A DNA stretch of 64,000 nt from Pararhizobium sp. (GTDB taxonomy: Bacteria; Pseudomonadota; Alphaproteobacteria; Rhizobiales; Rhizobiaceae): positions 620,001-684,000 of the forward strand of contig CP051237.1 in NCBI GenBank assembly GCA_017794825.1. The letters run 5' to 3'. A model generated the notes under the pieces. That model made no database searches and was not told the DNA's origin. It worked only from the letters and a program-made list of their open reading frames with translations. Positions within the stretch are counted from its first letter, which is position 1, and every line of letters begins with the position of its first letter. Both the position numbers and the translations under genes were made by a program. Below are positions 1 through 64,000 of this stretch, piece by piece.

Positions 1-256
1 CGATTTCGTCGCGGACGATCCGGATCCTGATCAGGGCGTCCCGTTCCGTGCGCTGTACGACGCGGGTTCCGGCCTTGCGCCGGCGCTCGACGAAACCGTC
101 GTCGGCAAGCGACTGCATGGCCCGATTGACGGTGACCCGCGTCGAACCGAATTCTTCGGCAAGTTCGGCTTCCGGCGGCAGCAGATTCCCCGGACGCCAC
201 TCACCACTCTTGATGCGGTCCAGCAATACGTTGCGGATTTCCTTGTAGGTCGGCAC
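1..256 (-). CDS. hutC: HutC, GntR-family histidine-utilization repressor (N-terminal part)
   Basis: Runs off the left edge, so only the first 85 codons are visible. They form a GntR winged helix: PTYKEIRNVLLDRI, then PPEAELAEEFGSTRVTVNRA, then DDGFVERRRKAGTRV. The likely start is GTG at 256-254, 7 bases after the hutF stop on the same strand, so it is probably cotranscribed with hutF. HutC proteins repress hut genes and release DNA on binding urocanate. The hut context supports this identity over other GntR regulators. The C-terminal UTRA effector domain would lie outside the window. Confidence 0.85.
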   Translation of the reverse strand, partial: MPTYKEIRNVLLDRIKSGEWRPGNLLPPEAELAEEFGSTRVTVNRAMQSLADDGFVERRRKAGTRVVQRTERDALIRIRIVRDEI

Positions 257-263
257 GGTCAGT

Positions 264-1637
264 CTAAAGCCTCGTCCGCAGGTCGCGCATGACCGCCCGG
301 TATTCTCTCTCGACGTTGTCGCGGGCGACATGGCGCCCTTCCTTGACCATGTGGCGGCCCGCCGACCAGACATCACTCACCACATCGTCGTTTCCCGCAA
401 AAATCCAGCCGTCGAGCAGCTGGGTCTCGTCCAGTCCGGCCAGAGCCAGGTGAGAGGTGTCGATCGCCACCAGATCGGCCAGTCTGCCGGCTTTCACGGC
501 GCCGGCATTGCGCTGCAAGGCGCGTGCTCCTCCGGTGACTACCAACTGGTAGAGCGTCAAACCCGTCGACTGTCCGTGCGTGACCATGATGTTGCGCATC
601 TTGTGTCTCAGGCGCTGGCTGTATTCAAGCTGGCGCAGTTCCTCCGACAGCGAGATGCGCACATTCGAATCCGACCCTACGCCGAAATGCCCACCGGCTC
701 CAAGAAAGGCCTCGCCATTGAAGACGCCGTCGCCAAGATTTCCTTCGGTAATCGGGCAAAGCCCGGCGACCGCGCCGGAGCGCGCCAGACCGAAAGTCTC
801 GTCCTCGTTCATCTGCGTTGCATGGATGAAGCACCAGCGATCGTCGACCGGGCAGTTTTCAAGCAACCATTCGACAGGTCGCGCTCCCAGCCACGCCTCG
901 ACATCGCGCACTTCCTTTTCCTGTTCGGCAACGTGGATGTGGATGGGGCCGCCGGGGTAATATCTCTCGACAGATTTCAGAAGTTTTGGCGACACGGCCC
1001 TGAGCGAGTGTGGCGCCACGCCGATCCCGCTGTCAGTCGGCAGGTTTGTCATAGCGCCCTTCGCCGCTTCAAACAGGCCTGAGAAGCGCTCATAGTCACA
1101 CCCAAAGCGAAGCTGTCCGCCGGCAAGATCCGCCTCGCCCGCCCCGCCATACGTATAGAGCACCGGGAGGTGGGTAAGACCGATTCCCGTTGTCCGGACA
1201 GCCGCGAATATCCGCTCGGAGAGTTCGGCGATGTTGTCGTATTCTACCCCGCCAGGCTGATGGTGGACGTAGTGGAATTCACCGACGGCTGCATAGCCTG
1301 CCTCAAGCATCTCCACATAGACCAGCGCCGCGATCGCCTCGACCTCTTCCGGCGTCAGAATGTCGAGGAAACGGTACATGAGAGTGCGCCAGCTCCAGAA
1401 ATCGTCATGGGCCGCCGAGCGATACTCCGTCATGCCCGCCATGGCGCGCTGGAAGGCGTGGCTGTGGAGATTGGCTGGAGCCGGCAACAGCAGACGCGAT
1501 GACAGTACATCGTCGCCCGGTTTTGCGGATGTGCCCGTTTCAACGGCCCCGATCAGACCATCACTGCCGATGGTTATCCTGACATCGCGCGCGACGCCGT
1601 CCGGAAGCAGCGCCAGAGGTGAAAAAAGGACGGGCAT
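264..1637 (-). CDS. hutF: Formimidoylglutamate deiminase HutF
   Basis: Converts N-formimidoyl-L-glutamate to N-formyl-L-glutamate and ammonia (EC 3.5.3.13), step four of the five-step histidine pathway, in the cytoplasm. It is an amidohydrolase-fold protein of 457 aa, the usual length for HutF. The first metal ligands are in LHSHAFQR (H58 and H60). IHIHVAEQ supplies the next histidines and GVGSDSN the late aspartate. ATG at 1637 is preferred over the in-frame GTG at 1640. It is divergent from hutI across a 79-bp gap that holds a palindromic operator, and is followed by hutC. Presence of hutG downstream of hutH agrees with the HutF/HutG route rather than a direct formiminoglutamase. Confidence 0.95.
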   Translation of the reverse strand: MPVLFSPLALLPDGVARDVRITIGSDGLIGAVETGTSAKPGDDVLSSRLLLPAPANLHSHAFQRAMAGMTEYRSAAHDDFWSWRTLMYRFLDILTPEEVEAIAALVYVEMLEAGYAAVGEFHYVHHQPGGVEYDNIAELSERIFAAVRTTGIGLTHLPVLYTYGGAGEADLAGGQLRFGCDYERFSGLFEAAKGAMTNLPTDSGIGVAPHSLRAVSPKLLKSVERYYPGGPIHIHVAEQEKEVRDVEAWLGARPVEWLLENCPVDDRWCFIHATQMNEDETFGLARSGAVAGLCPITEGNLGDGVFNGEAFLGAGGHFGVGSDSNVRISLSEELRQLEYSQRLRHKMRNIMVTHGQSTGLTLYQLVVTGGARALQRNAGAVKAGRLADLVAIDTSHLALAGLDETQLLDGWIFAGNDDVVSDVWSAGRHMVKEGRHVARDNVEREYRAVMRDLRTRL

Positions 1638-1653
1638 CACACATCCGTATTTA

Positions 1654-1686
1654 TTGACATAATCTTATTATGAATATACATAATAA
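1654..1686. promoter_or_regulatory. hutF/hutI divergent promoter with probable HutC operator
   Basis: The operator is a 22-bp palindrome at 1665-1686: arms TTATTATG and CATAATAA, perfectly complementary around a 6-base AATATA spacer. A TTGACA hexamer lies at 1654-1659, and a CATAAT hexamer at 1679-1684 could be its -10 (19-base spacing, slightly long). The palindrome would cover the -10 and so block RNA polymerase. HutC repressors bind such palindromes between hut units; assignment to this HutC is inferred from position. Confidence 0.6.
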
Positions 1687-1716
1687 TTCAAAAGAAGCAA
1701 ACGGGAACAGAGCCTG

Positions 1717-2934
1717 ATGCCTGATTTCGTCCTCACCAATGCACGCATCGCCACGATGGCCGACAACGGCGCGCCCTACGCTCTGATCGACAATGGGGCC
1801 GTGGCCGTCAGGGACGGACGCATTGCCTGGGTCGGCGCATCGGATGCAGTTCCCACGGACTATTCGGGTCTCAAAACCGAAACCCTCGACGGACGGCTCG
1901 TCACCCCTGCCCTCATCGACTGCCACACCCATATCGTCGCGGGCGGCGACCGCGCCAACGAATTCGAAATGCGGCTCAATGGAGCGAGTTACGAGGAGGT
2001 TGCGCGCGCCGGCGGTGGCATCATCTCGACGGTGAAGGCCACCCGGGCCGCCAGCGAGGATGATCTGGTCGCAAGCGCCCTCCCGCGCATTGATCAGCTC
2101 ATGAGCGAAGGCGTCGCCACGATCGAGGTCAAGTCCGGATACGGTCTCGACATGGAAACGGAGCTCCGGATGCTGAGAGTCGCGCGCAGGATTGCGCAGA
2201 TCCGCGATGTCAGGGTCCGCACGAGCTTCCTCGGAGCTCATGCAATTCCGCCTGAATACCGCGACCGGGCCGACGCCTATATCGACGAGGTCTGCATTCC
2301 AGCCCTGGAACAGGCCGCCGCCGAGGGGCTTGCGGACGCCGTAGACGGCTTCTGCGAATCCATCGCCTTCACGCCGCAGCAGATCGCCCGCGTCTTTGAC
2401 GCCGCCAAGCGTCTTTGCCTGCCGGTCAAGCTTCACGCCGAGCAACTGACCGATCAGGGCGGCGCGAAACTCGCGGCGAGCTACGGCGCCTTGTCTGTTG
2501 ATCACCTGGAATATGTGGGGGACGACGGCGTGACCGCCATGAAGGATGCAGGAAGCGTCGCCGTCATGCTGCCCGGCGCCTTCTACACATTGCGCGAGAG
2601 GCAATTGCCTCCGATCGACCTGTTCCGCAAGCACGGCGTCCCGATGGCGGTTGCTACCGATTGCAATCCAGGTTCGTCCCCCCTCTCCTCGCTGCTGACG
2701 GCCATGAACATGGCCTGCACTCTTTTCCGCATGACGCCGGAAGAAGTACTTGCCGGCGCGACACGGATTGCCGCCCGTGCGCTTGGCCTTTCGGACACCG
2801 GCATGATTGCGCCGGGCCAAACCGCAGAACTTGCTGTCTGGAATGTCGAAAGTCCGGCCGAACTCGCCTACCGCATTGCTTTCAACCCGCTTGAACGCCG
2901 CATAACGGCGGCCAAACCGTCCAAGGAAACATAA
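1717..2934 (+). CDS. hutI: Imidazolonepropionase HutI
   Basis: Hydrolyses 4-imidazolone-5-propionate to N-formimidoyl-L-glutamate (EC 3.5.2.7). It has 405 aa, the family length. The metal-binding motif [18 protein letters not shown] carries H70 and H72, and TDCNPGSS near residue 315 contains the conserved late Asp. ATG at 1717 follows a weak GGGAACAG ribosome site. It is the first gene of the rightward hutI-hutH-hutG-hutU operon and sits 4 bases before hutH. Confidence 0.96.
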
Positions 2935-2938
2935 CCCC

Positions 2939-4480
2939 GTGAGCAGCCCGATCCTCACCCCCGGCGCAACGACCCTGCGTCAGCTCGAAATCATCTATTG
3001 GCAGGACCTGTCGGCGGAGATCGATCCGTCCTGCAAACCCGCCGTCGATCGCGCCGAACAGATTATCCTGAAGGCTGCATCCGGCGACCAGCCTGTCTAC
3101 GGCGTCAATACCGGTTTCGGGAAGCTTGCAAGCGTCAAGATCGCGACGGAAGACCGCGTTAAACTTCAGCGCAATCTCATCCTATCCCATGCATGCGGCG
3201 TCGGTCCGGCGACGCCGCCGCGCGTCGTCAGGTTGATGATGATCCTCAAAATGCTTTCTCTCGGCCGCGGCGCGTCCGGCGTCCGCTGGGATCTCATCAA
3301 GCTGATCGAGCGCATGCTTGAAAAGGGCGTCACACCGGTCATCCCGGCGCAAGGGTCGGTCGGCGCATCCGGCGACCTGGCGCCGCTGGCCCACATGACC
3401 TGTGTCATGATCGGCGAAGGCGAAGCCGAGTTCGAAGGAGCGGTCATGAATGGCGGCGACGCGCTGCGCAAGGCCGGCCTCGAACCGCTCGTGCTGCAGG
3501 TCAAGGAAGGCGTCGCCTGCATCAACGGCACGCAATTCTCCACCGCCTATGCGCTCGCAAACCTGTTCGAAGCCTGGCGTCACGCCGAGGCGTCCCTGGT
3601 CGCCAGCAGTCTGTCCACGGACGCGATCATGGGCTCGACGGCGCCGACCCGCCCGGAAATCCATGAATTGCGCGGTCACAGGGGACAGATCGAAACGGCT
3701 GCGGCGATCCGCCAACTCATGGAAGGTTCGGAAATCCGCGAAAGCCACCTCGAAAACGACAGCCGCGTGCAGGATCCCTATTGCATCCGCTGCCAGCCGC
3801 AGGTCACAGGCGCCTGCATCGATCTTTTGCGACAGGCCGGCCGCACACTGGAGATCGAAGCCAATGCAGTGACCGACAATCCGCTGATCCTCGACGAGGA
3901 CAGCATCGTCTCCGGCGGCAATTTCCATGCGGAACCGGTCGCCTTCGCCGCCGACCAGATCGCCATCGCCATCGCCGAGATCGGCGCGATATCGCAGCGA
4001 CGCATCGCCCTGATGGTCGATCCTGCCCTCAATTACGAGCTGCCGAGCTTTCTCACGCCGCGACCAGGCCTGAATTCGGGCTACATGATCGCCGAAGTAA
4101 CCACAGCAGCGCTGATGAGCGAGAACAAGCATCTCGCCAATCCCTGCAGCACCGACTCCACGCCTACCAGCGCCAACCAGGAAGACCATGTTTCGATGGC
4201 TGCGCACGGCGCGCGGCGTCTGGAGCGGATGAACGAGAATCTCGCAAACATCATTGCGGTCGAGCTCCTCTGCGCCACGCAGGGAATAGAGTTCCGGGCG
4301 CCGCTGAAGACCAGCCCCAAGTTGCAGAATGTGATTTCCCGCATTCGCAGAGACATTCCGGCCCTCGAGGACGATCGCTATATCGCAAATGATCTCAAAG
4401 ACGCCGCAGAACTGATACGGTCGAGACGGCTGATCAGCGAAAGCGGATTGGAACCGTTCATTCAGCTGGGAGAAGCGTGA
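2939..4480 (+). CDS. hutH: Histidine ammonia-lyase HutH
   Basis: Deaminates L-histidine to trans-urocanate (EC 4.3.1.3), the entry step. The Ala-Ser-Gly triad that cyclises into the MIO cofactor is at residues 143-145 ([14 protein letters not shown]). The active-site loop YGVNTGFG is at 54-61 and the late block [12 protein letters not shown] is intact. At 513 aa it is full length. The start is GTG at 2939, four bases after the hutI stop, and the gene ends overlapping the hutG start, which suggests translational coupling. Confidence 0.97.
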
Positions 4481-5298
4481 TGGATCCTGTCGAAGTCGTG
4501 CATGGAAGCGGGCCAATCGTGCTGGGCATGCCCCATACCGGCGTCGATGTCCCCGACAATATCCGAAACTCTCTGAACGCCACCGGCCGTCGGCTGACCG
4601 ACACCGACTGGAACATACACCAGCTCTATGAAGGCCTGCTCGACGGCGCGACCACCGTGCGCGCGACGTTCCACCGCTACGTGATCGACGCCAATCGTGA
4701 CCCGTCCGGCGAAAGCCTCTATCCGGGACAGAACACGACCGGGCTCTGCCCGACCACCGATTTTGACGGCAAGCCCCTGTATCGAAATGGAATGGGGCCC
4801 GACGAAGAGGAGATCGAACGGCGCCTCAACGCCTTTCACCGGCCCTACCATTCGGCGCTGAAGGCCGAACTGGAGCGCGTGCACGCGAAACATGGCGTCG
4901 CAATCCTCTACGATTGCCATTCTATCCGCTCGCACATCCCCTTTCTGTTCGAGGGCACGTTGCCCGATTTCAATATCGGAACGAACAAGGCGACGACCTG
5001 TGATATCGAGATCGAGCGTCTCGTCGCCGCCTGCTGCAGCAGCGCCTATGGCTACACCTCGGTTGTCAACGGCCGTTTCAAGGGCGGCTGGACGACGCGC
5101 CACTACGGCAAGCCGGAAACCGGCGTCCACGCGATCCAGATGGAGCTATCACAGCGATCGCACCTGAAGGCGGAAGCAGCGCCTTTCGATCTGGACGAAC
5201 GCAAGTCGTCCGCCCTGCGTCATCACTTAAGCGAAATTCTGCACGCTCTCGACACATGGGCGCGTGAGCGAGTTTCCGGACCCAAACGAAACGTCTGA
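4480..5298 (+). CDS. hutG: N-formylglutamate amidohydrolase HutG
   Basis: Cleaves N-formyl-L-glutamate to glutamate and formate (EC 3.5.1.68), the last step. The 272-aa protein has the N-formylglutamate amidohydrolase fold with MPHTGVDVP near the N-terminus, HRYVIDANRDPSG, LYDCHSI and a C-terminal MELSQR. ATG at 4480 shares one base with the hutH stop codon; a GTG three bases upstream is the alternative. The product of HutF is its substrate, which accounts for both genes being present. Confidence 0.93.
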   Translation: MDPVEVVHGSGPIVLGMPHTGVDVPDNIRNSLNATGRRLTDTDWNIHQLYEGLLDGATTVRATFHRYVIDANRDPSGESLYPGQNTTGLCPTTDFDGKPLYRNGMGPDEEEIERRLNAFHRPYHSALKAELERVHAKHGVAILYDCHSIRSHIPFLFEGTLPDFNIGTNKATTCDIEIERLVAACCSSAYGYTSVVNGRFKGGWTTRHYGKPETGVHAIQMELSQRSHLKAEAAPFDLDERKSSALRHHLSEILHALDTWARERVSGPKRNV

Positions 5299-5317
5299 AA
5301 TCTACAGGTAACCGACC

Positions 5318-6991
5318 ATGACCAATTCCCGCCACAACCTGCGCGACGTCTACCCGCCGACCGGAGCGGAACTGAACGCCAAATCCTGGCTTACCGAAGC
5401 GCCGATGCGCATGCTTATGAACAATCTGCATCCGGATGTCGCCGAAAACCCTCATGAACTCACCGTCTACGGCGGCATCGGCCGCGCGGCGCGAAACTGG
5501 GAGGCCTTCGACCAGATCGTCGCCTCACTCAAGACGCTGGAGGACGACGAGACCCTGCTCGTTCAGTCGGGCAAGCCGGTCGGCGTCTTCAAGACCCATG
5601 CGGATGCGCCGCGCGTTTTGATCGCCAACTCCAACATCGTGCCGCACTGGGCCAATTGGGATCATTTCCACGAACTCGATAAAAAAGGCCTGATGATGTA
5701 CGGCCAGATGACGGCCGGTTCCTGGATCTACATCGGCAGCCAGGGCATCGTCCAGGGCTCTTATGAAACCTTCGCAGAGGCCGGCCGCCAGCATTACAAC
5801 GGCGACCTCAAGGGCAAGTGGATCCTGACCGGCGGCCTTGGCGGCATGGGCGGCGCGCAACCGCTTGCCGCCACGATGGCCGGCGCCAGCATGCTCGCCG
5901 TCGAATGCAATCCCGACAGCATCGATTTTCGACTGCGCACCCGCTATCTCGACGAGCGCGCGGAAACGCTTGACGAGGCGCTCGAGATGATCGACCGCTG
6001 GACAAAGGCCGGCGAAGCCAAGTCCATCGGCCTGCTCGGCAATGCGGCTGACGTGTTTCCCGAACTCGTGCGCCGCGGCGTCAGGCCGGACTTGGTCACC
6101 GACCAGACCTCCGCCCACGATCCGCTCAACGGGTATCTGCCGCAGGGCTGGACGCTCGCCGAGTGGCGGGAGAAACGCGAAAGCGATCCGAAGGCGGTCG
6201 AAAAGGCCGCCCGCGCATCCATGAAGACGCATGTCGCAGCCATGGTCGATTTCTGGAACATGGGCGTCCCGACGCTCGACTACGGCAACAATATCCGCCA
6301 GGTCGCCAAGGAAGAGGGTCTTGAAAACGCCTTCGCTTTCCCTGGTTTCGTGCCGGCCTATATCAGGCCGCTCTTCTGCCGCGGCGTCGGCCCGTTCCGC
6401 TGGGCCGCCCTGTCCGGCGATCCGGAGGACATCTATCGCACCGACGAGAAGGTAAAGGAGATCATTCCGGACGACCCGCACCTGCACAACTGGCTGGACA
6501 TGGCGCGCGAAAGGATTTCCTTCCAGGGCCTGCCCGCCCGCATCTGCTGGGTCGGCCTCGGCCAGCGGCACCGTCTCGGTCTCGCTTTCAACGAAATGGT
6601 TCGCAACGGCGAACTGAAGGCGCCGGTCGTGATCGGCCGCGACCATCTCGATTCCGGTTCCGTGGCCTCTCCCAATCGCGAGACCGAAGCGATGAAGGAC
6701 GGTTCGGACGCCGTTTCCGACTGGCCGTTGCTGAATGCGCTGCTCAATTGCGCCTCTGGCGCGACCTGGGTCAGCCTGCACCATGGAGGCGGAGTCGGCA
6801 TGGGCTTTTCCCAGCACGCCGGGATGGTGATCTGCTGCGACGGTTCTGAAGCCGCCGATGCACGGATCGGTCGGGTGCTCTGGAACGACCCGGCCTCCGG
6901 CGTCATGCGACACGCCGACGCCGGCTACGACATCGCCATCGACTGCGCGAAGGAAAACGGCCTGCGTCTGCCGGGTATTCTCGGAAACTGA
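5318..6991 (+). CDS. hutU: Urocanate hydratase HutU
   Basis: Hydrates urocanate to imidazolonepropionate (EC 4.2.1.49) using tightly bound NAD+ as an electrophile. The protein is 557 aa, the standard size. The glycine-rich NAD-binding stretch [19 protein letters not shown] lies near residue 170. The conserved cysteine in [11 protein letters not shown] falls at residue 410, the position known from the Pseudomonas putida enzyme. It is the last gene of the operon, 19 bases after hutG; a hairpin follows. Confidence 0.97.
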
Positions 6992-7012
6992 AAGTAACGC
7001 TCCCTTCTCCCG

Positions 7013-7036
7013 GATGCCGGCCAACGAGCCGGCATC
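7013..7036 (+). terminator. Hairpin after hutU, possible terminator
   Basis: Perfect 9-bp inverted repeat GATGCCGGC / GCCGGCATC around a 6-base loop CAACGA, 21 bases after the hutU stop. No T-tract follows, so it is not a textbook intrinsic terminator. It may stabilise the 3' end or act with Rho. The rest of the 184-bp gap to xdhA should hold the xdhA promoter; I see no clear hexamer pair. Confidence 0.4.
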
Positions 7037-7175
7037 AGGCAGCCCGATCCGACTGTTTACCTTCCGAAGATTTTGAAGTTTCGATTGAAAGACTTTTCGG
7101 GAAGCTGCTGGTACTTTTTCGCAAAAGCGAGATAGGATAGATTCACATTATTCTATTCTGGCATTTGGAGAAAGT

Positions 7176-8648
7176 ATGAGCGTGCCCGTCCGCAAGCAGA
7201 TCCGCTTCATCCTCAATGACCGGCCGATCAGTCTCGACGATATCGCTCCCGACTTCACACTTCTCGACTTTCTTCGCATCGATCAGAGGCTGACCGGCAC
7301 GAAAGAAGGCTGCGCAGAAGGCGATTGCGGCGCCTGCACCGTGCTTGTGGGACGGCTCGGAACCGATGGCCTTGTCTATGAAACCGTCAACGCCTGCATC
7401 CGTTTTGTCGGCTCGCTCGACGCCTGTCATGTCGTCACGATCGAGCATCTGGCCGCCGCCGACGGCGCGCTTCATCCTGTCCAGCAGGCGATGGTCGACC
7501 GGCATGGGTCGCAATGCGGCTTCTGTACGCCAGGAATCGTCATGTCGCTCTACGATCTGTGGCTCGAAACGAACGACGCCACGCCGGCGGCGATAGAAAA
7601 GGCGCTGCAGGGCAATTTGTGTCGTTGCACAGGATACGAGACCATCATCGAGGCGGCGAAAGCGGCGAGCGCCGTGGCAAGCAACGACGATCGCCTCGTC
7701 GCCGGCAGGACGGCCATGAAAGCCAGGCTGAGCGAATTGCGCGATGGCGCCCGCGTCGAAATCGAAACCGGCAAGGGAACGATGTTCGTCCCGGCTACCG
7801 TGGACGATCTCGCGGATATTCTGGAAGCCAATCCCGAGGCGACGATCGTCGCCGGCTCGACCGATGTCGGCCTGTGGGTCACCAAGCAGTTCCGGTCGAT
7901 CGCGCCTGTGGTCTTCATCAACAATCTCGTCGAGCTCAAGCAGATCTCGGAAACGGCCGAAGGGCTGACGCTCGGCGCCGGTGCAAGCTACAGCGACGCC
8001 TTCGAGGCGATCGCGGGACGCTATCCGACAATGCGCGGCTTCTGGGAGCGCATCGGCGGCGAGCAGGTGCGCAACATGGGCACCGTCGGCGGCAATATCG
8101 CCAACGGGTCTCCGATCGGCGACACCCCTCCGCCGCTCATTGCGCTTTCAGCGCAAGTGACGCTGCGCAAGGGCGCCGGCGAACGCACTCTACCGCTTGA
8201 GGACTTCTTCATCGATTATGGAAAACAGGATCGCCAGCCCGGGGAATTTGTTTCGGCTGTCCATATCCCCGCGTTTGATGAATCACGAAAATTCGCCGCC
8301 TACAAGATTTCCAAGCGTCGCGACGAGGATATCTCCGCTGTCTGCGGCGCCTTCAACGTCAAACTGGAGTCCGGTCGCGTGGCCGACATATGCATTGCAT
8401 TCGGTGGCATGGCGGCGACTCCGAAACGGGCGTCCGCCGTCGAGGGGGCTCTCCTGAACCAGCCCTGGAGCGAAGAGACGATACTGGCCGCCATGGAGAA
8501 ATTCGCGGAAGACTATCAGCCGCTGACAGACTGGCGCGCAACCGCCGACTACCGGTTGCTCGTCGCCAGGAACCTCCTCAGGCGCTTTTTCATGGAAACG
8601 CAGGGCGAGACGGTCCGGATCGAACGTTTCGAGATGGCGGGAGCGTGA
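7176..8648 (+). CDS. xdhA: Xanthine dehydrogenase small subunit XdhA
   Basis: Iron-sulfur and FAD subunit of XdhAB, which oxidises hypoxanthine and xanthine to urate (EC 1.17.1.4). The N-terminal ferredoxin domain holds CAEGDCGAC (C46, C51, C54). The all-helical [2Fe-2S] domain has CGFCTPG and CRCTGYE. From about residue 195 an FAD domain follows with AGSTDVGLW and GTVGGNIANGSPIGDTPP. The 490-aa length is normal for a bipartite enzyme. ATG at 7176 follows GGAGAAAGT. It is first in xdhA-xdhB-xdhC, with xdhB beginning two bases after its stop. Confidence 0.96.
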   Translation: MSVPVRKQIRFILNDRPISLDDIAPDFTLLDFLRIDQRLTGTKEGCAEGDCGACTVLVGRLGTDGLVYETVNACIRFVGSLDACHVVTIEHLAAADGALHPVQQAMVDRHGSQCGFCTPGIVMSLYDLWLETNDATPAAIEKALQGNLCRCTGYETIIEAAKAASAVASNDDRLVAGRTAMKARLSELRDGARVEIETGKGTMFVPATVDDLADILEANPEATIVAGSTDVGLWVTKQFRSIAPVVFINNLVELKQISETAEGLTLGAGASYSDAFEAIAGRYPTMRGFWERIGGEQVRNMGTVGGNIANGSPIGDTPPPLIALSAQVTLRKGAGERTLPLEDFFIDYGKQDRQPGEFVSAVHIPAFDESRKFAAYKISKRRDEDISAVCGAFNVKLESGRVADICIAFGGMAATPKRASAVEGALLNQPWSEETILAAMEKFAEDYQPLTDWRATADYRLLVARNLLRRFFMETQGETVRIERFEMAGA

Positions 8649-8650
8649 CG

Positions 8651-10978
8651 ATGGAACAGTCAACGGCTTCAAGTATCGAGATTTCAGGCGGCGTGCACAC
8701 GCCGCGCCGTCACGATTCCGCGCACAAGCATGTCACCGGATCGGCCGAATACACCGATGATATCGGCGAACCCGCCGGCACGCTGCACGGGGCGCTGGGC
8801 GGAACCGATCGGGCGCATGCGAAGATCATTTCCGTCAATCTCGACAAGGTGCGCAGCGCGCCCGGCGTGGTGGATGTTCTCACAGCAGCCGATGTGCCGG
8901 GCGTCAACGATCTCAGCCCCACGGGGCTCAACGATGAACCGATCCTGATTACGGACACCTGTCTCTACCACGGACAGCCGCTCTTCGCCGTCATTGCCAC
9001 GACCCGCGACGCCGCCCGCAGGGCGGCGACCCTGGCCGAGATAGAATACGAGGACCTCCCCTTCGAGACCGACGTCGTCGGCGCAATGAACGCCGGATTC
9101 AAGCACGTCACCGATCCGCTGAAACTGCAATACGGCGACGTCGACACGGCGCTCGCCAATGGCACAAACCGCTTTTCAGGCGAAATGCGCGTCGGCGGAC
9201 AGGATCATTTCTATCTCGAAGGCCAGATCTCGCTGGTCGTGCCCGGCGAGGACGACGAAGTCACCGTCTACGCATCGACCCAGCATCCGAGCGAGATCCA
9301 GCACATGGTGTCGCACGCGCTCGGGACCTCTTCCAACGCCGTCACGGTCAATGTCCGTCGCATGGGCGGCGGCTTCGGCGGCAAGGAAACCCAGGGCAAC
9401 ATCTTTGCCGCCATCGCCGCGATCGCGGCCAAACGGCTCAAGCGACCCGTCAAGATGAGGCCAGACCGCGACGAGGACATGACCGTCACCGGCAAGCGGC
9501 ATGATTTCCACATCGCCTACGACGTCGCCTACGACAATGACGGTCGGATCGAAGCGCTCGAGGCGACCTTCGCCGCCCGCTGCGGCTTCTCCTCCGACCT
9601 GTCGGGACCGGTGACCGACCGCGCGCTCTTCCATGTCGACAATTGCTATTTCCTGCCGAACACTCGCCTGACGTCCCGGCCGATGATGACCAATACGGTG
9701 TCGAACACCGCCTTTCGCGGTTTCGGCGGCCCGCAGGGCATGATCGGGGGCGAACGGGTGATCGAGGAAATCGCCTACAGGCTGGGCAAGGATCCGCTGG
9801 AGATCCGCCGGGTCAATTTCTACGACGAGGACAAGCGCAATGTCACGCCCTACCACCAGAAGGTGGAGGACAACATCATCGCGCGCATCGTCGACGAGAT
9901 CGAGGAAAGCTCCGATTACCAGGCGCGGCGCAAGGCGGTCATCGACTTCAACCGGACGAGCAGGATCATCCGAAAGGGGATCGCGCTCACGCCCGTCAAG
10001 TTCGGCATTTCCTTCACCGCCACTTTCTTCAACCAGGCGGGCGCTCTCGTCCATGTCTACCAGGACGGTTCGGTCCATCTGAACCACGGCGGCACCGAGA
10101 TGGGCCAGGGTCTCAACACCAAAGTGGCGCAGGTCGTCGCCGACGAGTTCCAGATCGATCTGGAAAATGTGCGCATCACCGCGACCCACACCGGCAAGGT
10201 GCCGAACACGTCGGCGACCGCCGCTTCTTCCGGCTCCGACCTCAACGGCATGGCCGCCGCCAACGCCGCGCAACAGATCAAGACGCGGCTGGTGATCTTC
10301 GCCTCCGAGCACTATGGCGTGCCGGAGGAACAAATCGATTTCGTGCCGAACCACATGCGTGTCGGCAATCAGCTGATCCCGTTCGCGGACATGATCAAGC
10401 AGGCTTATATGGCGCGCGTTCAGCTGTCGGCCGCCGGTTTCTACAAAACGCCGAAAATTCACTGGGACCGCGACAAGGGCCAGGGCCGGCCGTTCTTCTA
10501 TTTCGCCTACGGCGCGTCGGTCTCCGAGGTCAGCATCGACACCCTGACCGGCGAGTATCATGTCGATCGCGTCGACATCCTCCACGACGTCGGCAAGTCG
10601 CTCAATCCGGCGATCGATCTCGGCCAGGTTCAGGGCGGCTTCGTACAAGGGATGGGCTGGCTGACCACCGAAGAGCTGTGGTGGGACGACAAGGGCCGGC
10701 TGCGCACCCACGCGCCGTCGACCTACAAGATACCGCTCGCTTCCGACAAGCCGAAGATCTTCAATGTGACGCTCGCCCAGTGGTCGACCAATCGCGAGCG
10801 CACGATCCGGCGCTCCAAGGCGGTCGGCGAACCGCCTTTCATGCTCGCCAACTCCGTTCTCGAAGCCCTGTCGATGGCTGTCGCAAGCGTGGCCGATTAC
10901 CGCGTCTGCCCCTGCCTCGACGCGCCGGCGACGCCCGAACGCATTCTCATGGCTGTCGAGCGGATGAAGAAGGCATGA
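8651..10978 (+). CDS. xdhB: Xanthine dehydrogenase large (molybdopterin) subunit XdhB
   Basis: Binds the molybdenum cofactor and the purine substrate; electrons pass to the XdhA clusters. The protein is 775 aa. Visible family motifs are GGGFGGKETQ (cofactor-binding loop), NTAFRGFGGPQG, HGGTEMGQGLNTK and, near the C-terminus, AVGEPPFMLA, which contains the conserved active-site Glu. ATG at 8651 lies just after the xdhA TGA. The open frame extends upstream into xdhA, but that part is not XdhB-like. xdhC starts 3 bases after its stop. Confidence 0.96.
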   Translation: MEQSTASSIEISGGVHTPRRHDSAHKHVTGSAEYTDDIGEPAGTLHGALGGTDRAHAKIISVNLDKVRSAPGVVDVLTAADVPGVNDLSPTGLNDEPILITDTCLYHGQPLFAVIATTRDAARRAATLAEIEYEDLPFETDVVGAMNAGFKHVTDPLKLQYGDVDTALANGTNRFSGEMRVGGQDHFYLEGQISLVVPGEDDEVTVYASTQHPSEIQHMVSHALGTSSNAVTVNVRRMGGGFGGKETQGNIFAAIAAIAAKRLKRPVKMRPDRDEDMTVTGKRHDFHIAYDVAYDNDGRIEALEATFAARCGFSSDLSGPVTDRALFHVDNCYFLPNTRLTSRPMMTNTVSNTAFRGFGGPQGMIGGERVIEEIAYRLGKDPLEIRRVNFYDEDKRNVTPYHQKVEDNIIARIVDEIEESSDYQARRKAVIDFNRTSRIIRKGIALTPVKFGISFTATFFNQAGALVHVYQDGSVHLNHGGTEMGQGLNTKVAQVVADEFQIDLENVRITATHTGKVPNTSATAASSGSDLNGMAAANAAQQIKTRLVIFASEHYGVPEEQIDFVPNHMRVGNQLIPFADMIKQAYMARVQLSAAGFYKTPKIHWDRDKGQGRPFFYFAYGASVSEVSIDTLTGEYHVDRVDILHDVGKSLNPAIDLGQVQGGFVQGMGWLTTEELWWDDKGRLRTHAPSTYKIPLASDKPKIFNVTLAQWSTNRERTIRRSKAVGEPPFMLANSVLEALSMAVASVADYRVCPCLDAPATPERILMAVERMKKA

Positions 10979-10981
10979 ACC

Positions 10982-11791
10982 ATGGCAAGGCCGCTCTCGC
11001 CGCTTGAACTGCTCGACGCCGGCGAGCCGCTGATCAGGATCACAGTCGCCAATGCGCGCGGCTCTACGCCACGCGAAAAAGGCACGTGGATGCTGGTTTC
11101 AGCGGGGGCCCAGGCCGGCACCATCGGCGGCGGTCAGCTGGAGCTCGCAGGCGTCGAGAAAGCTCGCGAACTGCTGGCAGCCGGAGAGAATGCGGCGCAT
11201 CTCGATATCCCGCTCGGACCCGAAATCGGCCAGTGCTGCGGCGGCAACGTCGCGCTGTCCTTCGACAGGCTGGACGACGCAAGCCATGACGCGCTGAGAG
11301 CCGAATGCCGCAGCCTCGAGGACGCCCTGCCCCGCGTCTATGTCTTCGGGGCCGGACATGTCGGCAAGGCGCTCGCCGAGGCGCTTGCCCTGTTGCCCGT
11401 CCGCACCGTGCTTGTCGAAAGTCGCAAAGCCGAACTGGACGGCGCGACAGACAGGGTGGAGAAACGCCTCACCGCTGTGCCGGAGAGCGTCATCGCCGAC
11501 GCGCCTGCCGGCTCAGCCTATGTGACGATGACCCATGAACATTCTCAGGATTTCATCATCGTCGAACAGGCGTTGCAGCGGCTGGACGCCCCTTATGTCG
11601 GCATGATCGGCTCGAAAACCAAGCTCGCCCAGTTTCGAAGCTGGCTGAAAAAGGAAAGCGCCGACGTCGATCCGGCGCGTCTCGTCTGCCCGATCGGCGG
11701 CACGAAGGTTCGGGACAAACGGCCGGCCGTAATCGCAGCGCTTGTCGCCGCCGAACTGATGACCGTCCTTGGTGGTCCTTCTCAGTCGTAA
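10982..11791 (+). CDS. xdhC: XdhC, molybdenum-cofactor maturation protein
   Basis: Family role: binds and sulfurates molybdenum cofactor and hands it to XdhB; it is not part of the mature enzyme. The 269-aa protein has the XdhC/CoxI N-terminal domain (ANARGSTPREKGTWMLV, GTIGGGQLE, GPEIGQCCGGNV) and a Rossmann-like C-terminal half starting with VFGAGHVGKAL. It is the third gene of the xdh operon. The next 147 bp to the hydrolase gene contain an operator described separately and no gene. Confidence 0.93.
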   Translation: MARPLSPLELLDAGEPLIRITVANARGSTPREKGTWMLVSAGAQAGTIGGGQLELAGVEKARELLAAGENAAHLDIPLGPEIGQCCGGNVALSFDRLDDASHDALRAECRSLEDALPRVYVFGAGHVGKALAEALALLPVRTVLVESRKAELDGATDRVEKRLTAVPESVIADAPAGSAYVTMTHEHSQDFIIVEQALQRLDAPYVGMIGSKTKLAQFRSWLKKESADVDPARLVCPIGGTKVRDKRPAVIAALVAAELMTVLGGPSQS

Positions 11792-11844
11792 AACCTGCTC
11801 CTTGTATAGATAGAAGCTTGACGAAGGCCCGGTTCCTCTTTAGC

Positions 11845-11881
11845 TTTTCGATATGTGCAAATATTTTCGTTATGCGAAAAT
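11845..11881 (+). promoter_or_regulatory. Three-half-site operator upstream of hydrolase/TRAP operon
   Basis: A perfect inverted repeat ATTTTCG-N5-CGAAAAT lies at 11863-11881, ending 57 bases before the hydrolase ATG. A further TTTTCG half-site at 11845-11850 sits exactly 19 bp upstream of the left arm. The same three-part arrangement occurs at 17889-17928 before the LigM-like gene. The dyad contains a T-N11-A core, as LysR-type sites do, but the regulator is not proven. Confidence 0.55.
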
Positions 11882-11938
11882 TATAACCGCATGGGACGAG
11901 GATAAGATTTACATGTTAATTGCGACGCCGAAAAACCC

Positions 11939-12820
11939 ATGCTGAAAGTTACGCTGCTGGGAACCGGCATTCCGAACCCAAGCGTTCAGGCTTTCGGCAC
12001 GTCTACCCTTATCGAAGCGGGCGACCAACGGGTCATGATCGATTGCGGTCGAGGCGCTGTTATCCGGCTGTCGCAGCTTGGACTGCCGGTCGGATATTGC
12101 GACACGATCATCCTGTCGCATTACCATTCGGACCACTATAGCGGCATATTCGATCTGCTGATGTCTGGCACCATCCGGCAGGCATGGGCGGGCAGAGGCG
12201 GTCCCCTGCATGTCTACGGTCCGGAAGGCGTGCAACACCTCGCCGAAGGCGCCTGGCTTGCGACAAAACCCGATCGCGACATTCGCGTCGCCGACCATGA
12301 GATCGAGCCTGAAGACATGCGCATTATACCTCATGTCTACGAGGAGGGCGTCGTCTATGACCGCGGCGGACTGAAGATTATCGCCATTCTGGTCGACCAC
12401 GGGGACAACATACCGACGGCGTTCGGTTTTCGCGTCGAATATGGTGATCATGTCTTCGTGCACTCCCACGACACCCGCTACAACGAAAACCTCATTTCTC
12501 AGGCCCATGGCGCGGACGTTTTCATTCACGAAGTCGCCGCAGCGCGGCAATCGACCCTCGACAACCATCCAAAGGTCAAGATCGCGATCGACCACCATTC
12601 TTCGCCGACCGACGTCGGCCGCGTGTTCGCGCAGACCAGGCCAAAGCTTGCGATGCTGACGCACCTTGCGCTGCTGCCGCCGGATCCGCCGAGCATCGAC
12701 GGTCTGCTCGCCGAAATCGGCGAGGAATATGAAGGCGTCGTCCTGATCGCAGAGGATCTGATGACGATACGCATCGGCAAGGGGATATCCATTGAACCTT
12801 TCCGGCATCCCGGAAAATGA
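11939..12820 (+). CDS. Metallo-beta-lactamase-fold hydrolase, RNase Z/arylsulfatase-like
   Basis: A 293-aa cytoplasmic protein with no signal peptide. The metal motif HYHSDHYSG (about residues 61-69) is the HxHxDH signature of the fold. HSHDTRYNEN and a late IDHHSS supply further ligands. It resembles the RNase Z/arylsulfatase branch, in which small-molecule hydrolases are common. It precedes the TAXI receptor and TRAP permease and probably heads their operon, so it likely acts on the imported compound. The substrate is unknown. Confidence 0.75.
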   Translation: MLKVTLLGTGIPNPSVQAFGTSTLIEAGDQRVMIDCGRGAVIRLSQLGLPVGYCDTIILSHYHSDHYSGIFDLLMSGTIRQAWAGRGGPLHVYGPEGVQHLAEGAWLATKPDRDIRVADHEIEPEDMRIIPHVYEEGVVYDRGGLKIIAILVDHGDNIPTAFGFRVEYGDHVFVHSHDTRYNENLISQAHGADVFIHEVAAARQSTLDNHPKVKIAIDHHSSPTDVGRVFAQTRPKLAMLTHLALLPPDPPSIDGLLAEIGEEYEGVVLIAEDLMTIRIGKGISIEPFRHPGK

Positions 12821-12876
12821 CTCACCAACTCCGGCGCGCGATGCGTCGCCGGCCTATCGCAAGGGAGGAACAAGCG

Positions 12877-13923
12877 ATGATGAAGACCACCACCGCCCTG
12901 ATTGCAGGCATGTCCCTGGTAACGGCAAGCGCCGCTATCGCGCAGGAAAATCTTACAGCCATGACATCGGCGCCCGGCACCGCAGTGCATCTGACGATCT
13001 CGCACCTGGCGGAGATTGCAGCAGACCGCGGCATCGCCGACATCCAGATCACGCTCGGACAGACAGGCGTCAACCAGACGCAGGCGGTGGCCGAAGGCAG
13101 AGCCGATGTCGGCAACTGCCCGTTCATCCTTCCATTCTTGCTGTCGAAAGGCGCCGGACCCTACGCCGCGCTCGGCGCGGAAAAAGGCGCGGAGCTCGCA
13201 GCCAACCTCCGCGTGCTCTATCCATACTCCTTTGGCGCCTATACGCTTTACGCCTATGACGCGGCCGGCGTCGGCGGCTGGGATGATCTGGCCGGAAAAA
13301 CCATCCTCGACGGTCCGCCGCGCGGCGCGGCCACTGCCGAAGCCCGCAGTCTCATCCAGGTCGTGACCGGCCTGAAGCCGGACGAGGACTACAAGACGAT
13401 CGAAAGCGACTGGCCGCAAATGGTGACGACCATCACCGAAGGATCTTCCGATGTCGCCCTCCTGCCTGAGTTCATTCCCAGCGACAGGCCGCTGCAGGCC
13501 CTGTCGGCTGGCAAGATGACGTTCTGGTCGATCCCGAAGGATATCTTCGAGAGCGAACCGATGCAGAAGCTGCTGTCGTCTCCGGGAACCGCTCCGTTCA
13601 TCCTCACGATGGAGCAGATGCAGACGCTTGGCGACAACGCTGAGATTGTTTCCGAAGACGGTCTGTTCCGCACGAGGGGCTCGGTCGGCGGCAATTGCGT
13701 CAACGCATCGATGAGCGACGACCTCGCCTATGAATTGACGAAAGCCCATCTCGAAACGCTCGATGCGCTCTATGCCAAGGCGCCATATGCGACGAATATC
13801 GGGCTGGAAGAACTGGATCCGCAAAAATCGGGCATGTGCGGACTGAACCCGATCAAATATCACGCCGGGGCCATTCGCGCCTGGGAGGAAGCGGGTTACA
13901 CTGTGCCGGATTGCGCAAAATAG
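12877..13923 (+). CDS. TAXI-family TRAP transporter solute receptor
   Basis: Periplasmic binding protein of a TRAP importer. The 348-aa product begins with a clear signal peptide (MMKTTTALIAGMSLVTASAA, then IAQE). The mature part has the TAXI layout, including GRADVGNCPFI near residue 77 and an internal domain with DLAGKTILDGPPRGAA. The start at 12877 is set by a strong AGGGAGGA site; an in-frame ATG 60 bases earlier would add a charged leader and is rejected. A hairpin and then the fused permease follow. The ligand is unknown. Confidence 0.88.
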   Translation: MMKTTTALIAGMSLVTASAAIAQENLTAMTSAPGTAVHLTISHLAEIAADRGIADIQITLGQTGVNQTQAVAEGRADVGNCPFILPFLLSKGAGPYAALGAEKGAELAANLRVLYPYSFGAYTLYAYDAAGVGGWDDLAGKTILDGPPRGAATAEARSLIQVVTGLKPDEDYKTIESDWPQMVTTITEGSSDVALLPEFIPSDRPLQALSAGKMTFWSIPKDIFESEPMQKLLSSPGTAPFILTMEQMQTLGDNAEIVSEDGLFRTRGSVGGNCVNASMSDDLAYELTKAHLETLDALYAKAPYATNIGLEELDPQKSGMCGLNPIKYHAGAIRAWEEAGYTVPDCAK

Positions 13924-13939
13924 ACTATTGAATATCGCG

Positions 13940-13962
13940 CCGGCCGCCAGCATCGCGGCCGG
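13940..13962 (+). other. GC-rich hairpin between TRAP receptor and permease genes
   Basis: Perfect 8-bp arms CCGGCCGC / GCGGCCGG around a 7-base loop, 17 bases after the receptor stop and 31 bases before the permease ATG. Such hairpins downstream of binding-protein genes often protect the upstream message from decay or attenuate read-through, giving more receptor than permease. That role is inferred. No T-tract follows. Confidence 0.4.
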
Positions 13963-13992
13963 TTGCGCCAACCGGACACCCACCCGACAGTC

Positions 13993-16341
13993 ATGACCGA
14001 AACCGACGACAGCCAATCCACCAGTGTGTTCGCGCGCAGGGTTCTCTACGCGCTCGCCCTGATGCTGGTTGTCGCGGGGATGATCAACTCCACGCCGTCA
14101 ATCCCGGGTTGGGACGAATTCTGGCGCGGCGTGACCGGAATGCCCGACCTCCTGGTGCGGCGCTTTCCTTACGAATATTTCTACCCCCTCGCCTTCGCCT
14201 GGATGATGATCATTGTCGTCTTGTCCAGTTCGATCTGGCGCAGATGGCGCGACCGATCAGCAGGCTGGCGCATGCTGGGCCTTGCAATGGATATCGCGCT
14301 GCTGGTCGCTGCGCTGGCGATCGCTGTCTCCTATCTCATCGAGAATGAAGCGATCTGCATGATCGACGTCATCACCGGCGAGCGCGCTGCATTGATGGAA
14401 AGCGCGCTGAAGGCCGAGAAGGAACTCGCCACATTGATGGGCCTGCCGGAGCCCACAAGCGTCGACAACCCGCTGTGTCAGGCCGACACCGGCGTCTGGC
14501 TCGTCTGGATCGTCGGCTTTTCCGTTCTCGTCTTTCTCGCCTACAATGTGGAGATCTGGGGCTTTTCGCTGGTTCTGGTGTCCATCGTCATGGCGGCCTA
14601 CGCTATCGGCACCGTGCTGATCTGGTACTTCTTCGGCCCCGAGGGCATGAACAAATACGCGATCACCGTTCTTGGCGGCGAGCCGCGAACGCTGCTCGAC
14701 GGGCGCTACCGCATACATGATCTGCTGATCAACCAGGGCTCCGGCCTGCTCGGGCAGTTCCTCCACATCATGCTGAATACCGTGTTCCCCTACATCGTTC
14801 TCGGCGCCCTGCTTGCTGTTTCAGCCGGAGGCAACACGCTGATCAAGCTCGCCTTCGTGTGGACGCGACGGCTGCGCGGCGGCCCGGCCCATGCGGCCAT
14901 CGTCGCATCGGCGCTGTTCGGCACCACCACGGGAACGCCGGTGGTCAATGTGCTCGGCACCGGCGTGCTCACCATCCCGATGATGATCAAGCGGGGCTTT
15001 TCCAAGGTCTATGCGGGCGGCATCGAGGCGGCCGCCTCCTCCGGCGGACAGATCATGCCCCCGATCATGGGCATCGCCGCCTTCGTGCTTGCCGCAATGA
15101 CCGGCGTGCCCTATCGCGAGGTGGCGATCGCCGCCGCCATTCCGGCCGTCGCCTATTTCTTCTGCATGTTCCTGTCCGTGCTCTTCCAGTCGCGCAAGCA
15201 GGGCATCGAGGCGGTGGGCGAAATTCCGGACGACATGAAGCTGACGCGCAAGGACTGGACGCATCTGCTCCAGATCGCGCTGCCGATCCTGCTGATCGTC
15301 GTGCTGTTGCTCATCCCGAAAGACGCCATCGGCTGCGACCCGATCAGTCGGCTGCTCGGCGCGGAGGTCATCCTGTCCGGCGGGTCCTGTCGGGCGGAAA
15401 GCCTGCCGTGGATCATGCAGCTCGTGCAGAATTCGGCCGGAGACGCGGGCAGCGTCGGATGGTGGGCCTCGATCCTGCTGATGGGTTTGCTCTTCATGGA
15501 TTCCGAGTTTCGCCGCAAGCCGCGCCTTCTGGCCGACGCCCTGTCGAACGCCGGCGTCACTATTTCCACGCTCTATCTGATGTTCCTCGCGGTTTCGGTC
15601 ATCGATATCAGCCTCAACCTGACCGGGCTCGCAAATTTCGTCGCGCTGGATGTGCTTGGCTGGCTGCGCGCGCTCGACCTCGGCGGCAGCGGTCCCGGCG
15701 TTTTCCAGCTTGCTGCGCTTCTGGTGACAATGCTTCTGGCGATCCTGCTGGGCATGGGTATGCCCGCCGTTCCCGCCTACATCAACGCCGCGCTCCTGAT
15801 GGGGCCGCTTCTCGTCGGGCTCGGCATTTCCCTGTTCACGGCGCACATGTTCATTTTCTACTTCGCCTGCGCCAGCGCCATCACGCCGCCCGTCGCCGTG
15901 GCCTCTTACGCGGCGTCCACGATCACCCGCGCCGACCCGATCGCCACGAGTTTCTCGGCCGTCCGTTCCGGCATCGTGATGTTCGTGATCCCGTTCGTCT
16001 TCGCATTCTATCCGGAATTTCTGCTGGTTCCGGCGGCAGTGCTCAATCCCGACACGGCCGCCGGCGCGCCGCAGTTCCTGCCGGGCTATGACGGCGAAAT
16101 CCATCTCGGCGTTCTGCTGCTCCTGCTTCTTCGGCTGGGTTTGGCGCTTTATCTTCTGGCCAGCGCGCTCGCGCGCTTCGATCGCACGAAACTCGCCTTG
16201 TGGGAAGCCGCCGCGCGTCTCGCCCTTGCGACGCTGATCATGATCCCCTCTCCGTTCGTATTCATACCGGCGGCAATCGGCGCCATACTCCTGATGGCAG
16301 GTCACACCATCAGTTCACGCCGCAGCGCCGTCCCGGCCTGA
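13993..16341 (+). CDS. TRAP transporter fused permease (4TM/12TM)
   Basis: A 782-aa inner-membrane protein that joins the small (DctQ-like) and large (DctM-like) TRAP subunits, as is usual for TAXI systems. The first ~220 residues hold the small-subunit helices. From about residue 270 the DctM part carries ASALFGTTTGTPVVNVLG and AAASSGGQIMPPIMG, and near residue 590 LLGMGMPAVPAYINAAL and ACASAITPPVAVASYAAS. ATG at 13993 is chosen over a TTG 30 bases upstream. It converges with the LigM-like gene across a terminator. Confidence 0.9.
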   Translation: MTETDDSQSTSVFARRVLYALALMLVVAGMINSTPSIPGWDEFWRGVTGMPDLLVRRFPYEYFYPLAFAWMMIIVVLSSSIWRRWRDRSAGWRMLGLAMDIALLVAALAIAVSYLIENEAICMIDVITGERAALMESALKAEKELATLMGLPEPTSVDNPLCQADTGVWLVWIVGFSVLVFLAYNVEIWGFSLVLVSIVMAAYAIGTVLIWYFFGPEGMNKYAITVLGGEPRTLLDGRYRIHDLLINQGSGLLGQFLHIMLNTVFPYIVLGALLAVSAGGNTLIKLAFVWTRRLRGGPAHAAIVASALFGTTTGTPVVNVLGTGVLTIPMMIKRGFSKVYAGGIEAAASSGGQIMPPIMGIAAFVLAAMTGVPYREVAIAAAIPAVAYFFCMFLSVLFQSRKQGIEAVGEIPDDMKLTRKDWTHLLQIALPILLIVVLLLIPKDAIGCDPISRLLGAEVILSGGSCRAESLPWIMQLVQNSAGDAGSVGWWASILLMGLLFMDSEFRRKPRLLADALSNAGVTISTLYLMFLAVSVIDISLNLTGLANFVALDVLGWLRALDLGGSGPGVFQLAALLVTMLLAILLGMGMPAVPAYINAALLMGPLLVGLGISLFTAHMFIFYFACASAITPPVAVASYAASTITRADPIATSFSAVRSGIVMFVIPFVFAFYPEFLLVPAAVLNPDTAAGAPQFLPGYDGEIHLGVLLLLLLRLGLALYLLASALARFDRTKLALWEAAARLALATLIMIPSPFVFIPAAIGAILLMAGHTISSRRSAVPA

Positions 16342-16357
16342 GACATTCCCGTCAAAC

Positions 16358-16388
16358 AAAAAGGGCGTCAGCCCTTCGGCCGACGCCC
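16358..16388 (-). terminator. Intrinsic terminator of the LigM-like gene
   Basis: On the minus strand a GC-rich stem GGGCGTC / GACGCCC (16388-16382 with 16369-16363), with an inner GGC/GCC pairing and a short loop, is followed by TTTTTGTTTG. It lies 26 bases after the stop of the leftward demethylase gene, between two convergent transcription units. Confidence 0.75.
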
Positions 16389-16414
16389 GATAAATTGTTC
16401 GATATTGGCTTGGA

Positions 16415-17815
16415 TCAGGCTGCGACTGTCTTGTCGCCGGCCTTGCTCTTGATCGACTTGTCGAAATAGGGAACCGGCGCAACGGTCGCGCGGATTTCGC
16501 GCACTTCGTGGTCTTCCACAGTGCGTCGGCGCGAGTTTGGCTCGCCCCAAAGCAGGGCGACTTCCGTGCCCGGCTCCGCATGCTCCAAGTCGATCAACGC
16601 AGTCGAGAGCATCGAACCCGCATTGGACGAATAGGACATCCAGTTGGATATGCCGATGCCCTTGCCGTTGCGCATCACCGCGTCGGCCTGGAACGACGAA
16701 TACATCGGAACTGGCAGCGAGATGAACTTGGCGCGCGGACCGTCGTTTGTCAGCGACTGGCGCAGAATGTCGAATACATCCGTATTGTCCCAGACCAGCG
16801 TCACCTTCTTGCGCCGAGGGTTCTCTTTCATGCGGACAAGCGCGTCGCGGCCGATGAAGTCGTGATCGAGATTGACGAAATTGCCGTACCCGACTTCGAA
16901 AGGATCAACATAGTAGTCGGAGATCTCGGAGGACACGAAACTGCCGCCGAGCGATCCGGCCGCCTCGAAGGAGCGCGCCGGTATCCACTCACGATAGGAC
17001 TGCATGAAGTCGCCTTCGTAGATCGCCGGCAGCGGCCGCGGCATCCATCCGGATTCCTGCGCCGCGGTGCCGTAGGTGACGGAGCCCGCCTTGCGCAGGT
17101 CGTAGGCTTCGCCCGCCCTTTCCACGACCTCGCGCACCGCCTGCTGATCGTCCCACGGACCGTAGACCTCGAAGCCGGGCTGACCGGCCATGCCATGACG
17201 CAGGGCGCGCACGGTCTTGCCGCCGATCTTGAACTCGCCGATGTGGAAGAACTTGATGTCTGGCAGCGTCCCGTCGGTCACTTCCTGCATCAGCGCAAGC
17301 GCATGCGGTCCCTGGAGCTGGAAGCGGTAAACATCGCGGCGCTCGCGCGGAACGATCATGTTTTCGTCGCGCTCGAAAGTAACGTCATAATCGGTCTTCT
17401 CGGCGTTGAACTGAACCCAGTTCGCGGCGGTCGGCGGTCCGACGACGCGCAGGAAATCCTCTTCTTCGCGAAACACCACCGCATCGGAAATCATCTTGCC
17501 GTCCGGACCGGTCATGATCACCTGCTTGCCGCGCATCGGCGCGAAGGTGTCGAACCGGTTGGTTCCAAGCTCCGACAGAAACGCCATCACATCCGGTCCC
17601 CGGAGGCGCATTTCAGTCATGTGGTAGGACTGTTCGAGGAGCGCGACGCTTTCCTTCCACGCACGCTGCTCGTCGCGCCAGTTGGTGAATTCCGGCGGTA
17701 TCCCCGGGAAGATGGTTGTGCCCATGTTCGATGTGCGCAGAAGGTCGATCGGACCTCCCGCCGCATCAATGGCCTGTTGCAGCGTCTTCGGTGTGGGGAT
17801 GCCGGTGCCTGTCAT
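16415..17815 (-). CDS. LigM/DesA-like tetrahydrofolate-dependent O-demethylase (GcvT fold)
   Basis: A 466-aa aminomethyltransferase-fold protein. By length and by motifs remembered from Sphingobium LigM (FPGIPPEFTNWR, RFQLQGPHA, LRHGMAGQPGFEVYGPWD, ESGWMPRPLPAIYEGD, GGSFVSSEISDYYVDP, GYGNFVNLDHDFIGRDAL) it belongs with vanillate and syringate O-demethylases. Those enzymes move a methyl group from a methoxyarene to tetrahydrofolate. The substrate here is unproven; other methylated compounds are possible. ATG at 17815 follows GGGAGGA. It stands alone on the minus strand, but shares an operator with the hydrolase/TRAP operon, which suggests that operon imports its substrate or precursor. Confidence 0.8.
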   Translation of the reverse strand: MTGTGIPTPKTLQQAIDAAGGPIDLLRTSNMGTTIFPGIPPEFTNWRDEQRAWKESVALLEQSYHMTEMRLRGPDVMAFLSELGTNRFDTFAPMRGKQVIMTGPDGKMISDAVVFREEEDFLRVVGPPTAANWVQFNAEKTDYDVTFERDENMIVPRERRDVYRFQLQGPHALALMQEVTDGTLPDIKFFHIGEFKIGGKTVRALRHGMAGQPGFEVYGPWDDQQAVREVVERAGEAYDLRKAGSVTYGTAAQESGWMPRPLPAIYEGDFMQSYREWIPARSFEAAGSLGGSFVSSEISDYYVDPFEVGYGNFVNLDHDFIGRDALVRMKENPRRKKVTLVWDNTDVFDILRQSLTNDGPRAKFISLPVPMYSSFQADAVMRNGKGIGISNWMSYSSNAGSMLSTALIDLEHAEPGTEVALLWGEPNSRRRTVEDHEVREIRATVAPVPYFDKSIKSKAGDKTVAA

Positions 17816-17888
17816 GCTTATCCTCCCGATGGATATTTCACGTTGACGATGGAAGAGGTCCGAGACGGCGCCGCTTCAATTCTGCACA

Positions 17889-17928
17889 TTATTTTCGGAT
17901 AGCGAAAATAAATGCTCTATTCGAAAAT
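17889..17928 (-). promoter_or_regulatory. Three-half-site operator upstream of LigM-like gene
   Basis: A 23-bp perfect palindrome at 17889-17911 (arms TTATTTTCG and CGAAAATAA, 5-base spacer) plus another CGAAAAT at 17922-17928. Read toward the demethylase gene this gives ATTTTCG, then 19 bp on, ATTTTCG-N5-CGAAAAT, the same arrangement as at 11845-11881. The dyad ends 73 bases before the ATG. The remainder of the gap up to the LysR stop at 18005 shows nothing else. Confidence 0.6.
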
Positions 17929-18004
17929 TAATAGCTATTGCGCGAGCAGTCAACGCCTTTCAGCCCTATCAAGCGCCGGAATAGCCGAAAGCCGCCCTTT
18001 GGAG

Positions 18005-18925
18005 TCAATTCCCGTTCAGAGCTTCCAGAATCATCTTGTGGCATCGCGTGGTCATGAAATCGATGAACAGACGCAGCTTGGGATCCTGGAAATCCTTGTG
18101 CGGGTAGATGACGGCGAGCTGGGCCGGCACTGGAGGCGTATCCGTCAATACTTCGACGAGCCGACCCTCCTTGAGATGTCCCTGCACTTCGAAACGAGGA
18201 CGGTTCGCGATGCCGTGGCCTTCCAGCGCCCAGGCCAGAAGCACGTCGCCGTCATCGGAATCGAAGACGCCGCGCACATCGATCTTGCTGACGCCGTCCG
18301 GCGTCTGCAGCGTCCATGCATGTTCCGTCGAGCCGGGAAACCGCAAAAGCAGGCAATTGTGATTTCCCTTGGCCAGTTCGTCCGTCGTCGCCGGCGCGCC
18401 GTGTTTCTTCAGATAGGCCGGCGACGCGCAAAGCACCCGTTCGCACTCCATGATCGAACGCATGCGCAGGCTGGAGTCCTCGATCACGCCAAGGCGAAAT
18501 GCAAGGTCAATCCGTTCCTTGAGGATATCGACATTGTGGTCGGAAAGCCGCAGGCGAACCTCGATGTCGGGGTAAAGATCGTGAAACGCCGGTATGCCGG
18601 AGGCGATGTAACGACGGCCGAAACCAAGCGGCGCGCTGACCCGGATCGTCCCCTTGGGCTTGCCGGAGACCGAAGCGATAGAGGCTTCGGCGTCGTCCAC
18701 CGCCTGGATGATGCGGTTGGCGCCCTTGTAGAAGATCTGCCCGTGCTCGGTCGGCGTCAGCTGTCGCGTGGTGCGGTTGAAAAGGCGGACGCCGAGATAT
18801 TTCTCCAGCTCCTTCACGCGATTGCTGGCGACAGCGGGTGAAATGCGCATGTCGCGGCCTGCCGCGGAAAGGTTGCCGAGTTCGACGACGCGAACGAAGA
18901 CTTTTATATTTTCAAAGTATGACAT
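18005..18925 (-). CDS. LysR-family transcriptional regulator
   Basis: A 306-aa regulator. The N-terminal winged helix (residues 1-60) contains FVRVVELGNLSAAGRDM, ISPAVASNRVKELEKYLG and RLFNRTTRQLTPTEHG. The rest is a LysR-type effector domain, with VSAPLGFGRRYI near residue 96. It lies divergent from puuD with a dyad between them, so control of puuD-guaD is likely. It is also just upstream of the LigM-like gene, whose operator contains a LysR-like T-N11-A dyad, so either or both may be targets. Confidence 0.9.
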   Translation of the reverse strand: MSYFENIKVFVRVVELGNLSAAGRDMRISPAVASNRVKELEKYLGVRLFNRTTRQLTPTEHGQIFYKGANRIIQAVDDAEASIASVSGKPKGTIRVSAPLGFGRRYIASGIPAFHDLYPDIEVRLRLSDHNVDILKERIDLAFRLGVIEDSSLRMRSIMECERVLCASPAYLKKHGAPATTDELAKGNHNCLLLRFPGSTEHAWTLQTPDGVSKIDVRGVFDSDDGDVLLAWALEGHGIANRPRFEVQGHLKEGRLVEVLTDTPPVPAQLAVIYPHKDFQDPKLRLFIDFMTTRCHKMILEALNGN

Positions 18926-18956
18926 GGGTAGACCATATGATTTAGCAGTTTTTTTT

Positions 18957-18977
18957 GAAAGTCATCATTGGACTTTC
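18957..18977. promoter_or_regulatory. Dyad between lysR and puuD
   Basis: Perfect inverted repeat GAAAGTC / GACTTTC with a 7-base spacer, 32 bases upstream of the LysR start and 59 bases upstream of the puuD start. The size and position fit a LysR-type recognition site controlling both genes. It follows a run of eight T residues on the plus strand. Confidence 0.5.
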
Positions 18978-19036
18978 CTCTTTTCAACCGCGTCGCTGCC
19001 CTGCACAATAACCAAAACTGCCGGGGACGATATTTC

Positions 19037-20278
19037 ATGTACGATTTCGCCGTCGCCTGGGAATGGCTTGCTTTCGCTGCACGCTGGCTGCACGTGATCA
19101 CCGCCATTGCCTGGATCGGATCTTCCTTCTACTTCATCGCGCTCGATCTTGGGCTGCAGCATCGTCCAGGCCTGCCGGAAGGCGTTTCCGGAGAGGAATG
19201 GCAGGTGCATGGCGGTGGCTTCTACAATATGCGCAAATACCTGGTGGCGCCGCCGGAGATGCCCGAGCATCTGACGTGGTTCAAATGGGAGTCCTACACG
19301 ACATGGCTGTCCGGTTTCGCGATGCTGTGCATCGTCTATTACGCCGGCGCCGATCTTTACCTTATCGATCCCAATGTGATGGATATCTCGGTCCCTGTGG
19401 CGATCCTGATCTCGCTCGCCTCCATCGCATTCGGCTGGATCGCTTACGACTTCATCTGCAAGACGTTCGTCAACTACAGCAACACGATCCTGATGGTGTT
19501 CCTGTACGTTTTGCTGGTGGCCATGGCCTGGGCCTATACGGAGGTTTTCACAGGACGCGCCGCGCTCCTGCATCTGGGCGCATTCACCGCCACCATCATG
19601 AGCGCGAACGTCTTCTTCATCATTATCCCGAACCAGAAGATCGTGGTGGCTGACCTGATCGCGGGCAAGACGCCTGATCCGATCTACGGCAAGATCGCCA
19701 AGCAGCGTTCGACGCACAACAACTACCTGACCCTGCCGGTCATCTTCCTGATGCTGTCGAACCATTATCCGCTGGCCTTTGCGACGGAATACAACTGGAT
19801 CATCGCCTCCCTCGTCTTCCTGATGGGCGTCACCATCCGCCACTGGTTCAACACGCGTCACGCGCGCCAGGGCAGCCCGACCTGGACCTGGCTGGTCACG
19901 GTGATCATCTTCATCGTCATCATCTGGCTGTCCTCATCACCGAAGCTGAGCGACATGGACGCAGAAGGCGAGACTTCGGTTCCGGCCACCTATCAGCGTT
20001 TTGCTGACAATGCGCATTTCCCGGCGGTGAAAGACATTGTGCTCTCGCGCTGCTCCATGTGCCATTCAAACGAACCGGTCTGGCAGGGCGTCAACTTCCC
20101 GCCCAAGGGCGTTCTTCTGGAAAGCGACGCCGAAATCGCCGCCCATGCGCGCGAGATCTATTTTCAGGCCGGCCGCACCAACGCCATGCCTCCGGCCAAT
20201 GTCACCGAAATTGCACCGGACGAGCGCGAAATCCTCGTCGCATGGTTCGAGACATCGGTGCGCGGCGACAGGGAATAG
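19037..20278 (+). CDS. puuD: Membrane-bound urate oxidase PuuD with cytochrome c domain
   Basis: Oxidises urate to 5-hydroxyisourate at the inner membrane, passing electrons to the respiratory chain. The 413-aa protein has several membrane helices (first segment AARWLHVITAIAWIGSSFYF) in the urate hydroxylase domain. From about residue 320 there is a soluble C-terminal domain with the c-type heme motif CSMCH. ATG at 19037 is chosen because the upstream extension lacks a family match and crosses the promoter. It is followed by guaD after two bases. No soluble uricase is seen; PuuD fills that role. Confidence 0.93.
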   Translation: MYDFAVAWEWLAFAARWLHVITAIAWIGSSFYFIALDLGLQHRPGLPEGVSGEEWQVHGGGFYNMRKYLVAPPEMPEHLTWFKWESYTTWLSGFAMLCIVYYAGADLYLIDPNVMDISVPVAILISLASIAFGWIAYDFICKTFVNYSNTILMVFLYVLLVAMAWAYTEVFTGRAALLHLGAFTATIMSANVFFIIIPNQKIVVADLIAGKTPDPIYGKIAKQRSTHNNYLTLPVIFLMLSNHYPLAFATEYNWIIASLVFLMGVTIRHWFNTRHARQGSPTWTWLVTVIIFIVIIWLSSSPKLSDMDAEGETSVPATYQRFADNAHFPAVKDIVLSRCSMCHSNEPVWQGVNFPPKGVLLESDAEIAAHAREIYFQAGRTNAMPPANVTEIAPDEREILVAWFETSVRGDRE

Positions 20279-20280
20279 AC

Positions 20281-21597
20281 GTGACCGAAAAACTCATTCG
20301 CGCTCGCCTGCTGTCGTTCTGGCGGCAGCCAGCGTCGGCCGACGACGCCGACGCCTACGCCTATCACGAAGACGGGGCGCTGCTGATCCGCGACGGTCTG
20401 ATCGCAGCAGCCGGCGATCATGCGGACGTCGCCGGGAGCGCCTCGCCCGAAACGCCTGTCGTCGACCACCGGCCGCATATCGTGATGCCGGGTTTTATCG
20501 ACCCGCACATTCACCTGCCGCAGATGCAGGTCATCGGTTCCTATGCTCCGGCGCTGCTTGAATGGCTCAACACGTACGTCTTCGTCGAGGAACAGCGCTT
20601 CCGCGATCCGGCCCATGCGCAGCGCATCGCGGCGCGCTTTCTGGACGAACTCACCCGCCACGGCACCACGACCGCGGTCGCCTATTGCTCGGTGCACAAG
20701 GCGTCGGCCGAGGCGTTTTTCGCCGAAAGCCACCGCCGCAACATGCGCATGGTCGGCGGCAAGGTGATGATGGACCGCAACGCGCCGCCGGAACTACGCG
20801 ACACGCCTCAGAGCGGCTATGACGACACGAAGGCGATCATCGAACAATGGAACGGCGTCGGGCGGCAGCATGTCGCCATCACGCCGCGCTTCGCGATCAC
20901 CTCGACGCCGGAGCAGATGGAGATGGCGTCGGCGCTGCGGCGCGAATATCCCGACCTCCTGCTGCAGACGCATTTGTCGGAGAACCTGGCGGAGATCGAG
21001 TTCACCAAGGAACTCTATCCGTCCGCGAAGGACTATTTCGACGTCTACGAACATTACGGACTTGCCGGCGAAAAGAGCCTGTTCGGTCACTGCATACATT
21101 TGAGCGAGCGCGAGGCCGACGCCATGGCCGAAAGCGGCTCCGTCGCCGTGTTCTGCCCGACCTCGAACATGTTCCTCGGCAGCGGGCTCTTTCCGTTGAC
21201 GACGCTGGACGAGCGCGAGAAGCGCGTGCGCGTAGCCATTGCGACCGATGTCGGCGGCGGCACGAACTATTCGATGCTGAGGACAGCCGACGAGGGGTAC
21301 AAGGTCCTGCAATTGCAGGGGCAGAGAATGACGCCGCTCGAAAGTTTCTGGCGGCTGACGCGCGGCAATGCGGAAGCGCTGTCGCTTGATCAGCAGATCG
21401 GATCGCTGGAGCCCGGTCTCGACGCCGATCTCGTCGTGCTGGACGCCGCTGCCACCCCAGCCATGAAATTGCGCATGGAAACCGTGACAGATCTCTCGGA
21501 GGAACTGTTCCTGATGCAGACGCTCGGCGACGACCGCACGGTCGTCGAGACCTATATCGCCGGAGAACCGGCGAAAAGCGCTCTCGTCACGGAGTGA
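20281..21597 (+). CDS. guaD: Guanine deaminase GuaD
   Basis: Hydrolyses guanine to xanthine and ammonia (EC 3.5.4.3), feeding XdhAB and then PuuD. The amidohydrolase motif PGFIDPHIHLPQMQVIG lies near residue 75, LLQTHLSEN and FGHCIHLSE near 230-270, and ATDVGGGTNYSML near 320. These are typical of GuaD. The start is GTG at 20281, two bases after the puuD stop; the longer open frame overlaps puuD and is not homologous. Length is 438 aa, normal. Confidence 0.95.
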   Translation: MTEKLIRARLLSFWRQPASADDADAYAYHEDGALLIRDGLIAAAGDHADVAGSASPETPVVDHRPHIVMPGFIDPHIHLPQMQVIGSYAPALLEWLNTYVFVEEQRFRDPAHAQRIAARFLDELTRHGTTTAVAYCSVHKASAEAFFAESHRRNMRMVGGKVMMDRNAPPELRDTPQSGYDDTKAIIEQWNGVGRQHVAITPRFAITSTPEQMEMASALRREYPDLLLQTHLSENLAEIEFTKELYPSAKDYFDVYEHYGLAGEKSLFGHCIHLSEREADAMAESGSVAVFCPTSNMFLGSGLFPLTTLDEREKRVRVAIATDVGGGTNYSMLRTADEGYKVLQLQGQRMTPLESFWRLTRGNAEALSLDQQIGSLEPGLDADLVVLDAAATPAMKLRMETVTDLSEELFLMQTLGDDRTVVETYIAGEPAKSALVTE

Positions 21598-21681
21598 CCG
21601 GGTTCGCCGGCAGGCCTGTTTCTTCGACCCGGCAAATCAGATACATCACATGGTAATTACGTCGAAGCGAATGGATTCAAA

Positions 21682-22251
21682 GTGGCGGACACTATCGGCA
21701 AAGCGGCAAACGGCGAAGACCGTATCGGTCGACTGACAGCGAACTGGGTCTATGGCGCGCTGCCGATGGCCGTGTTGCTCATCCTGTTCGCTCCCTTCGT
21801 CGAAGGCGTCGCCCTGCCCGTCTACCTCGCCCTGCCGATCTACATGTTGCACCAGTACGAAGAGCACGACGCCGACCGCTTCCGTAAAAGTATCAACCGC
21901 ATGCTCGGACCGAAGGCGCGAGGGATGTCACACGCCTCGGTCTGGATCATCAACGTGATCTTCGTGTGGTTCCTGCTGCTCGCCGTCTTTTTCGCCGCGT
22001 CAGTCGATCCCGGCTGGGGCGTTGTCGCGGCCTATCTTATGGCGATCAACGCGCTGGTGCATATTGTTGTCGCGATCCGCGCACGGCAATACAATCCCGG
22101 CCTCGTCACGGCCATTCTTCTGTTCCTGCCGCTTTCGGCCTGGATCTTCGCCGCCCAGCCGGCGAGCCTTGCACAATACCTGGCCGGCGCCGTCCTTATC
22201 ATCGCCCTGCACGCGGCCATCGCATTCCGGGCGACGCGGCCTGTGCGGTAA
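21682..22251 (+). CDS. HXXEE-domain membrane protein
   Basis: A 189-aa protein with about five hydrophobic helices. Near residue 56 it carries HQYEEHDADRFR, which matches the HxxEE signature of a membrane family of unknown function. The likely start is GTG at 21682; no ATG suits. It follows guaD by 84 bp on the same strand and could be in that operon, but no link with purines is known to me. Function unassigned. Confidence 0.7.
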   Translation: MADTIGKAANGEDRIGRLTANWVYGALPMAVLLILFAPFVEGVALPVYLALPIYMLHQYEEHDADRFRKSINRMLGPKARGMSHASVWIINVIFVWFLLLAVFFAASVDPGWGVVAAYLMAINALVHIVVAIRARQYNPGLVTAILLFLPLSAWIFAAQPASLAQYLAGAVLIIALHAAIAFRATRPVR

Positions 22252-22311
22252 GCTGACCCATCTGAAGAACCGTTTCTCGAAACTCGCTGGTCAAAAACAG
22301 TTAGTTAAAGC

Positions 22312-22365
22312 CACTTAATTAAGTGTAGTCGCTATTTAAATCACAGGCCAATTGCTTAAATAAGC
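22312..22365. repeat. Palindromes in AT-rich gap between convergent genes
   Basis: The 167-bp gap after the HXXEE gene is AT-rich. It contains a perfect 14-bp palindrome CACTTAATTAAGTG (22312-22325) and a short inverted repeat GCTTA-AA-TAAGC (22354-22365). It lies between convergent genes, so a promoter operator is unlikely; termination or a protein-binding site is possible. No gene is seen here. Confidence 0.35.
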
Positions 22366-22418
22366 ACCAACATTCTGCTCATAAACAACAGCATTTTTGG
22401 GCGGTAGCCTCCACAAGC

Positions 22419-23771
22419 TCACACCACCCAGGGCGACGTGTCGTTCGTGGGCTCCGGTCCGCCAGGCCGGACGCCGGAGTGCTCCGGTGTGCTGAAGCGG
22501 TCGTAATAGGCGGAGATACGATCACGGAAGGATCGGCAAAGCTCATCGTGATCGGCGGCTATATCGGTCTCCTCGCGTGGATCGACCATCAGATCGAAAA
22601 GCCGGACCGTGCCCGTATCCAGCCATTCGATGCATTTGTAGCGCCCGTCCCTCGCCATGCGCGTTGTTCCGTATTCGCAGAACTGAATGCCGCGCCAGTC
22701 AGGCGCAACGTCGCCCTCAAGAACGCCCAGGAAAGACCGGCCGGCATAATCAACGTCCGGCGGCGGATTGACGCCTGCGGCGTCAAGCAGCGTTTGAAAC
22801 AGATCCAGATGATCGACGAATTCGGTTCGCCGCTGCCCCTTCTCCACGCCTGGCCCTGAGATGATCAGGGGAATACGGATTGTCTCTTCCACCATGTTGA
22901 GCGGCAGGGTGCCGTTGCCCTTGCCCCATATGCCGTGGTGACTGCAGTTTAGGCCGTGATCGGAAGTATAGACGATCAGAGTGTCGTCGCGCACGCCTTC
23001 GGCGTCGAGAACATCGAGAAGCCGGCCGACGCCCTCGTCGATCGCCGTCACCGAGGCGTAATACTGGGCCAGCGCCTCGCGCTGGTTCGAACGATCGATC
23101 AGATCCCTGGACTCCAGGTTCTGGACGCCGAATGGATAAGTTTCCCCATGCGGCAGTTCTGCGAAATCGTGGCCGCGGTAGCGATCGACCAGACGCTCGG
23201 GATGACCTTCCCACGCACTGTGCGTGGAGACGTGACCGACCACGAGGAAAAACGGCCGTTCAGCATCGCGCTTCTGAAGAAAATCGACCGCCGCATCCGT
23301 GATGACTTCGGCTTTGGAGCCCGCGATGGTGACGATCTCGCCGTCCTTGCAATACCGCGCGGGACCGGTCGCATCGATCGGATAGTCGCCCGCGAGCGCT
23401 CCCCAGTGCTCGAAGCCCCTTGCCGGTGTCGTATCGTTTCCGAGATGCCACTTGCCGACCAGACCCGTCTCGTATCCGGCGGACCGGAGCAGTTCAGGCG
23501 CCGTTTCCTGACCTGACAACCAGTCCCGCCCGAAACGCTTCGGCGCATTGTCGAGATAGTCATGAACGCCATGCTGCGAAGCCGTGCGGCCAGTCAGAAA
23601 ACAGGCCCGCGCCGGAGAGCACACCGGCGTCGGCGTGAAGGCGTTTTCCATCACCGCGCCCGTTCGGGCGAGGTAATCGAGATTGGGCGTTTCCACGCCC
23701 GGATTTCCCGACGAGCCGAGCGCCCACTGACCGTGATCGTCGGTCAGGAATACGACGATGTTCGGCGCCAT
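22419..23771 (-). CDS. Cytoplasmic type I sulfatase
   Basis: Formylglycine-dependent sulfatase of 450 aa. The N-terminus has the metal-binding pair D11-D12 in FLTDDHGQ. The maturation site is CSPAR with C51 to be converted to formylglycine, followed by CFLTGRTASQHG. VGKWHLGN and YTSDHG supply later active-site residues. There is no signal peptide, so it acts inside the cell. It starts 1 base after the ABC permease stop and is probably the last gene of the leftward IclR-ABC-sulfatase operon. The natural sulfate ester is unknown. Confidence 0.88.
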   Translation of the reverse strand: MAPNIVVFLTDDHGQWALGSSGNPGVETPNLDYLARTGAVMENAFTPTPVCSPARACFLTGRTASQHGVHDYLDNAPKRFGRDWLSGQETAPELLRSAGYETGLVGKWHLGNDTTPARGFEHWGALAGDYPIDATGPARYCKDGEIVTIAGSKAEVITDAAVDFLQKRDAERPFFLVVGHVSTHSAWEGHPERLVDRYRGHDFAELPHGETYPFGVQNLESRDLIDRSNQREALAQYYASVTAIDEGVGRLLDVLDAEGVRDDTLIVYTSDHGLNCSHHGIWGKGNGTLPLNMVEETIRIPLIISGPGVEKGQRRTEFVDHLDLFQTLLDAAGVNPPPDVDYAGRSFLGVLEGDVAPDWRGIQFCEYGTTRMARDGRYKCIEWLDTGTVRLFDLMVDPREETDIAADHDELCRSFRDRISAYYDRFSTPEHSGVRPGGPEPTNDTSPWVV

Positions 23772-23772
23772 G

Positions 23773-24588
23773 TCAGTAGTTGGCCGTTTCGCGGACGTAG
23801 CGGCGCAGCCAGCGCCGACCGATGACCTTCCAGGCGTAGTCGGTCAAAAGCCCGAAGAAACCCAGCAGAAAAATCCCGACGAACATCCAGTCTATCCGGA
23901 AATAGAGTTTCGACGTCCAGATCAGGTAGCCGAGGCCCGATTCCGCCGCAAGCATTTCCACCGCGACGATGACCAGGAATGAGCCGGCGAGCGCCAGCCG
24001 CATCCCGACATACATGGAGGGCACGGCGGCAGGCACCGTGACGAACCAGAAGATCTGCCAGGCCGACGCGCCCAGCGTCTCGGCAGCGAGCTTCTTGTTC
24101 TTGTGCGTTGTCACCACGCCGGTCGCGGTGTTGATGACGACGATGAAGCCGGTCGAATACATCACCAGCAGTATCTTCGACACCTCGCCTACGCCGAACC
24201 AGACGAGGAACAGCGTGGTGAGCGCCAGCGCCGGGATGAAGCGCAGGAAGTGGATGTAGGGGTCGAATATCTGCCGCACCGGCATATAGCTGCCGATGAT
24301 CAGTCCGAGCGGAATCGCCACGAGACTGCCCAGGATAAAGCCCGTGAGGATACGGAACAGGCTGATGGCGATATGCTGGAACAGCAAGCCGCGCTCGATC
24401 AGTTCAATTGCACCTGCGACAATGGCGCTGACAGGCGGAAGAAAGAACGGATCGATGAAATAGCGCGCGGCGATCTCCCAGACGATCAGTCCGAAGACGA
24501 CCGAGAGGAAGGAGATCCAGAAGCCGGCGATCCAGCGCCCGAACGGGGTCTTTTTCGGAGGCGTTGATTCTGTTGTATCTACGACCAT
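23773..24588 (-). CDS. ABC transporter permease (SsuC/TauC type)
   Basis: Inner-membrane permease of 271 aa with about six helices and the binding-protein-dependent transport domain. The coupling-loop region around ETLGASAWQIFWFVTVPAAVPS matches the EAAxxxGA-type motif of nitrate/sulfonate/taurine importers. Its ATG overlaps the end of the ATPase gene by 10 bases. With the neighbouring ATPase and receptor it forms a complete importer. The surrounding sulfatase genes point to a sulfate ester or sulfonate. Confidence 0.9.
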   Translation of the reverse strand: MVVDTTESTPPKKTPFGRWIAGFWISFLSVVFGLIVWEIAARYFIDPFFLPPVSAIVAGAIELIERGLLFQHIAISLFRILTGFILGSLVAIPLGLIIGSYMPVRQIFDPYIHFLRFIPALALTTLFLVWFGVGEVSKILLVMYSTGFIVVINTATGVVTTHKNKKLAAETLGASAWQIFWFVTVPAAVPSMYVGMRLALAGSFLVIVAVEMLAAESGLGYLIWTSKLYFRIDWMFVGIFLLGFFGLLTDYAWKVIGRRWLRRYVRETANY

Positions 24589-25349
24589 ACCTTGGTCACC
24601 TCTTCCTCGATATCCTTCGAAAGCCGGTCCAGCAGGTCGATATATGTCGGATCGGTCTGGTCGCGGGGATAGGACAGCGGAACCTCGTATTCGTGCTTGA
24701 TGCCGGCCCGCGGTCCCGCCGACATGAGCAGTATGCGCTGGCCGAGATTGAGCGCCTCGCGAATGTCGTGCGTCACGTAGATCGCGGTGCGCTTGACCTC
24801 CGACCAGATGGTAACGAGCTGGGTCTGCAGCATCTGCCGGGTCTGGGCGTCGAGCGCCGCAAACGGCTCGTCCATCAGCATGATCTCGGGACGCATGGCG
24901 AGCATGCGGGCGATCTGCACTCGCTGCTTCATGCCGCCCGACAATTCGTCAGGCAGCTTGTCCACATGGCCGGAAAGGTTGACCATGCGCAATGCTTCGT
25001 CGGCCTGCCGTTTGCGGTCGGCGTCCGAAACCTTGTTCATGCGCAGACCGAATTCCACATTGCCCCGAACCGTCAGCCACTGGAACAGCGCGCTGTCGAG
25101 GTCCTGGAAAACCATCCCCCGGTCCTTGCCAGGACCGGTCACGGTCTTGCCGGCGACCTTCACCTCGCCTGTCGTCGGCTTGTCGAATCCGGCGATCAGC
25201 TTCAGCAAGGTCGACTTCCCGCAGCCGCTCGGTCCGAGCAGGATGAGGAACTCGCCGTCCGGTACGGTAAGATCCACATCCGCCAGGACAGGAACGCCGC
25301 TTGTCCCGCCGTCATAGGCGAAGGAAACCCGTGTCATTTCAATCGTCAT
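24579..25349 (-). CDS. ABC transporter ATP-binding protein (SsuB/TauB type)
   Basis: A 256-aa ATPase. Walker A is GPSGCGKST, the signature is LSGGMKQRVQIARM, Walker B is IMLMDEPFAALD and the switch histidine is in YVTHDI. The motif set is that of the nitrate/sulfonate/taurine ATPase group. It lies between the receptor and permease genes on the same strand. Confidence 0.92.
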   Translation of the reverse strand: MTIEMTRVSFAYDGGTSGVPVLADVDLTVPDGEFLILLGPSGCGKSTLLKLIAGFDKPTTGEVKVAGKTVTGPGKDRGMVFQDLDSALFQWLTVRGNVEFGLRMNKVSDADRKRQADEALRMVNLSGHVDKLPDELSGGMKQRVQIARMLAMRPEIMLMDEPFAALDAQTRQMLQTQLVTIWSEVKRTAIYVTHDIREALNLGQRILLMSAGPRAGIKHEYEVPLSYPRDQTDPTYIDLLDRLSKDIEEEVTKVWS

Positions 25350-25383
25350 GTTTGTCTCCGGCGGGACAGTTCTACTGGCTCGA

Positions 25384-26364
25384 CTACTTCTGCAGCATCG
25401 GATCGACTTCGACGCCCGGAACGGCTTCCGTCAGGGCGCCTGCATCGAACTGGGCGGTGAAGTCGTAGGGCTCGATCTTTCCGGCGGCGACGAGGAAGTC
25501 GTACTTCGCCTTCAGGCTGGACATCGGCGCGCTGCCGAAGCTGAGACCATAACGCTGCTGCTGAACGACATTCTTGATCTGCGCAGCGTCGCCGCCGACC
25601 GTCTTGGCGATCAGGGCGACCGCTTCATCGAGATCGGACTCCATGTATTCGGAGGCCTTCTGGAAGGCGCGAAGGGTCTTGGCGACCGTTTCCTGGTGGC
25701 TGTCGTAATAGTCCTTCAGAACGACGAGCGGCGCGCTGGTGCTCTGGTTGACGATGCTGTCGTCGGCAATGAATTTCCATTTGTCATCGGCGTCCATGGT
25801 CGCAACGCCCTCGCCCCAGATCCAGGCTGCGTCTAGTCGTCCGGCCTTCATGGCGCCGACGATCTCGAACAGGCTGGTGAAGCCAACCATGTTCACGTCT
25901 TCTTCCGGATTGAGGCCGTTGTCGGAAAGATAGGTGCGGGTCACGAATTCCTGCGCCGTGCCGGTGGCCACACCGATATCCTTGCCCTTCAGGTCGCCTG
26001 GGATTTCGAGATCGGCCTTCGTGTAGAGCTTGTGCCAGCCGGGTAGCGGCTCGGCAATGATTGCCGGGGACATCAGCTTGCCGGCGGCGAAACGGGTGAG
26101 CAGCGGAAAGTCGATGATGACACCGAAATCGGCGTTGCCCGCAAGCACGGCGTCAACCGTGTCGACACCGTAGGAATAAGTCTGGACAACGGGTCGAATG
26201 CCCTCTTCTTCCAGGAAGCCCTTTTCGGCGGCCACGATTGCGAGCGAGCCCATTCCGTAGCCGTCTGTCGCGTAGCGCACAACTTCCTGGCCATTGGCGG
26301 CGGAGTAGGTTGCGACCATCGCGCCGACAGCCAGCGCGGCTCCGAGTAATCTGTTTTTCAACAT
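25384..26364 (-). CDS. ABC transporter substrate-binding protein (NMT1/TauA type)
   Basis: Periplasmic receptor of 326 aa. A signal peptide is evident (MLKNRLLGAALAVGAMVA, then TYSAANGQE). The mature part has the SsuA/NMT1 layout, with LAIVAAEKGFLEEEGI near residue 40, DLKGKDIGVATGTA near 125 and a mid-domain containing AWIWGEG. The related thiamine-precursor, taurine and sulfonate receptors make the ligand uncertain; the neighbouring sulfatases favour an organosulfur compound. Confidence 0.88.
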   Translation of the reverse strand: MLKNRLLGAALAVGAMVATYSAANGQEVVRYATDGYGMGSLAIVAAEKGFLEEEGIRPVVQTYSYGVDTVDAVLAGNADFGVIIDFPLLTRFAAGKLMSPAIIAEPLPGWHKLYTKADLEIPGDLKGKDIGVATGTAQEFVTRTYLSDNGLNPEEDVNMVGFTSLFEIVGAMKAGRLDAAWIWGEGVATMDADDKWKFIADDSIVNQSTSAPLVVLKDYYDSHQETVAKTLRAFQKASEYMESDLDEAVALIAKTVGGDAAQIKNVVQQQRYGLSFGSAPMSSLKAKYDFLVAAGKIEPYDFTAQFDAGALTEAVPGVEVDPMLQK

Positions 26365-26387
26365 GCCATGAGTTCCTTCTGGTTGGT

Positions 26388-27146
26388 TCAGGTTTCTGGT
26401 TTTTCAAGAGGCGCGAAAGGCCGGCTTGCAAGGCCGGCCGCCGCCCTGTTGGCCGCATATTCGAGTTTCGACAGGATTTCGGTCTGGTTGATCTGGTGCC
26501 CGTTCAGAGCGGCGACCGAGATGACGTTCCTGATCTTTCCCGTTCCCTCAAGGTCAAGCTCCATGACGAAACGGGTGACATCGCCATCGTTGCGAACGAG
26601 CAGACCGGTTTCGCGGATTTTTTCGAACTCCCGCCAGTGCTCCTCGGGAACAGAAATTCCGAAAATTTCGCGATAGACCCGTTCGACGACCGCTTCGGGC
26701 TGATGCGCCAGAAGAAACTGGCCCATGCCATTCTGGATCCAGTCGGTGTTTGGAGCAAAGACGTCGATGAAATGATAGCAGTTGTGCAGTTCCGTCTTGG
26801 CGAGCAGTACGAAGCAATCCCCGTGATATGAGGCGATACAGGCCGAATGTCCGGTCTGGTAGGCAAGATTGGCCACGGTTCCCTGGACTTGCGCGCTCTG
26901 CAGGCCGAAGGACCGCAAGGCCTCACCAAGACGCAGGGTGCGGTAGCCAACGGTGTAGTTGCCGTTCGACTGGCGATGGCGAACCCAGTTCTCTTCCACG
27001 AGCATCTTGAGAAGCCGGGTCAGGGAAGCTCCGGACAGCTCCATCGCCTCGGCCAGATCGGAGAATGACCGCTCGTAGGGATACTCTGCAAGATGTTCGA
27101 TCAGCCGCATTGAGCGGCGACCGGCAGCCAGTGGATTAGCCATCAT
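26388..27146 (-). CDS. IclR-family regulator of the sulfatase locus
   Basis: A 252-aa regulator. The N-terminal winged helix covers about residues 8-70 (RSMRLIEHLAEYP, FSDLAEAMELSGASLTRLLK) and an IclR effector domain follows. ATG codons at 27146 and 27143 are both possible. It is divergent from the second sulfatase and heads the leftward ABC/sulfatase operon, so it probably controls both sides through the 115-bp gap, where an inverted repeat is visible. Confidence 0.87.
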   Translation of the reverse strand: MMANPLAAGRRSMRLIEHLAEYPYERSFSDLAEAMELSGASLTRLLKMLVEENWVRHRQSNGNYTVGYRTLRLGEALRSFGLQSAQVQGTVANLAYQTGHSACIASYHGDCFVLLAKTELHNCYHFIDVFAPNTDWIQNGMGQFLLAHQPEAVVERVYREIFGISVPEEHWREFEKIRETGLLVRNDGDVTRFVMELDLEGTGKIRNVISVAALNGHQINQTEILSKLEYAANRAAAGLASRPFAPLEKPET

Positions 27147-27150
27147 TCAC

Positions 27151-27186
27151 TTTCAAAAATGAAACTAATTACTTTCACTATTGACA
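27151..27186. promoter_or_regulatory. Possible IclR operator and -35 box in divergent gap
   Basis: Inverted repeat TTTCA-AAAA-TGAAA at 27151-27164, five bases from the iclR start, followed by an overlapping GAAA-N8-TTTC pair (27161-27176). TTGACA at 27181-27186 could be the -35 of the rightward sulfatase/FGE unit, though I find no good -10 at standard spacing. Confidence 0.35.
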
Positions 27187-27261
27187 GTGTTGCGGATAAG
27201 CGTTTTTTTGTCAATGGACTCTTTTCCACGATCGAGTCCCTGCCTCGAAAGGAGACCCGGC

Positions 27262-28719
27262 GTGAGCGACCGCCCGAATATTCTGATCATCTGTACGGAC
27301 CAGCAGCGCACTGACACGCTGGGTTGCTACGGCAACGACCAGGTGTCCACGCCCCATATCGACAGCCTGGCCCAAGAGAGCGCACTGTTTGAAAACGCCT
27401 TCGTGCAGAGCCCGATCTGCTCGCCCAGTCGCGGCAGTTTCATGACTGGTCGCTACCCGCGCACAACCAGGCTGCGCCAGAACGGCCAGATCATGCCGCC
27501 GGACGAGAAACCGGTCTCGAAGCTGCTGGCTGACCAAGGTTATCTGGCTGGTCTCGTCGGCAAATTCCATTTCGGTCCCGGCGACCCGGCGATCGCCAGG
27601 ACCACCGAGCCGCGGATCGACGACGGCTTTTCCGAATTCAACTGGGCGCAGTCGCCCATGGACATGTGGGGCATGAATTCCGACTATACGCGGTTCCTGA
27701 AAGCGCGCGGCCTGCATTACGAAACCACGCCGCACGAGCGCTCTCCCTGGGTGCGCAACGGCATGCCCGAGGACGCAACGGAGGCGGCCTGGTGTGGAAC
27801 CCGCGCCTGCGAATTCATCGAACGAAGCGCATCCGGCGATGCGCCATGGTTCTACGTCGCAAACATCTACGCGCCACATCACCCCTTTGACCCGCCACCC
27901 TCCTTCATGGACCGATGGCTCGACCGGCTCGACGAGCTCCCCCTGCCCGCAGCCATGGAAGACGACCTCGAGACCAAGACCCAATATCAGCGCGTTGATT
28001 CAGACGGCGCCTATGGTCAGGTCAAGAGCTTCATCGGCGGTTACGGGCGCAACGAAATGCGCGACATCGACCATCGCATGGTCAAGGCGGCCTATTGGGC
28101 GATGTGCGAACATGTCGACCAGCAGATGGGCCGCATTCTCAAGGCGCTCGAAGACACCGGCCAAAAAGACAACACCATCGTTGTCTTCATGTCCGACCAT
28201 GGCGAGATGATGGGCGATCACAACATCTACCTCAAAGGCCCCTATTTTTACGACGCCGGCGTTCGCGTGCCTTTCATGATCCGCTATCCCGGCAAGGTTC
28301 TGCCCGGTCGGCATCGCGAACTCATCGAACTCGTCCATCTTGCGCCGACGCTCATGGACGCAGCCGGCGCAGCACCCTATGCCGGCATGCAGGGCCGTTC
28401 GCTTCTCGGCTGGTTGAGCGGGGACGCATCGGCGCAGAAGGGCGACGATTCCGTCTATTGCGAGTACTACAACGCAATGCCGTATCATGCTGATCCGACA
28501 GCGCAATTGACGATGCTGAGGACCGAGACCCACAAGATCGTCGTCGATCATGCCCATGATGACGGAGAGCTCTACGATCTTGTCGCCGACCCTCTGGAAA
28601 TCGACAATCTGTGGGGAGAACCGGATGCGCTTGGACTCAAGGCGAACATGCTGACCAAACTCACGCACCGGATGGCCTTCACCGTCGATCCGTTGCCACC
28701 GCGCCTGTCGGAGTGGTAG
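27262..28719 (+). CDS. Cytoplasmic type I sulfatase (second copy)
   Basis: A 485-aa formylglycine-dependent sulfatase, different from the one at 22419. It begins NILIICTDQQRTDTLG and carries CSPSRGSFMTGR with C53 as the residue to be matured. VGKFHFGPGD and FMSDHGEMMGDHN provide later active-site residues. The start is GTG at 27262, set by AAAGGAG upstream; an ATG at 27214 lacks a ribosome site. There is no signal peptide. The formylglycine-generating enzyme gene begins 9 bases after its stop, so the sulfatase and its maturase are probably made together. Confidence 0.9.
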   Translation: MSDRPNILIICTDQQRTDTLGCYGNDQVSTPHIDSLAQESALFENAFVQSPICSPSRGSFMTGRYPRTTRLRQNGQIMPPDEKPVSKLLADQGYLAGLVGKFHFGPGDPAIARTTEPRIDDGFSEFNWAQSPMDMWGMNSDYTRFLKARGLHYETTPHERSPWVRNGMPEDATEAAWCGTRACEFIERSASGDAPWFYVANIYAPHHPFDPPPSFMDRWLDRLDELPLPAAMEDDLETKTQYQRVDSDGAYGQVKSFIGGYGRNEMRDIDHRMVKAAYWAMCEHVDQQMGRILKALEDTGQKDNTIVVFMSDHGEMMGDHNIYLKGPYFYDAGVRVPFMIRYPGKVLPGRHRELIELVHLAPTLMDAAGAAPYAGMQGRSLLGWLSGDASAQKGDDSVYCEYYNAMPYHADPTAQLTMLRTETHKIVVDHAHDDGELYDLVADPLEIDNLWGEPDALGLKANMLTKLTHRMAFTVDPLPPRLSEW

Positions 28720-28728
28720 CGTCCGGCG

Positions 28729-29691
28729 ATGAATGAACGGGACGACGCGAAAGGCTGCTGCACGCCGTCGCGCGGCAGTGGCGAGCCGTCGCGGGACACG
28801 CCCGCTTTCGCGCAACAAGGTCAGCCGTCAAAGGACCATATGCGCCACATTCCCGGCGGTTCATTCGACATGGGCGGCGAGGACGCGGACGGCTTTCCGG
28901 CCGACGGCGAAGGTCCGGTCCGTTCGGTTGAAGTGGCGTCTTTCCTCATCGACGCCTGCGCTGTGACTGCGGCCGAATTCGCCCGCTTCGTGGAGCGGAC
29001 CGGCTATGTCACGGATGCCGAACGTTACGGCTGGTCGTTCGTGTTCGCAGCCGCAGTCCATCCGGCCGCCTTCGGCCAAATCCTGAAAGGACAGTTGTCG
29101 GGCGCCCCCTGGTGGCTGGCGGTAAAGGGCGCCTGCTGGAAATGTCCGGATGGCCCGGGAACCGATTGGCGCGACAAGCCCGATCATCCGGTGGTTCACG
29201 TATCATGGAACGACGCGCAGGCCTTTGCGTCCGCCACCGGAAAACGGCTTCCTACCGAATCCGAGTGGGAAAAGGCCGCCCGTGGCGGGCGCGTCCAGTC
29301 GCGGTTTCCATGGGGAGACGAACTGGAGCCCGAAGGCCGACACATGTGCAATGTGTGGCAGGGCAGCTTTCCGACGGACAATACGGCGGCGGACGGCTAT
29401 CTGACGACCGCGCCCGCCCGTTCTTTCGAGCCCAACGGATACGGGATTTACAATGCCGCCGGCAATATATGGGAATGGTGCAACGACGGATGGAGCCCCA
29501 CATGGCATGCCGAGGAAAACGCCGCGACGCGCGTGAATCCGGCCGGGCCGACAAACGATCAGGCGAAGGTCGTCCGCGGCGGATCCTATCTTTGTCACGC
29601 CTCCTACTGCAACCGCTACCGCCTCTCCGCGCGCACCTTCAATTCGCCCGATTCCAGCACCGGTAACACCGGGTTCCGTTGCGCTCTGTGA
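28729..29691 (+). CDS. Formylglycine-generating enzyme (SUMF1 family)
   Basis: Oxidises the CxPxR cysteine of sulfatases to formylglycine. The 320-aa protein has the early CCTPSRG motif common in bacterial homologues, then HIPGGSFDMGGEDADG and RLPTESEWEKAARGG. Near the end RGGSYLCHASYCNRYR contains both catalytic cysteines (C289 and C294), so it should be active rather than a SUMF-like domain of other function. It has no signal peptide, in keeping with cytoplasmic maturation of the two neighbouring sulfatases. Confidence 0.93.
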   Translation: MNERDDAKGCCTPSRGSGEPSRDTPAFAQQGQPSKDHMRHIPGGSFDMGGEDADGFPADGEGPVRSVEVASFLIDACAVTAAEFARFVERTGYVTDAERYGWSFVFAAAVHPAAFGQILKGQLSGAPWWLAVKGACWKCPDGPGTDWRDKPDHPVVHVSWNDAQAFASATGKRLPTESEWEKAARGGRVQSRFPWGDELEPEGRHMCNVWQGSFPTDNTAADGYLTTAPARSFEPNGYGIYNAAGNIWEWCNDGWSPTWHAEENAATRVNPAGPTNDQAKVVRGGSYLCHASYCNRYRLSARTFNSPDSSTGNTGFRCAL

Positions 29692-29693
29692 CG

Positions 29694-31307
29694 TCAGCTC
29701 CGAGCGTCGATCATCGCCGTCAGCGTATCCAGCCTGTCGGCCTCCGCCGGCAGCTTGTCCTGCCGAAGCCGCGAAATGCGCGGAAATCGCATCGCCACGC
29801 CTGATTTGTGACGCTTCGAGCGGGCGATGCCCTCGAAGGCCACCTCCAGCACGAAACCCGTTTCCGGTTCCGCGCGGACAGCACGCACGGGCCCGAAACG
29901 CTCTACGGTATTGTTGCGCACGAACCGGTCGAGGATCTCGAGTTCGGCGTCTGTGAAGCCGAAATAGGCCTTGCCAACCGGAACCAGCATTTCGGCGCCC
30001 TGATCCCCGGTCCATACGCCGAAGGTGAAGTCCGAATAATAGCTCGACCGCTTGCCGTGACCGCGCTGCGCATACATCATCACGGCGTCGATGATATGCG
30101 GATCGCGTTTCCACTTGAACCACGGCCCCTTCACCCGGCCGGCCTGATAGGCGCTGTCGCGCCGTTTCATCATGACGCCTTCGATCACCGGATCGTGCGG
30201 GTTCTTCCGCAGCCTGTCGAGATGCTCCCAACTGTCGAATTCGACCAGTGGCGAAAGGTCGAAGCGATCCCGCGCCGCCTTCTCGACCAGATCGAAAAGT
30301 CTTGCGCGGCGGTCGTCGAGCGGCGCCTTGCGGATGTCGCGGTCCTTGAAAAAGAGGAGATCATAGGCGCGGATGAACGCCGGATAGTCCGACAAGTGCT
30401 TTTTCGTCACCGTCTTCCGGTTCAGCCGCTGCTGAAGATCGGAAAAAGTGAGCGTCGGAGAGTTGGTGCGCGCCGTCCCGCCGATCAGCAGCTCTCCGTC
30501 GACCACGCCCTCGAAGTCGACCGCCTCCAGAATGTCGGGAAAACTTCCTGAAATATCGTCGCCGCTGCGCGAATAGAGCTTCCGGTGCGCGCCGTCGGAA
30601 GAAAGCTGAACACGGATACCGTCCCATTTCCATTCCGCGAGATAGTCCGCCGGATCGAGCTTCTCGAGATCGCTCTCTGCGACGGGATGGGCGAGCATGA
30701 CCGAGTGGAAGACGGCGGGCGTCGTGAGTTCCGGCTTGTCGCCCTTGCCATCGAGCCAGGCGAAGAGACTTTCATAGGGAACGTCGAGCCCGTGCCACAG
30801 CGTTTCGATTTCTGTGACGTCCACATCGCCCATCAAGGCAAGCGCCTGCTTGGCGAGCCGCGCAGAAACGCCGATCCGCAAGCCGCCCGTGGCGAGCTTT
30901 ATGAATGCATAGCGCCCGCTCGTGTCCAGACGGTCCAGCAGGGAACGCACATGCGTATGGACATCGCTGCGGCCTACCCCGTTGAGTTCTCCGATCACGT
31001 CAGAAAGGCTCGGCTCGTAGATTTCGCCGTCTTCGGGACTTTCCCAGACCAGCGAGATGGTCTCGGCCAGATCGCCGACATAGTCGTAGGAATAGCGAAA
31101 CAGGGTGTCGTCCATCCGCTCCAGAACCAGGTCCCGCAGGAGCGCCGGTTTGACGTGCCTGATTTCGAGCGTTCCCGTCAGCGCCGCCAGGGCGTAACCG
31201 CGGTCCGGATCGGGCGTTTCGGCGAAATAGTCGACCATGAGACGCAGCTTGGCGTTTCTCTGCGGCGTCAGGGTGAGGCGGTCGAGGAGGCGCGAAAAGG
31301 CTTTCAT
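29694..31307 (-). CDS. ATP-dependent DNA ligase (DNA-damage-response type)
   Basis: A 537-aa ligase. The adenylation motif is EWKWDGIRVQL, whose lysine would accept AMP. Further ligase motifs are YSRSGDD, VDGELL and EGVMMKRRD, and a C-terminal OB fold ends with RFPRISRLRQDK. This type is encoded beside an MBL-fold exonuclease in many alphaproteobacteria. ATG at 31307 overlaps the exonuclease stop, so the two are translationally coupled; the longer upstream frame overlaps the exonuclease. The helicase and PdeM phosphoesterase that often complete the set are absent here. Confidence 0.9.
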   Translation of the reverse strand: MKAFSRLLDRLTLTPQRNAKLRLMVDYFAETPDPDRGYALAALTGTLEIRHVKPALLRDLVLERMDDTLFRYSYDYVGDLAETISLVWESPEDGEIYEPSLSDVIGELNGVGRSDVHTHVRSLLDRLDTSGRYAFIKLATGGLRIGVSARLAKQALALMGDVDVTEIETLWHGLDVPYESLFAWLDGKGDKPELTTPAVFHSVMLAHPVAESDLEKLDPADYLAEWKWDGIRVQLSSDGAHRKLYSRSGDDISGSFPDILEAVDFEGVVDGELLIGGTARTNSPTLTFSDLQQRLNRKTVTKKHLSDYPAFIRAYDLLFFKDRDIRKAPLDDRRARLFDLVEKAARDRFDLSPLVEFDSWEHLDRLRKNPHDPVIEGVMMKRRDSAYQAGRVKGPWFKWKRDPHIIDAVMMYAQRGHGKRSSYYSDFTFGVWTGDQGAEMLVPVGKAYFGFTDAELEILDRFVRNNTVERFGPVRAVRAEPETGFVLEVAFEGIARSKRHKSGVAMRFPRISRLRQDKLPAEADRLDTLTAMIDARS

Positions 31308-32317
31308 CAGTCGCCCTCGTCCTCGTAGCCGACGAGATGCAACGGCCGGGCCGGAATGCCCTCGAGTTCGCACCAACGCACCAGCGCTTCCTCGCGCCCG
31401 TGCGTCACCCACACTTCACCCGGGCCGACGTCCCTGATCGTGTCCGTCAGTTCGGGCCAGTCGACGTGATCGGAAATCACCAGCGGCAGTTCCACGCCGC
31501 GCTGCCGGGCGCGCTGACGTATGAGCATCCATCCGGACGCGAAGGCCGAAATCGGATCGGCGAAGCGCCGCGCCCAACGGTCTGCGAACGAGGACGGCGG
31601 GCAGACGATAACCGCCCCGCGATAGTCGTCACGCGCCGATTTATCCACCGTCGCCGGCAGGAGTTCGCCGAGATCGACGTCCTGGCTCTCGTAATAATCG
31701 CAAAGCTTCGCCAAAGCGCCGTGGATATAGATCGGCCGGTCGTATCCGTGCTTGCGCAGCAGCGCAATCACCCGTTGCGCCTTTCCCAGCGCATAGGCGC
31801 CGACGAGATGGCTGCGCTCCGGAAACGTCTCCAGAGATTTCAGCAATTTGCCGATTTCGGCTTCGGGGTCGGGATGATGGAAGACCGGCAGACCGAAGGT
31901 CGCCTCTGTGATGAAGACGTCACAGGGAACGGGTTCGAACGGCTCGCATGTCGGATCCACGGAGCGCTTGTAGTCGCCGGAGACGACGATGCGCATGCCG
32001 TCCTTTTCAATGGCGATCTGCGCCGACCCAAGCACATGTCCGGCTGGATGGAAGGTTACCGTCACGCCGTTCACGTCGAGCGTCTTTCGCAGATCGGCGG
32101 TCTGCTCCTGCCCGCAAAAGTCCTCGCCGTAGCGGATGCGCATGATATCCAGCGTCTGCCGTGTCGCCAGCACTGCCTGGTGGCCGGAGCGCGCATGGTC
32201 GGAGTGGCCGTGCGTGATCAGGGCGCGCTCGACGGTACGAACCGGATCGACGTAAAAGTCGCCCGGCGCGCAGTAGAGGCCTTCCGGCCTCGGGCTCAGC
32301 AACGCTTCGGCTTTCAT
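31307..32317 (-). CDS. Ligase-associated MBL-fold DNA exonuclease
   Basis: A 336-aa protein with the beta-lactamase/beta-CASP layout of SNM1/Pso2-like nucleases. The metal motif ITHGHSDHARSG lies near residue 35, followed by HPAGHVLGSAQ and VSGDYKRS, and VTHGREEAL near the C-terminus. It is the standard partner of the adjacent ATP-dependent ligase and is thought to process DNA ends before sealing. ATG at 32317; it ends overlapping the ligase start. Confidence 0.9.
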   Translation of the reverse strand: MKAEALLSPRPEGLYCAPGDFYVDPVRTVERALITHGHSDHARSGHQAVLATRQTLDIMRIRYGEDFCGQEQTADLRKTLDVNGVTVTFHPAGHVLGSAQIAIEKDGMRIVVSGDYKRSVDPTCEPFEPVPCDVFITEATFGLPVFHHPDPEAEIGKLLKSLETFPERSHLVGAYALGKAQRVIALLRKHGYDRPIYIHGALAKLCDYYESQDVDLGELLPATVDKSARDDYRGAVIVCPPSSFADRWARRFADPISAFASGWMLIRQRARQRGVELPLVISDHVDWPELTDTIRDVGPGEVWVTHGREEALVRWCELEGIPARPLHLVGYEDEGD

Positions 32318-32399
32318 GGGAACTCAACCCCGACAAACAAACCTCAACGCCATGATCTGCTGCAGGTTCCGGAAAAAGCAAGCGCATTTGCGGAGCGGA

Positions 32400-32798
32400 T
32401 CAGATCCGGTCCGGATCCCCGAAAGCATCCCTGACGACAGGCAGGACTGGATGATCTTCATCAAGCCAGCCGGTGGCCAACTTGCGAATGAAGGATTCAA
32501 TGTCTACGGGCCAGGAATTTTCGACCAGAACGGATCGATAGTCTTCAATGAGTTTGTTCAATTCGGACCTGCAAAAGGCATAGACGATTCCACCACCATC
32601 CCAACCTTCGGCGCTCCGCAGCCAACTGTCCTTGCCATCAATGACAATGATGCCGAGTTGGCGGCGTTCTGCAGCGTCAACGAAATTTTCAAGTGGAATC
32701 CCATGGAGACGCAAAGCTTTCAACGGAAGGTAGCTGAGAGACTTGTGTGCGCCCAAAGAAAGGTTTTCGTCTATCAAATCGAAAGCCATCTGTTGCAT
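32400..32798 (-). CDS. Hypothetical protein, 132 aa
   Basis: I do not recognise this family. The frame encodes a soluble acidic protein with balanced composition, including LPLKALRLHGIPLENFVDAA and a Trp-rich KDSWLRSAEGWDGGG. No signal peptide or membrane segment is seen. It lies between the exonuclease and uraH on their strand, 25 bases after uraH, so it could be the tail of the ureide operon. ATG at 32798 or 32789 are both possible and neither has a strong ribosome site. It has no convincing competing frame. Confidence 0.5.
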   Translation of the reverse strand: MQQMAFDLIDENLSLGAHKSLSYLPLKALRLHGIPLENFVDAAERRQLGIIVIDGKDSWLRSAEGWDGGGIVYAFCRSELNKLIEDYRSVLVENSWPVDIESFIRKLATGWLDEDHPVLPVVRDAFGDPDRI

Positions 32799-32823
32799 TT
32801 GGTTTGTCGCAAGGCTGATCCGG

Positions 32824-33186
32824 TCAACTTCCCCGGTAGGTCGAATAGCCGTAGGGCGAGATCAGCAGCGGCACATGATAGTGGGCATCCGTGTCGGCGA
32901 TGCCGAAGCGGATGGGAATGACGTCGAGAAAGGCGGGGTCCGGGAGGTCCGCGCCGGCGCGTTTCAGATAGTCGCCGGCGTGGAAAACCAGTTCGTAGAC
33001 GCCGGCTTTCATTTCGTCGCCGCTGAGAAGCGGACCGTCGCAACGACCGTCATTGTTGGTGACGACCGAACCGATCACATGGAAGGTTTCGTCCGCGCAC
33101 ACCTCCCGCAACTCGATTTTGAGGCCCGCGGCGGGACTTCCTTTCGCCGTGTCCAGCACGTGGGTCGTCAGTCGTCCATCTGCCAT
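32824..33186 (-). CDS. uraH: 5-hydroxyisourate hydrolase UraH
   Basis: Transthyretin-like enzyme that hydrolyses 5-hydroxyisourate (the PuuD product) to OHCU (EC 3.5.2.17). The 120-aa protein has the N-terminal [14 protein letters not shown] and ends with the diagnostic YRGS, so it is full length. There is no signal peptide. It follows allA by three bases in the leftward puuE-uraD-alc-allA-uraH operon. Confidence 0.95.
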
Positions 33187-33189
33187 TGA

Positions 33190-33678
33190 CTAGCTCCATA
33201 TGATCTCGAAGGGTTCCGGATAGTCGTACTCTTCAAGATTATTGCCCTCGCCTTCCCGGTCAACCACCAGAAAATCACTGACGCTATCCAGCGCCATCAG
33301 CGGATGATGCCACACATTCGCCCGATAATTCACGCCTTGAGCGCCGGAAGCCAGGAAAACAGCCGGAACACCGGGCCTGCCATCCACATCCTGCGCCGCG
33401 ACGACAAGCCAGGGCCGGTCCTGCAGGGGGTAGAAGGCCTGGCTGCCAAGCGGGTGACGCTCCATCATCGTCAGGGAATAGGGGAAGCGCCGCGGCTGGC
33501 CGCGAAAGATGCTGACGATCGCCGCGCCCTCGCCGGTCTGCGCCTGGGCAAGCGCGTGGAAACGCTCTGTCGTTCCGCCGTTGATCAGCCGAACCTCGGC
33601 CCCGTCCGTCTCCATGACCTCGCCGAAGGGCCCGAAGGCTTCCCTCGTCAGCTTCCGGACGTCGAGCCGGACCGTCAT
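33190..33678 (-). CDS. allA: Ureidoglycolate lyase AllA
   Basis: Splits ureidoglycolate to glyoxylate and urea (EC 4.3.2.3), the final step of the pathway. The 162-aa cupin-like protein has FGPFGEVMETDGAEVRLING near the N-terminus, MERHPLGSQAFYPL mid-sequence and NVWHHPLMAL, the family histidines. ATG at 33678 shares one base with the allantoicase stop. Confidence 0.93.
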   Translation of the reverse strand: MTVRLDVRKLTREAFGPFGEVMETDGAEVRLINGGTTERFHALAQAQTGEGAAIVSIFRGQPRRFPYSLTMMERHPLGSQAFYPLQDRPWLVVAAQDVDGRPGVPAVFLASGAQGVNYRANVWHHPLMALDSVSDFLVVDREGEGNNLEEYDYPEPFEIIWS

Positions 33679-34721
33679 CAGGCCTTGTGTCCCATCACGC
33701 GCACACGGCTGACCCCGCCGTCCGGATGGATATTCAGGCGAAGATGCGTGAACGGCCCCCGGTCGAGAATGGTGTCGGCATGGTATTCATGGATGTGGTC
33801 CATTTGCAGCTTGCGATCCTGAAGGATTGGCGTCCAGTCCGCCGAAGCGACGATATCATCGTCAGAAAGGCTTCCCGCCTGATCCGGAATGAAGGCGCCC
33901 AGCAGGTCGAAACGGTCGGGATAGTTGCCCTTGAAATGCGCGGTGTCGATAACGACCCTGTCGACTGTGCCCGCATGGCCCAGTTTCAGGATCGCCCAGT
34001 CGTGACCAGGTCCGCGGCGACGCGCGGTTTCCCACCCGTCGCCCATGTTGACGCCACGACCGGGCGAAATCAGTTTCGCAGGAAAACCGTAATGGGCGTC
34101 CGACCAGGCGAGCGCCCGTCCGCCATGAAAGATATAGGCGAGATCGACTTCCTCTTCGGCCGCCACCTTCGACCAGTCGAAATGGGCTTCTCCGTACGCG
34201 CGCAGGCGCGCGATGCCGCCATCCGGATAGATATGAACCCGCAGATGTGTCCACACGCGCTCGCGCATCGCGGCGTCGGCGACCTGGTGGAAGTGATGCT
34301 CGTCCGGCCCGAGATACGTTTTCGGCAGGATTTCCACCCAGTCGGAATTGTCGTCTGGATCGCCGTCATCCAGGAAAACCGCTTCGATGCCTGCCGCCGG
34401 CGGATAGTTGCCGGTAAAGAAACTGGTGTCGATGTCGAATCCGTCGATGCTGCCAGGCACCGCAAGGCGGATGACGGCCCAGTCATGCCCGGGGCTGCGC
34501 TTGCGGCGCGATTCCCAGCCGTCCATCCATTTGCCGTGGTCGTCATACTTGTCATCGATGAACACCGCCGGTTCGTCGTTGAGCATGCGCTCCACGGGCG
34601 CAAAGAACTCGTCGGTGGCGTAGAGCGCAGCAGCGCCCAGCCGGGCTGATGCGAGGTTGACCTTGCCGCGCGTGAATTCCGGCGCCCTGATTTCCTGTTT
34701 TGTCGTTATCGCCACGTCCAT
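33678..34721 (-). CDS. alc: Allantoicase Alc
   Basis: Hydrolyses allantoate to ureidoglycolate and urea (EC 3.5.3.4). The 347-aa protein has the expected two repeats of the allantoicase fold: WESRRKRSPGHDWAVIRLA in the first and WETARRRGPGHDWAILKLG in the second, each followed by a D-T-x-F/H-F-x-G-N-Y-P stretch. ATG at 34721 is chosen because a GGAG lies nine bases upstream; a GTG at 34727 directly abuts the uraD stop. Use of allantoicase means urea, not ammonia, is released. Confidence 0.94.
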   Translation of the reverse strand: MDVAITTKQEIRAPEFTRGKVNLASARLGAAALYATDEFFAPVERMLNDEPAVFIDDKYDDHGKWMDGWESRRKRSPGHDWAVIRLAVPGSIDGFDIDTSFFTGNYPPAAGIEAVFLDDGDPDDNSDWVEILPKTYLGPDEHHFHQVADAAMRERVWTHLRVHIYPDGGIARLRAYGEAHFDWSKVAAEEEVDLAYIFHGGRALAWSDAHYGFPAKLISPGRGVNMGDGWETARRRGPGHDWAILKLGHAGTVDRVVIDTAHFKGNYPDRFDLLGAFIPDQAGSLSDDDIVASADWTPILQDRKLQMDHIHEYHADTILDRGPFTHLRLNIHPDGGVSRVRVMGHKA

Positions 34722-34727
34722 CTCCAC

Positions 34728-35222
34728 TTACTCCGTTATTATTGTCTGCAGCCGCAGGCGGGCTATTTTCTCCACCTGCTCGCAAGCGGTTCGGAACTCC
34801 GCTTCGCTACTGTTGTGAATACGCCTGCGGAAGGCGTCCAGAATATCGGTCTTGTCCAGACCCTTGACCGCAATGATGAAGGGAAATCCGAATTTCCCGG
34901 TATATTCCGTGTTCAGTCGCGTGAACTCGGCATGTTCGTCCGGCGTCAGCCGGTCGAGGCCGGCGCCCGCTTGCTCGTTCCTTGAATCTTGCGTCAATTC
35001 GCCGGCGATCGCCAGCTTGCCGGCAAGATCGGGATGCGCGCGCAGCACCGCGAGCCGCTGATCGGCGCTGGCGTCGCGAAACTTTTCGCACATTGCGGCG
35101 TGAACGCCTTCAATCTCCAGCGGGTCGCCGATCCGTCCGGAATCCCAAGCCTGTTCAGCGATCCAGGGCGAATGTTCGAAGACCCCGCCGCACGCTGTCA
35201 GGAATTGCTCGCGCGTCGTCAT
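34728..35222 (-). CDS. uraD: OHCU decarboxylase UraD
   Basis: Decarboxylates 2-oxo-4-hydroxy-4-carboxy-5-ureidoimidazoline to S-allantoin (EC 4.1.1.97). The 164-aa protein contains RAHPDLAGKLAIAGELTQDS with the conserved His-Pro, GLDRLTPDEHAEFTRLN and FGFPFIIAVKG. ATG at 35222 lies two bases after the puuE stop; the long upstream extension is puuE read in another frame. Confidence 0.95.
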   Translation of the reverse strand: MTTREQFLTACGGVFEHSPWIAEQAWDSGRIGDPLEIEGVHAAMCEKFRDASADQRLAVLRAHPDLAGKLAIAGELTQDSRNEQAGAGLDRLTPDEHAEFTRLNTEYTGKFGFPFIIAVKGLDKTDILDAFRRRIHNSSEAEFRTACEQVEKIARLRLQTIITE

Positions 35223-35224
35223 CG

Positions 35225-36133
35225 TCAGGCGTCTTCCGGCTTGTGATGCTCGCGCCAGTGGCGCGCAATGTCGATGCGCCGCGGGATCCAGACCTTGTCG
35301 TGCGAGGCCGCATAGTCGAGAAACCGCGCCAGCGCCGCGGCCCGGTTGGGGCGACCGACAAGTCGGCAATGCAGGCCGACCGACATCATCTTCGGCGCGC
35401 CCTCGCGGCCTTCCTCGTAGAGATAATCGAAACCGTCCTTCAGATAGCTGAAGAACTGGTCGCCCGAATTGAAGCCCTGCGGCGTCGCAAACCGCATGTC
35501 GTTGGCGTCCAGCGTGTACGGGATGATGAGGTGAGGCCCGTGCGGTCCTTTGATCCAGTAAGGCAGATCGTCAGCATAGGCGTCCGAGGAATAGAGGAAT
35601 CCGCCCTCCTCCGCCGCCAAGTCGGTCGAATGGATCGACGACCGGCCCGTATACCAGCCGAACGGGCGTTCACCGGTGACCTCGGCATGGAGACGGATCG
35701 CCTCATCCATGTCGGCGCGCTCGGCGTCCTTGTCGTAGTCCTTGTATTCGATCCATTTCAGGCCGTGCGACGCGATTTCCCAGTCAGCCTCCTTCATGGC
35801 CGCGACCGCTTCCGGATTGCGCTCCAGCGCCGTCGCGACGCCGTAGACCGTCACCGGCAGGTTGCGGTTGGTGAACATCCGCCAGAGCCGCCAGAAACCG
35901 GCCCTCGACCCGTATTCGTAGAAGGACTCCATGTTCATGTGCCGCTGGCCTGGCCAGGGTTGCGCGCCGACGATCTCCGACAGAAACGCTTCCGAAGCCG
36001 CATCGCCATGCAGGATATTGTTCTCGCCGCCCTCTTCGTAATTGATGACGAACTGCAGGGCGATCCTGGCGTCTCCCGGCCATTTCGGGTCGGGTGGCGT
36101 GCGGCCATAGCCAATCATGTCGCGTGGATACAT
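35225..36133 (-). CDS. puuE: Allantoinase PuuE (polysaccharide-deacetylase type)
   Basis: Opens allantoin to allantoate (EC 3.5.2.5). It belongs to the NodB/polysaccharide-deacetylase fold, not the classic amidohydrolase allantoinase. The 302-aa protein starts MYPRDMIGYGRTPPDPKWPG, matching the family N-terminus, which fixes ATG at 36133 rather than the upstream codon at 36187. NYEEGGENN, MESFYEYGSRAG, ASHGLKWI and PYTLDANDMRF are intact. It is the first gene of the ureide operon; its leader contains a terminator-like hairpin. Confidence 0.94.
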   Translation of the reverse strand: MYPRDMIGYGRTPPDPKWPGDARIALQFVINYEEGGENNILHGDAASEAFLSEIVGAQPWPGQRHMNMESFYEYGSRAGFWRLWRMFTNRNLPVTVYGVATALERNPEAVAAMKEADWEIASHGLKWIEYKDYDKDAERADMDEAIRLHAEVTGERPFGWYTGRSSIHSTDLAAEEGGFLYSSDAYADDLPYWIKGPHGPHLIIPYTLDANDMRFATPQGFNSGDQFFSYLKDGFDYLYEEGREGAPKMMSVGLHCRLVGRPNRAAALARFLDYAASHDKVWIPRRIDIARHWREHHKPEDA

Positions 36134-36164
36134 GGAGATTTCCGGACTGTTTGCTGTTGCTTTG

Positions 36165-36200
36165 AAAAATAGCATTCGGGGCGCCAAAACTCGACGCCCC
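36165..36200 (-). promoter_or_regulatory. Terminator-like hairpin in puuE leader; rest of gap
   Basis: On the minus strand GGGGCG and CGCCCC (36200-36195 with 36183-36178) pair around an 11-base loop; the arms extend to nine bases with one mismatch. ATTTTT follows within a few bases, and puuE starts 32 bases beyond. This could attenuate the ureide operon. Farther upstream, 36201-36376 shows a small GGGCT-T-AGCCC hairpin near 36245 and no gene that I can support. Confidence 0.4.
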
Positions 36201-36379
36201 GGAGCCCATTGTTTTCTTGAAACTGCCTATTGTAAAACTTTAAAGGGCTTAGCCCCGCAAGTTCTTGAGATATAACGATCCGATCAGCTGGAACTGGGTC
36301 GTGTCTCTGCATCGAGCACAAGCCTCATCGCTTTCGCGCAGCCTGGCCGTTTTGCACTTGGCTGTTTGCTAAGGATTAG

Positions 36380-36652
36380 TACCAACGGTTTCCTAGACCG
36401 TTAAATGCGAAAGTTGAGGCGGCTGCTCAGCAAGCATTGGACCAGCTTGCAAACAATCCTTAAAGTCAGCAGGGCTATGGATGTAACTGCGGGGAAGTAG
36501 ATGCCATTTCACAAGCGGTAAACGAAAATGCAGATTGGTCTGACTGGTCGGTAGCTGCTGCCCAGTTTGGTTCCCAAAAGGGGATGACCGGCGGTACCGG
36601 CATGGACATGTGTGGCAGTTTTTGTGGATGGGTGCCATATTTCATCGAGTAG
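36380..36652 (+). pseudogene. Broken toxin C-terminus, deaminase-like
   Basis: One reading frame carries protein-like sequence but has no start and is split by TAA at 36461. Before it the frame reads NAKVEAAAQQALDQLANNP. After it, 62 codons end at TAG 36650. That part holds YGCNCGEVDAISQAVN, then GMDMCGSFCGWVPYF about 30 residues on. C-G-E followed by a later cysteine pair before W-V resembles the zinc sites of polymorphic-toxin deaminases, though the pair here is CxxxC instead of the usual CxxC. The upstream delivery domains are missing. The small AT-rich gene starts 8 bases after the stop, in the usual immunity position. Confidence 0.5.
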
Positions 36653-36660
36653 GTAAGTCT

Positions 36661-37053
36661 ATGAATTATGAATATATAGATTTTTTAGAAAAGACGGCAT
36701 CAATAAAACAAAGAAACATTGAAAATGTGCAAGAATTTCTGAATCTTATAACAAGAGAAATGTGTATCAAAATTGATGTATTACCTATATTCGAATATAT
36801 TGTGCAGGGTAGTTCTTACAAGGAATTGCAAAATCTTCGGGATCTAACAGGGATAGATCCTAGTATTTTGGAGAAAGCTTTGGCTGAGTGCGTGCCAGTC
36901 AATATTCATAACAATAGGTTTGTTCGAGATGACATTGGGTTAGATGAACATTTAGCGTCTTTGGTTAGTTGTATGGAGAACATGGGGCTTACTATTGATG
37001 AAATTTTTGAAATTATTCAACACGCCGATCATGTCATAAATGGCGAAAGTTAG
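36661..37053 (+). CDS. AT-rich small protein, candidate immunity protein
   Basis: A 130-aa acidic, mainly helical protein that I do not recognise by family. By hand count its first 120 bases hold 29 G/C, far below the surrounding genes, a strong sign of transfer. No signal peptide or membrane segment is seen. ATG at 36661 follows GAGTAGGTAAG; the upstream GTG at 36610 would overlap the relic in another frame. Its place directly after a toxin-like C-terminus suggests an orphan immunity gene kept for protection. The function is inferred from position only. Confidence 0.6.
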   Translation: MNYEYIDFLEKTASIKQRNIENVQEFLNLITREMCIKIDVLPIFEYIVQGSSYKELQNLRDLTGIDPSILEKALAECVPVNIHNNRFVRDDIGLDEHLASLVSCMENMGLTIDEIFEIIQHADHVINGES

Positions 37054-37071
37054 CAGGCTGGGACCCAACAT

Positions 37072-37584
37072 CTAACGGGATGGGGATCCTTCCCATACGC
37101 CTTCATGCAGGGCCGCGCCTTCGTCTTCGAGCATCGGACCCGTCACCTTAACCTCGCGCTGGCCGGAGGCGAAGACGATGCGGCAGGAAAGATCGAGCGT
37201 GGGATTTTCGGGATGGTTGCCCGTAATTGTCTTGAGACGCGCCTCGCTCAGGCCGTAGACGAGGCGTCCCAATCCCGCCCAATAGGCTGCTCCGGCGCAC
37301 ATCGCGCAAGGCTCGGCCGAGGTGTACATGGTGCAGCCTTTGAGGAATTCCGGATCGTAGGCCTGCGACGCCCGGGTCATCAACACCCGCTCGGCATGGC
37401 CCGTCATGTCGTGGTGCGGCAGAAACGCGTTGCCCTGCTCCATCAGCACCGTGTCGTCCGGCCCCACGAGGATCGCGCCGAACGGATGACTTCCTTCATC
37501 AAGCGCTTTCCTGGCGATCGCGAAAGCCTTCCGCATGAACCGTGTGTCCCGCTCTTCCGCCGATTCTTCAATGTCTGGCGCCAT
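37072..37584 (-). CDS. Nucleoside/nucleobase deaminase (CDA fold)
   Basis: A 170-aa zinc deaminase with HAE at 63-65 and PCAMC (C93 and C96), the two zinc-binding motifs. The layout TGHAERVLM then TSAEPCAMCAGAAYWAGLGRLVYG is that of the tRNA-adenosine/guanine/cytosine deaminase group. It is divergent from the AT-rich gene and follows the adenosine deaminase on the same strand by 134 bp. The purine context makes a nucleobase or nucleoside substrate more likely than tRNA. ATG at 37584 is preferred to TTG at 37590. Confidence 0.85.
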   Translation of the reverse strand: MAPDIEESAEERDTRFMRKAFAIARKALDEGSHPFGAILVGPDDTVLMEQGNAFLPHHDMTGHAERVLMTRASQAYDPEFLKGCTMYTSAEPCAMCAGAAYWAGLGRLVYGLSEARLKTITGNHPENPTLDLSCRIVFASGQREVKVTGPMLEDEGAALHEGVWEGSPSR

Positions 37585-37718
37585 TTCCAATGTCCCGCCT
37601 TGGTGTTTTCCTGAGCCGCTTTCGCATGCAATCGCGGCCTGGTTTCACATTGTGATTGCTGCGAGCGCCATCATTACACAGGAATCACTGACGAATTGCA
37701 GCTTCTTTCTTAGTCGTT

Positions 37719-38702
37719 CTACCAGGCGTCGATATCCTTCAGGATATCAGCTTTCAGATCGTCGTCGGCGAAGGAGGCGCGCACGGAGTTGCGGGCGAGT
37801 TCGCGCACGGTTTCCTGATCCCAGCCATTGGCGCCGGCCATATTGGCGTATTCCTGTTCGAGGCTGAGACGCAGCGGAGCCGGGTCGTCGGTATTGACGG
37901 AAACCGTTACGCCGACCTTGCGAAGTTTCTCGAAGGGATGGGCGGCGAAGTCCTCGTAAAGACCGAGCGTCAGGTTCGAAGACGGGGTAATGCCGAGCGC
38001 GATGTCGTTGTCGATCAGCATGTTCATGACCTCGGCGTCCTCGATGGCGCGAACGCCATGATCGATGCGCTCGGTCTGCAGCAGTTCAATGGCGTCGCGC
38101 ACGCCGTCCGGGCCGCTTGATTCACCAGCGTGCGCGGTTCGGCGCAAGCCGCCGCGCGCCGCATTCCGATAAGCCTCTGCAAAGCGGGGCCCCGTGCGCC
38201 CCGCCGCCGTCTCGTTCCCGTCGATCGACAGCGCGACGACGCGCGGATGCTTCAGCCCTACGAGAAGGTCGACCAGTTCGATGCTTTCTTCCGACGTCTG
38301 CTGCCGCAGGAGACTGATGCAGAGCATGGACGGCTGATAACCCTCCTGTTCGGCTTCGCTGAATCCGGCGTGGAGGCCGTCCAGCATGCCGGGAATGTCC
38401 TTCTTCCAGTGTTCCCAATGCGTCGGATTGACGATCACGTCGCTGTAGCGGACGCCCGATTTGCTCTGTCGCCTTGCAAAGGCGTAAGCCGCCCGCGCCA
38501 GCTGGTCGCGGGTGCGGACAAGCCCGCAAGTCCAGTCGAGAAATGCGAGGAAATTGCTGAGCGAGGATACGTCATAAAGCTCTTCGGGAGGGCGCGGCAG
38601 TTTTTCACCCGCCTCGGCAGCGAGACTGGCAATGTCTTCCGGCTCGAAACAGCCTTCGAGGTGAATATGTATTTCGGCCTTGGGCAGTGCGACAAAATCC
38701 AC
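37719..38702 (-). CDS. add: Adenosine deaminase
   Basis: Deaminates adenosine to inosine (EC 3.5.4.4). The 327-aa TIM-barrel protein has LPKAEIHIHLEGC with H12 and H14, TAHAGESSGPDGVRDAI, ERIDHGVRAIED and VNTDDPA, the full metal and catalytic set. Adenine deaminase of the same family is an alternative. The start is GTG at 38702, with GGAAAGGA upstream; the longer frame runs into the sqr promoter region. It feeds purines into the catabolic genes around it. Confidence 0.88.
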   Translation of the reverse strand: MDFVALPKAEIHIHLEGCFEPEDIASLAAEAGEKLPRPPEELYDVSSLSNFLAFLDWTCGLVRTRDQLARAAYAFARRQSKSGVRYSDVIVNPTHWEHWKKDIPGMLDGLHAGFSEAEQEGYQPSMLCISLLRQQTSEESIELVDLLVGLKHPRVVALSIDGNETAAGRTGPRFAEAYRNAARGGLRRTAHAGESSGPDGVRDAIELLQTERIDHGVRAIEDAEVMNMLIDNDIALGITPSSNLTLGLYEDFAAHPFEKLRKVGVTVSVNTDDPAPLRLSLEQEYANMAGANGWDQETVRELARNSVRASFADDDLKADILKDIDAW

Positions 38703-38865
38703 GGGTCGATCCTTTCCGTTGTTGTGTCGCAGTCTGCCCACGCACAGCGCTGCGACAAGCAGAAAGTTGCGACCGCATCGTGCGCAAAAATGCAACGCTC
38801 CCCCATGGCCGAGTCCGGGATCGCGCCGGCCTGGCTCGGCTTCTGCACTTTATTCTTGCAATTAT

Positions 38866-38904
38866 TTTAGTAATTACTAAATTAGCATTATCTAATTTAA
38901 TTAG
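38866..38904 (+). promoter_or_regulatory. Overlapping TTAG/CTAA operator sites before sqr
   Basis: A perfect 16-bp palindrome TTTAGTAATTACTAAA (38866-38881) is followed by TTAG-N6-CTAA (38882-38895) and CTAAT-TTA-ATTAG (38892-38904). This AT-rich cluster lies 35 to 73 bases before the sqr start. Such repeated sites suit the dimeric ArsR repressor encoded downstream (BigR/SqrR-like), probably by autoregulation. The rest of the 236-bp divergent gap shows no gene. Confidence 0.6.
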
Positions 38905-38938
38905 TCGACCCTCCTTTGGGGTCGAGAAGGAGGAGAAA

Positions 38939-40231
38939 ATGAAAAACATCGTGGTTCTTGGCGCCGGTCTCGGCGGCGTAATCATGGCTTATGAGATGAA
39001 GGAAAAGGTGGGGAGCACGGCCAATGTAACGGTCATCAACGAAGGCTCCACCTATTCCTTCGTTCCGTCCAACCCGTGGGTCGCGGTGGGATGGCACGAC
39101 CGGGATGATATATCCGTCGATCTGAAGCCGGTATTCTCCAGACGCGACATCGCCCTCAAGCCGCAGGGCGCAAGGAAGGTCCATCCTGAAGAAAACCGGA
39201 TCGAACTCAATGACGGCGAGATGGTCGATTACGATTATCTGATCATCGCGACGGGTCCGGATCTCGCCTTCGACGAAATCGAAGGGCTCGGACCGCAGGC
39301 CTGCACCGAATCCATCTGCCATATCGATCATGCGATGGATGCGAGAAAGTCATTTGAAAAGCTGGTCGAGAAGCCCGGTCCCGCAATCATCGGCGCCGTC
39401 CAGGGCGCTTCCTGCTACGGCCCGGCTTACGAATTCGCCTTCATCGTCGACACCGCCCTGAGGCGTGCGAAAAAGCGGGATCAGGTTCCGATGACATTCG
39501 TGACGCCGGAACCCTATATCGGCCATCTCGGACTTGACGGCGTCGGCGACACCAAGTCGTTGCTCGAGAGCGCGCTTCGCGATCAGCACATCAAGTGGAT
39601 CACCAACGCCCGCGTCAGACAAGTCGAAGAAGGCGTCATGCATGTCGAGGAGGTCAATGAAGACGGCAGCCTGAAAAAGACCCATGAACTGCCCTTCTCG
39701 TTCTCGATGATGCTGCCGGCCTTTCGCGGCGTCTCGGCCGTCTCCGGCATCGAGGGCCTGACGAACCCGCGTGGTTTCGTCACGATCGACAAGCACCAGC
39801 GCAACGAAAAATACCCGAACGTCTTCGCGATCGGCGTCTGCGTGGCGATCCCGCCCGTCGGCCAGACTCCGTTGCCGGTCGGCGTGCCGAAAACCGGATT
39901 CATGATCGAATCCATGGTGACTGCGACCGCCGAGAACGTTTCCGCGCTGATCAAGGGCGAGGAGCCGCGCGCCGTGGCCACCTGGAACGCCATCTGCCTG
40001 GCCGACTTCGGCGACAAGGGCATTGCCTTCGTCGCGCAACCGCAACTGCCGCCGCGCAACACCAACTGGTCCTCGCAAGGCCGGTGGGTGCACGCCGCGA
40101 AGATCGGCTTCGAGAAATACTTCCTGAGAAAGGTGCGCAGCGGCAAGAGCGAAACGTTCTACGAAAACCTCGCTCTCGATGTGCTCGGCATCAAGAAGCT
40201 CAAGGAAATCCACATGGAAGACGCGGGTTGA
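38939..40231 (+). CDS. sqr: Sulfide:quinone oxidoreductase
   Basis: Membrane-associated flavoprotein that oxidises sulfide to polysulfide and reduces quinone. The 430-aa protein starts with the FAD motif VVLGAGLGGV. The three catalytic cysteines expected in SQR are present: C127, C159 (in GASCYGPAYEF) and C353 (in NAICLADFGD), matching C128, C160 and C356 of the Acidithiobacillus enzyme. ATG at 38939 follows AAGGAGGAG. It is the first gene of a five-gene operon with its sensor, a DUF2892 protein and an RND pump. Confidence 0.92.
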   Translation: MKNIVVLGAGLGGVIMAYEMKEKVGSTANVTVINEGSTYSFVPSNPWVAVGWHDRDDISVDLKPVFSRRDIALKPQGARKVHPEENRIELNDGEMVDYDYLIIATGPDLAFDEIEGLGPQACTESICHIDHAMDARKSFEKLVEKPGPAIIGAVQGASCYGPAYEFAFIVDTALRRAKKRDQVPMTFVTPEPYIGHLGLDGVGDTKSLLESALRDQHIKWITNARVRQVEEGVMHVEEVNEDGSLKKTHELPFSFSMMLPAFRGVSAVSGIEGLTNPRGFVTIDKHQRNEKYPNVFAIGVCVAIPPVGQTPLPVGVPKTGFMIESMVTATAENVSALIKGEEPRAVATWNAICLADFGDKGIAFVAQPQLPPRNTNWSSQGRWVHAAKIGFEKYFLRKVRSGKSETFYENLALDVLGIKKLKEIHMEDAG

Positions 40232-40263
40232 AACAGCTTCGCCAGATAAAGGGAGACGCCTCG

Positions 40264-40611
40264 TTGGCTACGGACGGCAAGCTCGGCGACATCGGCCCGC
40301 TCATCGAGCGATCGCACGAAGTCGCCCGGCTCCTGAAGCTTCTGTCGAACCAGAAACGGCTTCTGATCCTGTGCCGGCTGGCGGCCTCGGGAGAGTGCGC
40401 GGTCCACGAACTGGCCGAGTATGTTGATCTAAGTCAATCCGCGCTGTCCCAGCATCTGGCAAAGCTGCGCAAGGAGGGTCTTGTGACCTTCCGGCGCGAA
40501 AGCCAGGTCCTTTACTACTCGGTCGGTGACGCAAACCTCCGATACCTGCTTACTACCCTCAAGGAAATCCACTGTCCGGACCCGGACCTAAACAAGGAGA
40601 ATGCAAAATGA
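40264..40611 (+). CDS. ArsR-family sulfide sensor, BigR/SqrR-like
   Basis: A 115-aa winged-helix repressor. The recognition region has VDLSQSALSQHLAKLRKEGLV. Two cysteines, C37 at the end of RLLILC and C104 in EIHC, sit where the BigR/SqrR group has its redox pair, which forms a disulfide or polysulfide link and releases DNA. A third, C45, is extra. The start is TTG at 40264, placed by AGGGAG upstream; no ATG fits. It probably binds the TTAG/CTAA sites before sqr. Confidence 0.85.
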   Translation: MATDGKLGDIGPLIERSHEVARLLKLLSNQKRLLILCRLAASGECAVHELAEYVDLSQSALSQHLAKLRKEGLVTFRRESQVLYYSVGDANLRYLLTTLKEIHCPDPDLNKENAK

Positions 40612-40811
40612 ACATAGATCGCGCCGTTATGACCTTCGCAGGCATCGTTATCCTCGTATCCGTTTCGCTTGGCCACTTCGTCTCGCCCTGGTGGTTTCTG
40701 CTCACCGCCTTTGCCGGCCTGAACATGATCCAGTCTTCCTTCACGGGCTTTTGCCCGGCTGCTATCGTGTTTAAAAAACTCGGCGTCAAAGCGGGCAACG
40801 CATTTTCCTGA
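40608..40811 (+). CDS. DUF2892 membrane protein (YgaP C-terminal-like)
   Basis: A 67-aa protein with two membrane helices, of the DUF2892 family that forms the membrane part of the rhodanese YgaP. MNIDRAVMTFAGIVIL starts the first helix, and FTGFCPAAIVFKKLG follows the second, with a conserved cysteine. Its ATG overlaps the ArsR stop by four bases. The context suggests a role in handling sulfane sulfur at the membrane. Confidence 0.85.
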   Translation: MNIDRAVMTFAGIVILVSVSLGHFVSPWWFLLTAFAGLNMIQSSFTGFCPAAIVFKKLGVKAGNAFS

Positions 40812-40854
40812 CCGCAACCGTAACGGGCCGCCGAAGCCTGAAAGGGATCAAACG

Positions 40855-41847
40855 ATGAGACGCCAATTCACCGCACTGACGATTGCTGTCGTTTTTGCGA
40901 CTTCCGCCTCTGCCGCCGATTTTGTGATCGAGCCGACGACGGTTCCGGTCATGAAGTCCGTCTTTGGCCAGGTCCAGAGCCGCGACACGCTTCCGGCGCG
41001 CGCGCGGATCGGTGGAACGGTCGTCGAAATCCTCGTCGATGAAGGCGACGCGGTCCGGTTCGGCGACGAGATCGCCAATGTGGTCGACGAGAAGATCGCG
41101 CTTCAACTCGACGCGATCAACTCCCGGCAGTCCGCCATCGAGGCGCAACTCGAAAACGCCAGAACCAATGTCGAACGAGCGAGACAGCTCTTTGAACGCG
41201 GCACGGTGGCCAAGACGCGCCTCGACGAACAGCAGACAACCTTCGACGTCCTCCAGAACCAGCTCGACGCCATCGAGGCCGACAAGTCCGTCATCGTCCA
41301 GCAGGCGAAGGAAGGCACGGTGTTGGCGCCAGCTTCGGGTCGTGTCCTGTCTGTGCCGGTTTCGCAAGGATCCGTCGTTCTGGCTGGCGAAACCATCGCC
41401 CGGATCGCCGGCGGCGGATATTTCCTGCGGCTGTCGCTTCCCGAACGCCACGCCGCCGGGATCAAACAGGGCGACGAGGTGACCGTCGGGGCCCGCGGGC
41501 TCACGCCCTCAGACGATGGCGAAACGCTGACCACCGGCCATGTGGCCAAGGTCTACCCGGAGATTTCCGACGGCCGGGTCACGGCCGATGTCGAAGTCGA
41601 CAATCTCGGCGATTTCTTCGTCGGAGAACGTACGCTCGTCACCATTCCGATCGGCTCGCGCGAGGCGCTCGTTGTTCCGCAGCAAGCTGTGGAGACCCGC
41701 CACGGCATGGACTATGTCAAGGTCCTCAAGGGCGACGAAGAAACCGAAGTCACCGTCATCCCCGGTGAAACCTTCACGATTGACGGCGAGGACTTCGTCG
41801 AGGTTCTGACTGGCCTGCGCGCCGGCGATACGGTGGTCACGCCATGA
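40855..41847 (+). CDS. RND efflux periplasmic adaptor
   Basis: Membrane fusion protein of 330 aa linking an RND pump to an outer-membrane channel. An N-terminal signal sequence (MRRQFTALTIAVVFATSASA) is followed by a lipoyl/barrel-hybrid layout: RARIGGTVVEILVDEGDAV, a helical hairpin around residues 85-140 and VLAPASGRVLSVPVSQGSVV. Its stop overlaps the permease start by four bases. No outer-membrane channel gene is present in the window. Confidence 0.9.
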   Translation: MRRQFTALTIAVVFATSASAADFVIEPTTVPVMKSVFGQVQSRDTLPARARIGGTVVEILVDEGDAVRFGDEIANVVDEKIALQLDAINSRQSAIEAQLENARTNVERARQLFERGTVAKTRLDEQQTTFDVLQNQLDAIEADKSVIVQQAKEGTVLAPASGRVLSVPVSQGSVVLAGETIARIAGGGYFLRLSLPERHAAGIKQGDEVTVGARGLTPSDDGETLTTGHVAKVYPEISDGRVTADVEVDNLGDFFVGERTLVTIPIGSREALVVPQQAVETRHGMDYVKVLKGDEETEVTVIPGETFTIDGEDFVEVLTGLRAGDTVVTP

Positions 41848-44800
41848 ATCTCGGTATTGCCGGCCGTCTGACACAGGCCTTTATCACCTCTCCCTTGACG
41901 CCGCTTTTACTGCTGGCTTCCTTCGCGGTCGGCCTGATCGCCCTTATGACGCTGCCGCGTGAGGAAGAGCCGCAGATTTCCGTGCCTATGGTTGACGTCC
42001 ACGTCCAGGCCAACGGCCTGAAGGCGGACGACGCGGTCAAGCTGGTGACGGAGCCGCTGGAGACCATCCTCAAATCCATTGACGGCGTCGAACACCTCTA
42101 TTCGCAGACCAATGACGATCAGGTCATGGTCACCGCCCGCTTCGAGGTCGGAACAAGCTCCGACGCCGCGATTCTGAGAGTGCACGACAAGATTCGCGCC
42201 AATTACGACCGCATACCGACCGGAATTCCCGAGCCCCTGATCGTCGGCCGCGGGATCGACGACGTGGCGATCGTCACCATCACCCTGTCCCCGGATCCGG
42301 AAGCGCCAGGCGATTGGACCGCCAACGACCTGACGCGGCTTGCCCGCGAGGTTCTGGTCGAGGTCACCAAGCTGGAAGATGTCGGCTTCACCTATATCGT
42401 AGGCGACCAGCCGGAAGAACTGCGCATAGAACCCGACCCGGAAAAACTGTCTCTCTACGGCGTCACGCTGCAGCAGTTGGCTGGGAAGCTGTCCGGCGCC
42501 AACCGGTCGCTTCAAGTCGGCCAGGTGCGCGAGGGCCAGGAACAGGTCGGACTTGTCGCCGGCCAGACCCTGCAGGGCGGCGTTCATATCGGAAATCTGC
42601 TGGTGACGGCGCGCGACGGCAGGCCCGTCTACGTCCGTGATCTCGCCAATATCGACCTGATCACCTCGCCGAACGAAACCTACGTGTCGCATATCGCCCG
42701 CGATGGCTACGCGCTGTCGCGCGTGCCCGCCGTCACCATCGCCGTCGCCAAGCGGCCGGGCGCCAACGCCGTGGTGATCGCAGAGAAGATCCTGCACAGG
42801 CTGGAAGCGGTCGAGGCCGACCTCGTTCCCGAAAGCGTCGACATGACGGTGACCCGCAACTACGGGGAATCGGCGAACGAGAAAGCCAACGAACTGCTGT
42901 TCCACCTCGGGCTGGCGACGATCTCGATCGTGCTGCTTGTCGCATTCGCAATTGGATGGCGGGCGGCGATCGTCGTCGCCATCGTCATACCCACGACCAT
43001 TCTGCTCACCCTGTTTGCGGCCTGGATCATGGGCTACACGCTGAACCGCGTCAGCCTCTTCGCCCTGATCTTCTCGATCGGCATCCTCGTCGACGACGCC
43101 ATCGTCGTCATCGAGAACATCGCCCGGCACTGGGCGATGAATGACGACCGTCCGCGGGCGCGCGCTGCGATCGAGGCGGTCGCCGAGGTCGGCAATCCGA
43201 CAATCGTGGCGACGCTCACCGTCGTCGCCGCCCTGTTGCCGATGCTGTTCGTGTCCGGCCTGATGGGCCCCTACATGAGCCCGATACCGGCGGTGGCGTC
43301 CGCCGCGATGATCTTCTCCTTCTTCGTCGCCGTCATGCTGACGCCGTGGCTCATGATGCGTATCGCGGCCAAGGCCTCCGCCCATGGCGGCGAACATCAC
43401 GAGACCATCGGCGCGCTTGGCCGGCTCTATATCGCCGTCGCCCGTCCGATCCTGAAAACCCGGTTCCGTTCCTTCGTTTTCCTGATGCTGGTCGGCATTG
43501 CGACGCTGGGCTCGCTCGCCGCCTTCTACACCCAGCACGTCACGGTGAAGCTGCTGCCGTTCGACAACAAGACCGAGTTGCAGGTGGTCGTTGACATGCC
43601 GGAAGGCACGTCGGTCGAGGAGACCAATCGTGTGCTCGAGACCGTCAGCCAGCGGCTCGCCGATATCGAGGAGGTTACGTCCTTCCAGACCTATGCAGGC
43701 ACGGCGGCGCCGTTCAATTTCAACGGTCTCGTCAGGCACTACTATCTGCGCGGCCTACCCTATCAGGGCGACGTGCAGGTCAATCTCGTCACGCGCGGGC
43801 ACCGCGACCGCACCAGCCACCAGATCGCGCTCGACATTCGCGAGCGCCTCGCCGATCTCGATGTCCCTGAAGGAACGTCCATCAAGGTCGTCGAACCGCC
43901 CCCTGGCCCGCCGGTCCTGGCGACGCTGCTCGCCGAAGTCTACGGCCCGGACGGCGAAACCCGTCGCGCCGTTGCCGAGAAGATCCGCGAAGCCTTTCTC
44001 AAGGTGCCTTATGTCGTGGACGTCGACGATTCCTTCGGCGTGCAGGCGCCGCGGGTCCGCATGCTCATCGACGAGGACAATCTGGAGTTCTTCGGCGTCG
44101 AACACGGCGATGTTTTCGAGACGATCTCCGCCTGGTTCGGCGGGCAGACCATAGGCTATTCCCATCGCGGCGAAGGCCGGCATCCGATCGCCATCACGAT
44201 TGCGCCGTCCAAGAGCGACAGGGTCGTCGACGAACGCGCGCTCGCCACGCCGGTCGCGGCCAACCTGCTGCCGGGCAACCGCAGCATCGTGGAACTGGGC
44301 GATGTCGTCACCATTCGCGAGGAGAAGTCGAGCTTCCCGATCTTCCGCCACAACATGCGCTCCACGGAGATGGTCATGGGCGAGCTTGCGGGCGAGTTCG
44401 AGGCGCCCATCTACGGCATGATCGCCGTCGGCAAGGCGCTGGACGAGATCGACTGGGGCGACCTGCCCAAGCCGATGATCAAGCTCAACGGCCAGCCGGA
44501 AGACGAGAGCCAACCGGTTCTCCTGTGGGACGGCGAGTGGGAAGTCACCTGGGTCACCTTCCGCGACATGGGCGCTGCGTTCATGATCGCCCTGGTCGGG
44601 ATCTATATCCTCGTCGTCGCCCAGTTCGGCTCGTTCAAGGTGCCGCTGGTCATTCTCACGCCGATACCGCTGACGTTCATCGGCATCATGCTCGGCCACT
44701 GGTTGTTCCATGCGCCATTCACGGCGACGTCGATGATCGGCTTCATCGCGCTTGCCGGCATCATCGTTCGCAACTCGATCCTGCTTGTCGACTTCGTCAA

Positions 44801-45041
44801 GCACACGCGAACCCCGGATCGCGAACTGATCGACGTGCTTCTGGAAGCCGGCGGCATCCGCTTCAAGCCGATCCTGCTGACGGCGCTCGCAGCCATGATC
44901 GGCGCCGCCGTCATCCTGACCGACTCGATCTTCCAGGGCCTGGCGATCTCGCTGCTCTTCGGGCTGGCTTCCTCGACGGCGTTGACCGTTCTGGTGATCC
45001 CGGCGATCTACATCTTGCTGCGCGGCGGCCGGCGGGCGTAA
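41844..45041 (+). CDS. RND efflux transporter permease
   Basis: Inner-membrane proton-driven pump of 1065 aa with the usual two-fold repeat of six helices plus large periplasmic loops. It begins in the same way as AcrB relatives. The helix-4 proton-relay aspartates are in GILVDDAIVVIEN. PREEEPQIS near residue 33 is typical of this subgroup. Overlap with the adaptor and the upstream sulfide genes suggest it is induced by sulfide stress; the substrate is unknown. Confidence 0.93.
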   Translation: MNLGIAGRLTQAFITSPLTPLLLLASFAVGLIALMTLPREEEPQISVPMVDVHVQANGLKADDAVKLVTEPLETILKSIDGVEHLYSQTNDDQVMVTARFEVGTSSDAAILRVHDKIRANYDRIPTGIPEPLIVGRGIDDVAIVTITLSPDPEAPGDWTANDLTRLAREVLVEVTKLEDVGFTYIVGDQPEELRIEPDPEKLSLYGVTLQQLAGKLSGANRSLQVGQVREGQEQVGLVAGQTLQGGVHIGNLLVTARDGRPVYVRDLANIDLITSPNETYVSHIARDGYALSRVPAVTIAVAKRPGANAVVIAEKILHRLEAVEADLVPESVDMTVTRNYGESANEKANELLFHLGLATISIVLLVAFAIGWRAAIVVAIVIPTTILLTLFAAWIMGYTLNRVSLFALIFSIGILVDDAIVVIENIARHWAMNDDRPRARAAIEAVAEVGNPTIVATLTVVAALLPMLFVSGLMGPYMSPIPAVASAAMIFSFFVAVMLTPWLMMRIAAKASAHGGEHHETIGALGRLYIAVARPILKTRFRSFVFLMLVGIATLGSLAAFYTQHVTVKLLPFDNKTELQVVVDMPEGTSVEETNRVLETVSQRLADIEEVTSFQTYAGTAAPFNFNGLVRHYYLRGLPYQGDVQVNLVTRGHRDRTSHQIALDIRERLADLDVPEGTSIKVVEPPPGPPVLATLLAEVYGPDGETRRAVAEKIREAFLKVPYVVDVDDSFGVQAPRVRMLIDEDNLEFFGVEHGDVFETISAWFGGQTIGYSHRGEGRHPIAITIAPSKSDRVVDERALATPVAANLLPGNRSIVELGDVVTIREEKSSFPIFRHNMRSTEMVMGELAGEFEAPIYGMIAVGKALDEIDWGDLPKPMIKLNGQPEDESQPVLLWDGEWEVTWVTFRDMGAAFMIALVGIYILVVAQFGSFKVPLVILTPIPLTFIGIMLGHWLFHAPFTATSMIGFIALAGIIVRNSILLVDFVKHTRTPDRELIDVLLEAGGIRFKPILLTALAAMIGAAVILTDSIFQGLAISLLFGLASSTALTVLVIPAIYILLRGGRRA

Positions 45042-45078
45042 AACCTCTCCGGTCCAACAGCGGTCGGAGAAACGGACG

Positions 45079-45834
45079 ATGAGCGAAGACAGCGCGAAGA
45101 ACCCCTTCGAAAAGGGCGGATCGGATTACGCCCGTTTCCGGCCAACCTATCCCCAGGCGCTCGCCGACGCCCTGGCGGATCTGTGCGGATCGACCCGCCA
45201 TGCCCTTGATGTCGGCTGCGGCAACGGACAGTTCTCCTGCCTGCTCGCGACCCGCTTCGACAGGGTCACGGCCACGGATCTAAGCGCGGAGCAGATCGAG
45301 AACGCGTTTCAGGATCCGAAGGTCGACTACCGGCAGGAGAGCGCCGAGACGATCGGCGTTGCCGACGACAGCGTCGACCTGATCGTCGCGGCGCAGGCGG
45401 CGCACTGGTTCGATCTCGACGCGTTCTACGCCGAGGCGCAACGCGTCGCCTCTGACGGCGCCGTCATCGCGCTTGTGTCCTACGGCGTTCCAGAACTCGA
45501 CGGAGAAGTCGGAAAGCGCTTTCACGACTTCTACTGGACGGAAATCTTCCAATACTGGCCGGCGGCGCGCCGTCATGTCGAGGACGGCTACGCCACGATG
45601 CCCTTCCCCTTCCCGGAACTCGCAGTGCCCGGTATCGCAATTGAGCGCGACTGGACGCTCGGCGATCTGCTCGGCTACATTTCCACATGGTCGGCGGCGA
45701 AGGCTGCAAGGAAAGCCGGCGCAGAAACCCTGATTGACGCTTTCTCGGAAGACCTGAAACGTCTATGGGGCCCGGATGAAACCCTTCGCACCGTTCGTTG
45801 GCCGATCAATGGCCGGATCGGCCGCATCGCGTAG
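45079..45834 (+). CDS. SAM-dependent methyltransferase (class I)
   Basis: A 251-aa protein with the motif I glycine loop LDVGCGNGQFSCLLA near residue 42 and the motif II acid in VTATDLSAEQIENA. DLIVAAQAAHWFDLD matches the UbiE/type 11 small-molecule group. The substrate is unknown. The start at 45079 lies 37 bases after the RND gene across a weak TCTCCG/CGGAGA hairpin, so it may or may not belong to that operon. A PaiB-like gene follows closely. Confidence 0.85.
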   Translation: MSEDSAKNPFEKGGSDYARFRPTYPQALADALADLCGSTRHALDVGCGNGQFSCLLATRFDRVTATDLSAEQIENAFQDPKVDYRQESAETIGVADDSVDLIVAAQAAHWFDLDAFYAEAQRVASDGAVIALVSYGVPELDGEVGKRFHDFYWTEIFQYWPAARRHVEDGYATMPFPFPELAVPGIAIERDWTLGDLLGYISTWSAAKAARKAGAETLIDAFSEDLKRLWGPDETLRTVRWPINGRIGRIA

Positions 45835-45847
45835 GGAGCCGCCGCCC

Positions 45848-46477
45848 ATGTATCTCCACCCGCTGTTCAGGATCGAGATGGAAGAAGCGCTGCCGATCCT
45901 CGTCGACAGATCCTTCGGCCAACTGGTCGTGCCGACGGACGACGCGCCCTACGGCGTCCATGCGCCATTTCTGGTCGATCGCGACGCCGACGGCCGCGTG
46001 AAAGTCGCGCTGCATGTCGCAAGGGCCAATCGAATCCACGAAATCATCGGAGACGGATGCAGGGCGCTGCTGATATGCGAAGCTGGCGACCACTATATCA
46101 GTCCCGACTGGTACCAGTCCGAAAACCAGGTGCCGACATGGACCTATGTCGCCGTTCACCTCAAGGGTACGGCAAGGGTTCTGCCCCCCGAAAACAATCT
46201 CGACCATGTCGACCGTCTTTCGGCGCATTTCGAGCAACGCCTTTTGCCGAAGAAACCGTGGACGAGCGACAAGATGGACGCGCGGCGTCGGGAAGCCATG
46301 CTGAAAGCCATCGTTGTGATCTTGATGGAGGTCGATACGGTCGAGGCTCAGAGGAAGCTGATCCAGAACAAGAACGAGGATGATCGTCGCGGCGCGATCG
46401 AGGGCCTGAGCGGTCTGGATACGCCTGCGGCAAACGAGATCGCCGACCTCATTGCCGCAACTCTCAACTCCGAATGA
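45848..46477 (+). CDS. PaiB-like FMN-binding protein
   Basis: A 209-aa protein with the PaiB/FMN-binding split-barrel layout: MYLHPLFRIEME at the N-terminus, DDAPYGVHAPFLVDRD, LHVARANR and QNQ-like turns in TWTYVAVHLKGTARV. Relatives are described as negative regulators of sporulation and protease genes or as flavin-binding oxidoreductases. ATG at 45848 follows AGGGAG; the longer frame overlaps the methyltransferase. It lies 13 bases after the methyltransferase stop on the same strand. Confidence 0.82.
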   Translation: MYLHPLFRIEMEEALPILVDRSFGQLVVPTDDAPYGVHAPFLVDRDADGRVKVALHVARANRIHEIIGDGCRALLICEAGDHYISPDWYQSENQVPTWTYVAVHLKGTARVLPPENNLDHVDRLSAHFEQRLLPKKPWTSDKMDARRREAMLKAIVVILMEVDTVEAQRKLIQNKNEDDRRGAIEGLSGLDTPAANEIADLIAATLNSE

Positions 46478-46502
46478 TCGGCTTGCGGATGTCGGTAGAG
46501 TG

Positions 46503-46533
46503 AATTATATATTGCCTAAAGCAATATATAATT
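46503..46533 (+). promoter_or_regulatory. 31-bp perfect palindrome before marR-gnat gene
   Basis: Two exact 13-bp complementary arms, AATTATATATTGC and GCAATATATAATT, around CTAAA. The palindrome ends 15 bases before the ATG at 46549, so it would cover the promoter and early transcript. A further GCAAT lies at 46541. MarR dimers bind such sites, and autoregulation by the fusion protein is the simple reading. Confidence 0.7.
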
Positions 46534-46548
46534 GTTATTGGCAATCTT

Positions 46549-47487
46549 ATGTCGAATTACGATGTTTCCCTCGAAGACGTAGCGGCCATGCGCCGCTTCA
46601 ACCGCTTCCACACAAAGATGGTCGGCGCGCTCAACGACCGGCTGCTTTCTTCCGAATTCTCGCTTCCGCAGATGCGGGTTCTCTACGAGGTCGCCAATGC
46701 GCCCGCCAGCGGCCGGGTGTCCGCCGCCGATCTCGGCCGGGACCTGGGGCTCGATGCCGGCTATCTCAGCCGGCTTGTAACCGGCCTTGAAAAACGCGGG
46801 CTGCTCACCCGCCTGCCCTCGAAAGAAAATGCAAAGCGGCTGGATCTGGAACTGACGGACAAGGGCCGGATCACTTTTGCAAAGCTCAACGCGGCGTCGG
46901 CGTCGGAAGTCGCGGATCTGCTCGGCAAGCTCACCCCAGCCGAACAGCGTCAGGTTGTCGGCTCCATGGGCCGGATCGAACGGCTGCTGGGCGCGAACAA
47001 ACCGGACGCAATCTTCACGCTCCGCGATCCCGAACCCGGAGACCTTGGCTATATCATCCATCGCCAGACCCGGCTGTACGCAATCGAATATGGCTGGGAC
47101 TGGACCTTCGAGGCGCTGCTCGGCGAGATCGTCTCGAAGTTCATCACAAAATTCGATCCCGCCCGGGACCGCTGCTGGATCGCCGAGAGCGAGGGCGAGA
47201 TCGTCGGCTCCGTCTTCGTCACCCGGGATGATGACGAGACAGCCAAACTCCGCATGCTCTACGTCGAACAGTCGGCTCGCGGGATGGGCCTCGGACGACG
47301 CCTCGTCGAAGAGTGCATTCGCTTCGCAAGGGCGAAGGGCTACAAGCGCATGGTGCTCTGGACCAACGACATTCTCGTCTCTGCGCGACGCATCTACGAG
47401 GCGGCCGGTTTCACCTTGTACGAGGAGGAGCCACACCACAGTTTCGGCAAGGATCTGGTTGGCCAGATGTGGGAACGGGATCTCTGA
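46549..47487 (+). CDS. MarR regulator fused to GNAT acetyltransferase
   Basis: A 312-aa fusion. Residues about 1-150 form a MarR winged helix (LPQMRVLYEVANAP, GLDAGYLSRLVTGLEKRGLL, RLPSKENAKR). Residues about 155-312 form a GNAT domain with the acetyl-CoA loop EQSARGMGLGRRLVEECI and the C-terminal YEAAGFTLYEEE. The joined protein may sense or modify the compound that controls it. The substrate is unknown. It faces a perfect palindrome and ends before convergent genes. Confidence 0.9.
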   Translation: MSNYDVSLEDVAAMRRFNRFHTKMVGALNDRLLSSEFSLPQMRVLYEVANAPASGRVSAADLGRDLGLDAGYLSRLVTGLEKRGLLTRLPSKENAKRLDLELTDKGRITFAKLNAASASEVADLLGKLTPAEQRQVVGSMGRIERLLGANKPDAIFTLRDPEPGDLGYIIHRQTRLYAIEYGWDWTFEALLGEIVSKFITKFDPARDRCWIAESEGEIVGSVFVTRDDDETAKLRMLYVEQSARGMGLGRRLVEECIRFARAKGYKRMVLWTNDILVSARRIYEAAGFTLYEEEPHHSFGKDLVGQMWERDL

Positions 47488-47533
47488 TTTTTATTCGATT
47501 CAGGAAGATAGAGGCAAAGGTTGAGATTCCGAT

Positions 47534-48196
47534 TCAATTCGGATGGTCTTCCTCAACAGAGCTTTGCATCATGAAATCGAGCCGGTACAGGCCTGTCGCC
47601 GTCACTGGCGGCGTGTCGCCCTCCGGCGATGTCAGGATGGCGTCGACGGCCGCCTTCAACGGCTCGGCCATTGGCCCCTCCGCCAGCAGGATTGCGCGTG
47701 AGGTCTCGTCCTTTTTGCCGCGCATGGCTGATTCCGCCGTTTCGAGCACCGCTTCGCCGCAACGCTCCAGGAGGTGCACTGCCGACAGGTTCTGCGACCG
47801 GATGAGCGCCGTGGCGACGGAGAGCGCCATGTCAGCGTCGCAGTCGAGCCGCAAAGCAAGCACGAAGCCGGCGACGCCATGGCCCGTGCTCGCGACCACC
47901 CGGCAGGGCGTCCGCGAGAAATCCGTGAAATGGGGCACGACCCGGCGCGTCCATTCCGTCGGGTCGTTCAGCCGGGAAAGATAGGTCTCGGAGAAAAGGA
48001 CGTCCGGCGTTTCAGTCTCGTAGAAATTGAAATACGCCGGTTGACCGTCCACCGCCGCATAGCGCCGCGCGCGCAGGAAGCCCGGAACAGTCAGCCGCTC
48101 TGGAATGTGCTCGTGCACATGCCATCGGACGAATTCCGCGTCGTGACCTTCCTCCATGCCGTTCCAGATGGCGAGCACGCCCTGTCCCGGGGTCAT
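47534..48196 (-). CDS. EthD/DUF4286-like protein
   Basis: A 220-aa protein. The first half has the pattern of EthD-like and DUF4286 dimeric alpha-beta barrels: GMEEGHDAEFVRWHVHEHIPER and GFLRARRYAAVDGQ. The second half is less distinct. It is the last gene of the leftward tct operon; its ATG overlaps the IclR stop by four bases. A role in modifying or cleaving the transported acid is possible but unproven. Confidence 0.55.
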   Translation of the reverse strand: MTPGQGVLAIWNGMEEGHDAEFVRWHVHEHIPERLTVPGFLRARRYAAVDGQPAYFNFYETETPDVLFSETYLSRLNDPTEWTRRVVPHFTDFSRTPCRVVASTGHGVAGFVLALRLDCDADMALSVATALIRSQNLSAVHLLERCGEAVLETAESAMRGKKDETSRAILLAEGPMAEPLKAAVDAILTSPEGDTPPVTATGLYRLDFMMQSSVEEDHPN

Positions 48197-49002
48197 GCCG
48201 CCCCCTGATCCGGCACGTCGGTGTCGAGATGAATCTTGATCGGCCAAAGGGACGACAGGCGTTTCGCCGCGGTCATGACGCGAGGCGCGATCTCTGCGAT
48301 GCGGGCCGGCGTCATGCGGGCGCTCGGACCAACGACGATAACCGAGCCGACGACCTTTTCGGACGCCACGCCCTCGAAGATCGCGGCAGCGACGGCGTTG
48401 ACGCCGATGGACGCCTCTTCCATCGCGGTCGAATAGCCGCGCGAGCGTATCGACTCCAGTTCGTCCTGCAACGCCCTCATGGTGCGCAGGGCGTTGGGGC
48501 CCACATCGACAGCTTCGGGGAAACCTTGCGCGAGAACCACCCGCGCGGCCTCCTCGTCGTTGAGCGTCGCAAGCCAGGCCTTGCCGGCGGCGGTCGCGTG
48601 CAGCACCGCCTGCCGTCCGAGATTGCCGTCGTAGCGCAGGCCGTCGCGCGCGCCCTGCGCTTCGGCGACCCAGGCCATGCTGTCGCCGCCCACCACCACG
48701 GCGAGGCGGACGAGTTCGCCCGTTTCCTTGGCGAGAAGCCGCATGTCCGGATGGCAGATGTCGCGGATGCCGGTGGCGTTGAGATGGGCGAAGCCGAGAA
48801 TGGCGAGCTTGAGCGTGGCGCTGTAGCGCTGAACGTCCTCTTCCTGCTCGACATAGCCGCGTTTTACCCACACCTGCAGCAGGCGGTGCGCGGCCGATTT
48901 CGGCATGTCGAGCTGGCGTGCGATTTCGACCAGGCCAACCGGCCTTTCCGCCTCCTCGATCATTTCCAGGATATCGATCGCTCTCTGGAGTTGTACGGAC
49001 AT
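48193..49002 (-). CDS. IclR-family regulator of the tct operon
   Basis: A 269-aa regulator. The N-terminal winged helix shows LQRAIDILEMIEEAERPVGL and QLDMPKSAAHRLLQVW, and an IclR effector domain follows. ATG at 49002 overlaps the tctA stop (TAATG), and its own stop overlaps the next gene, so it is embedded in the transporter operon. It probably responds to the transported compound. Confidence 0.87.
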   Translation of the reverse strand: MSVQLQRAIDILEMIEEAERPVGLVEIARQLDMPKSAAHRLLQVWVKRGYVEQEEDVQRYSATLKLAILGFAHLNATGIRDICHPDMRLLAKETGELVRLAVVVGGDSMAWVAEAQGARDGLRYDGNLGRQAVLHATAAGKAWLATLNDEEAARVVLAQGFPEAVDVGPNALRTMRALQDELESIRSRGYSTAMEEASIGVNAVAAAIFEGVASEKVVGSVIVVGPSARMTPARIAEIAPRVMTAAKRLSSLWPIKIHLDTDVPDQGAA

Positions 49003-50498
49003 TACTGGTTCCTGGCCTGCTGTCTTTTCACTTGCACATTCCGGGGACGTCGGCGAACGCCCGCGAAGATCGCGGCCAGACAGACAGCGACCAGCACGAG
49101 CGCAATCGGCCGGGTGAAGACCTGCGTCGGATCCCGATCGATCAATTGTAACATGCGGCGCAGATTCTGGTCGACCATGCCGCCGAGGATGATGCCGAGA
49201 ATGAGCGGCGCCATCGGGTATCGCATCAATCGCATGGCAAGGCCAAGCAGACCGAAAGCAAGCACGACATAGATATCGAATATGCGTTGCGTCAGGGCAT
49301 AGGGCCCAAGCAGGCAGAGACAGAAGATCACAGGGGTGAGAAATTCCCGCGGGACCTTGAGCACCAGCAGCAGCGGCCGCGACAGGGCGAGCCCCATGAC
49401 GGCCATGACGATCGTGCCGAAGATGACCATCCAGCACACCGCGGCGACGAAATCCGGGTTCTCGATCATGATCATCGGGCCGGGCCGCACATTGTGTATG
49501 AACATGGCCGCAAGCAGAACGGCGGCCGGGGCGGAACCGGGGACGGCGAGCGTCAGCGCCGGAATGATGGCCGAGGGCAGCGCGGCGCTGTTGGCGGTTT
49601 CGGCCGCGATCAGCCCGTCATCAGACCCCTTCGTGAATTCATCGGGTGTTTTCGAGGCGCGCCGCGCGGCGCCGTAGGAAATCCAGGCGGCGACATCCTC
49701 GCCGACGCCCGGAATCACGCCGATGGCGATGCCGATGAAGCTCGAACGGATCACCGTGACCTTGCGGCGGATCATGTCCCGGAAATTCGACAGGAGCGGC
49801 GTCGCCTGCATGGGCGCGTCTACCATGCGCGCCTTGCCCGAGCCCAGCGACATCAGCAGCTCCGAAATCCCGAAGGCGCCGACCATGGCCGGAATCAGCG
49901 CAATGCCGGCGGTGAGATCCAGATTTCCGTAGGAAAAGCGGGGATAGGCGTGCATCGTCTCTTGGCCGACCGTCGCGATGGCGAGGCCGAGAAAGCCCGC
50001 GATCCAGCCCTTCAGCGGATCGTCGGCGGCCGTCATGCGGCCTGCAACGACGATGCCGACAATGCCGAGCAGAAAATACTCGGTGGAGCCGAACCCGAGC
50101 GCGAGTTCGGCGAGCAGCGGCGCGATGAGCGCCAGCGCGACGCCGCCGATAAGGCCGCCGGTAAGCGACGCCACGGTGGCGAGGCCCAGAGCCCGATGGC
50201 CCATGCCGGCCTGCGCCATGGGATGGCCGTCGAGCGCGGTCGCCGCGTTAGCCGGCGTGCCCGGAATGTTGAGCAGGATGGCGCTCCGGCTGCCGCCATA
50301 GATCGAGCCGATATAGAGGCAGATCAGCACAAGGATCGCCTGCTGGCCGGCCATGGCGTAGGTGAGCGAGGTCATCAGCGCCAGGCCCATGGTTGCAGTG
50401 AGGCCGGGCAGCGCCCCGATGACGATGCCGGCGAGCGTCGCCCAGAGCACGTTGAAGAGCGTGGTTGCGCTGGCGAGGTCGAGAAAGGCGTCGATCAT
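49002..50498 (-). CDS. tctA: Tripartite tricarboxylate transporter large permease TctA
   Basis: A 498-aa membrane protein of the TctA family, about 11-12 helices. IGALPGLTATMGLALMT near the N-terminus is the family signature; GSIYGGSRSAILLNIPGTPANAATALDGHPMA-type sequence near residues 65-95 is typical. ATG at 50498 overlaps the tctB stop by four bases. The ligand cannot be read from sequence. Confidence 0.93.
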   Translation of the reverse strand: MIDAFLDLASATTLFNVLWATLAGIVIGALPGLTATMGLALMTSLTYAMAGQQAILVLICLYIGSIYGGSRSAILLNIPGTPANAATALDGHPMAQAGMGHRALGLATVASLTGGLIGGVALALIAPLLAELALGFGSTEYFLLGIVGIVVAGRMTAADDPLKGWIAGFLGLAIATVGQETMHAYPRFSYGNLDLTAGIALIPAMVGAFGISELLMSLGSGKARMVDAPMQATPLLSNFRDMIRRKVTVIRSSFIGIAIGVIPGVGEDVAAWISYGAARRASKTPDEFTKGSDDGLIAAETANSAALPSAIIPALTLAVPGSAPAAVLLAAMFIHNVRPGPMIMIENPDFVAAVCWMVIFGTIVMAVMGLALSRPLLLVLKVPREFLTPVIFCLCLLGPYALTQRIFDIYVVLAFGLLGLAMRLMRYPMAPLILGIILGGMVDQNLRRMLQLIDRDPTQVFTRPIALVLVAVCLAAIFAGVRRRPRNVQVKRQQARNQ

Positions 50499-50986
50499 GG
50501 CAGCCGAATCAGGAAGACGTGCTGAAAGGTCATCGGAATAAGCACGGCGACGACGAGAATGACGATGGCCATTGCGCCGGCCTTGCGGATGATCTCGGCG
50601 CGCGCGCCGCGCCAGGACACGAAAAACGCCGCGAAGGCGACGCAGAATCCGGCAATGAGAAGCTGGAAATCGATATGGCCGACGAGGACGATCGCGATCG
50701 TCATGAGAGCGAGGCCGGTCAGCACCGGCCGCCACGCCAGCCCGTCGCCGGTCGGGTGTGGCGCAGGCTGACGCAGGGTCCGCGCTGTGAGCAAGGCGCC
50801 CAGCGCGAACAGGATGATGGCGATGAAGCCGGGAAAGATCGCGGGCGCCGTCAGAACGGTGCCGCGATCCGCATAGGTTGGCATGGCGAGCGACGCGACG
50901 AACATCGCCGCGCCAAGGAGGATCAGGACCGATCCTGTTGCGAGATCGGCGACATGCAACCGCCGACCGCTGAGTTCACTCACCAT
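50495..50986 (-). CDS. tctB: Tripartite tricarboxylate transporter small permease TctB
   Basis: A 163-aa protein with four predicted helices, the expected form of TctB. It lies between tctC and tctA, with ATGA coupling to tctA. TctB sequences diverge widely, so the call rests on topology and context, with FPGFIAIILFALGALL fitting the family. Confidence 0.87.
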   Translation of the reverse strand: MVSELSGRRLHVADLATGSVLILLGAAMFVASLAMPTYADRGTVLTAPAIFPGFIAIILFALGALLTARTLRQPAPHPTGDGLAWRPVLTGLALMTIAIVLVGHIDFQLLIAGFCVAFAAFFVSWRGARAEIIRKAGAMAIVILVVAVLIPMTFQHVFLIRLP

Positions 50987-50998
50987 CGTGTCTTTGCT

Positions 50999-51991
50999 CT
51001 ACGGGCGTGCAATGCCCATCTCTTCCGGCGACATCTTCGCATCGCCGCGATCATACAATCCCCACGCTGCGGCGGCGATGGCCGGATTGGCCGATTTCAT
51101 CGCCTCGTCTCCGGCGACAGGCTTCACGCCGCAACCGCGCGATGTGCACAATTGCTGCAGCCCCTTGGATCCGGACAGGGTCTCGGTCCACACCGCTTCC
51201 AGCGTGTCCAGCACCTCTTGCGGCACGCCGTCGGGCAGGTAGATTCCGACGAAGTTTTCCGCGGGCGGCAGGTTCGGCAGCTGCGCGGTGATCGGCGGGA
51301 TCGACAGATCGCCGAGCTTGATCTCGGTCGTGCCGATGGCCGCCAGCGGCGTCAGCCGGCCGGCGCGGATCATTTCCGCCTGTTCCAGCGCGAGCTGGGT
51401 GGTGGCCTGCGCCTCGCCGGACACGGTGGCGAGGATGGCCGGATTGCCGCCATCATAGACGATCTGCTTGGGATCGATATCGGCGGCCGTCGCAATCGCG
51501 GCCAGTCCCTGACCGCCGGACGAATTAGGCCCCGCCGTCGCGATCAGCAGCTTGTCGCCGTCGGATTTCACCCGGGCGATGAAATCCTCGACGGTGGCGA
51601 TTTCCGTGCCGGGATTGACGGAGAGCACAGACGACATGGAGGCGATGATGAACGGATGCCAGTCATCGAAGGTCGTGTCGATCATCCCCATGATCTTGTA
51701 GGTGCCGATGTCGCGCACCCCGCCGGAAAGCCACGTGTAGCCGTCCTTCGGCGCATCGAGCACGGCCTGTGTCCCAACGGAGCCATTGGCGCCGGGCTGG
51801 TTGACGACAACGACTTTCTGACCGAGAACCGGCTCCAGGTCCGCCGCCACCGCACGCACGGCGAGATCGGTCACGCCGCCGGGCGGATAAGGCACGATGA
51901 CGGTGACCGGCTTTTCCGGCTTCCAGTCGGCCATTGCAACGCCGGCGGACACGGTGAGCGCCAGCGCGGCCATAATCATTCTGCTTATCAT
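50999..51991 (-). CDS. tctC: Tripartite tricarboxylate transporter receptor TctC
   Basis: Periplasmic receptor of 330 aa. The signal peptide MISRMIMAALALTVSAGVAM is clear. The mature protein has PEKPVTVIVPYPPGGVTDLA, VVVNQPGANGSVGTQAV and a late VGIYLPDGVPQEVLD, all typical of the Bug/TctC family. It is 12 bases before tctB. Members bind diverse carboxylates; the ligand is not known. Confidence 0.93.
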   Translation of the reverse strand: MISRMIMAALALTVSAGVAMADWKPEKPVTVIVPYPPGGVTDLAVRAVAADLEPVLGQKVVVVNQPGANGSVGTQAVLDAPKDGYTWLSGGVRDIGTYKIMGMIDTTFDDWHPFIIASMSSVLSVNPGTEIATVEDFIARVKSDGDKLLIATAGPNSSGGQGLAAIATAADIDPKQIVYDGGNPAILATVSGEAQATTQLALEQAEMIRAGRLTPLAAIGTTEIKLGDLSIPPITAQLPNLPPAENFVGIYLPDGVPQEVLDTLEAVWTETLSGSKGLQQLCTSRGCGVKPVAGDEAMKSANPAIAAAAWGLYDRGDAKMSPEEMGIARP

Positions 51992-52018
51992 GGGTTCCTC
52001 CCTTAAATGATTGTCAGT

Positions 52019-52621
52019 TCAGCGCGCCGCGGCTGCGACCGCCTGCTTTTCCCCCGCCTGCCACTCCTCAAGCAGCCGGATCCACGGGCCGACATAGTGG
52101 CCGTGATCGTGGAATGTCCGCCCCGAAACAAGGTTCCCGTCGATGACGCAGGGCGCGTTCACATAGACGCCGCCGCAGACCTCGAGATCGAAACGGCACT
52201 TGGCGACCGTCGCCATGCGGCGTCCGCGGACCCGGTCGGCGCGCGCGGGGATCTCCACCCCGTGGCAGACGCTGGCGATCGGCTTGTCGGCGTCGAAGAA
52301 ATGCTGCGTGGCGCGGATGAGGTCTTCGTCGTCGCGGATATATTCCGGCGCGCGACCGCCGGAGAAGAACACGCCGGCGAAGTCTTCCGGATCCACGTCT
52401 GCGAAGGCGACGTCTGCGGCAAGCTGGTAGCCTTCCCACTCGCGCGTGATCGTCCAGCCGGGTCGGACCTCGTGCATGACGAGCTGGTAGACGCGCTTCT
52501 CGGGCGCGGCCACAACCGGCTCGAAACCGGCTTCCTGCAGCCGATAGTAAGGATAGAGCGTATCGACGGTTTCCGACGCGTCACCGATCGGCATTAGTAC
52601 TTTGTTGCCCGAATTCTTCAT
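52019..52621 (-). CDS. DJ-1/PfpI-family protein
   Basis: A 200-aa protein of the DJ-1/PfpI fold. The nucleophile cysteine is in ASVCHGVEI, preceded by GVFFSGGRAPEYIRDD. KVLMPIGDASETVDTLYPYYRL is the N-terminal strand. Relatives are glyoxalases, proteases or isonitrile hydratases. It is 27 bases upstream of tctC on the same strand and likely starts the tct operon. Confidence 0.85.
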   Translation of the reverse strand: MKNSGNKVLMPIGDASETVDTLYPYYRLQEAGFEPVVAAPEKRVYQLVMHEVRPGWTITREWEGYQLAADVAFADVDPEDFAGVFFSGGRAPEYIRDDEDLIRATQHFFDADKPIASVCHGVEIPARADRVRGRRMATVAKCRFDLEVCGGVYVNAPCVIDGNLVSGRTFHDHGHYVGPWIRLLEEWQAGEKQAVAAAAR

Positions 52622-52782
52622 TTCTTGAACGCTGTTCCAATATTGATTGATGGATCATTATCATTGCGAAGAGGCAAGATCAAGCCTCTCATCGCGATGG
52701 GCATGATGACAGTTTCAAATACTTGATCGGCCGATGGCTACCCTGATAGGTTGCTCTGCAAGGTCAGGATGAGGAACTCCGC

Positions 52783-53592
52783 ATGCGTTATATTCTGTCA
52801 ATCCTTGGCTCGTTGGCGCTGGTTTCTACAATCGCCGCCGCACAGGCCAGCGATTGGGACGACTGCGCAGAGGAACGCGACCTGAAGCTCAGTCTCGCCG
52901 GTTGCACCAAAGTCCTTGATGCTGGCGAGGTCTCCGGCAAGCGGCTTGCAACGACCTACTATTATCGCGGGAATGTAAACCGCAGGCTTGAGAACCTCGA
53001 TCAGGCCGTGGAGGACCTAAATCACTCCCTCGCGATCAATCCGAACTACAAGCATCCCTATATCGACCTTGGCCTGGTGGAGAAGAATCGTAAAAACTAC
53101 GAGCAGGCCATCGCCCACTACGACCGGGCGCTGGAAATCGATCCGAAATTCGCGAAAGCCTATTACAATCGAGGCAACGTATACTGGTTTCAGGAACAAT
53201 ATGGTCGGGCGGTAATGGACTACGACCAGGCGATCGATATCGATCCGGACTACTACTTCCCCTATGTCGGTCGCGCCTGGGCGTTGTATGCCTTGGGCCA
53301 CGACGCATTGGCGCTCCAAAACGCTGACAAGGCGCTGGAACTCCGTCCAGGGGACGGACACGCCCGCAATATCCGGGCGCTTGTCCTCAGCGTGTTGGGT
53401 CAATGGCAGGAGGCTCTACCGGAACTTGATGCTTTTATTATTGAGGAACATAAGCCGGCTTTGGTGGAGAGGCTGCAGACCTCACTAATCGAGATGGGCT
53501 ATTTTGACGGGCCGGTCGATGGCGAGTACGGCCCGAAAACGCGAAGCGCGCTGGAAGCCTGCCTGAAAGAAAGATGCCGCCTGTTAAATTGA
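52783..53592 (+). CDS. Exported TPR protein with peptidoglycan-binding domain
   Basis: A 269-aa protein with a signal peptide (MRYILSILGSLALVSTIAAA). Residues about 60-205 form TPR repeats, visible as YYYRGNVNRRLENLDQAVED, NYEQAIAHYDRALEIDP and YNRGNVYWFQEQYGRAVMDY. Residues about 225-262 match peptidoglycan-binding domain 1 (LQTSLIEMGYFDGPVDGEYG, then TRSALE). A periplasmic role in cell-wall or complex assembly is likely. The 161-bp upstream gap holds no gene that I can see. Confidence 0.85.
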   Translation: MRYILSILGSLALVSTIAAAQASDWDDCAEERDLKLSLAGCTKVLDAGEVSGKRLATTYYYRGNVNRRLENLDQAVEDLNHSLAINPNYKHPYIDLGLVEKNRKNYEQAIAHYDRALEIDPKFAKAYYNRGNVYWFQEQYGRAVMDYDQAIDIDPDYYFPYVGRAWALYALGHDALALQNADKALELRPGDGHARNIRALVLSVLGQWQEALPELDAFIIEEHKPALVERLQTSLIEMGYFDGPVDGEYGPKTRSALEACLKERCRLLN

Positions 53593-53646
53593 CGTCCGGC
53601 GACCACGCAACGATCGCTCAAGCGATAGACTTACCGTTTTGACCTA

Positions 53647-54267
53647 TCATCCCATATGCGCAACCGAACGACTGACTGCCTCGATCACATCGACCAGCGC
53701 CCTGCCCGCGTCTTCCAGAGCGCCGTTGTTCTCGATGACGACGGCGTCGGCCATTTGCGCATCGCAATCAGGCTGACGCTTGAGGCGCCTCAGGATCTCC
53801 GCCTCGCTCTCGCGACCGCGGCCGGCGAGCCTTCGTGCCAGAACGTCAGGCCGCGCCGTCAGGCTGATGACGGTGAAATTCGCATAGCGGGCGCGCAGGC
53901 CGTCGAGCGCGCCGCGCGATCCGTTGCAGATCGCGATGCGCCCGGAGCGCACGACCTCGTCGACCGAAACCGGCACGCCGTATTTCAGTCCGTGCGCATC
54001 CCACCAGTGGGCGAAACCGCCGCGCGCCAGTTCGGCGTCGAAATCGGCGTCCGTGACCGGCCGGTGATCTTCGGTCTCTCCGTCGGCCGGGCGCGTGATC
54101 GCCCGCTGCACGAAGACAAAGCGGTCGTCGCCGTCAAGCGATCTGCGAGCATGATTGAGAAGCGTGTCCTTGCCGGCTCCGCTCGGACCGACGACGGCGA
54201 TGAAGGCGCCGCCGCCGATTTTCGCGCCCGCTGCGCCTGCCGGGTCTGCCCCGTCGCCTGAACCCAT
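53647..54267 (-). CDS. phnN: Ribose 1,5-bisphosphate phosphokinase PhnN
   Basis: Phosphorylates ribose 1,5-bisphosphate to PRPP (EC 2.7.4.23), closing the C-P lyase route. The 206-aa guanylate-kinase-like protein has Walker A GPSGAGKDT and RAITRPADGETEDH. ATG at 54267 shares one base with the phnM stop. It is the last gene of the leftward DUF1045-phnM-phnN group. Confidence 0.92.
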   Translation of the reverse strand: MGSGDGADPAGAAGAKIGGGAFIAVVGPSGAGKDTLLNHARRSLDGDDRFVFVQRAITRPADGETEDHRPVTDADFDAELARGGFAHWWDAHGLKYGVPVSVDEVVRSGRIAICNGSRGALDGLRARYANFTVISLTARPDVLARRLAGRGRESEAEILRRLKRQPDCDAQMADAVVIENNGALEDAGRALVDVIEAVSRSVAHMG

Positions 54268-55406
54268 CACACCACGCGCCGGCCTTCGCGCCAGACGGTG
54301 CGCACGATCGGGATCGCATGATCAACGCCGACCCGCACAAGGTCTCCGCGCTTGCCGATCGCGATTTCTCCGCGGTCGTCGAGACCGCAGGCCTTCGCCG
54401 GGTTCCTGGACACCATCTGTATCGCCTGCGGCAGGGAAATCGCGTCCACTTCGTTGTCGAGATGGAAGGCCGACTGGATCAGGCTGAAGGGGATGTAGTC
54501 AGAGGACAAGATATCCAGCAGATTGTTTTCGGCGAGTTCGCGCGCCGCGATATTGCCCGAATGGGATCCGCCGCGCACGACGTTCGGCGCGCCCATCAGC
54601 ACCGCCATGCCGGCCTCCTTCGAGGCCCTGGCAGCTTCCATGGTGGTCGGAAATTCGGCGACGTGAATGCCCTGCTGCACAGCTTCCTCGACATGCTCCA
54701 GCGTTGCGTCGTCATGACTCGCAAGCACGATGCCGCGATCCTTGCAGGTCTCGGCGATGATGCCGCGATTCCGGTCGGAATTGGCCTCCGACTGGGCGAT
54801 GCGAAGCTTGCAGAAATCCTGGAACTCCTGCTCCGTCATCTTCAGCTTGCCGCGATAATAGACGGCGTATTGATCGAGATCGCGAAACTGCCGCTGGCCC
54901 GGCGCATGGTCCATCAGCGACGCCATGCGAACGCGCGGATGGCCGTCGAACCCCCGGAACTGTTCGTGGCAGTTGGGCGCGGAAACCTCGCAGCGCAGAT
55001 GCAGGAAATGGTCGGCCCGCAGGCTGCCCTTCTCCGAACTGTCGTCGATCGCGTTGGCGAGTATCTGCATTTCCTCGGCTGTCAGGTCCGCGTCATGGTC
55101 CATGCCGACGCGCAGGGCGTCGAGAACGGTGGTGATCCCCGACGAGCAGATTTGCGCGTCATGCGCGAGCACTGCGGCGAGCGGATTCCAGCGGACCTTC
55201 GGTCGCGGCGCGTAATGGCCTTCCAGATGGTCGGTGTGCAGCTCCACGAGACCGGGTATCAGGTAATCATTGGCGAGATCTTCAGCGGAGGAAACCGAGG
55301 TGTCGGTCGAGATATCGGCAATCTTGCCGTCGCGCACGACGAGCGTTCCCTTCACGACTTCGTCGTTAAGGACAATTCTGGCGTTCTTCAATATCAGTTC
55401 GGACAT
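54267..55406 (-). CDS. phnM: Alpha-D-ribose 1-methylphosphonate 5-triphosphate diphosphatase PhnM
   Basis: Removes pyrophosphate from the C-P lyase substrate intermediate (EC 3.6.1.63). The 379-aa amidohydrolase has LVELHTDHLEGHYAPRP, then LASHDDATLEHVEEAVQQGI and LSSDYIP, typical of PhnM. It lies between a DUF1045 gene and phnN. The C-P lyase core (phnG to phnL) is not within the window. Confidence 0.95.
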   Translation of the reverse strand: MSELILKNARIVLNDEVVKGTLVVRDGKIADISTDTSVSSAEDLANDYLIPGLVELHTDHLEGHYAPRPKVRWNPLAAVLAHDAQICSSGITTVLDALRVGMDHDADLTAEEMQILANAIDDSSEKGSLRADHFLHLRCEVSAPNCHEQFRGFDGHPRVRMASLMDHAPGQRQFRDLDQYAVYYRGKLKMTEQEFQDFCKLRIAQSEANSDRNRGIIAETCKDRGIVLASHDDATLEHVEEAVQQGIHVAEFPTTMEAARASKEAGMAVLMGAPNVVRGGSHSGNIAARELAENNLLDILSSDYIPFSLIQSAFHLDNEVDAISLPQAIQMVSRNPAKACGLDDRGEIAIGKRGDLVRVGVDHAIPIVRTVWREGRRVV

Positions 55407-55435
55407 GTTTCTTTTTCTACTCTTGCAAATCCCGC

Positions 55436-56143
55436 TCAGGCGGTCCGGCGCTGATCCAGTCGCCCCAGCGGGTGTAGCGAATGGACCGAAAATGGCGCGC
55501 CCGGTTCGTCCTCCACGAACAGGGCGATGTTCTCGACTTCGACAGGCTCGCTCAGCACCGGATCGAAAAACGCATGCAGCGCCTGTTCCACCCGGTCTCT
55601 TTCCGCTTTATCGACCGGACCCGACAGCGTCATGTGAAACCGGAATTCCTCGAAGACATACGGATAGCCCCAACGATGCAGGTTTTCCAGCTGGGCGGCT
55701 GTCAGCCTGTCGGGATTCCGTCGCTCCAGTTCCGCCTCGCTCGGCGGCGCGCGGAATTCGTCGAACTCCCTTACGACGCGCGCTGCGAGATCATGGAGAT
55801 CGGGAATTGGCTCGCTCGGCGTGAGCGCAAAAAACGGGCCTATCCTGCTGATCTCCATGCGCGGAATCTCGAAAGGTTTCACCGAGTCGGAAAACCGCAT
55901 CAGTTTCCTGAGCAGGTCTTCTTCCGTCTGATCTTCGGCCAGCACGAACGGCGCTTTCAGCGTTCCGTGAAAGCCGTATCGTCTGGGAGCCGCGGTATGA
56001 AACGCGATCTCGGCCGAATTGAGACCGGTGATCGCGGGCGCCTCTACCGTCTGTCCTGTAAAGACATCACGGCCGAGCCAGTTCGTCGCGACCCTGTTCA
56101 GAGGGTCGTTCATCGGCGGGACAAAATAGATTGAATATCGCAT
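55436..56143 (-). CDS. DUF1045 2H-phosphoesterase of phn operons
   Basis: A 235-aa protein of a family found with phosphonate genes. The two HxT motifs of the 2H phosphoesterase fold are in RYGFHGTLKAPF and RFHMTLSGPV. A role in handling a cyclic or ribosyl phosphate intermediate is plausible. ATG at 56143 follows GAGGAAG. It precedes phnM by 29 bases on the same strand. A weak Pho-box-like pair lies upstream. Confidence 0.87.
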   Translation of the reverse strand: MRYSIYFVPPMNDPLNRVATNWLGRDVFTGQTVEAPAITGLNSAEIAFHTAAPRRYGFHGTLKAPFVLAEDQTEEDLLRKLMRFSDSVKPFEIPRMEISRIGPFFALTPSEPIPDLHDLAARVVREFDEFRAPPSEAELERRNPDRLTAAQLENLHRWGYPYVFEEFRFHMTLSGPVDKAERDRVEQALHAFFDPVLSEPVEVENIALFVEDEPGAPFSVHSLHPLGRLDQRRTA

Positions 56144-56201
56144 TCTGTCTTCCTCGAATGACAATGATTCCGGCGGATGAGCGATCATCTACCCGATTTG
56201 C

Positions 56202-56219
56202 GTGACAGTTTCATGCAAA
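56202..56219 (-). promoter_or_regulatory. Weak Pho-box-like pair before the DUF1045 gene
   Basis: On the minus strand TTTGCAT-GAAA-CTGTCAC gives two 7-base units with a 4-base spacer. The second matches the CTGTCAC half-site exactly; the first agrees in about four of seven positions. Located 59 bases before the ATG. Whether phnM-phnN has its own PhoB-driven promoter is uncertain. Confidence 0.3.
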
Positions 56220-56245
56220 AGTCACATTGACGAATTCGGCAGTTG

Positions 56246-57829
56246 TTACACCCGCTCGCCGTGCTGGCCCATCAGGCGGCTTCGGATGGCGTTGGAAATA
56301 TTGTCGAAAACAAAAACCGTGATCAGGATGAGTATTACCATATAGGCAACGTTTTCCCAATCGGCATTCGTGCGCATGGCCTCCCAAAGTTTCAGGCCAA
56401 TGCCGCCGGCGCCCACAGCGCCGATGATGGTGGCCGAGCGCGTGTTCGATTCCCAGAAATAGAGGGACTGGCTGGCGAACAGCGGCAGCACCTGCGGTAC
56501 GACGCCATAGCGCTGAACGAGAACCGGAGCGGCGCCGACGGATCGGATGCCTTCCCTTTGCTTGTCGTCAATGTTCTCCAGCGCCTCGGAATAGAGCTTG
56601 CCCAGCGTTCCGGTGTCGGTGAAAAAGATCGCCGAAATGCCGGCCAGCGGCCCCGGCCCGAATGCGCGCGTGAAGAACAGAGCCCAGATCAGCATGTCCA
56701 CGCAGCGCAGGAAGTCGAAAAACCGCTTCAGCGCCTGGTTCACCAGCCGGCTCCGCGTAATGTTGCGGGCCGCCGCGAAGGATAGCGGAAAGGCGAGAAA
56801 ACTGGCGAACAGCGTTCCGACGAACGCCATGACGATGGTCTGCAGCAGCTTGATCCACACGTCGAGGTGCTGCCATTCGCCATTGTAGAGGAAGTTGTTG
56901 AAGGCAAGCGCCGCATTCGACATCTCCGGATCGATCCGGTCGGACGAGAAGATCAGGCCTGCGACTTCGGTAAAACTCTTGCCCCAGAACGGCGAATAGG
57001 TATCGAACCAGAAGTTTTCCCAGCCGAGGAAGCGCTTGCGGATCTTCACCTCGTCGCTTTCGACCTCAAGCGTTCCGGCAAAACCGAAACTCATCTTGAT
57101 ATCGCCGTCGGCTTCTCTTTGTTCGGCCCAGTCCGGAAGTGCGCCGCGCGCCCTGACCGACACGTCCGGAACAACGTCGATCACCAGTTCCTCGCCTTCA
57201 TAGGCGACGGTCACGAGCCGCGGAACGATGCGAATCCTGGCGCCGCCTATATCGAGGTTCACCTCGGTGGTGACAGTTTCCGTCACGGTTTTCATTTCCG
57301 TTTCGGCGGCTTCGGAAGTCTCGCCGGAACCGGCGGCTCCCGTTCCGGGCGCCATAAAGCTGTTTGTTGTTGCGTCCGCGTCGGCGCCGCCTTCCTGCGT
57401 GCCCGGCGCGCCCTCCACCATGAAGCTGCCTGTGCTTGAAAATGCGCTGTTTTCCGTTCCCACACCTGCGCCGGCATCGACCTGGACCTGTCGCTCCACC
57501 TGTTCGCTGGTCTTTTCGAGCCACTCCGGATCGGGGTCGGAGCCGAGCGGCGAGAAACGCGGAAACTCGACGGCGAGATAATCGCCGTCATATTCGACGT
57601 CGGGTCTTATCTCGTAGCTCACCCAGTCTGACAGATAGGCGCCGGCAATATCCCATCTGCCTTCCGAAAAGGCCTTGCCGAAACCGAAAAAGAACCAGGA
57701 AAAGACGAGATAGGCGATAACCACGAGGATGGCGATCGGCGCGCGATAGCGATTGAAGAACGACCGTTCGAATACGTGCGGATATTTGGCGGCGGTGGCG
57801 TCAACGGACTGTGCGGACAAGGTGTTCAT
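56246..57829 (-). CDS. phnE: Phosphonate ABC permease PhnE with large periplasmic insertion
   Basis: A 527-aa permease, far longer than typical PhnE. After a first helix (residues about 30-50) comes a ~265-residue soluble segment. Residues 111-190 of it are low-complexity, rich in G, A, S, T and E. The transport domain begins near residue 318, with SVGAAPVLVQRYGVVPQVLP and IGAVGAGGIGLKLWE. ATG at 57829; the frame beyond it overlaps the other phnE. It lies 13 bases after that gene and probably forms a heterodimer with it. Confidence 0.88.
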   Translation of the reverse strand: MNTLSAQSVDATAAKYPHVFERSFFNRYRAPIAILVVIAYLVFSWFFFGFGKAFSEGRWDIAGAYLSDWVSYEIRPDVEYDGDYLAVEFPRFSPLGSDPDPEWLEKTSEQVERQVQVDAGAGVGTENSAFSSTGSFMVEGAPGTQEGGADADATTNSFMAPGTGAAGSGETSEAAETEMKTVTETVTTEVNLDIGGARIRIVPRLVTVAYEGEELVIDVVPDVSVRARGALPDWAEQREADGDIKMSFGFAGTLEVESDEVKIRKRFLGWENFWFDTYSPFWGKSFTEVAGLIFSSDRIDPEMSNAALAFNNFLYNGEWQHLDVWIKLLQTIVMAFVGTLFASFLAFPLSFAAARNITRSRLVNQALKRFFDFLRCVDMLIWALFFTRAFGPGPLAGISAIFFTDTGTLGKLYSEALENIDDKQREGIRSVGAAPVLVQRYGVVPQVLPLFASQSLYFWESNTRSATIIGAVGAGGIGLKLWEAMRTNADWENVAYMVILILITVFVFDNISNAIRSRLMGQHGERV

Positions 57830-57842
57830 CGTTGGTCTGACC

Positions 57843-58805
57843 TCATGCCCCGAAAGCGAACGCCTGTTCGCCGACGATGCGTTTGCGCAGATGGGCAGAC
57901 AGCTGGTCGACGGCGACGATCGTGAAGAAGAGAAGAATGACAATGGCCAGGGTCTTCGCCTCGTGGCCGCGGCTGATCGACAGTCTCAGCGATTCCCCGA
58001 TGCCGCCTCCGCCCACGGCGCCGATGATGGTCGACGCGCGGACATTGATCTCCAGGCGCAGCAGCGCATAGGACAGGAAATTCGGCATGACCTGCGGCAC
58101 GATGCCGAACCAGACCCGTTCCACCCAGTTGGCGCCGGCGGCGCGCAGGCCCTCGTCAGGGCGCATGTCGGCGTTCTCGACCACCTCGAAATACATCTTG
58201 CCCAGCGCGCCGATCGTGTGGATCGCCACGGCGATGACGGCCGGTATCGGCCCAAGCGAAAGAACCGCCAGGAAAAAGCCCGCGATCACGATTTCCGGAA
58301 AGGCGCGCAGCAGCTCCATGAAGCGACGGACGAAAAAACGCAGCCAGCGGCGGGTCGTGATATTGGAGGCCGCCAGAAAACAGAGAATGAAACCGAAAAA
58401 GAAGCCGGTCAGCGTCGCCAGCAAAGCAATGTTCAGCGTCTCGAACATCTTGTAGAAATATTCAGGGATATAGAAGTTTTCGGTGACGTAGTAGCGCCCG
58501 TCGGGATAGTCGAATTTCAAGCTGCCGTCCTCATAAGGCGTCGGCAGATCGAAGAGCGCGCGTGGCACTTCCAGCCAGTCGCGCGGGATGAGATCGCCCA
58601 CGAAATCGAAGAAATGCGGAAGACGGTCGAAGAATTTTCCGGCGTTTGTCTCGTTCGCGAACCAGAGCGAAAAAAACAGAATGACGGCCAACGCCAGAAC
58701 CCCGCCCCAGGTGTAAAGCCGCTTCCAGAACTGCATCTCCTGCCAGTGACGCTCAACGAGCTGTCCTTCGGGAGACATGCGAACCGACGGCAACGAGGCG
58801 CTCAT
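57843..58805 (-). CDS. phnE: Phosphonate ABC permease PhnE (standard form)
   Basis: A 320-aa permease with the PhnE transport domain: ARALFDLPTP, AAGANWVERVWFGIVPQVMP and IGAVGGGGIGESLRLS. An N-terminal helix and a short soluble segment precede it, smaller than in its neighbour. It lies downstream of phnD, after an 80-bp gap. Confidence 0.92.
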   Translation of the reverse strand: MSASLPSVRMSPEGQLVERHWQEMQFWKRLYTWGGVLALAVILFFSLWFANETNAGKFFDRLPHFFDFVGDLIPRDWLEVPRALFDLPTPYEDGSLKFDYPDGRYYVTENFYIPEYFYKMFETLNIALLATLTGFFFGFILCFLAASNITTRRWLRFFVRRFMELLRAFPEIVIAGFFLAVLSLGPIPAVIAVAIHTIGALGKMYFEVVENADMRPDEGLRAAGANWVERVWFGIVPQVMPNFLSYALLRLEINVRASTIIGAVGGGGIGESLRLSISRGHEAKTLAIVILLFFTIVAVDQLSAHLRKRIVGEQAFAFGA

Positions 58806-58885
58806 GCAGGGGTATCCGTTTCAGGCAGGAAAAGTGCGCCCGTCGCGACCGGGCGGTCGCGACGGGTCATGGTCACAGCTGTCCG

Positions 58886-59794
58886 TTAGCTGCCGATCTT
58901 GGCTTTGCGGGCCGCGATGATGGTTTTGTAGAAGTCCTCGTTGACTTCGGTGAACCCGCTGTAGTCGCCGCCCTGGATCGCGCTGAAGCAATCCGGGTCG
59001 CTTTCCGGAAGCGCCATCATGAACGCCTTGAACTTCTGCTTCATGTCGGCGTCCATCGAGGTGCGGACGACGATCGGTCCGTTCGGGATCTGCGGCGACT
59101 GCCAGACCTGGACGAGATCGCCCATGTCGAGGATGCCCTTGTCGACCATCTTGGCCAGGTTGCCGGAGGTGTAGCCGTCTTCGAACTTGCCAACGCCGGA
59201 AGCCCAGGTCGTGCCGGCGTCAAAGTTGCCCTTTACAACTTCGAGAACGAGGTTCTCGTGACCGCCGCCGAAGCCGGTTTCGGAGAAATATTCGTCAACC
59301 GGCATGCCGAGGTCGCCCGGAAGCGAAACGGACGGGACAAGGAATCCGGAAGTGGAGTCCGGATCGGCGAAGCCAAGCTTCTTTCCCTTCATGTCTTCCA
59401 GCGTCTTGATGCCGGAATCCTTGCGGGCGACCATGACCGAGTAGTAGCCGGTGGAACCGTCTGTCTGGATCGTGGTGAGGATCGGCTCAACCGCCTTGGG
59501 GTCGGTCAGGTAGACCTTGGCGTAGCCGGAAGCGCCGAGTTCGGCGTAGTCGAGCGTGCCGCCGAGCAGGCCCTGGATCACGCCGTCATAATCGGCGGCC
59601 GGGAAGAGCGATACTTTTTCAACGCCGATGACCTCAGGCAGGGTGTCTGCGAGGCACTGGAAGTTGCGAAGGCGGTCAGCTTCGTTTTCACCGCCCAGAA
59701 TTCCGACGCGGAATTCCTTCAGGTCCTCGGCCTGAGCTGAGCCGACAGCGATCGTCAGCAGTGCGGCTGTCGCCAGAAGGGCTTTCTTGAACAT
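58886..59794 (-). CDS. phnD: Phosphonate-binding protein PhnD
   Basis: Periplasmic receptor of 302 aa for phosphonates. A signal peptide (MFKKALLATAALLTIAVGSA) precedes EDLKEFRVGILGGENEADRL. GKKLGFADPDSTSGFLVPS is the family motif. CAGGAGAAACCC precedes ATG at 59794. It lies 83 bases after phnC. Without structural data the exact phosphonate or phosphite ligand is not known. Confidence 0.93.
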   Translation of the reverse strand: MFKKALLATAALLTIAVGSAQAEDLKEFRVGILGGENEADRLRNFQCLADTLPEVIGVEKVSLFPAADYDGVIQGLLGGTLDYAELGASGYAKVYLTDPKAVEPILTTIQTDGSTGYYSVMVARKDSGIKTLEDMKGKKLGFADPDSTSGFLVPSVSLPGDLGMPVDEYFSETGFGGGHENLVLEVVKGNFDAGTTWASGVGKFEDGYTSGNLAKMVDKGILDMGDLVQVWQSPQIPNGPIVVRTSMDADMKQKFKAFMMALPESDPDCFSAIQGGDYSGFTEVNEDFYKTIIAARKAKIGS

Positions 59795-59877
59795 GGGTTT
59801 CTCCTGTTTGTCCCAGTCTTGAGTTTGCAAGTCGATTGGCCCTTGACGCGGGCAAGGCGATCCCGGCTGCCTGCCGC

Positions 59878-60699
59878 TCAAACGGCGTGCTGTAGCGAGC
59901 CGACCGATGGGGTTGACGCGTTGTCCTTGATGCTGGTGGAGGTGATGTCTTCGGAAAGATCCTCACCCGAAGCGCCGTAGATCATTCGTACGGCTTCCGA
60001 TGTCAGCTCCTCTGCAGGGCCGTCGAAGACGACCTCGCCGGCGGCCATGCCGATGACGCGTTCGCAGTAGTGTCTGGCCGTATCGAGCGTATGCAGATTG
60101 GTGATAACGGTAATGCCTTCTTCCTGGTTGATGTTATGCAGGGAATCCATCACCACTTTGGCGTTCAGCGGATCGAGCGAGGCGATCGGTTCGTCCGCGA
60201 GTATCATCTTCGGCTGCTGCATCAGCGCGCGGGCGATGGCGACTCGCTGCTGCTGTCCGCCGGAAAGCGTGCCGGCGCTCTGCAATGCGGTCTGCGCAAT
60301 GCCCAGGCGCTCAAGAGCCGAGATGGCCATCGCCCTCTCCTCCCTCGAAAACGAGCCGGTCAGATTCAAAAGGGTCGACCGATAGTTCAGTCGACCCAGA
60401 AGCACATTGGTCAGGACGTTGAGGCGGGGCACGAGATTGAACTGCTGAAAGATCATCGCGCAGTCGCGCTGCCAGTTTCTGAGCGCCGTTCCCTCCAGTT
60501 CCGTGATTTCGGTCTGGTCGAAACGCACGGAGCCGCTGCTTGGGTCGATCAGCCGGTTCAGCATTCTAAGAAGCGTCGATTTGCCTGCGCCGGATCTGCC
60601 GATCACGCCGACCATCTGCCCTTTCGGAACAGTGATCGTCACGTTGTTTACCGCGGCGTATCCGCCAAAACGGCGGGTCACGTTCTCAAGCTTCAGCAT
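59878..60699 (-). CDS. phnC: Phosphonate ABC ATPase PhnC
   Basis: A 273-aa ATPase powering PhnDEE. Walker A is GRSGAGKST, the signature [14 protein letters not shown] and Walker [15 protein letters not shown] at 60699 has AGGGACAG upstream; an ATG at 60732 is possible. It is the first gene of phnC-phnD-phnE-phnE and faces a Pho box on its 5' side. Confidence 0.94.
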
Positions 60700-60763
60700 G
60701 TCTGTCCCTGAACGGTGGGCGGGCTTTGTCATGCATCGGTTAGAGGGTTGACGTGAACGCCGC

Positions 60764-60792
60764 GTGTCAGTTTTGTTACGGAAATATTACAA
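60764..60792 (-). promoter_or_regulatory. Pho box upstream of phnC
   Basis: On the minus strand three 7-base units are spaced by 4-base A/T runs: TTGTAAT-ATTT-CCGTAAC-AAAA-CTGACAC. The 11-bp period and CTGTNAC-like units are those of PhoB sites. It lies 65 bases before the phnC start, so the transporter is probably induced by phosphate starvation. The rest of the 330-bp gap to the DUF1254 gene shows no further gene. Confidence 0.65.
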
Positions 60793-61029
60793 TCCACAAC
60801 GCAGCCCCTTTACCGGCGCGTTGCTGTGCAAAACCTTGGCGAATGAACGGATTTTGGGCGTCTAGGCCAGTATCGCTGTAATTTGAAGAGCGGCTGACGG
60901 ATAACCAAAACTCTGTAAAAGGTCGACGCCAATTCGTCTGACACAATATAGTCAACCGCATATCTGTTGCGCTGCTATACGATTCATGCGCTTGATATTT
61001 ACAATTCAAAATTTGAACTGGAGATATTC

Positions 61030-62415
61030 ATGTTCAAAAGATGCCTTGTAAAATTTCTGTTTTTGGCCGCTCTTCTTGTGCTTCCGACCCAGTCACTGGC
61101 AGCGCCTCTGAATGCCGAAGAGGCACGGGATCTGGCGGAGGAAGCGTATATTTTCGGATTCGCCATCGTCGAGAACTACAAGTCGATGTACGGCATGTCC
61201 GTCTACGAGGACTCGCCGCAATATGGCGGCTTCAACAATTACGTCCATGCTCGTCAACTTTTCGGACCCGATTACAAGCTTGTTGTCAGCCCCAACAACG
61301 ACACGCTTTACTCGACGACTTGGGCCGATCTTCGCGCCGAACCCCTGGTCATCACGGTCCCGCCGACCGGCGACCGGTACTTCGTTATCCAGTTGGTCGA
61401 TATGTTTACCGACAATTTCGCCTACATAGGCACGCGCGCGACAGGCCGCGCGGGTGGAACGTTCCTGCTGGTCGGACCAGGTTTCAGGGGCTCGCTCCCC
61501 AGAGAAGGTTTCGACGAGATAATCGTCTCGCGCAGCTATTTTGCGGCATTGGCCACACGAACGGCGGTCGACGGGCCGGATGACCTTGCCGGAGTGGCGG
61601 AACTTCAGGACAAACTGGTCCTTCAGCCCCTCAGCGCTTACCTTGGTCAAGAGCCGCCTGCCGCTCCTCCCGCGATCAATTTTCCGGCCTACGATTCTAA
61701 GGGCCTGTACGGCAAACCAGCATTGCTGGCGATACTGAACCAGTTTCTCCAATGGCAGACGCCGACGCTTCAGGAAGGTCCGCTGATGGATCGATTGGCC
61801 AGGATCTCCGTGGGCCCGTTCCGAACGTTCGATCTGAATAGCTTTAGCCCTGAAATTCAACAGGCGATCGCCGATGGAACCGCCGCCGGTCACGCGAAAA
61901 TCGAGGAACGTGGGGCCAATCTCTCCCAGAACATCGACGGTTGGCTGTATTCCCCGCCCATGGGCGACTATGGCGCAGATTACCTTCTTCGTTCCGCCGT
62001 CGCATGGAAGTTCATCTACACCAACAGCCCCGAAGAGGCGCTCTATCCCATTGCCGAAACCGATGTCGACGGCAACCAGCTGACCGGTGAGAAATCCTAT
62101 GTGCTGGAGTTTCCGGCCGGCGGGCTGCCTCCGGTGGACGCTTTCTGGTCTCTGACGATGTACGACAGCGAGTCGCGTTTGATGGTCAACAATCCGATCG
62201 ACCGTTATTCGATCGGTGATCGAACGGCTGGCATGGAGAAGAATGACGACGGCTCGCTGGTCATTCGCATTCAGCACGACGATCCTGGTGAAGCCGCCCG
62301 CGCCAACTGGCTGCCTGCTCCAGAAGGCAATTTCTACATTATTGCGCGGCTCTACATGCCGCGAAAGGAAGCGCAGGACGGCAGCTATCGCCTGCCGGCG
62401 ATCCAGCCACAGTAA
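61030..62415 (+). CDS. Exported DUF1254/DUF1214 protein
   Basis: A 461-aa protein with a signal peptide (MFKRCLVKFLFLAALLVLPT, ending about SLA). The DUF1254 half has AEEAYIFGFAIVENYKSM and VSPNNDTLYSTTWADLRAEP; the DUF1214 half has AFWSLTMYDSESRLMVNNPI and NWLPAPEGNFYIIARLY. The biochemical role of the family is not established. ATG at 61030 follows GGAGATATTC. A related gene follows. Confidence 0.87.
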   Translation: MFKRCLVKFLFLAALLVLPTQSLAAPLNAEEARDLAEEAYIFGFAIVENYKSMYGMSVYEDSPQYGGFNNYVHARQLFGPDYKLVVSPNNDTLYSTTWADLRAEPLVITVPPTGDRYFVIQLVDMFTDNFAYIGTRATGRAGGTFLLVGPGFRGSLPREGFDEIIVSRSYFAALATRTAVDGPDDLAGVAELQDKLVLQPLSAYLGQEPPAAPPAINFPAYDSKGLYGKPALLAILNQFLQWQTPTLQEGPLMDRLARISVGPFRTFDLNSFSPEIQQAIADGTAAGHAKIEERGANLSQNIDGWLYSPPMGDYGADYLLRSAVAWKFIYTNSPEEALYPIAETDVDGNQLTGEKSYVLEFPAGGLPPVDAFWSLTMYDSESRLMVNNPIDRYSIGDRTAGMEKNDDGSLVIRIQHDDPGEAARANWLPAPEGNFYIIARLYMPRKEAQDGSYRLPAIQPQ

Positions 62416-62434
62416 TCATCCGGAGACTTATGAC

Positions 62435-63775
62435 GTGAACTTCCACATCGAACTGCTGGGAATGCTGCGACAAGTCGCAATGGTTCTTGTCGCCACCGCC
62501 CTTTGTTATTCTCCGGCTCGCGCCGAGATCACAGAGACAATTCTGAGTGACGCCTATGTCTATCTCCTGTCCCGGGCGCTGGTGATCCGTCAGGAACAGA
62601 CTGACCTTGCCGAAGATGGGGTGGACTACAATGTCGTGAAATACAATCCTGTCGGCTCGGCGGATTTCGTCAATCCCAATCTCGACGTCGCCTATCTGGA
62701 GACATGGTTTGGCGTGGACGAGAACTCGACTGTGCTCCTTGCCATCCCTGAGATCGAGGATCGCTACTACACTGCGCAAATCATCGATGAATGGGGCGAA
62801 GTCATCACCAATATCAACGAGCGCACCTACCCGCTCGCGCCTCATGGAACCTACGCTCTCGTGACGCCCGGATCGACGGTTGAAATTCCGGACGGCGCCG
62901 TGCGTATCGAATTGCATGGCGGCAAGGCCAAGATGTTGGCGCGCGTGGAACTGCAGACCGATTCGGCCACTGCCGAGGCACTGCAGAAACAGTTCACTGT
63001 CGATGTGCAGGGCGATCCCCAAATATCCCCTCCCATCAATTTGCCGCAGTTCGACAATGTCGAGCTCATCGGCGTGGAAATGTTCGAGCATGCGGGCGAA
63101 ATGTTGGCCTCGGCAATGGATGTCTCTCCGGTCGCCGCCCAGATGCAGGCAAAGGTGATGGCTGTCGCGCAAGCCGTCAAGGATCCCGGCGAACGCGCCC
63201 GGATCGAGGCGCTGCTGCGCGAAAAGGTCATTCCCGATTTCCTGAAAGCCGCAGTCACCGAAGCAGGCAAGTTTCAGGATGGTTGGCTGGGCGCTCTGAC
63301 GGCGGGCAACTATGGCGCGGAGTTCCGCACCCGGACTGCCGCCAACCTGGTCGGAATCTGGGCGAATTCCGCAAGCGAGGTGATATATTTCGTCGGCACG
63401 CGCGACGCGAACAATGAGCCGCTGACCGGCGACAAGTCCTATACGCTGTCCTTCGACAGCGATGCGCTGCCGGAAACTGTGGTTGACGGATACTGGTCGG
63501 TCATTCTCGTGGACTTGCCGGATTATCGCGTCGTCGACAATGCGCTGAACCGATACAATCTCAATTCCTATTCCAGACTGGAAAAGGAGGATGACGGTTC
63601 ATTGAATATCTACGTCTCCTCGAAGAAACCCGACGACGTGGCGGAAAGCAACTGGCTGCCCAGTCCCGCGGGCAAGGATTTTTCACTCACATTCCGAACA
63701 TACGTGCCAGAGGAAGAGGTCAAATCGGGAGACTGGTTTCCGCCAGCGCCCTCGCCTGCTGCAGACAAGCCCTGA
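62435..63775 (+). CDS. Second exported DUF1254/DUF1214 protein
   Basis: A 446-aa protein related to the preceding one but clearly diverged. Its signal sequence includes LRQVAMVLVATALCYSPARA. DUF1254-type sequence includes NPVGSADFVNPNLDVAYLET and the DUF1214 part has DGYWSVILVDLPDYRVVDNA and NWLPSPAGKDFSLTFRTY. The start is GTG at 62435 with CGGAGA upstream; ATG at 62461 is the alternative. It probably forms an operon with the upstream gene, 19 bases away. Confidence 0.85.
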   Translation: MNFHIELLGMLRQVAMVLVATALCYSPARAEITETILSDAYVYLLSRALVIRQEQTDLAEDGVDYNVVKYNPVGSADFVNPNLDVAYLETWFGVDENSTVLLAIPEIEDRYYTAQIIDEWGEVITNINERTYPLAPHGTYALVTPGSTVEIPDGAVRIELHGGKAKMLARVELQTDSATAEALQKQFTVDVQGDPQISPPINLPQFDNVELIGVEMFEHAGEMLASAMDVSPVAAQMQAKVMAVAQAVKDPGERARIEALLREKVIPDFLKAAVTEAGKFQDGWLGALTAGNYGAEFRTRTAANLVGIWANSASEVIYFVGTRDANNEPLTGDKSYTLSFDSDALPETVVDGYWSVILVDLPDYRVVDNALNRYNLNSYSRLEKEDDGSLNIYVSSKKPDDVAESNWLPSPAGKDFSLTFRTYVPEEEVKSGDWFPPAPSPAADKP

Positions 63776-63842
63776 TTTCAGGCGAACGCCAACGACAAGG
63801 TTGTTGGGTCTCCCACTACGAATAACAGCAAGACAGAGCGCA

Positions 63843-64000
63843 TCAAGTATCCTTCTCTTCAACCTGCGCTGGGCGGCGGATGTGAACGTCCTGCTGCGGA
63901 TAGGGAATGGAAATTCCGTTCTCGTCGAAGCGTTCCTTGACCTGCTGCGTCAGGTCCCAGAAGACCGTCCAGTAATCGGACGTCATGGTCCACGGCCGGC
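63843..64000 (-). CDS. MscS-family mechanosensitive channel (C-terminal end)
   Basis: Only the last 51 codons are visible; the gene continues past the right edge. VKERFDENGISIPYPQQDVHI is the typical C-terminal stretch of small-conductance mechanosensitive channels. The stop TGA is at 63845-63843. The 67 bases before it, following the DUF1254 gene, hold no gene. Confidence 0.8.
   Translation of the reverse strand, partial: RPWTMTSDYWTVFWDLTQQVKERFDENGISIPYPQQDVHIRRPAQVEEKDT

Follow-up and report, generated by a model that had tools for sequence, protein, structure and literature searches.

A tandem-dyad operator shared by two units of a Pararhizobium purine-breakdown cluster and its predicted IclR-family repressor

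Among IclR-family operators, tandem palindromes with centres 18-22 nt apart are known, as are three-box sites, and both aromatic and TRAP (DctPQM) genes belong to the targets of the family (PMC8222616). One subgroup of these operators follows the consensus WTTYCRYW3RYGRAAW (Suvorova and Gelfand 2021, PMC8222616). In Sphingobium SYK-6, DesX is an IclR-type repressor of desA with syringate as its major effector, and a MarR-type repressor, DesR, was named for ligM (PMC12314914). PheR of Sphingobium sp. SHPJ-2, an IclR-family repressor of uptake and ring catabolism, has a footprint from -21 to +23 (PMC13273656).

In this study, we report two operators, A and B, found in a stretch of 64,000 nucleotides from Pararhizobium sp., hereafter the window. 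They resemble the IclR-family operators of PcaU, PobR and HmgR in their odd-length TTTCG-N5-CGAAA dyad, which places them in the WTT-11-AAW subgroup, and in the 19-nt spacing of dyad centres with an extra external half-site; they differ in that the second dyad has one degenerate half-site and that a promoter is fused to the operator at a near-fixed register (PMC8222616). The desA target of DesX is of the same tetrahydrofolate-dependent demethylase family as a LigM-like gene of the window, a likeness by description only (PMC12314914). With PheR, the system proposed here shares the IclR family and the coverage of the start site, but operator sequence, effector and genes differ (PMC13273656). Finally, the genes linked here encode LigB-type dioxygenase, CaiB and citryl-CoA-lyase-like proteins, and not the beta-ketoadipate set associated with PcaR/PcaU/PobR (TIGR02431). 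Repression of desA by DesX is a precedent for an IclR-type regulator of a demethylase gene. In the main text of PMC8222616 we saw no mention of the IclR orthologous group considered below or of its targets in the window, and our literature search, in the text available from its sources, found no report joining an IclR regulator with this gene set, DesX-desA being one IclR-demethylase case (PMC12314914).

Two operators in the window and the genes that they precede

The pattern TTTTCG-N12-ATTTTCG-N5-CGAAAAT matches exactly at 11845-11881 (+) and 17927-17891 (-). At both places TTTTCG recurs 19 bp on, inside ATTTTCG-N5-CGAAAAT, with the same orientation toward the downstream gene, as the sequence-only reading had described. 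Its count of three half-sites holds as far as it goes and understates the structure, since each site is made of two abutting 19-bp dyads whose fourth half-site is degenerate (TGCAAAT in A, AGCATTT in B). Operator A (11844-11881, +) joins CTTTTCG-N5-TGCAAAT (11844-11862) to ATTTTCG-N5-CGAAAAT (11863-11881), and operator B (17891-17928, -) joins ATTTTCG-N5-AGCATTT (17928-17910) to ATTTTCG-N5-CGAAAAT (17909-17891). Three promoters of this genome share such a tandem pair, the third (site C) being described below; at all three the dyad centres are 19 nt apart and one dyad of the pair is degenerate. By eye, the consensus WTTYCRYW3RYGRAAW is matched at 17/17 positions by the full dyad of A and by that of C, and at 16 by that of B.

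Exact matches to the 19-bp dyad occur twice in the window, and 0.0006 are expected from a first-order Markov model of its sequence; with up to three mismatches, four matches against 3.1 in shuffles are background. Dyad-only matches at ≤2 mismatches are also background across the genome (25 places, about 29 expected), and genome scans therefore relied on the full pattern. Such a scan of the 6.06-Mb genome, which the sequence-only reading had called for, revealed a rare pattern: two places match exactly, and three at ≤1 mismatch where 0.0017 are expected. Allowing three mismatches (0.58 expected) adds no new places, the extra hits being these three read at a shift or on the opposite strand. Two of three congeneric genomes have all three sites; the third, which is 79% complete, has both window sites, and no IclR gene was found in it. 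Across these genomes the half-sites of operator A are invariant and changes are confined to the two central N5; at operator B, spacers and half-sites are equally unchanged, and the footprint within the genus is modest.

Operator A precedes an operon that begins with a gene for an MBL-fold hydrolase (11939-12820, +; Pfam Lactamase_B_2). This gene overlaps by 4 bp that of a TAXI-type TRAP solute-binding protein (12817-13923, +), which scores over the cut-off of Pfam NMT1_3 and under that of TIGR02122 (49 bits, cut-off 84), and a TRAP fused permease follows (13963-16341, +; TIGR02123, 324 bits, passing the cut-off of 320.65). A terminator-like hairpin (16363-16388, -) lies between the two convergent units, in a region whose six hairpins do not exceed shuffles (5.4). 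Operator B precedes a LigM/DesA-like gene of the GCV_T family (16415-17815, -; Pfam GCV_T). Its product matches DesA and LigM (NF047633, NF047885) over nearly full length and stays under both curated cut-offs (543/800 bits for DesA, 472/580 for LigM); the gene is related to these O-demethylases, and its role as a tetrahydrofolate-dependent demethylase is probable from this similarity.

The LigM-like protein is one of eight such proteins in its own genome, which was the sole match in a search of 385 genomes of the class (E ≤1e-150). A close ortholog (97%) was present in just one of 11 distinct other genomes, that of Flavimaribacter. Relatives on plasmids reach 59% identity, and the surroundings of one of them, in an Agrobacterium record, contained no operator at ≤5 mismatches. 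A LigM-like gene also lies by the IclR cluster of genome G816; it is 43% identical to that of the window and closer to a different paralog, and was therefore not counted as support.

A third site and a predicted regulator gene in trans

Site C (1048943-1048980) lies between an IclR-family gene (G000:C1:1049073-1050020), about 410 kb from the window sites, and an operon with citryl-CoA-lyase-like, CaiB and TRAP genes. The encoded regulator has HTH_IclR (51.7 bits) and IclR_C (111 bits) domains, both above the Pfam cut-off. Its best NCBIfam model is TIGR02431, PcaR/PcaU/PobR, at 253.5 bits, under the cut-off of 284.75; we thus file it as IclR-family and PcaR/PcaU/PobR-like, not as a member of the subfamily.

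The pairing of this operator with the IclR gene extends to other genera. In a survey of 397 genomes from the order, 11 contain the motif (≤2 mismatches), 12 the IclR protein (E ≤1e-60) and 8 both; Fisher's test gives 5.6e-12, or 1.3e-10 once the own genome is set aside. The operator adjoins the IclR gene in 18 counted loci: 19 were listed and G903 was dropped as too degraded, duplicate genomes (G237 = L033, G397 = G403) were each counted once, and 11 distant loci were excluded. Two plasmid loci, examined after the rule had been formed, also fit, with 4 and 0 mismatches. At ≥72% IclR identity, 6/6 named loci carry the operator between the IclR and lyase-like genes with 1-4 mismatches; in G903 (about 69%) it is degraded, with 6-7 mismatches, as it is in G172 (65%), where it was placed by eye and 6/20 fixed positions differ. 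In the 11 loci at 42-50% identity its form is changed or it is absent. Sphingomonad loci all (7/7) show a related tandem at 4-5 mismatches, the dyads of G122 and G151 are changed (5-6 mismatches), and a Nocardiopsis locus has no operator at ≤5 mismatches. G392 carries a pair of tandems, at 0.8 and 3.3 kb from its IclR gene, with 1 and 3 mismatches; TTGAC lies 31 and 28 nt upstream of them.

A copy at the IclR gene itself and the same operator beside IclR orthologs elsewhere make this protein the predicted regulator in place of the neighbouring LysR. Comparative evidence makes it very probable that A and B are operators of a PcaR/PcaU/PobR-like repressor of the IclR family encoded in trans at 1049073-1050020, a trans link that comes from one genus.

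Promoter register and predicted repression

A probable -35 (TTGACG, 11818-11823, +) precedes the MBL/TAXI-TRAP operon, its TTGAC 27 nt before the first half-site; 17 nt past it, a probable -10 (TAGCTT, 11841-11846, +), which is a weak match to the consensus, overlaps that half-site. The LigM-like gene has a probable -35 (TTGACT, 17948-17953, -) and a probable -10 (TAATTT, 17925-17930, -). The -10 hexamers are weak, and a generic sigma-70 scan of 11700-18100 reported no promoter. The register recurs: TTGAC precedes the first half-site by 26-28 nt at 18/18 IclR-linked and 6/6 window-type sites, against 0/9 motif hits away from IclR. This last set leaves out two hits in G212, one in G915 and one in G816 (C32), and two of its members (G903 C1, G237 C65) are from genomes that have the IclR gene elsewhere. 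An opposing promoter, TTG[CT]CG-N17-TAnnnT, is present at 14/18 IclR-linked sites and at neither window site. Between the end of the operator and the lyase start codon lie 4-15 nt in 17/20 IclR-linked sites (including G172, by eye); of the other three, two have distances of 36 and 48 nt, and in G183 no start was found.

Given this near-fixed register, the operator would cover the -10 and the start region, a position that suggests repression. Two IclR dimers would occupy the two dyads on the same face of the DNA, covering the -10 region and the start site and blocking initiation, and an aromatic effector would release them, so that induction of the ring-cleavage/CoA pathway would be accompanied by that of the MBL/TAXI-TRAP operon and the LigM-like gene. 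The probable -35 of the IclR gene itself falls inside operator C, on the opposite strand, and the protein would thus repress its own gene too.

PcaU and PobR are activators, and since PcaR/PcaU/PobR is the subfamily to which the IclR protein comes nearest, it could instead recruit polymerase through the operator. The external third box of PcaU, PobR and HmgR (PMC8222616) and VanR1, an IclR-type activator of a demethylase gene (PMC12314914), speak in favour of such a role; we consider it improbable, as the operator starts at the probable -10 and extends into the leader, which is the position of a repressor, as for PheR (PMC13273656). The genome also holds 41 HTH_IclR matches, two of them in the window (48841-48990 and 26976-27116), and a paralog could therefore bind the window sites. 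This appears very improbable, because neither window paralog has a copy of the operator beside it, whereas the gene at 1049073 has one here and in relatives. That the sites are alike by chance, with no common regulator, would agree with the background frequency of the dyad alone; the rarity of the full pattern, the constancy of the operator A half-sites across congeners whose spacers vary, and the common TTGAC register leave this a vanishingly small probability. The proposal of the sequence-only reading that A and B mark one regulon is supported: chance falls far short of accounting for the sites, three congeneric genomes retain them, and they share their promoter register with the third site.

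The regulator which that reading had favoured, the LysR-type gene at 18005-18925 (-), is not supported. Its end lies about 80 bp from site B, and the T-N11-A core invoked for it is formally present in the dyad, but any dyad of this kind contains one, so that the match is uninformative. Orthology across 30 loci, fetched out of 80 matches in 79 genomes, identifies the gene as the partner of puuD, from which it is divergent in 30/30. None of the 27 fetched loci outside the genus has the operator at ≤5 mismatches, nor any match better than 6; most of them carry instead, by eye, a different recurrent element (TGACTTTCAAAAAA-like) in the LysR-puuD gap. Moreover, in G917 (83% complete), which keeps the IclR gene and the operator, a search at E 1e-90 found no LysR, and at the third site the nearest regulator gene is IclR, a different LysR gene lying about 6 kb off. 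Binding of A and B by the LysR protein is thus extremely unlikely, and on this comparison the gene is a bystander.

A predicted regulon for a possible aromatic route

Both operator-bearing units sit within a purine-breakdown cluster. In 23/27 fetched loci outside the genus xdhC adjoins the LysR gene, so the 6-kb unit carrying both operators is probably an insertion between these two genes.

As a regulatory mechanism, the IclR-family repressor proposed here is ordinary for its family. What changes is the assignment: a plausible neighbouring regulator, LysR, gives way to an IclR protein named by comparison and encoded 0.41 Mb away. The predicted regulon is small and comprises a ring-cleavage dioxygenase, a CoA transferase, a citryl-CoA-lyase-like enzyme, two TRAP importers, an MBL hydrolase and a LigM-like demethylase. 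Tentatively, the operator may mark an undescribed catabolic route of marine and soil Alphaproteobacteria, in which LigAB-type ring cleavage would lead to CoA transfer (CaiB) and on to a citryl-CoA-lyase-like split. In this genus, the 6-kb unit inserted into the purine locus might have supplied the route with the LigM-like demethylase, the MBL hydrolase and another TRAP importer, and would have brought its promoter-operator cassettes along.

A tandem operator at three places in the genome

Two exact matches to TTTTCG-N12-ATTTTCG-N5-CGAAAAT were found in the window, site A at 11845-11881 (+), before the MBL/TAXI-TRAP operon, and site B at 17927-17891 (-), before the LigM-like gene; both sequences are as the sequence-only reading had described them. 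Under a first-order Markov model of the window, 4e-7 exact matches are expected per window and 4e-5 per genome. Without the extra half-site, the dyad ATTTTCG-N5-CGAAAAT is weak evidence, with four matches in the window at ≤3 mismatches vs 3.1 in shuffles, and 25 places in the genome at ≤2 mismatches vs about 29 expected. The three half-sites of that reading are there, but the fuller form of each site is two abutting 19-bp dyads with a degenerate fourth half-site (TGCAAAT in site A, AGCATTT in site B).

The genome scan that the same reading had called for, covering 6,060,643 bases, gave three places for the full pattern at ≤3 mismatches, where 0.58 are expected (0.0017 at ≤1 mismatch): sites A and B, and site C at 1048943-1048980 of contig C1. 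Site C is arranged in the same tandem, ATTTTCGGCAAGTGCAAAT followed by AATTTCGCTATGCGAAAAT, and lies between an IclR-family gene (1049073-1050020; L005:9073-10020 in the fetched locus), whose start codon is preceded by a GGAGG site, and a divergent operon for a citryl-CoA-lyase-like protein, a CaiB-type CoA transferase and a DctP-type TRAP importer. Downstream of the IclR gene are genes for an amidohydrolase and a LigB-type extradiol dioxygenase. The regulator carries HTH_IclR and IclR_C domains, and its best named model is PcaR/PcaU/PobR at 253.5 bits, under the cut-off of 284.75. PcaU and PobR are activators. The proposal of one regulon for both window units stands, as an operator common to sites A, B and C beyond chance expectation points to shared control.

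The whole genome holds a large set of both protein types, with eight LigM/DesA-like GCV_T proteins and 41 HTH_IclR matches. A further IclR-family gene at 48193-49437 of the window adjoins TctABC-type transporter-like genes (by eye), and no operator copy was found beside it.

Operator and regulator across genomes

Sites A and B are both present in the three genomes of the genus. At site A the half-sites are constant while the central spacers differ at 3/10 positions; at site B the single change is in the degenerate half-site, and the genus footprint is modest because its spacers are unchanged too. The IclR-locus operator is also present in Flavimaribacter sediminis; in the third congener (79% complete), neither an IclR-locus site nor an IclR was detected, so that two genomes of the genus tie the window sites to an IclR-locus copy.

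In the order, the full pattern at ≤2 mismatches occurs in 11 of 397 genomes and the IclR protein at E ≤1e-60 in 12, with both in eight (Fisher 5.6e-12; 1.3e-10 leaving out the own genome). Three genomes have the motif without the protein (G069, G212, G230) and four the protein without the motif at this cut-off: G224 (78% identity) has it at 4 mismatches, the tandem of G172 (65%), located by eye, is degraded, and the dyads of G122 and G151 (47%) are changed. G392 (50% identity) has two tandems, at distances of 0.8 and 3.3 kb from the IclR gene. The operator was found, at 1-4 mismatches, at all six named loci with an IclR of at least 72% identity (Flavimaribacter sediminis, Roseibium marinum, strains BW5 and W31, and the Roseicyclus and Devosia MAGs), and at the plasmid IclR loci of Martelella mediterranea and Rhizobium sp. 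SSA_523 at 4 and 0 mismatches, respectively. It is not found in this form at eight more distant loci (42-46% identity), one of which, from Nocardiopsis, was searched for a tandem and gave none. The sphingomonad loci (Sphingomonas, Blastomonas) have a related TTCG-N5-CGAA tandem in 7/7 cases, at 4-5 mismatches, and the recognition helix is somewhat altered in three aligned proteins (by eye). In the family, 13/151 genomes have the pattern at ≤2 mismatches; beyond the three of the genus, the matches in G816 (contig C34), G843, G877 and G917 are at IclR loci, and those of the remaining six are away from them, that of G915 being so placed on the ground that its genome has no IclR match.

Intradiol dioxygenases (Pfam) occur in the IclR clusters of G100 and G172, and a cobalamin-independent methionine synthase-like protein lies in or near those of two genera (L107, L160; by eye). 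On an Agrobacterium deltaense plasmid (L174), an IS66 element separates a related IclR gene (52% identity) from the citryl-CoA lyase gene.

LysR and the purine locus

The LysR gene at 18005-18925 (-) had been proposed as the regulator. Its orthologs (E ≤1e-90) occur in 79/151 genomes of the family, and puuD, for urate hydroxylase, is divergent from it in 30/30 fetched loci. The operator is within 3 mismatches at the loci of the three congeners only, the other 27 having at least 6. We therefore rejected LysR as the operator's regulator; on these comparisons it is a bystander, and linkage of the operator across genera puts the IclR-family gene in its place as the probable regulator.

On the side of LysR away from puuD, where 1.5 kb was fetched, xdhC is found in 23/27 loci outside the genus and in 0/3 congeners. 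In the window, the MBL-TAXI-TRAP and LigM-like units lie between the ends of the xanthine dehydrogenase genes (11791) and of LysR (18005). Most simply, this arrangement would reflect insertion of a roughly 6-kb unit, carrying both operators, into a pre-existing purine locus. As it stands, this 6-kb unit splits the purine-degradation genes of 7176-21597 (the xanthine dehydrogenase set, urate hydroxylase, guanine deaminase and LysR). Ahead of the LysR gene, a TGACTTTCAAAAAA-like element recurs in most fetched orthologs (window 18926-19036, L125-L151; by eye), and this element of the LysR-puuD gap may be part of LysR's own operator or promoter.

Promoter register and proposed regulon

TTGAC lies 26-28 nt ahead of the first TTTTCG base in 18/18 IclR-linked sites and in 6/6 window-type sites (A and B in the three congeneric genomes), and in 0/9 motif matches away from IclR. 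At the three own-genome sites, a 17-nt spacer leads to a TA(A/G)NTT-type -10, so that the -10 overlaps the first half-site and the operator would span about -9 to +28 of the inferred start. The own-genome -10 hexamers are weak, some relatives lack TAnnnT exactly 17 nt on, and a generic scan of the operator region reported no promoter; the promoter assignment therefore relies on the conserved register. Counting the two plasmid loci with the 18, 17/20 IclR-linked sites have 4-15 nt between the end of the operator and the start codon of the lyase gene, and two have 36 and 48 nt; in G183, no lyase start was found. An opposing promoter, TTG[CT]CG-N17-TAnnnT, with its -35 inside the operator, is found at 14/18 IclR-locus sites and in neither window site, which would account for a GGCAAG spacer that is common at IclR loci and not seen at A and B.

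By comparing sequences, we showed that the operator is common to three promoters, linked to this IclR gene across genera and nearly fixed behind a TTGAC element. We propose that two IclR dimers bound to the same face of the DNA would block initiation, that an aromatic effector would lift this block, that IclR would repress its own gene, and that the window units would be induced together with the ring-cleavage/CoA pathway. This mechanism fits what PMC8222616 describes for the IclR family: 94 orthologous groups have tandem palindromes with centres 18-22 nt apart, PcaU, PobR and HmgR have three-box sites, and one motif subgroup is WTTYCRYW3RYGRAAW. For PheR, an IclR-family repressor, the footprint extends from -21 to +23 (PMC13273656).

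The IclR tandem operator is a system type already known. IclR control of a DesA-type demethylase also has a precedent in DesX, described as the IclR-type repressor of desA, the SYK-6 syringate demethylase gene, with syringate as major effector (PMC12314914); the best score of the window LigM-like protein is to the DesA model. A literature search, outside which lay the supplementary tables of PMC8222616, found no paper on this regulon. The new part is the membership: a LigM-like demethylase gene and the MBL/TAXI-TRAP operon would be joined to an uncharacterised aromatic/CoA pathway.
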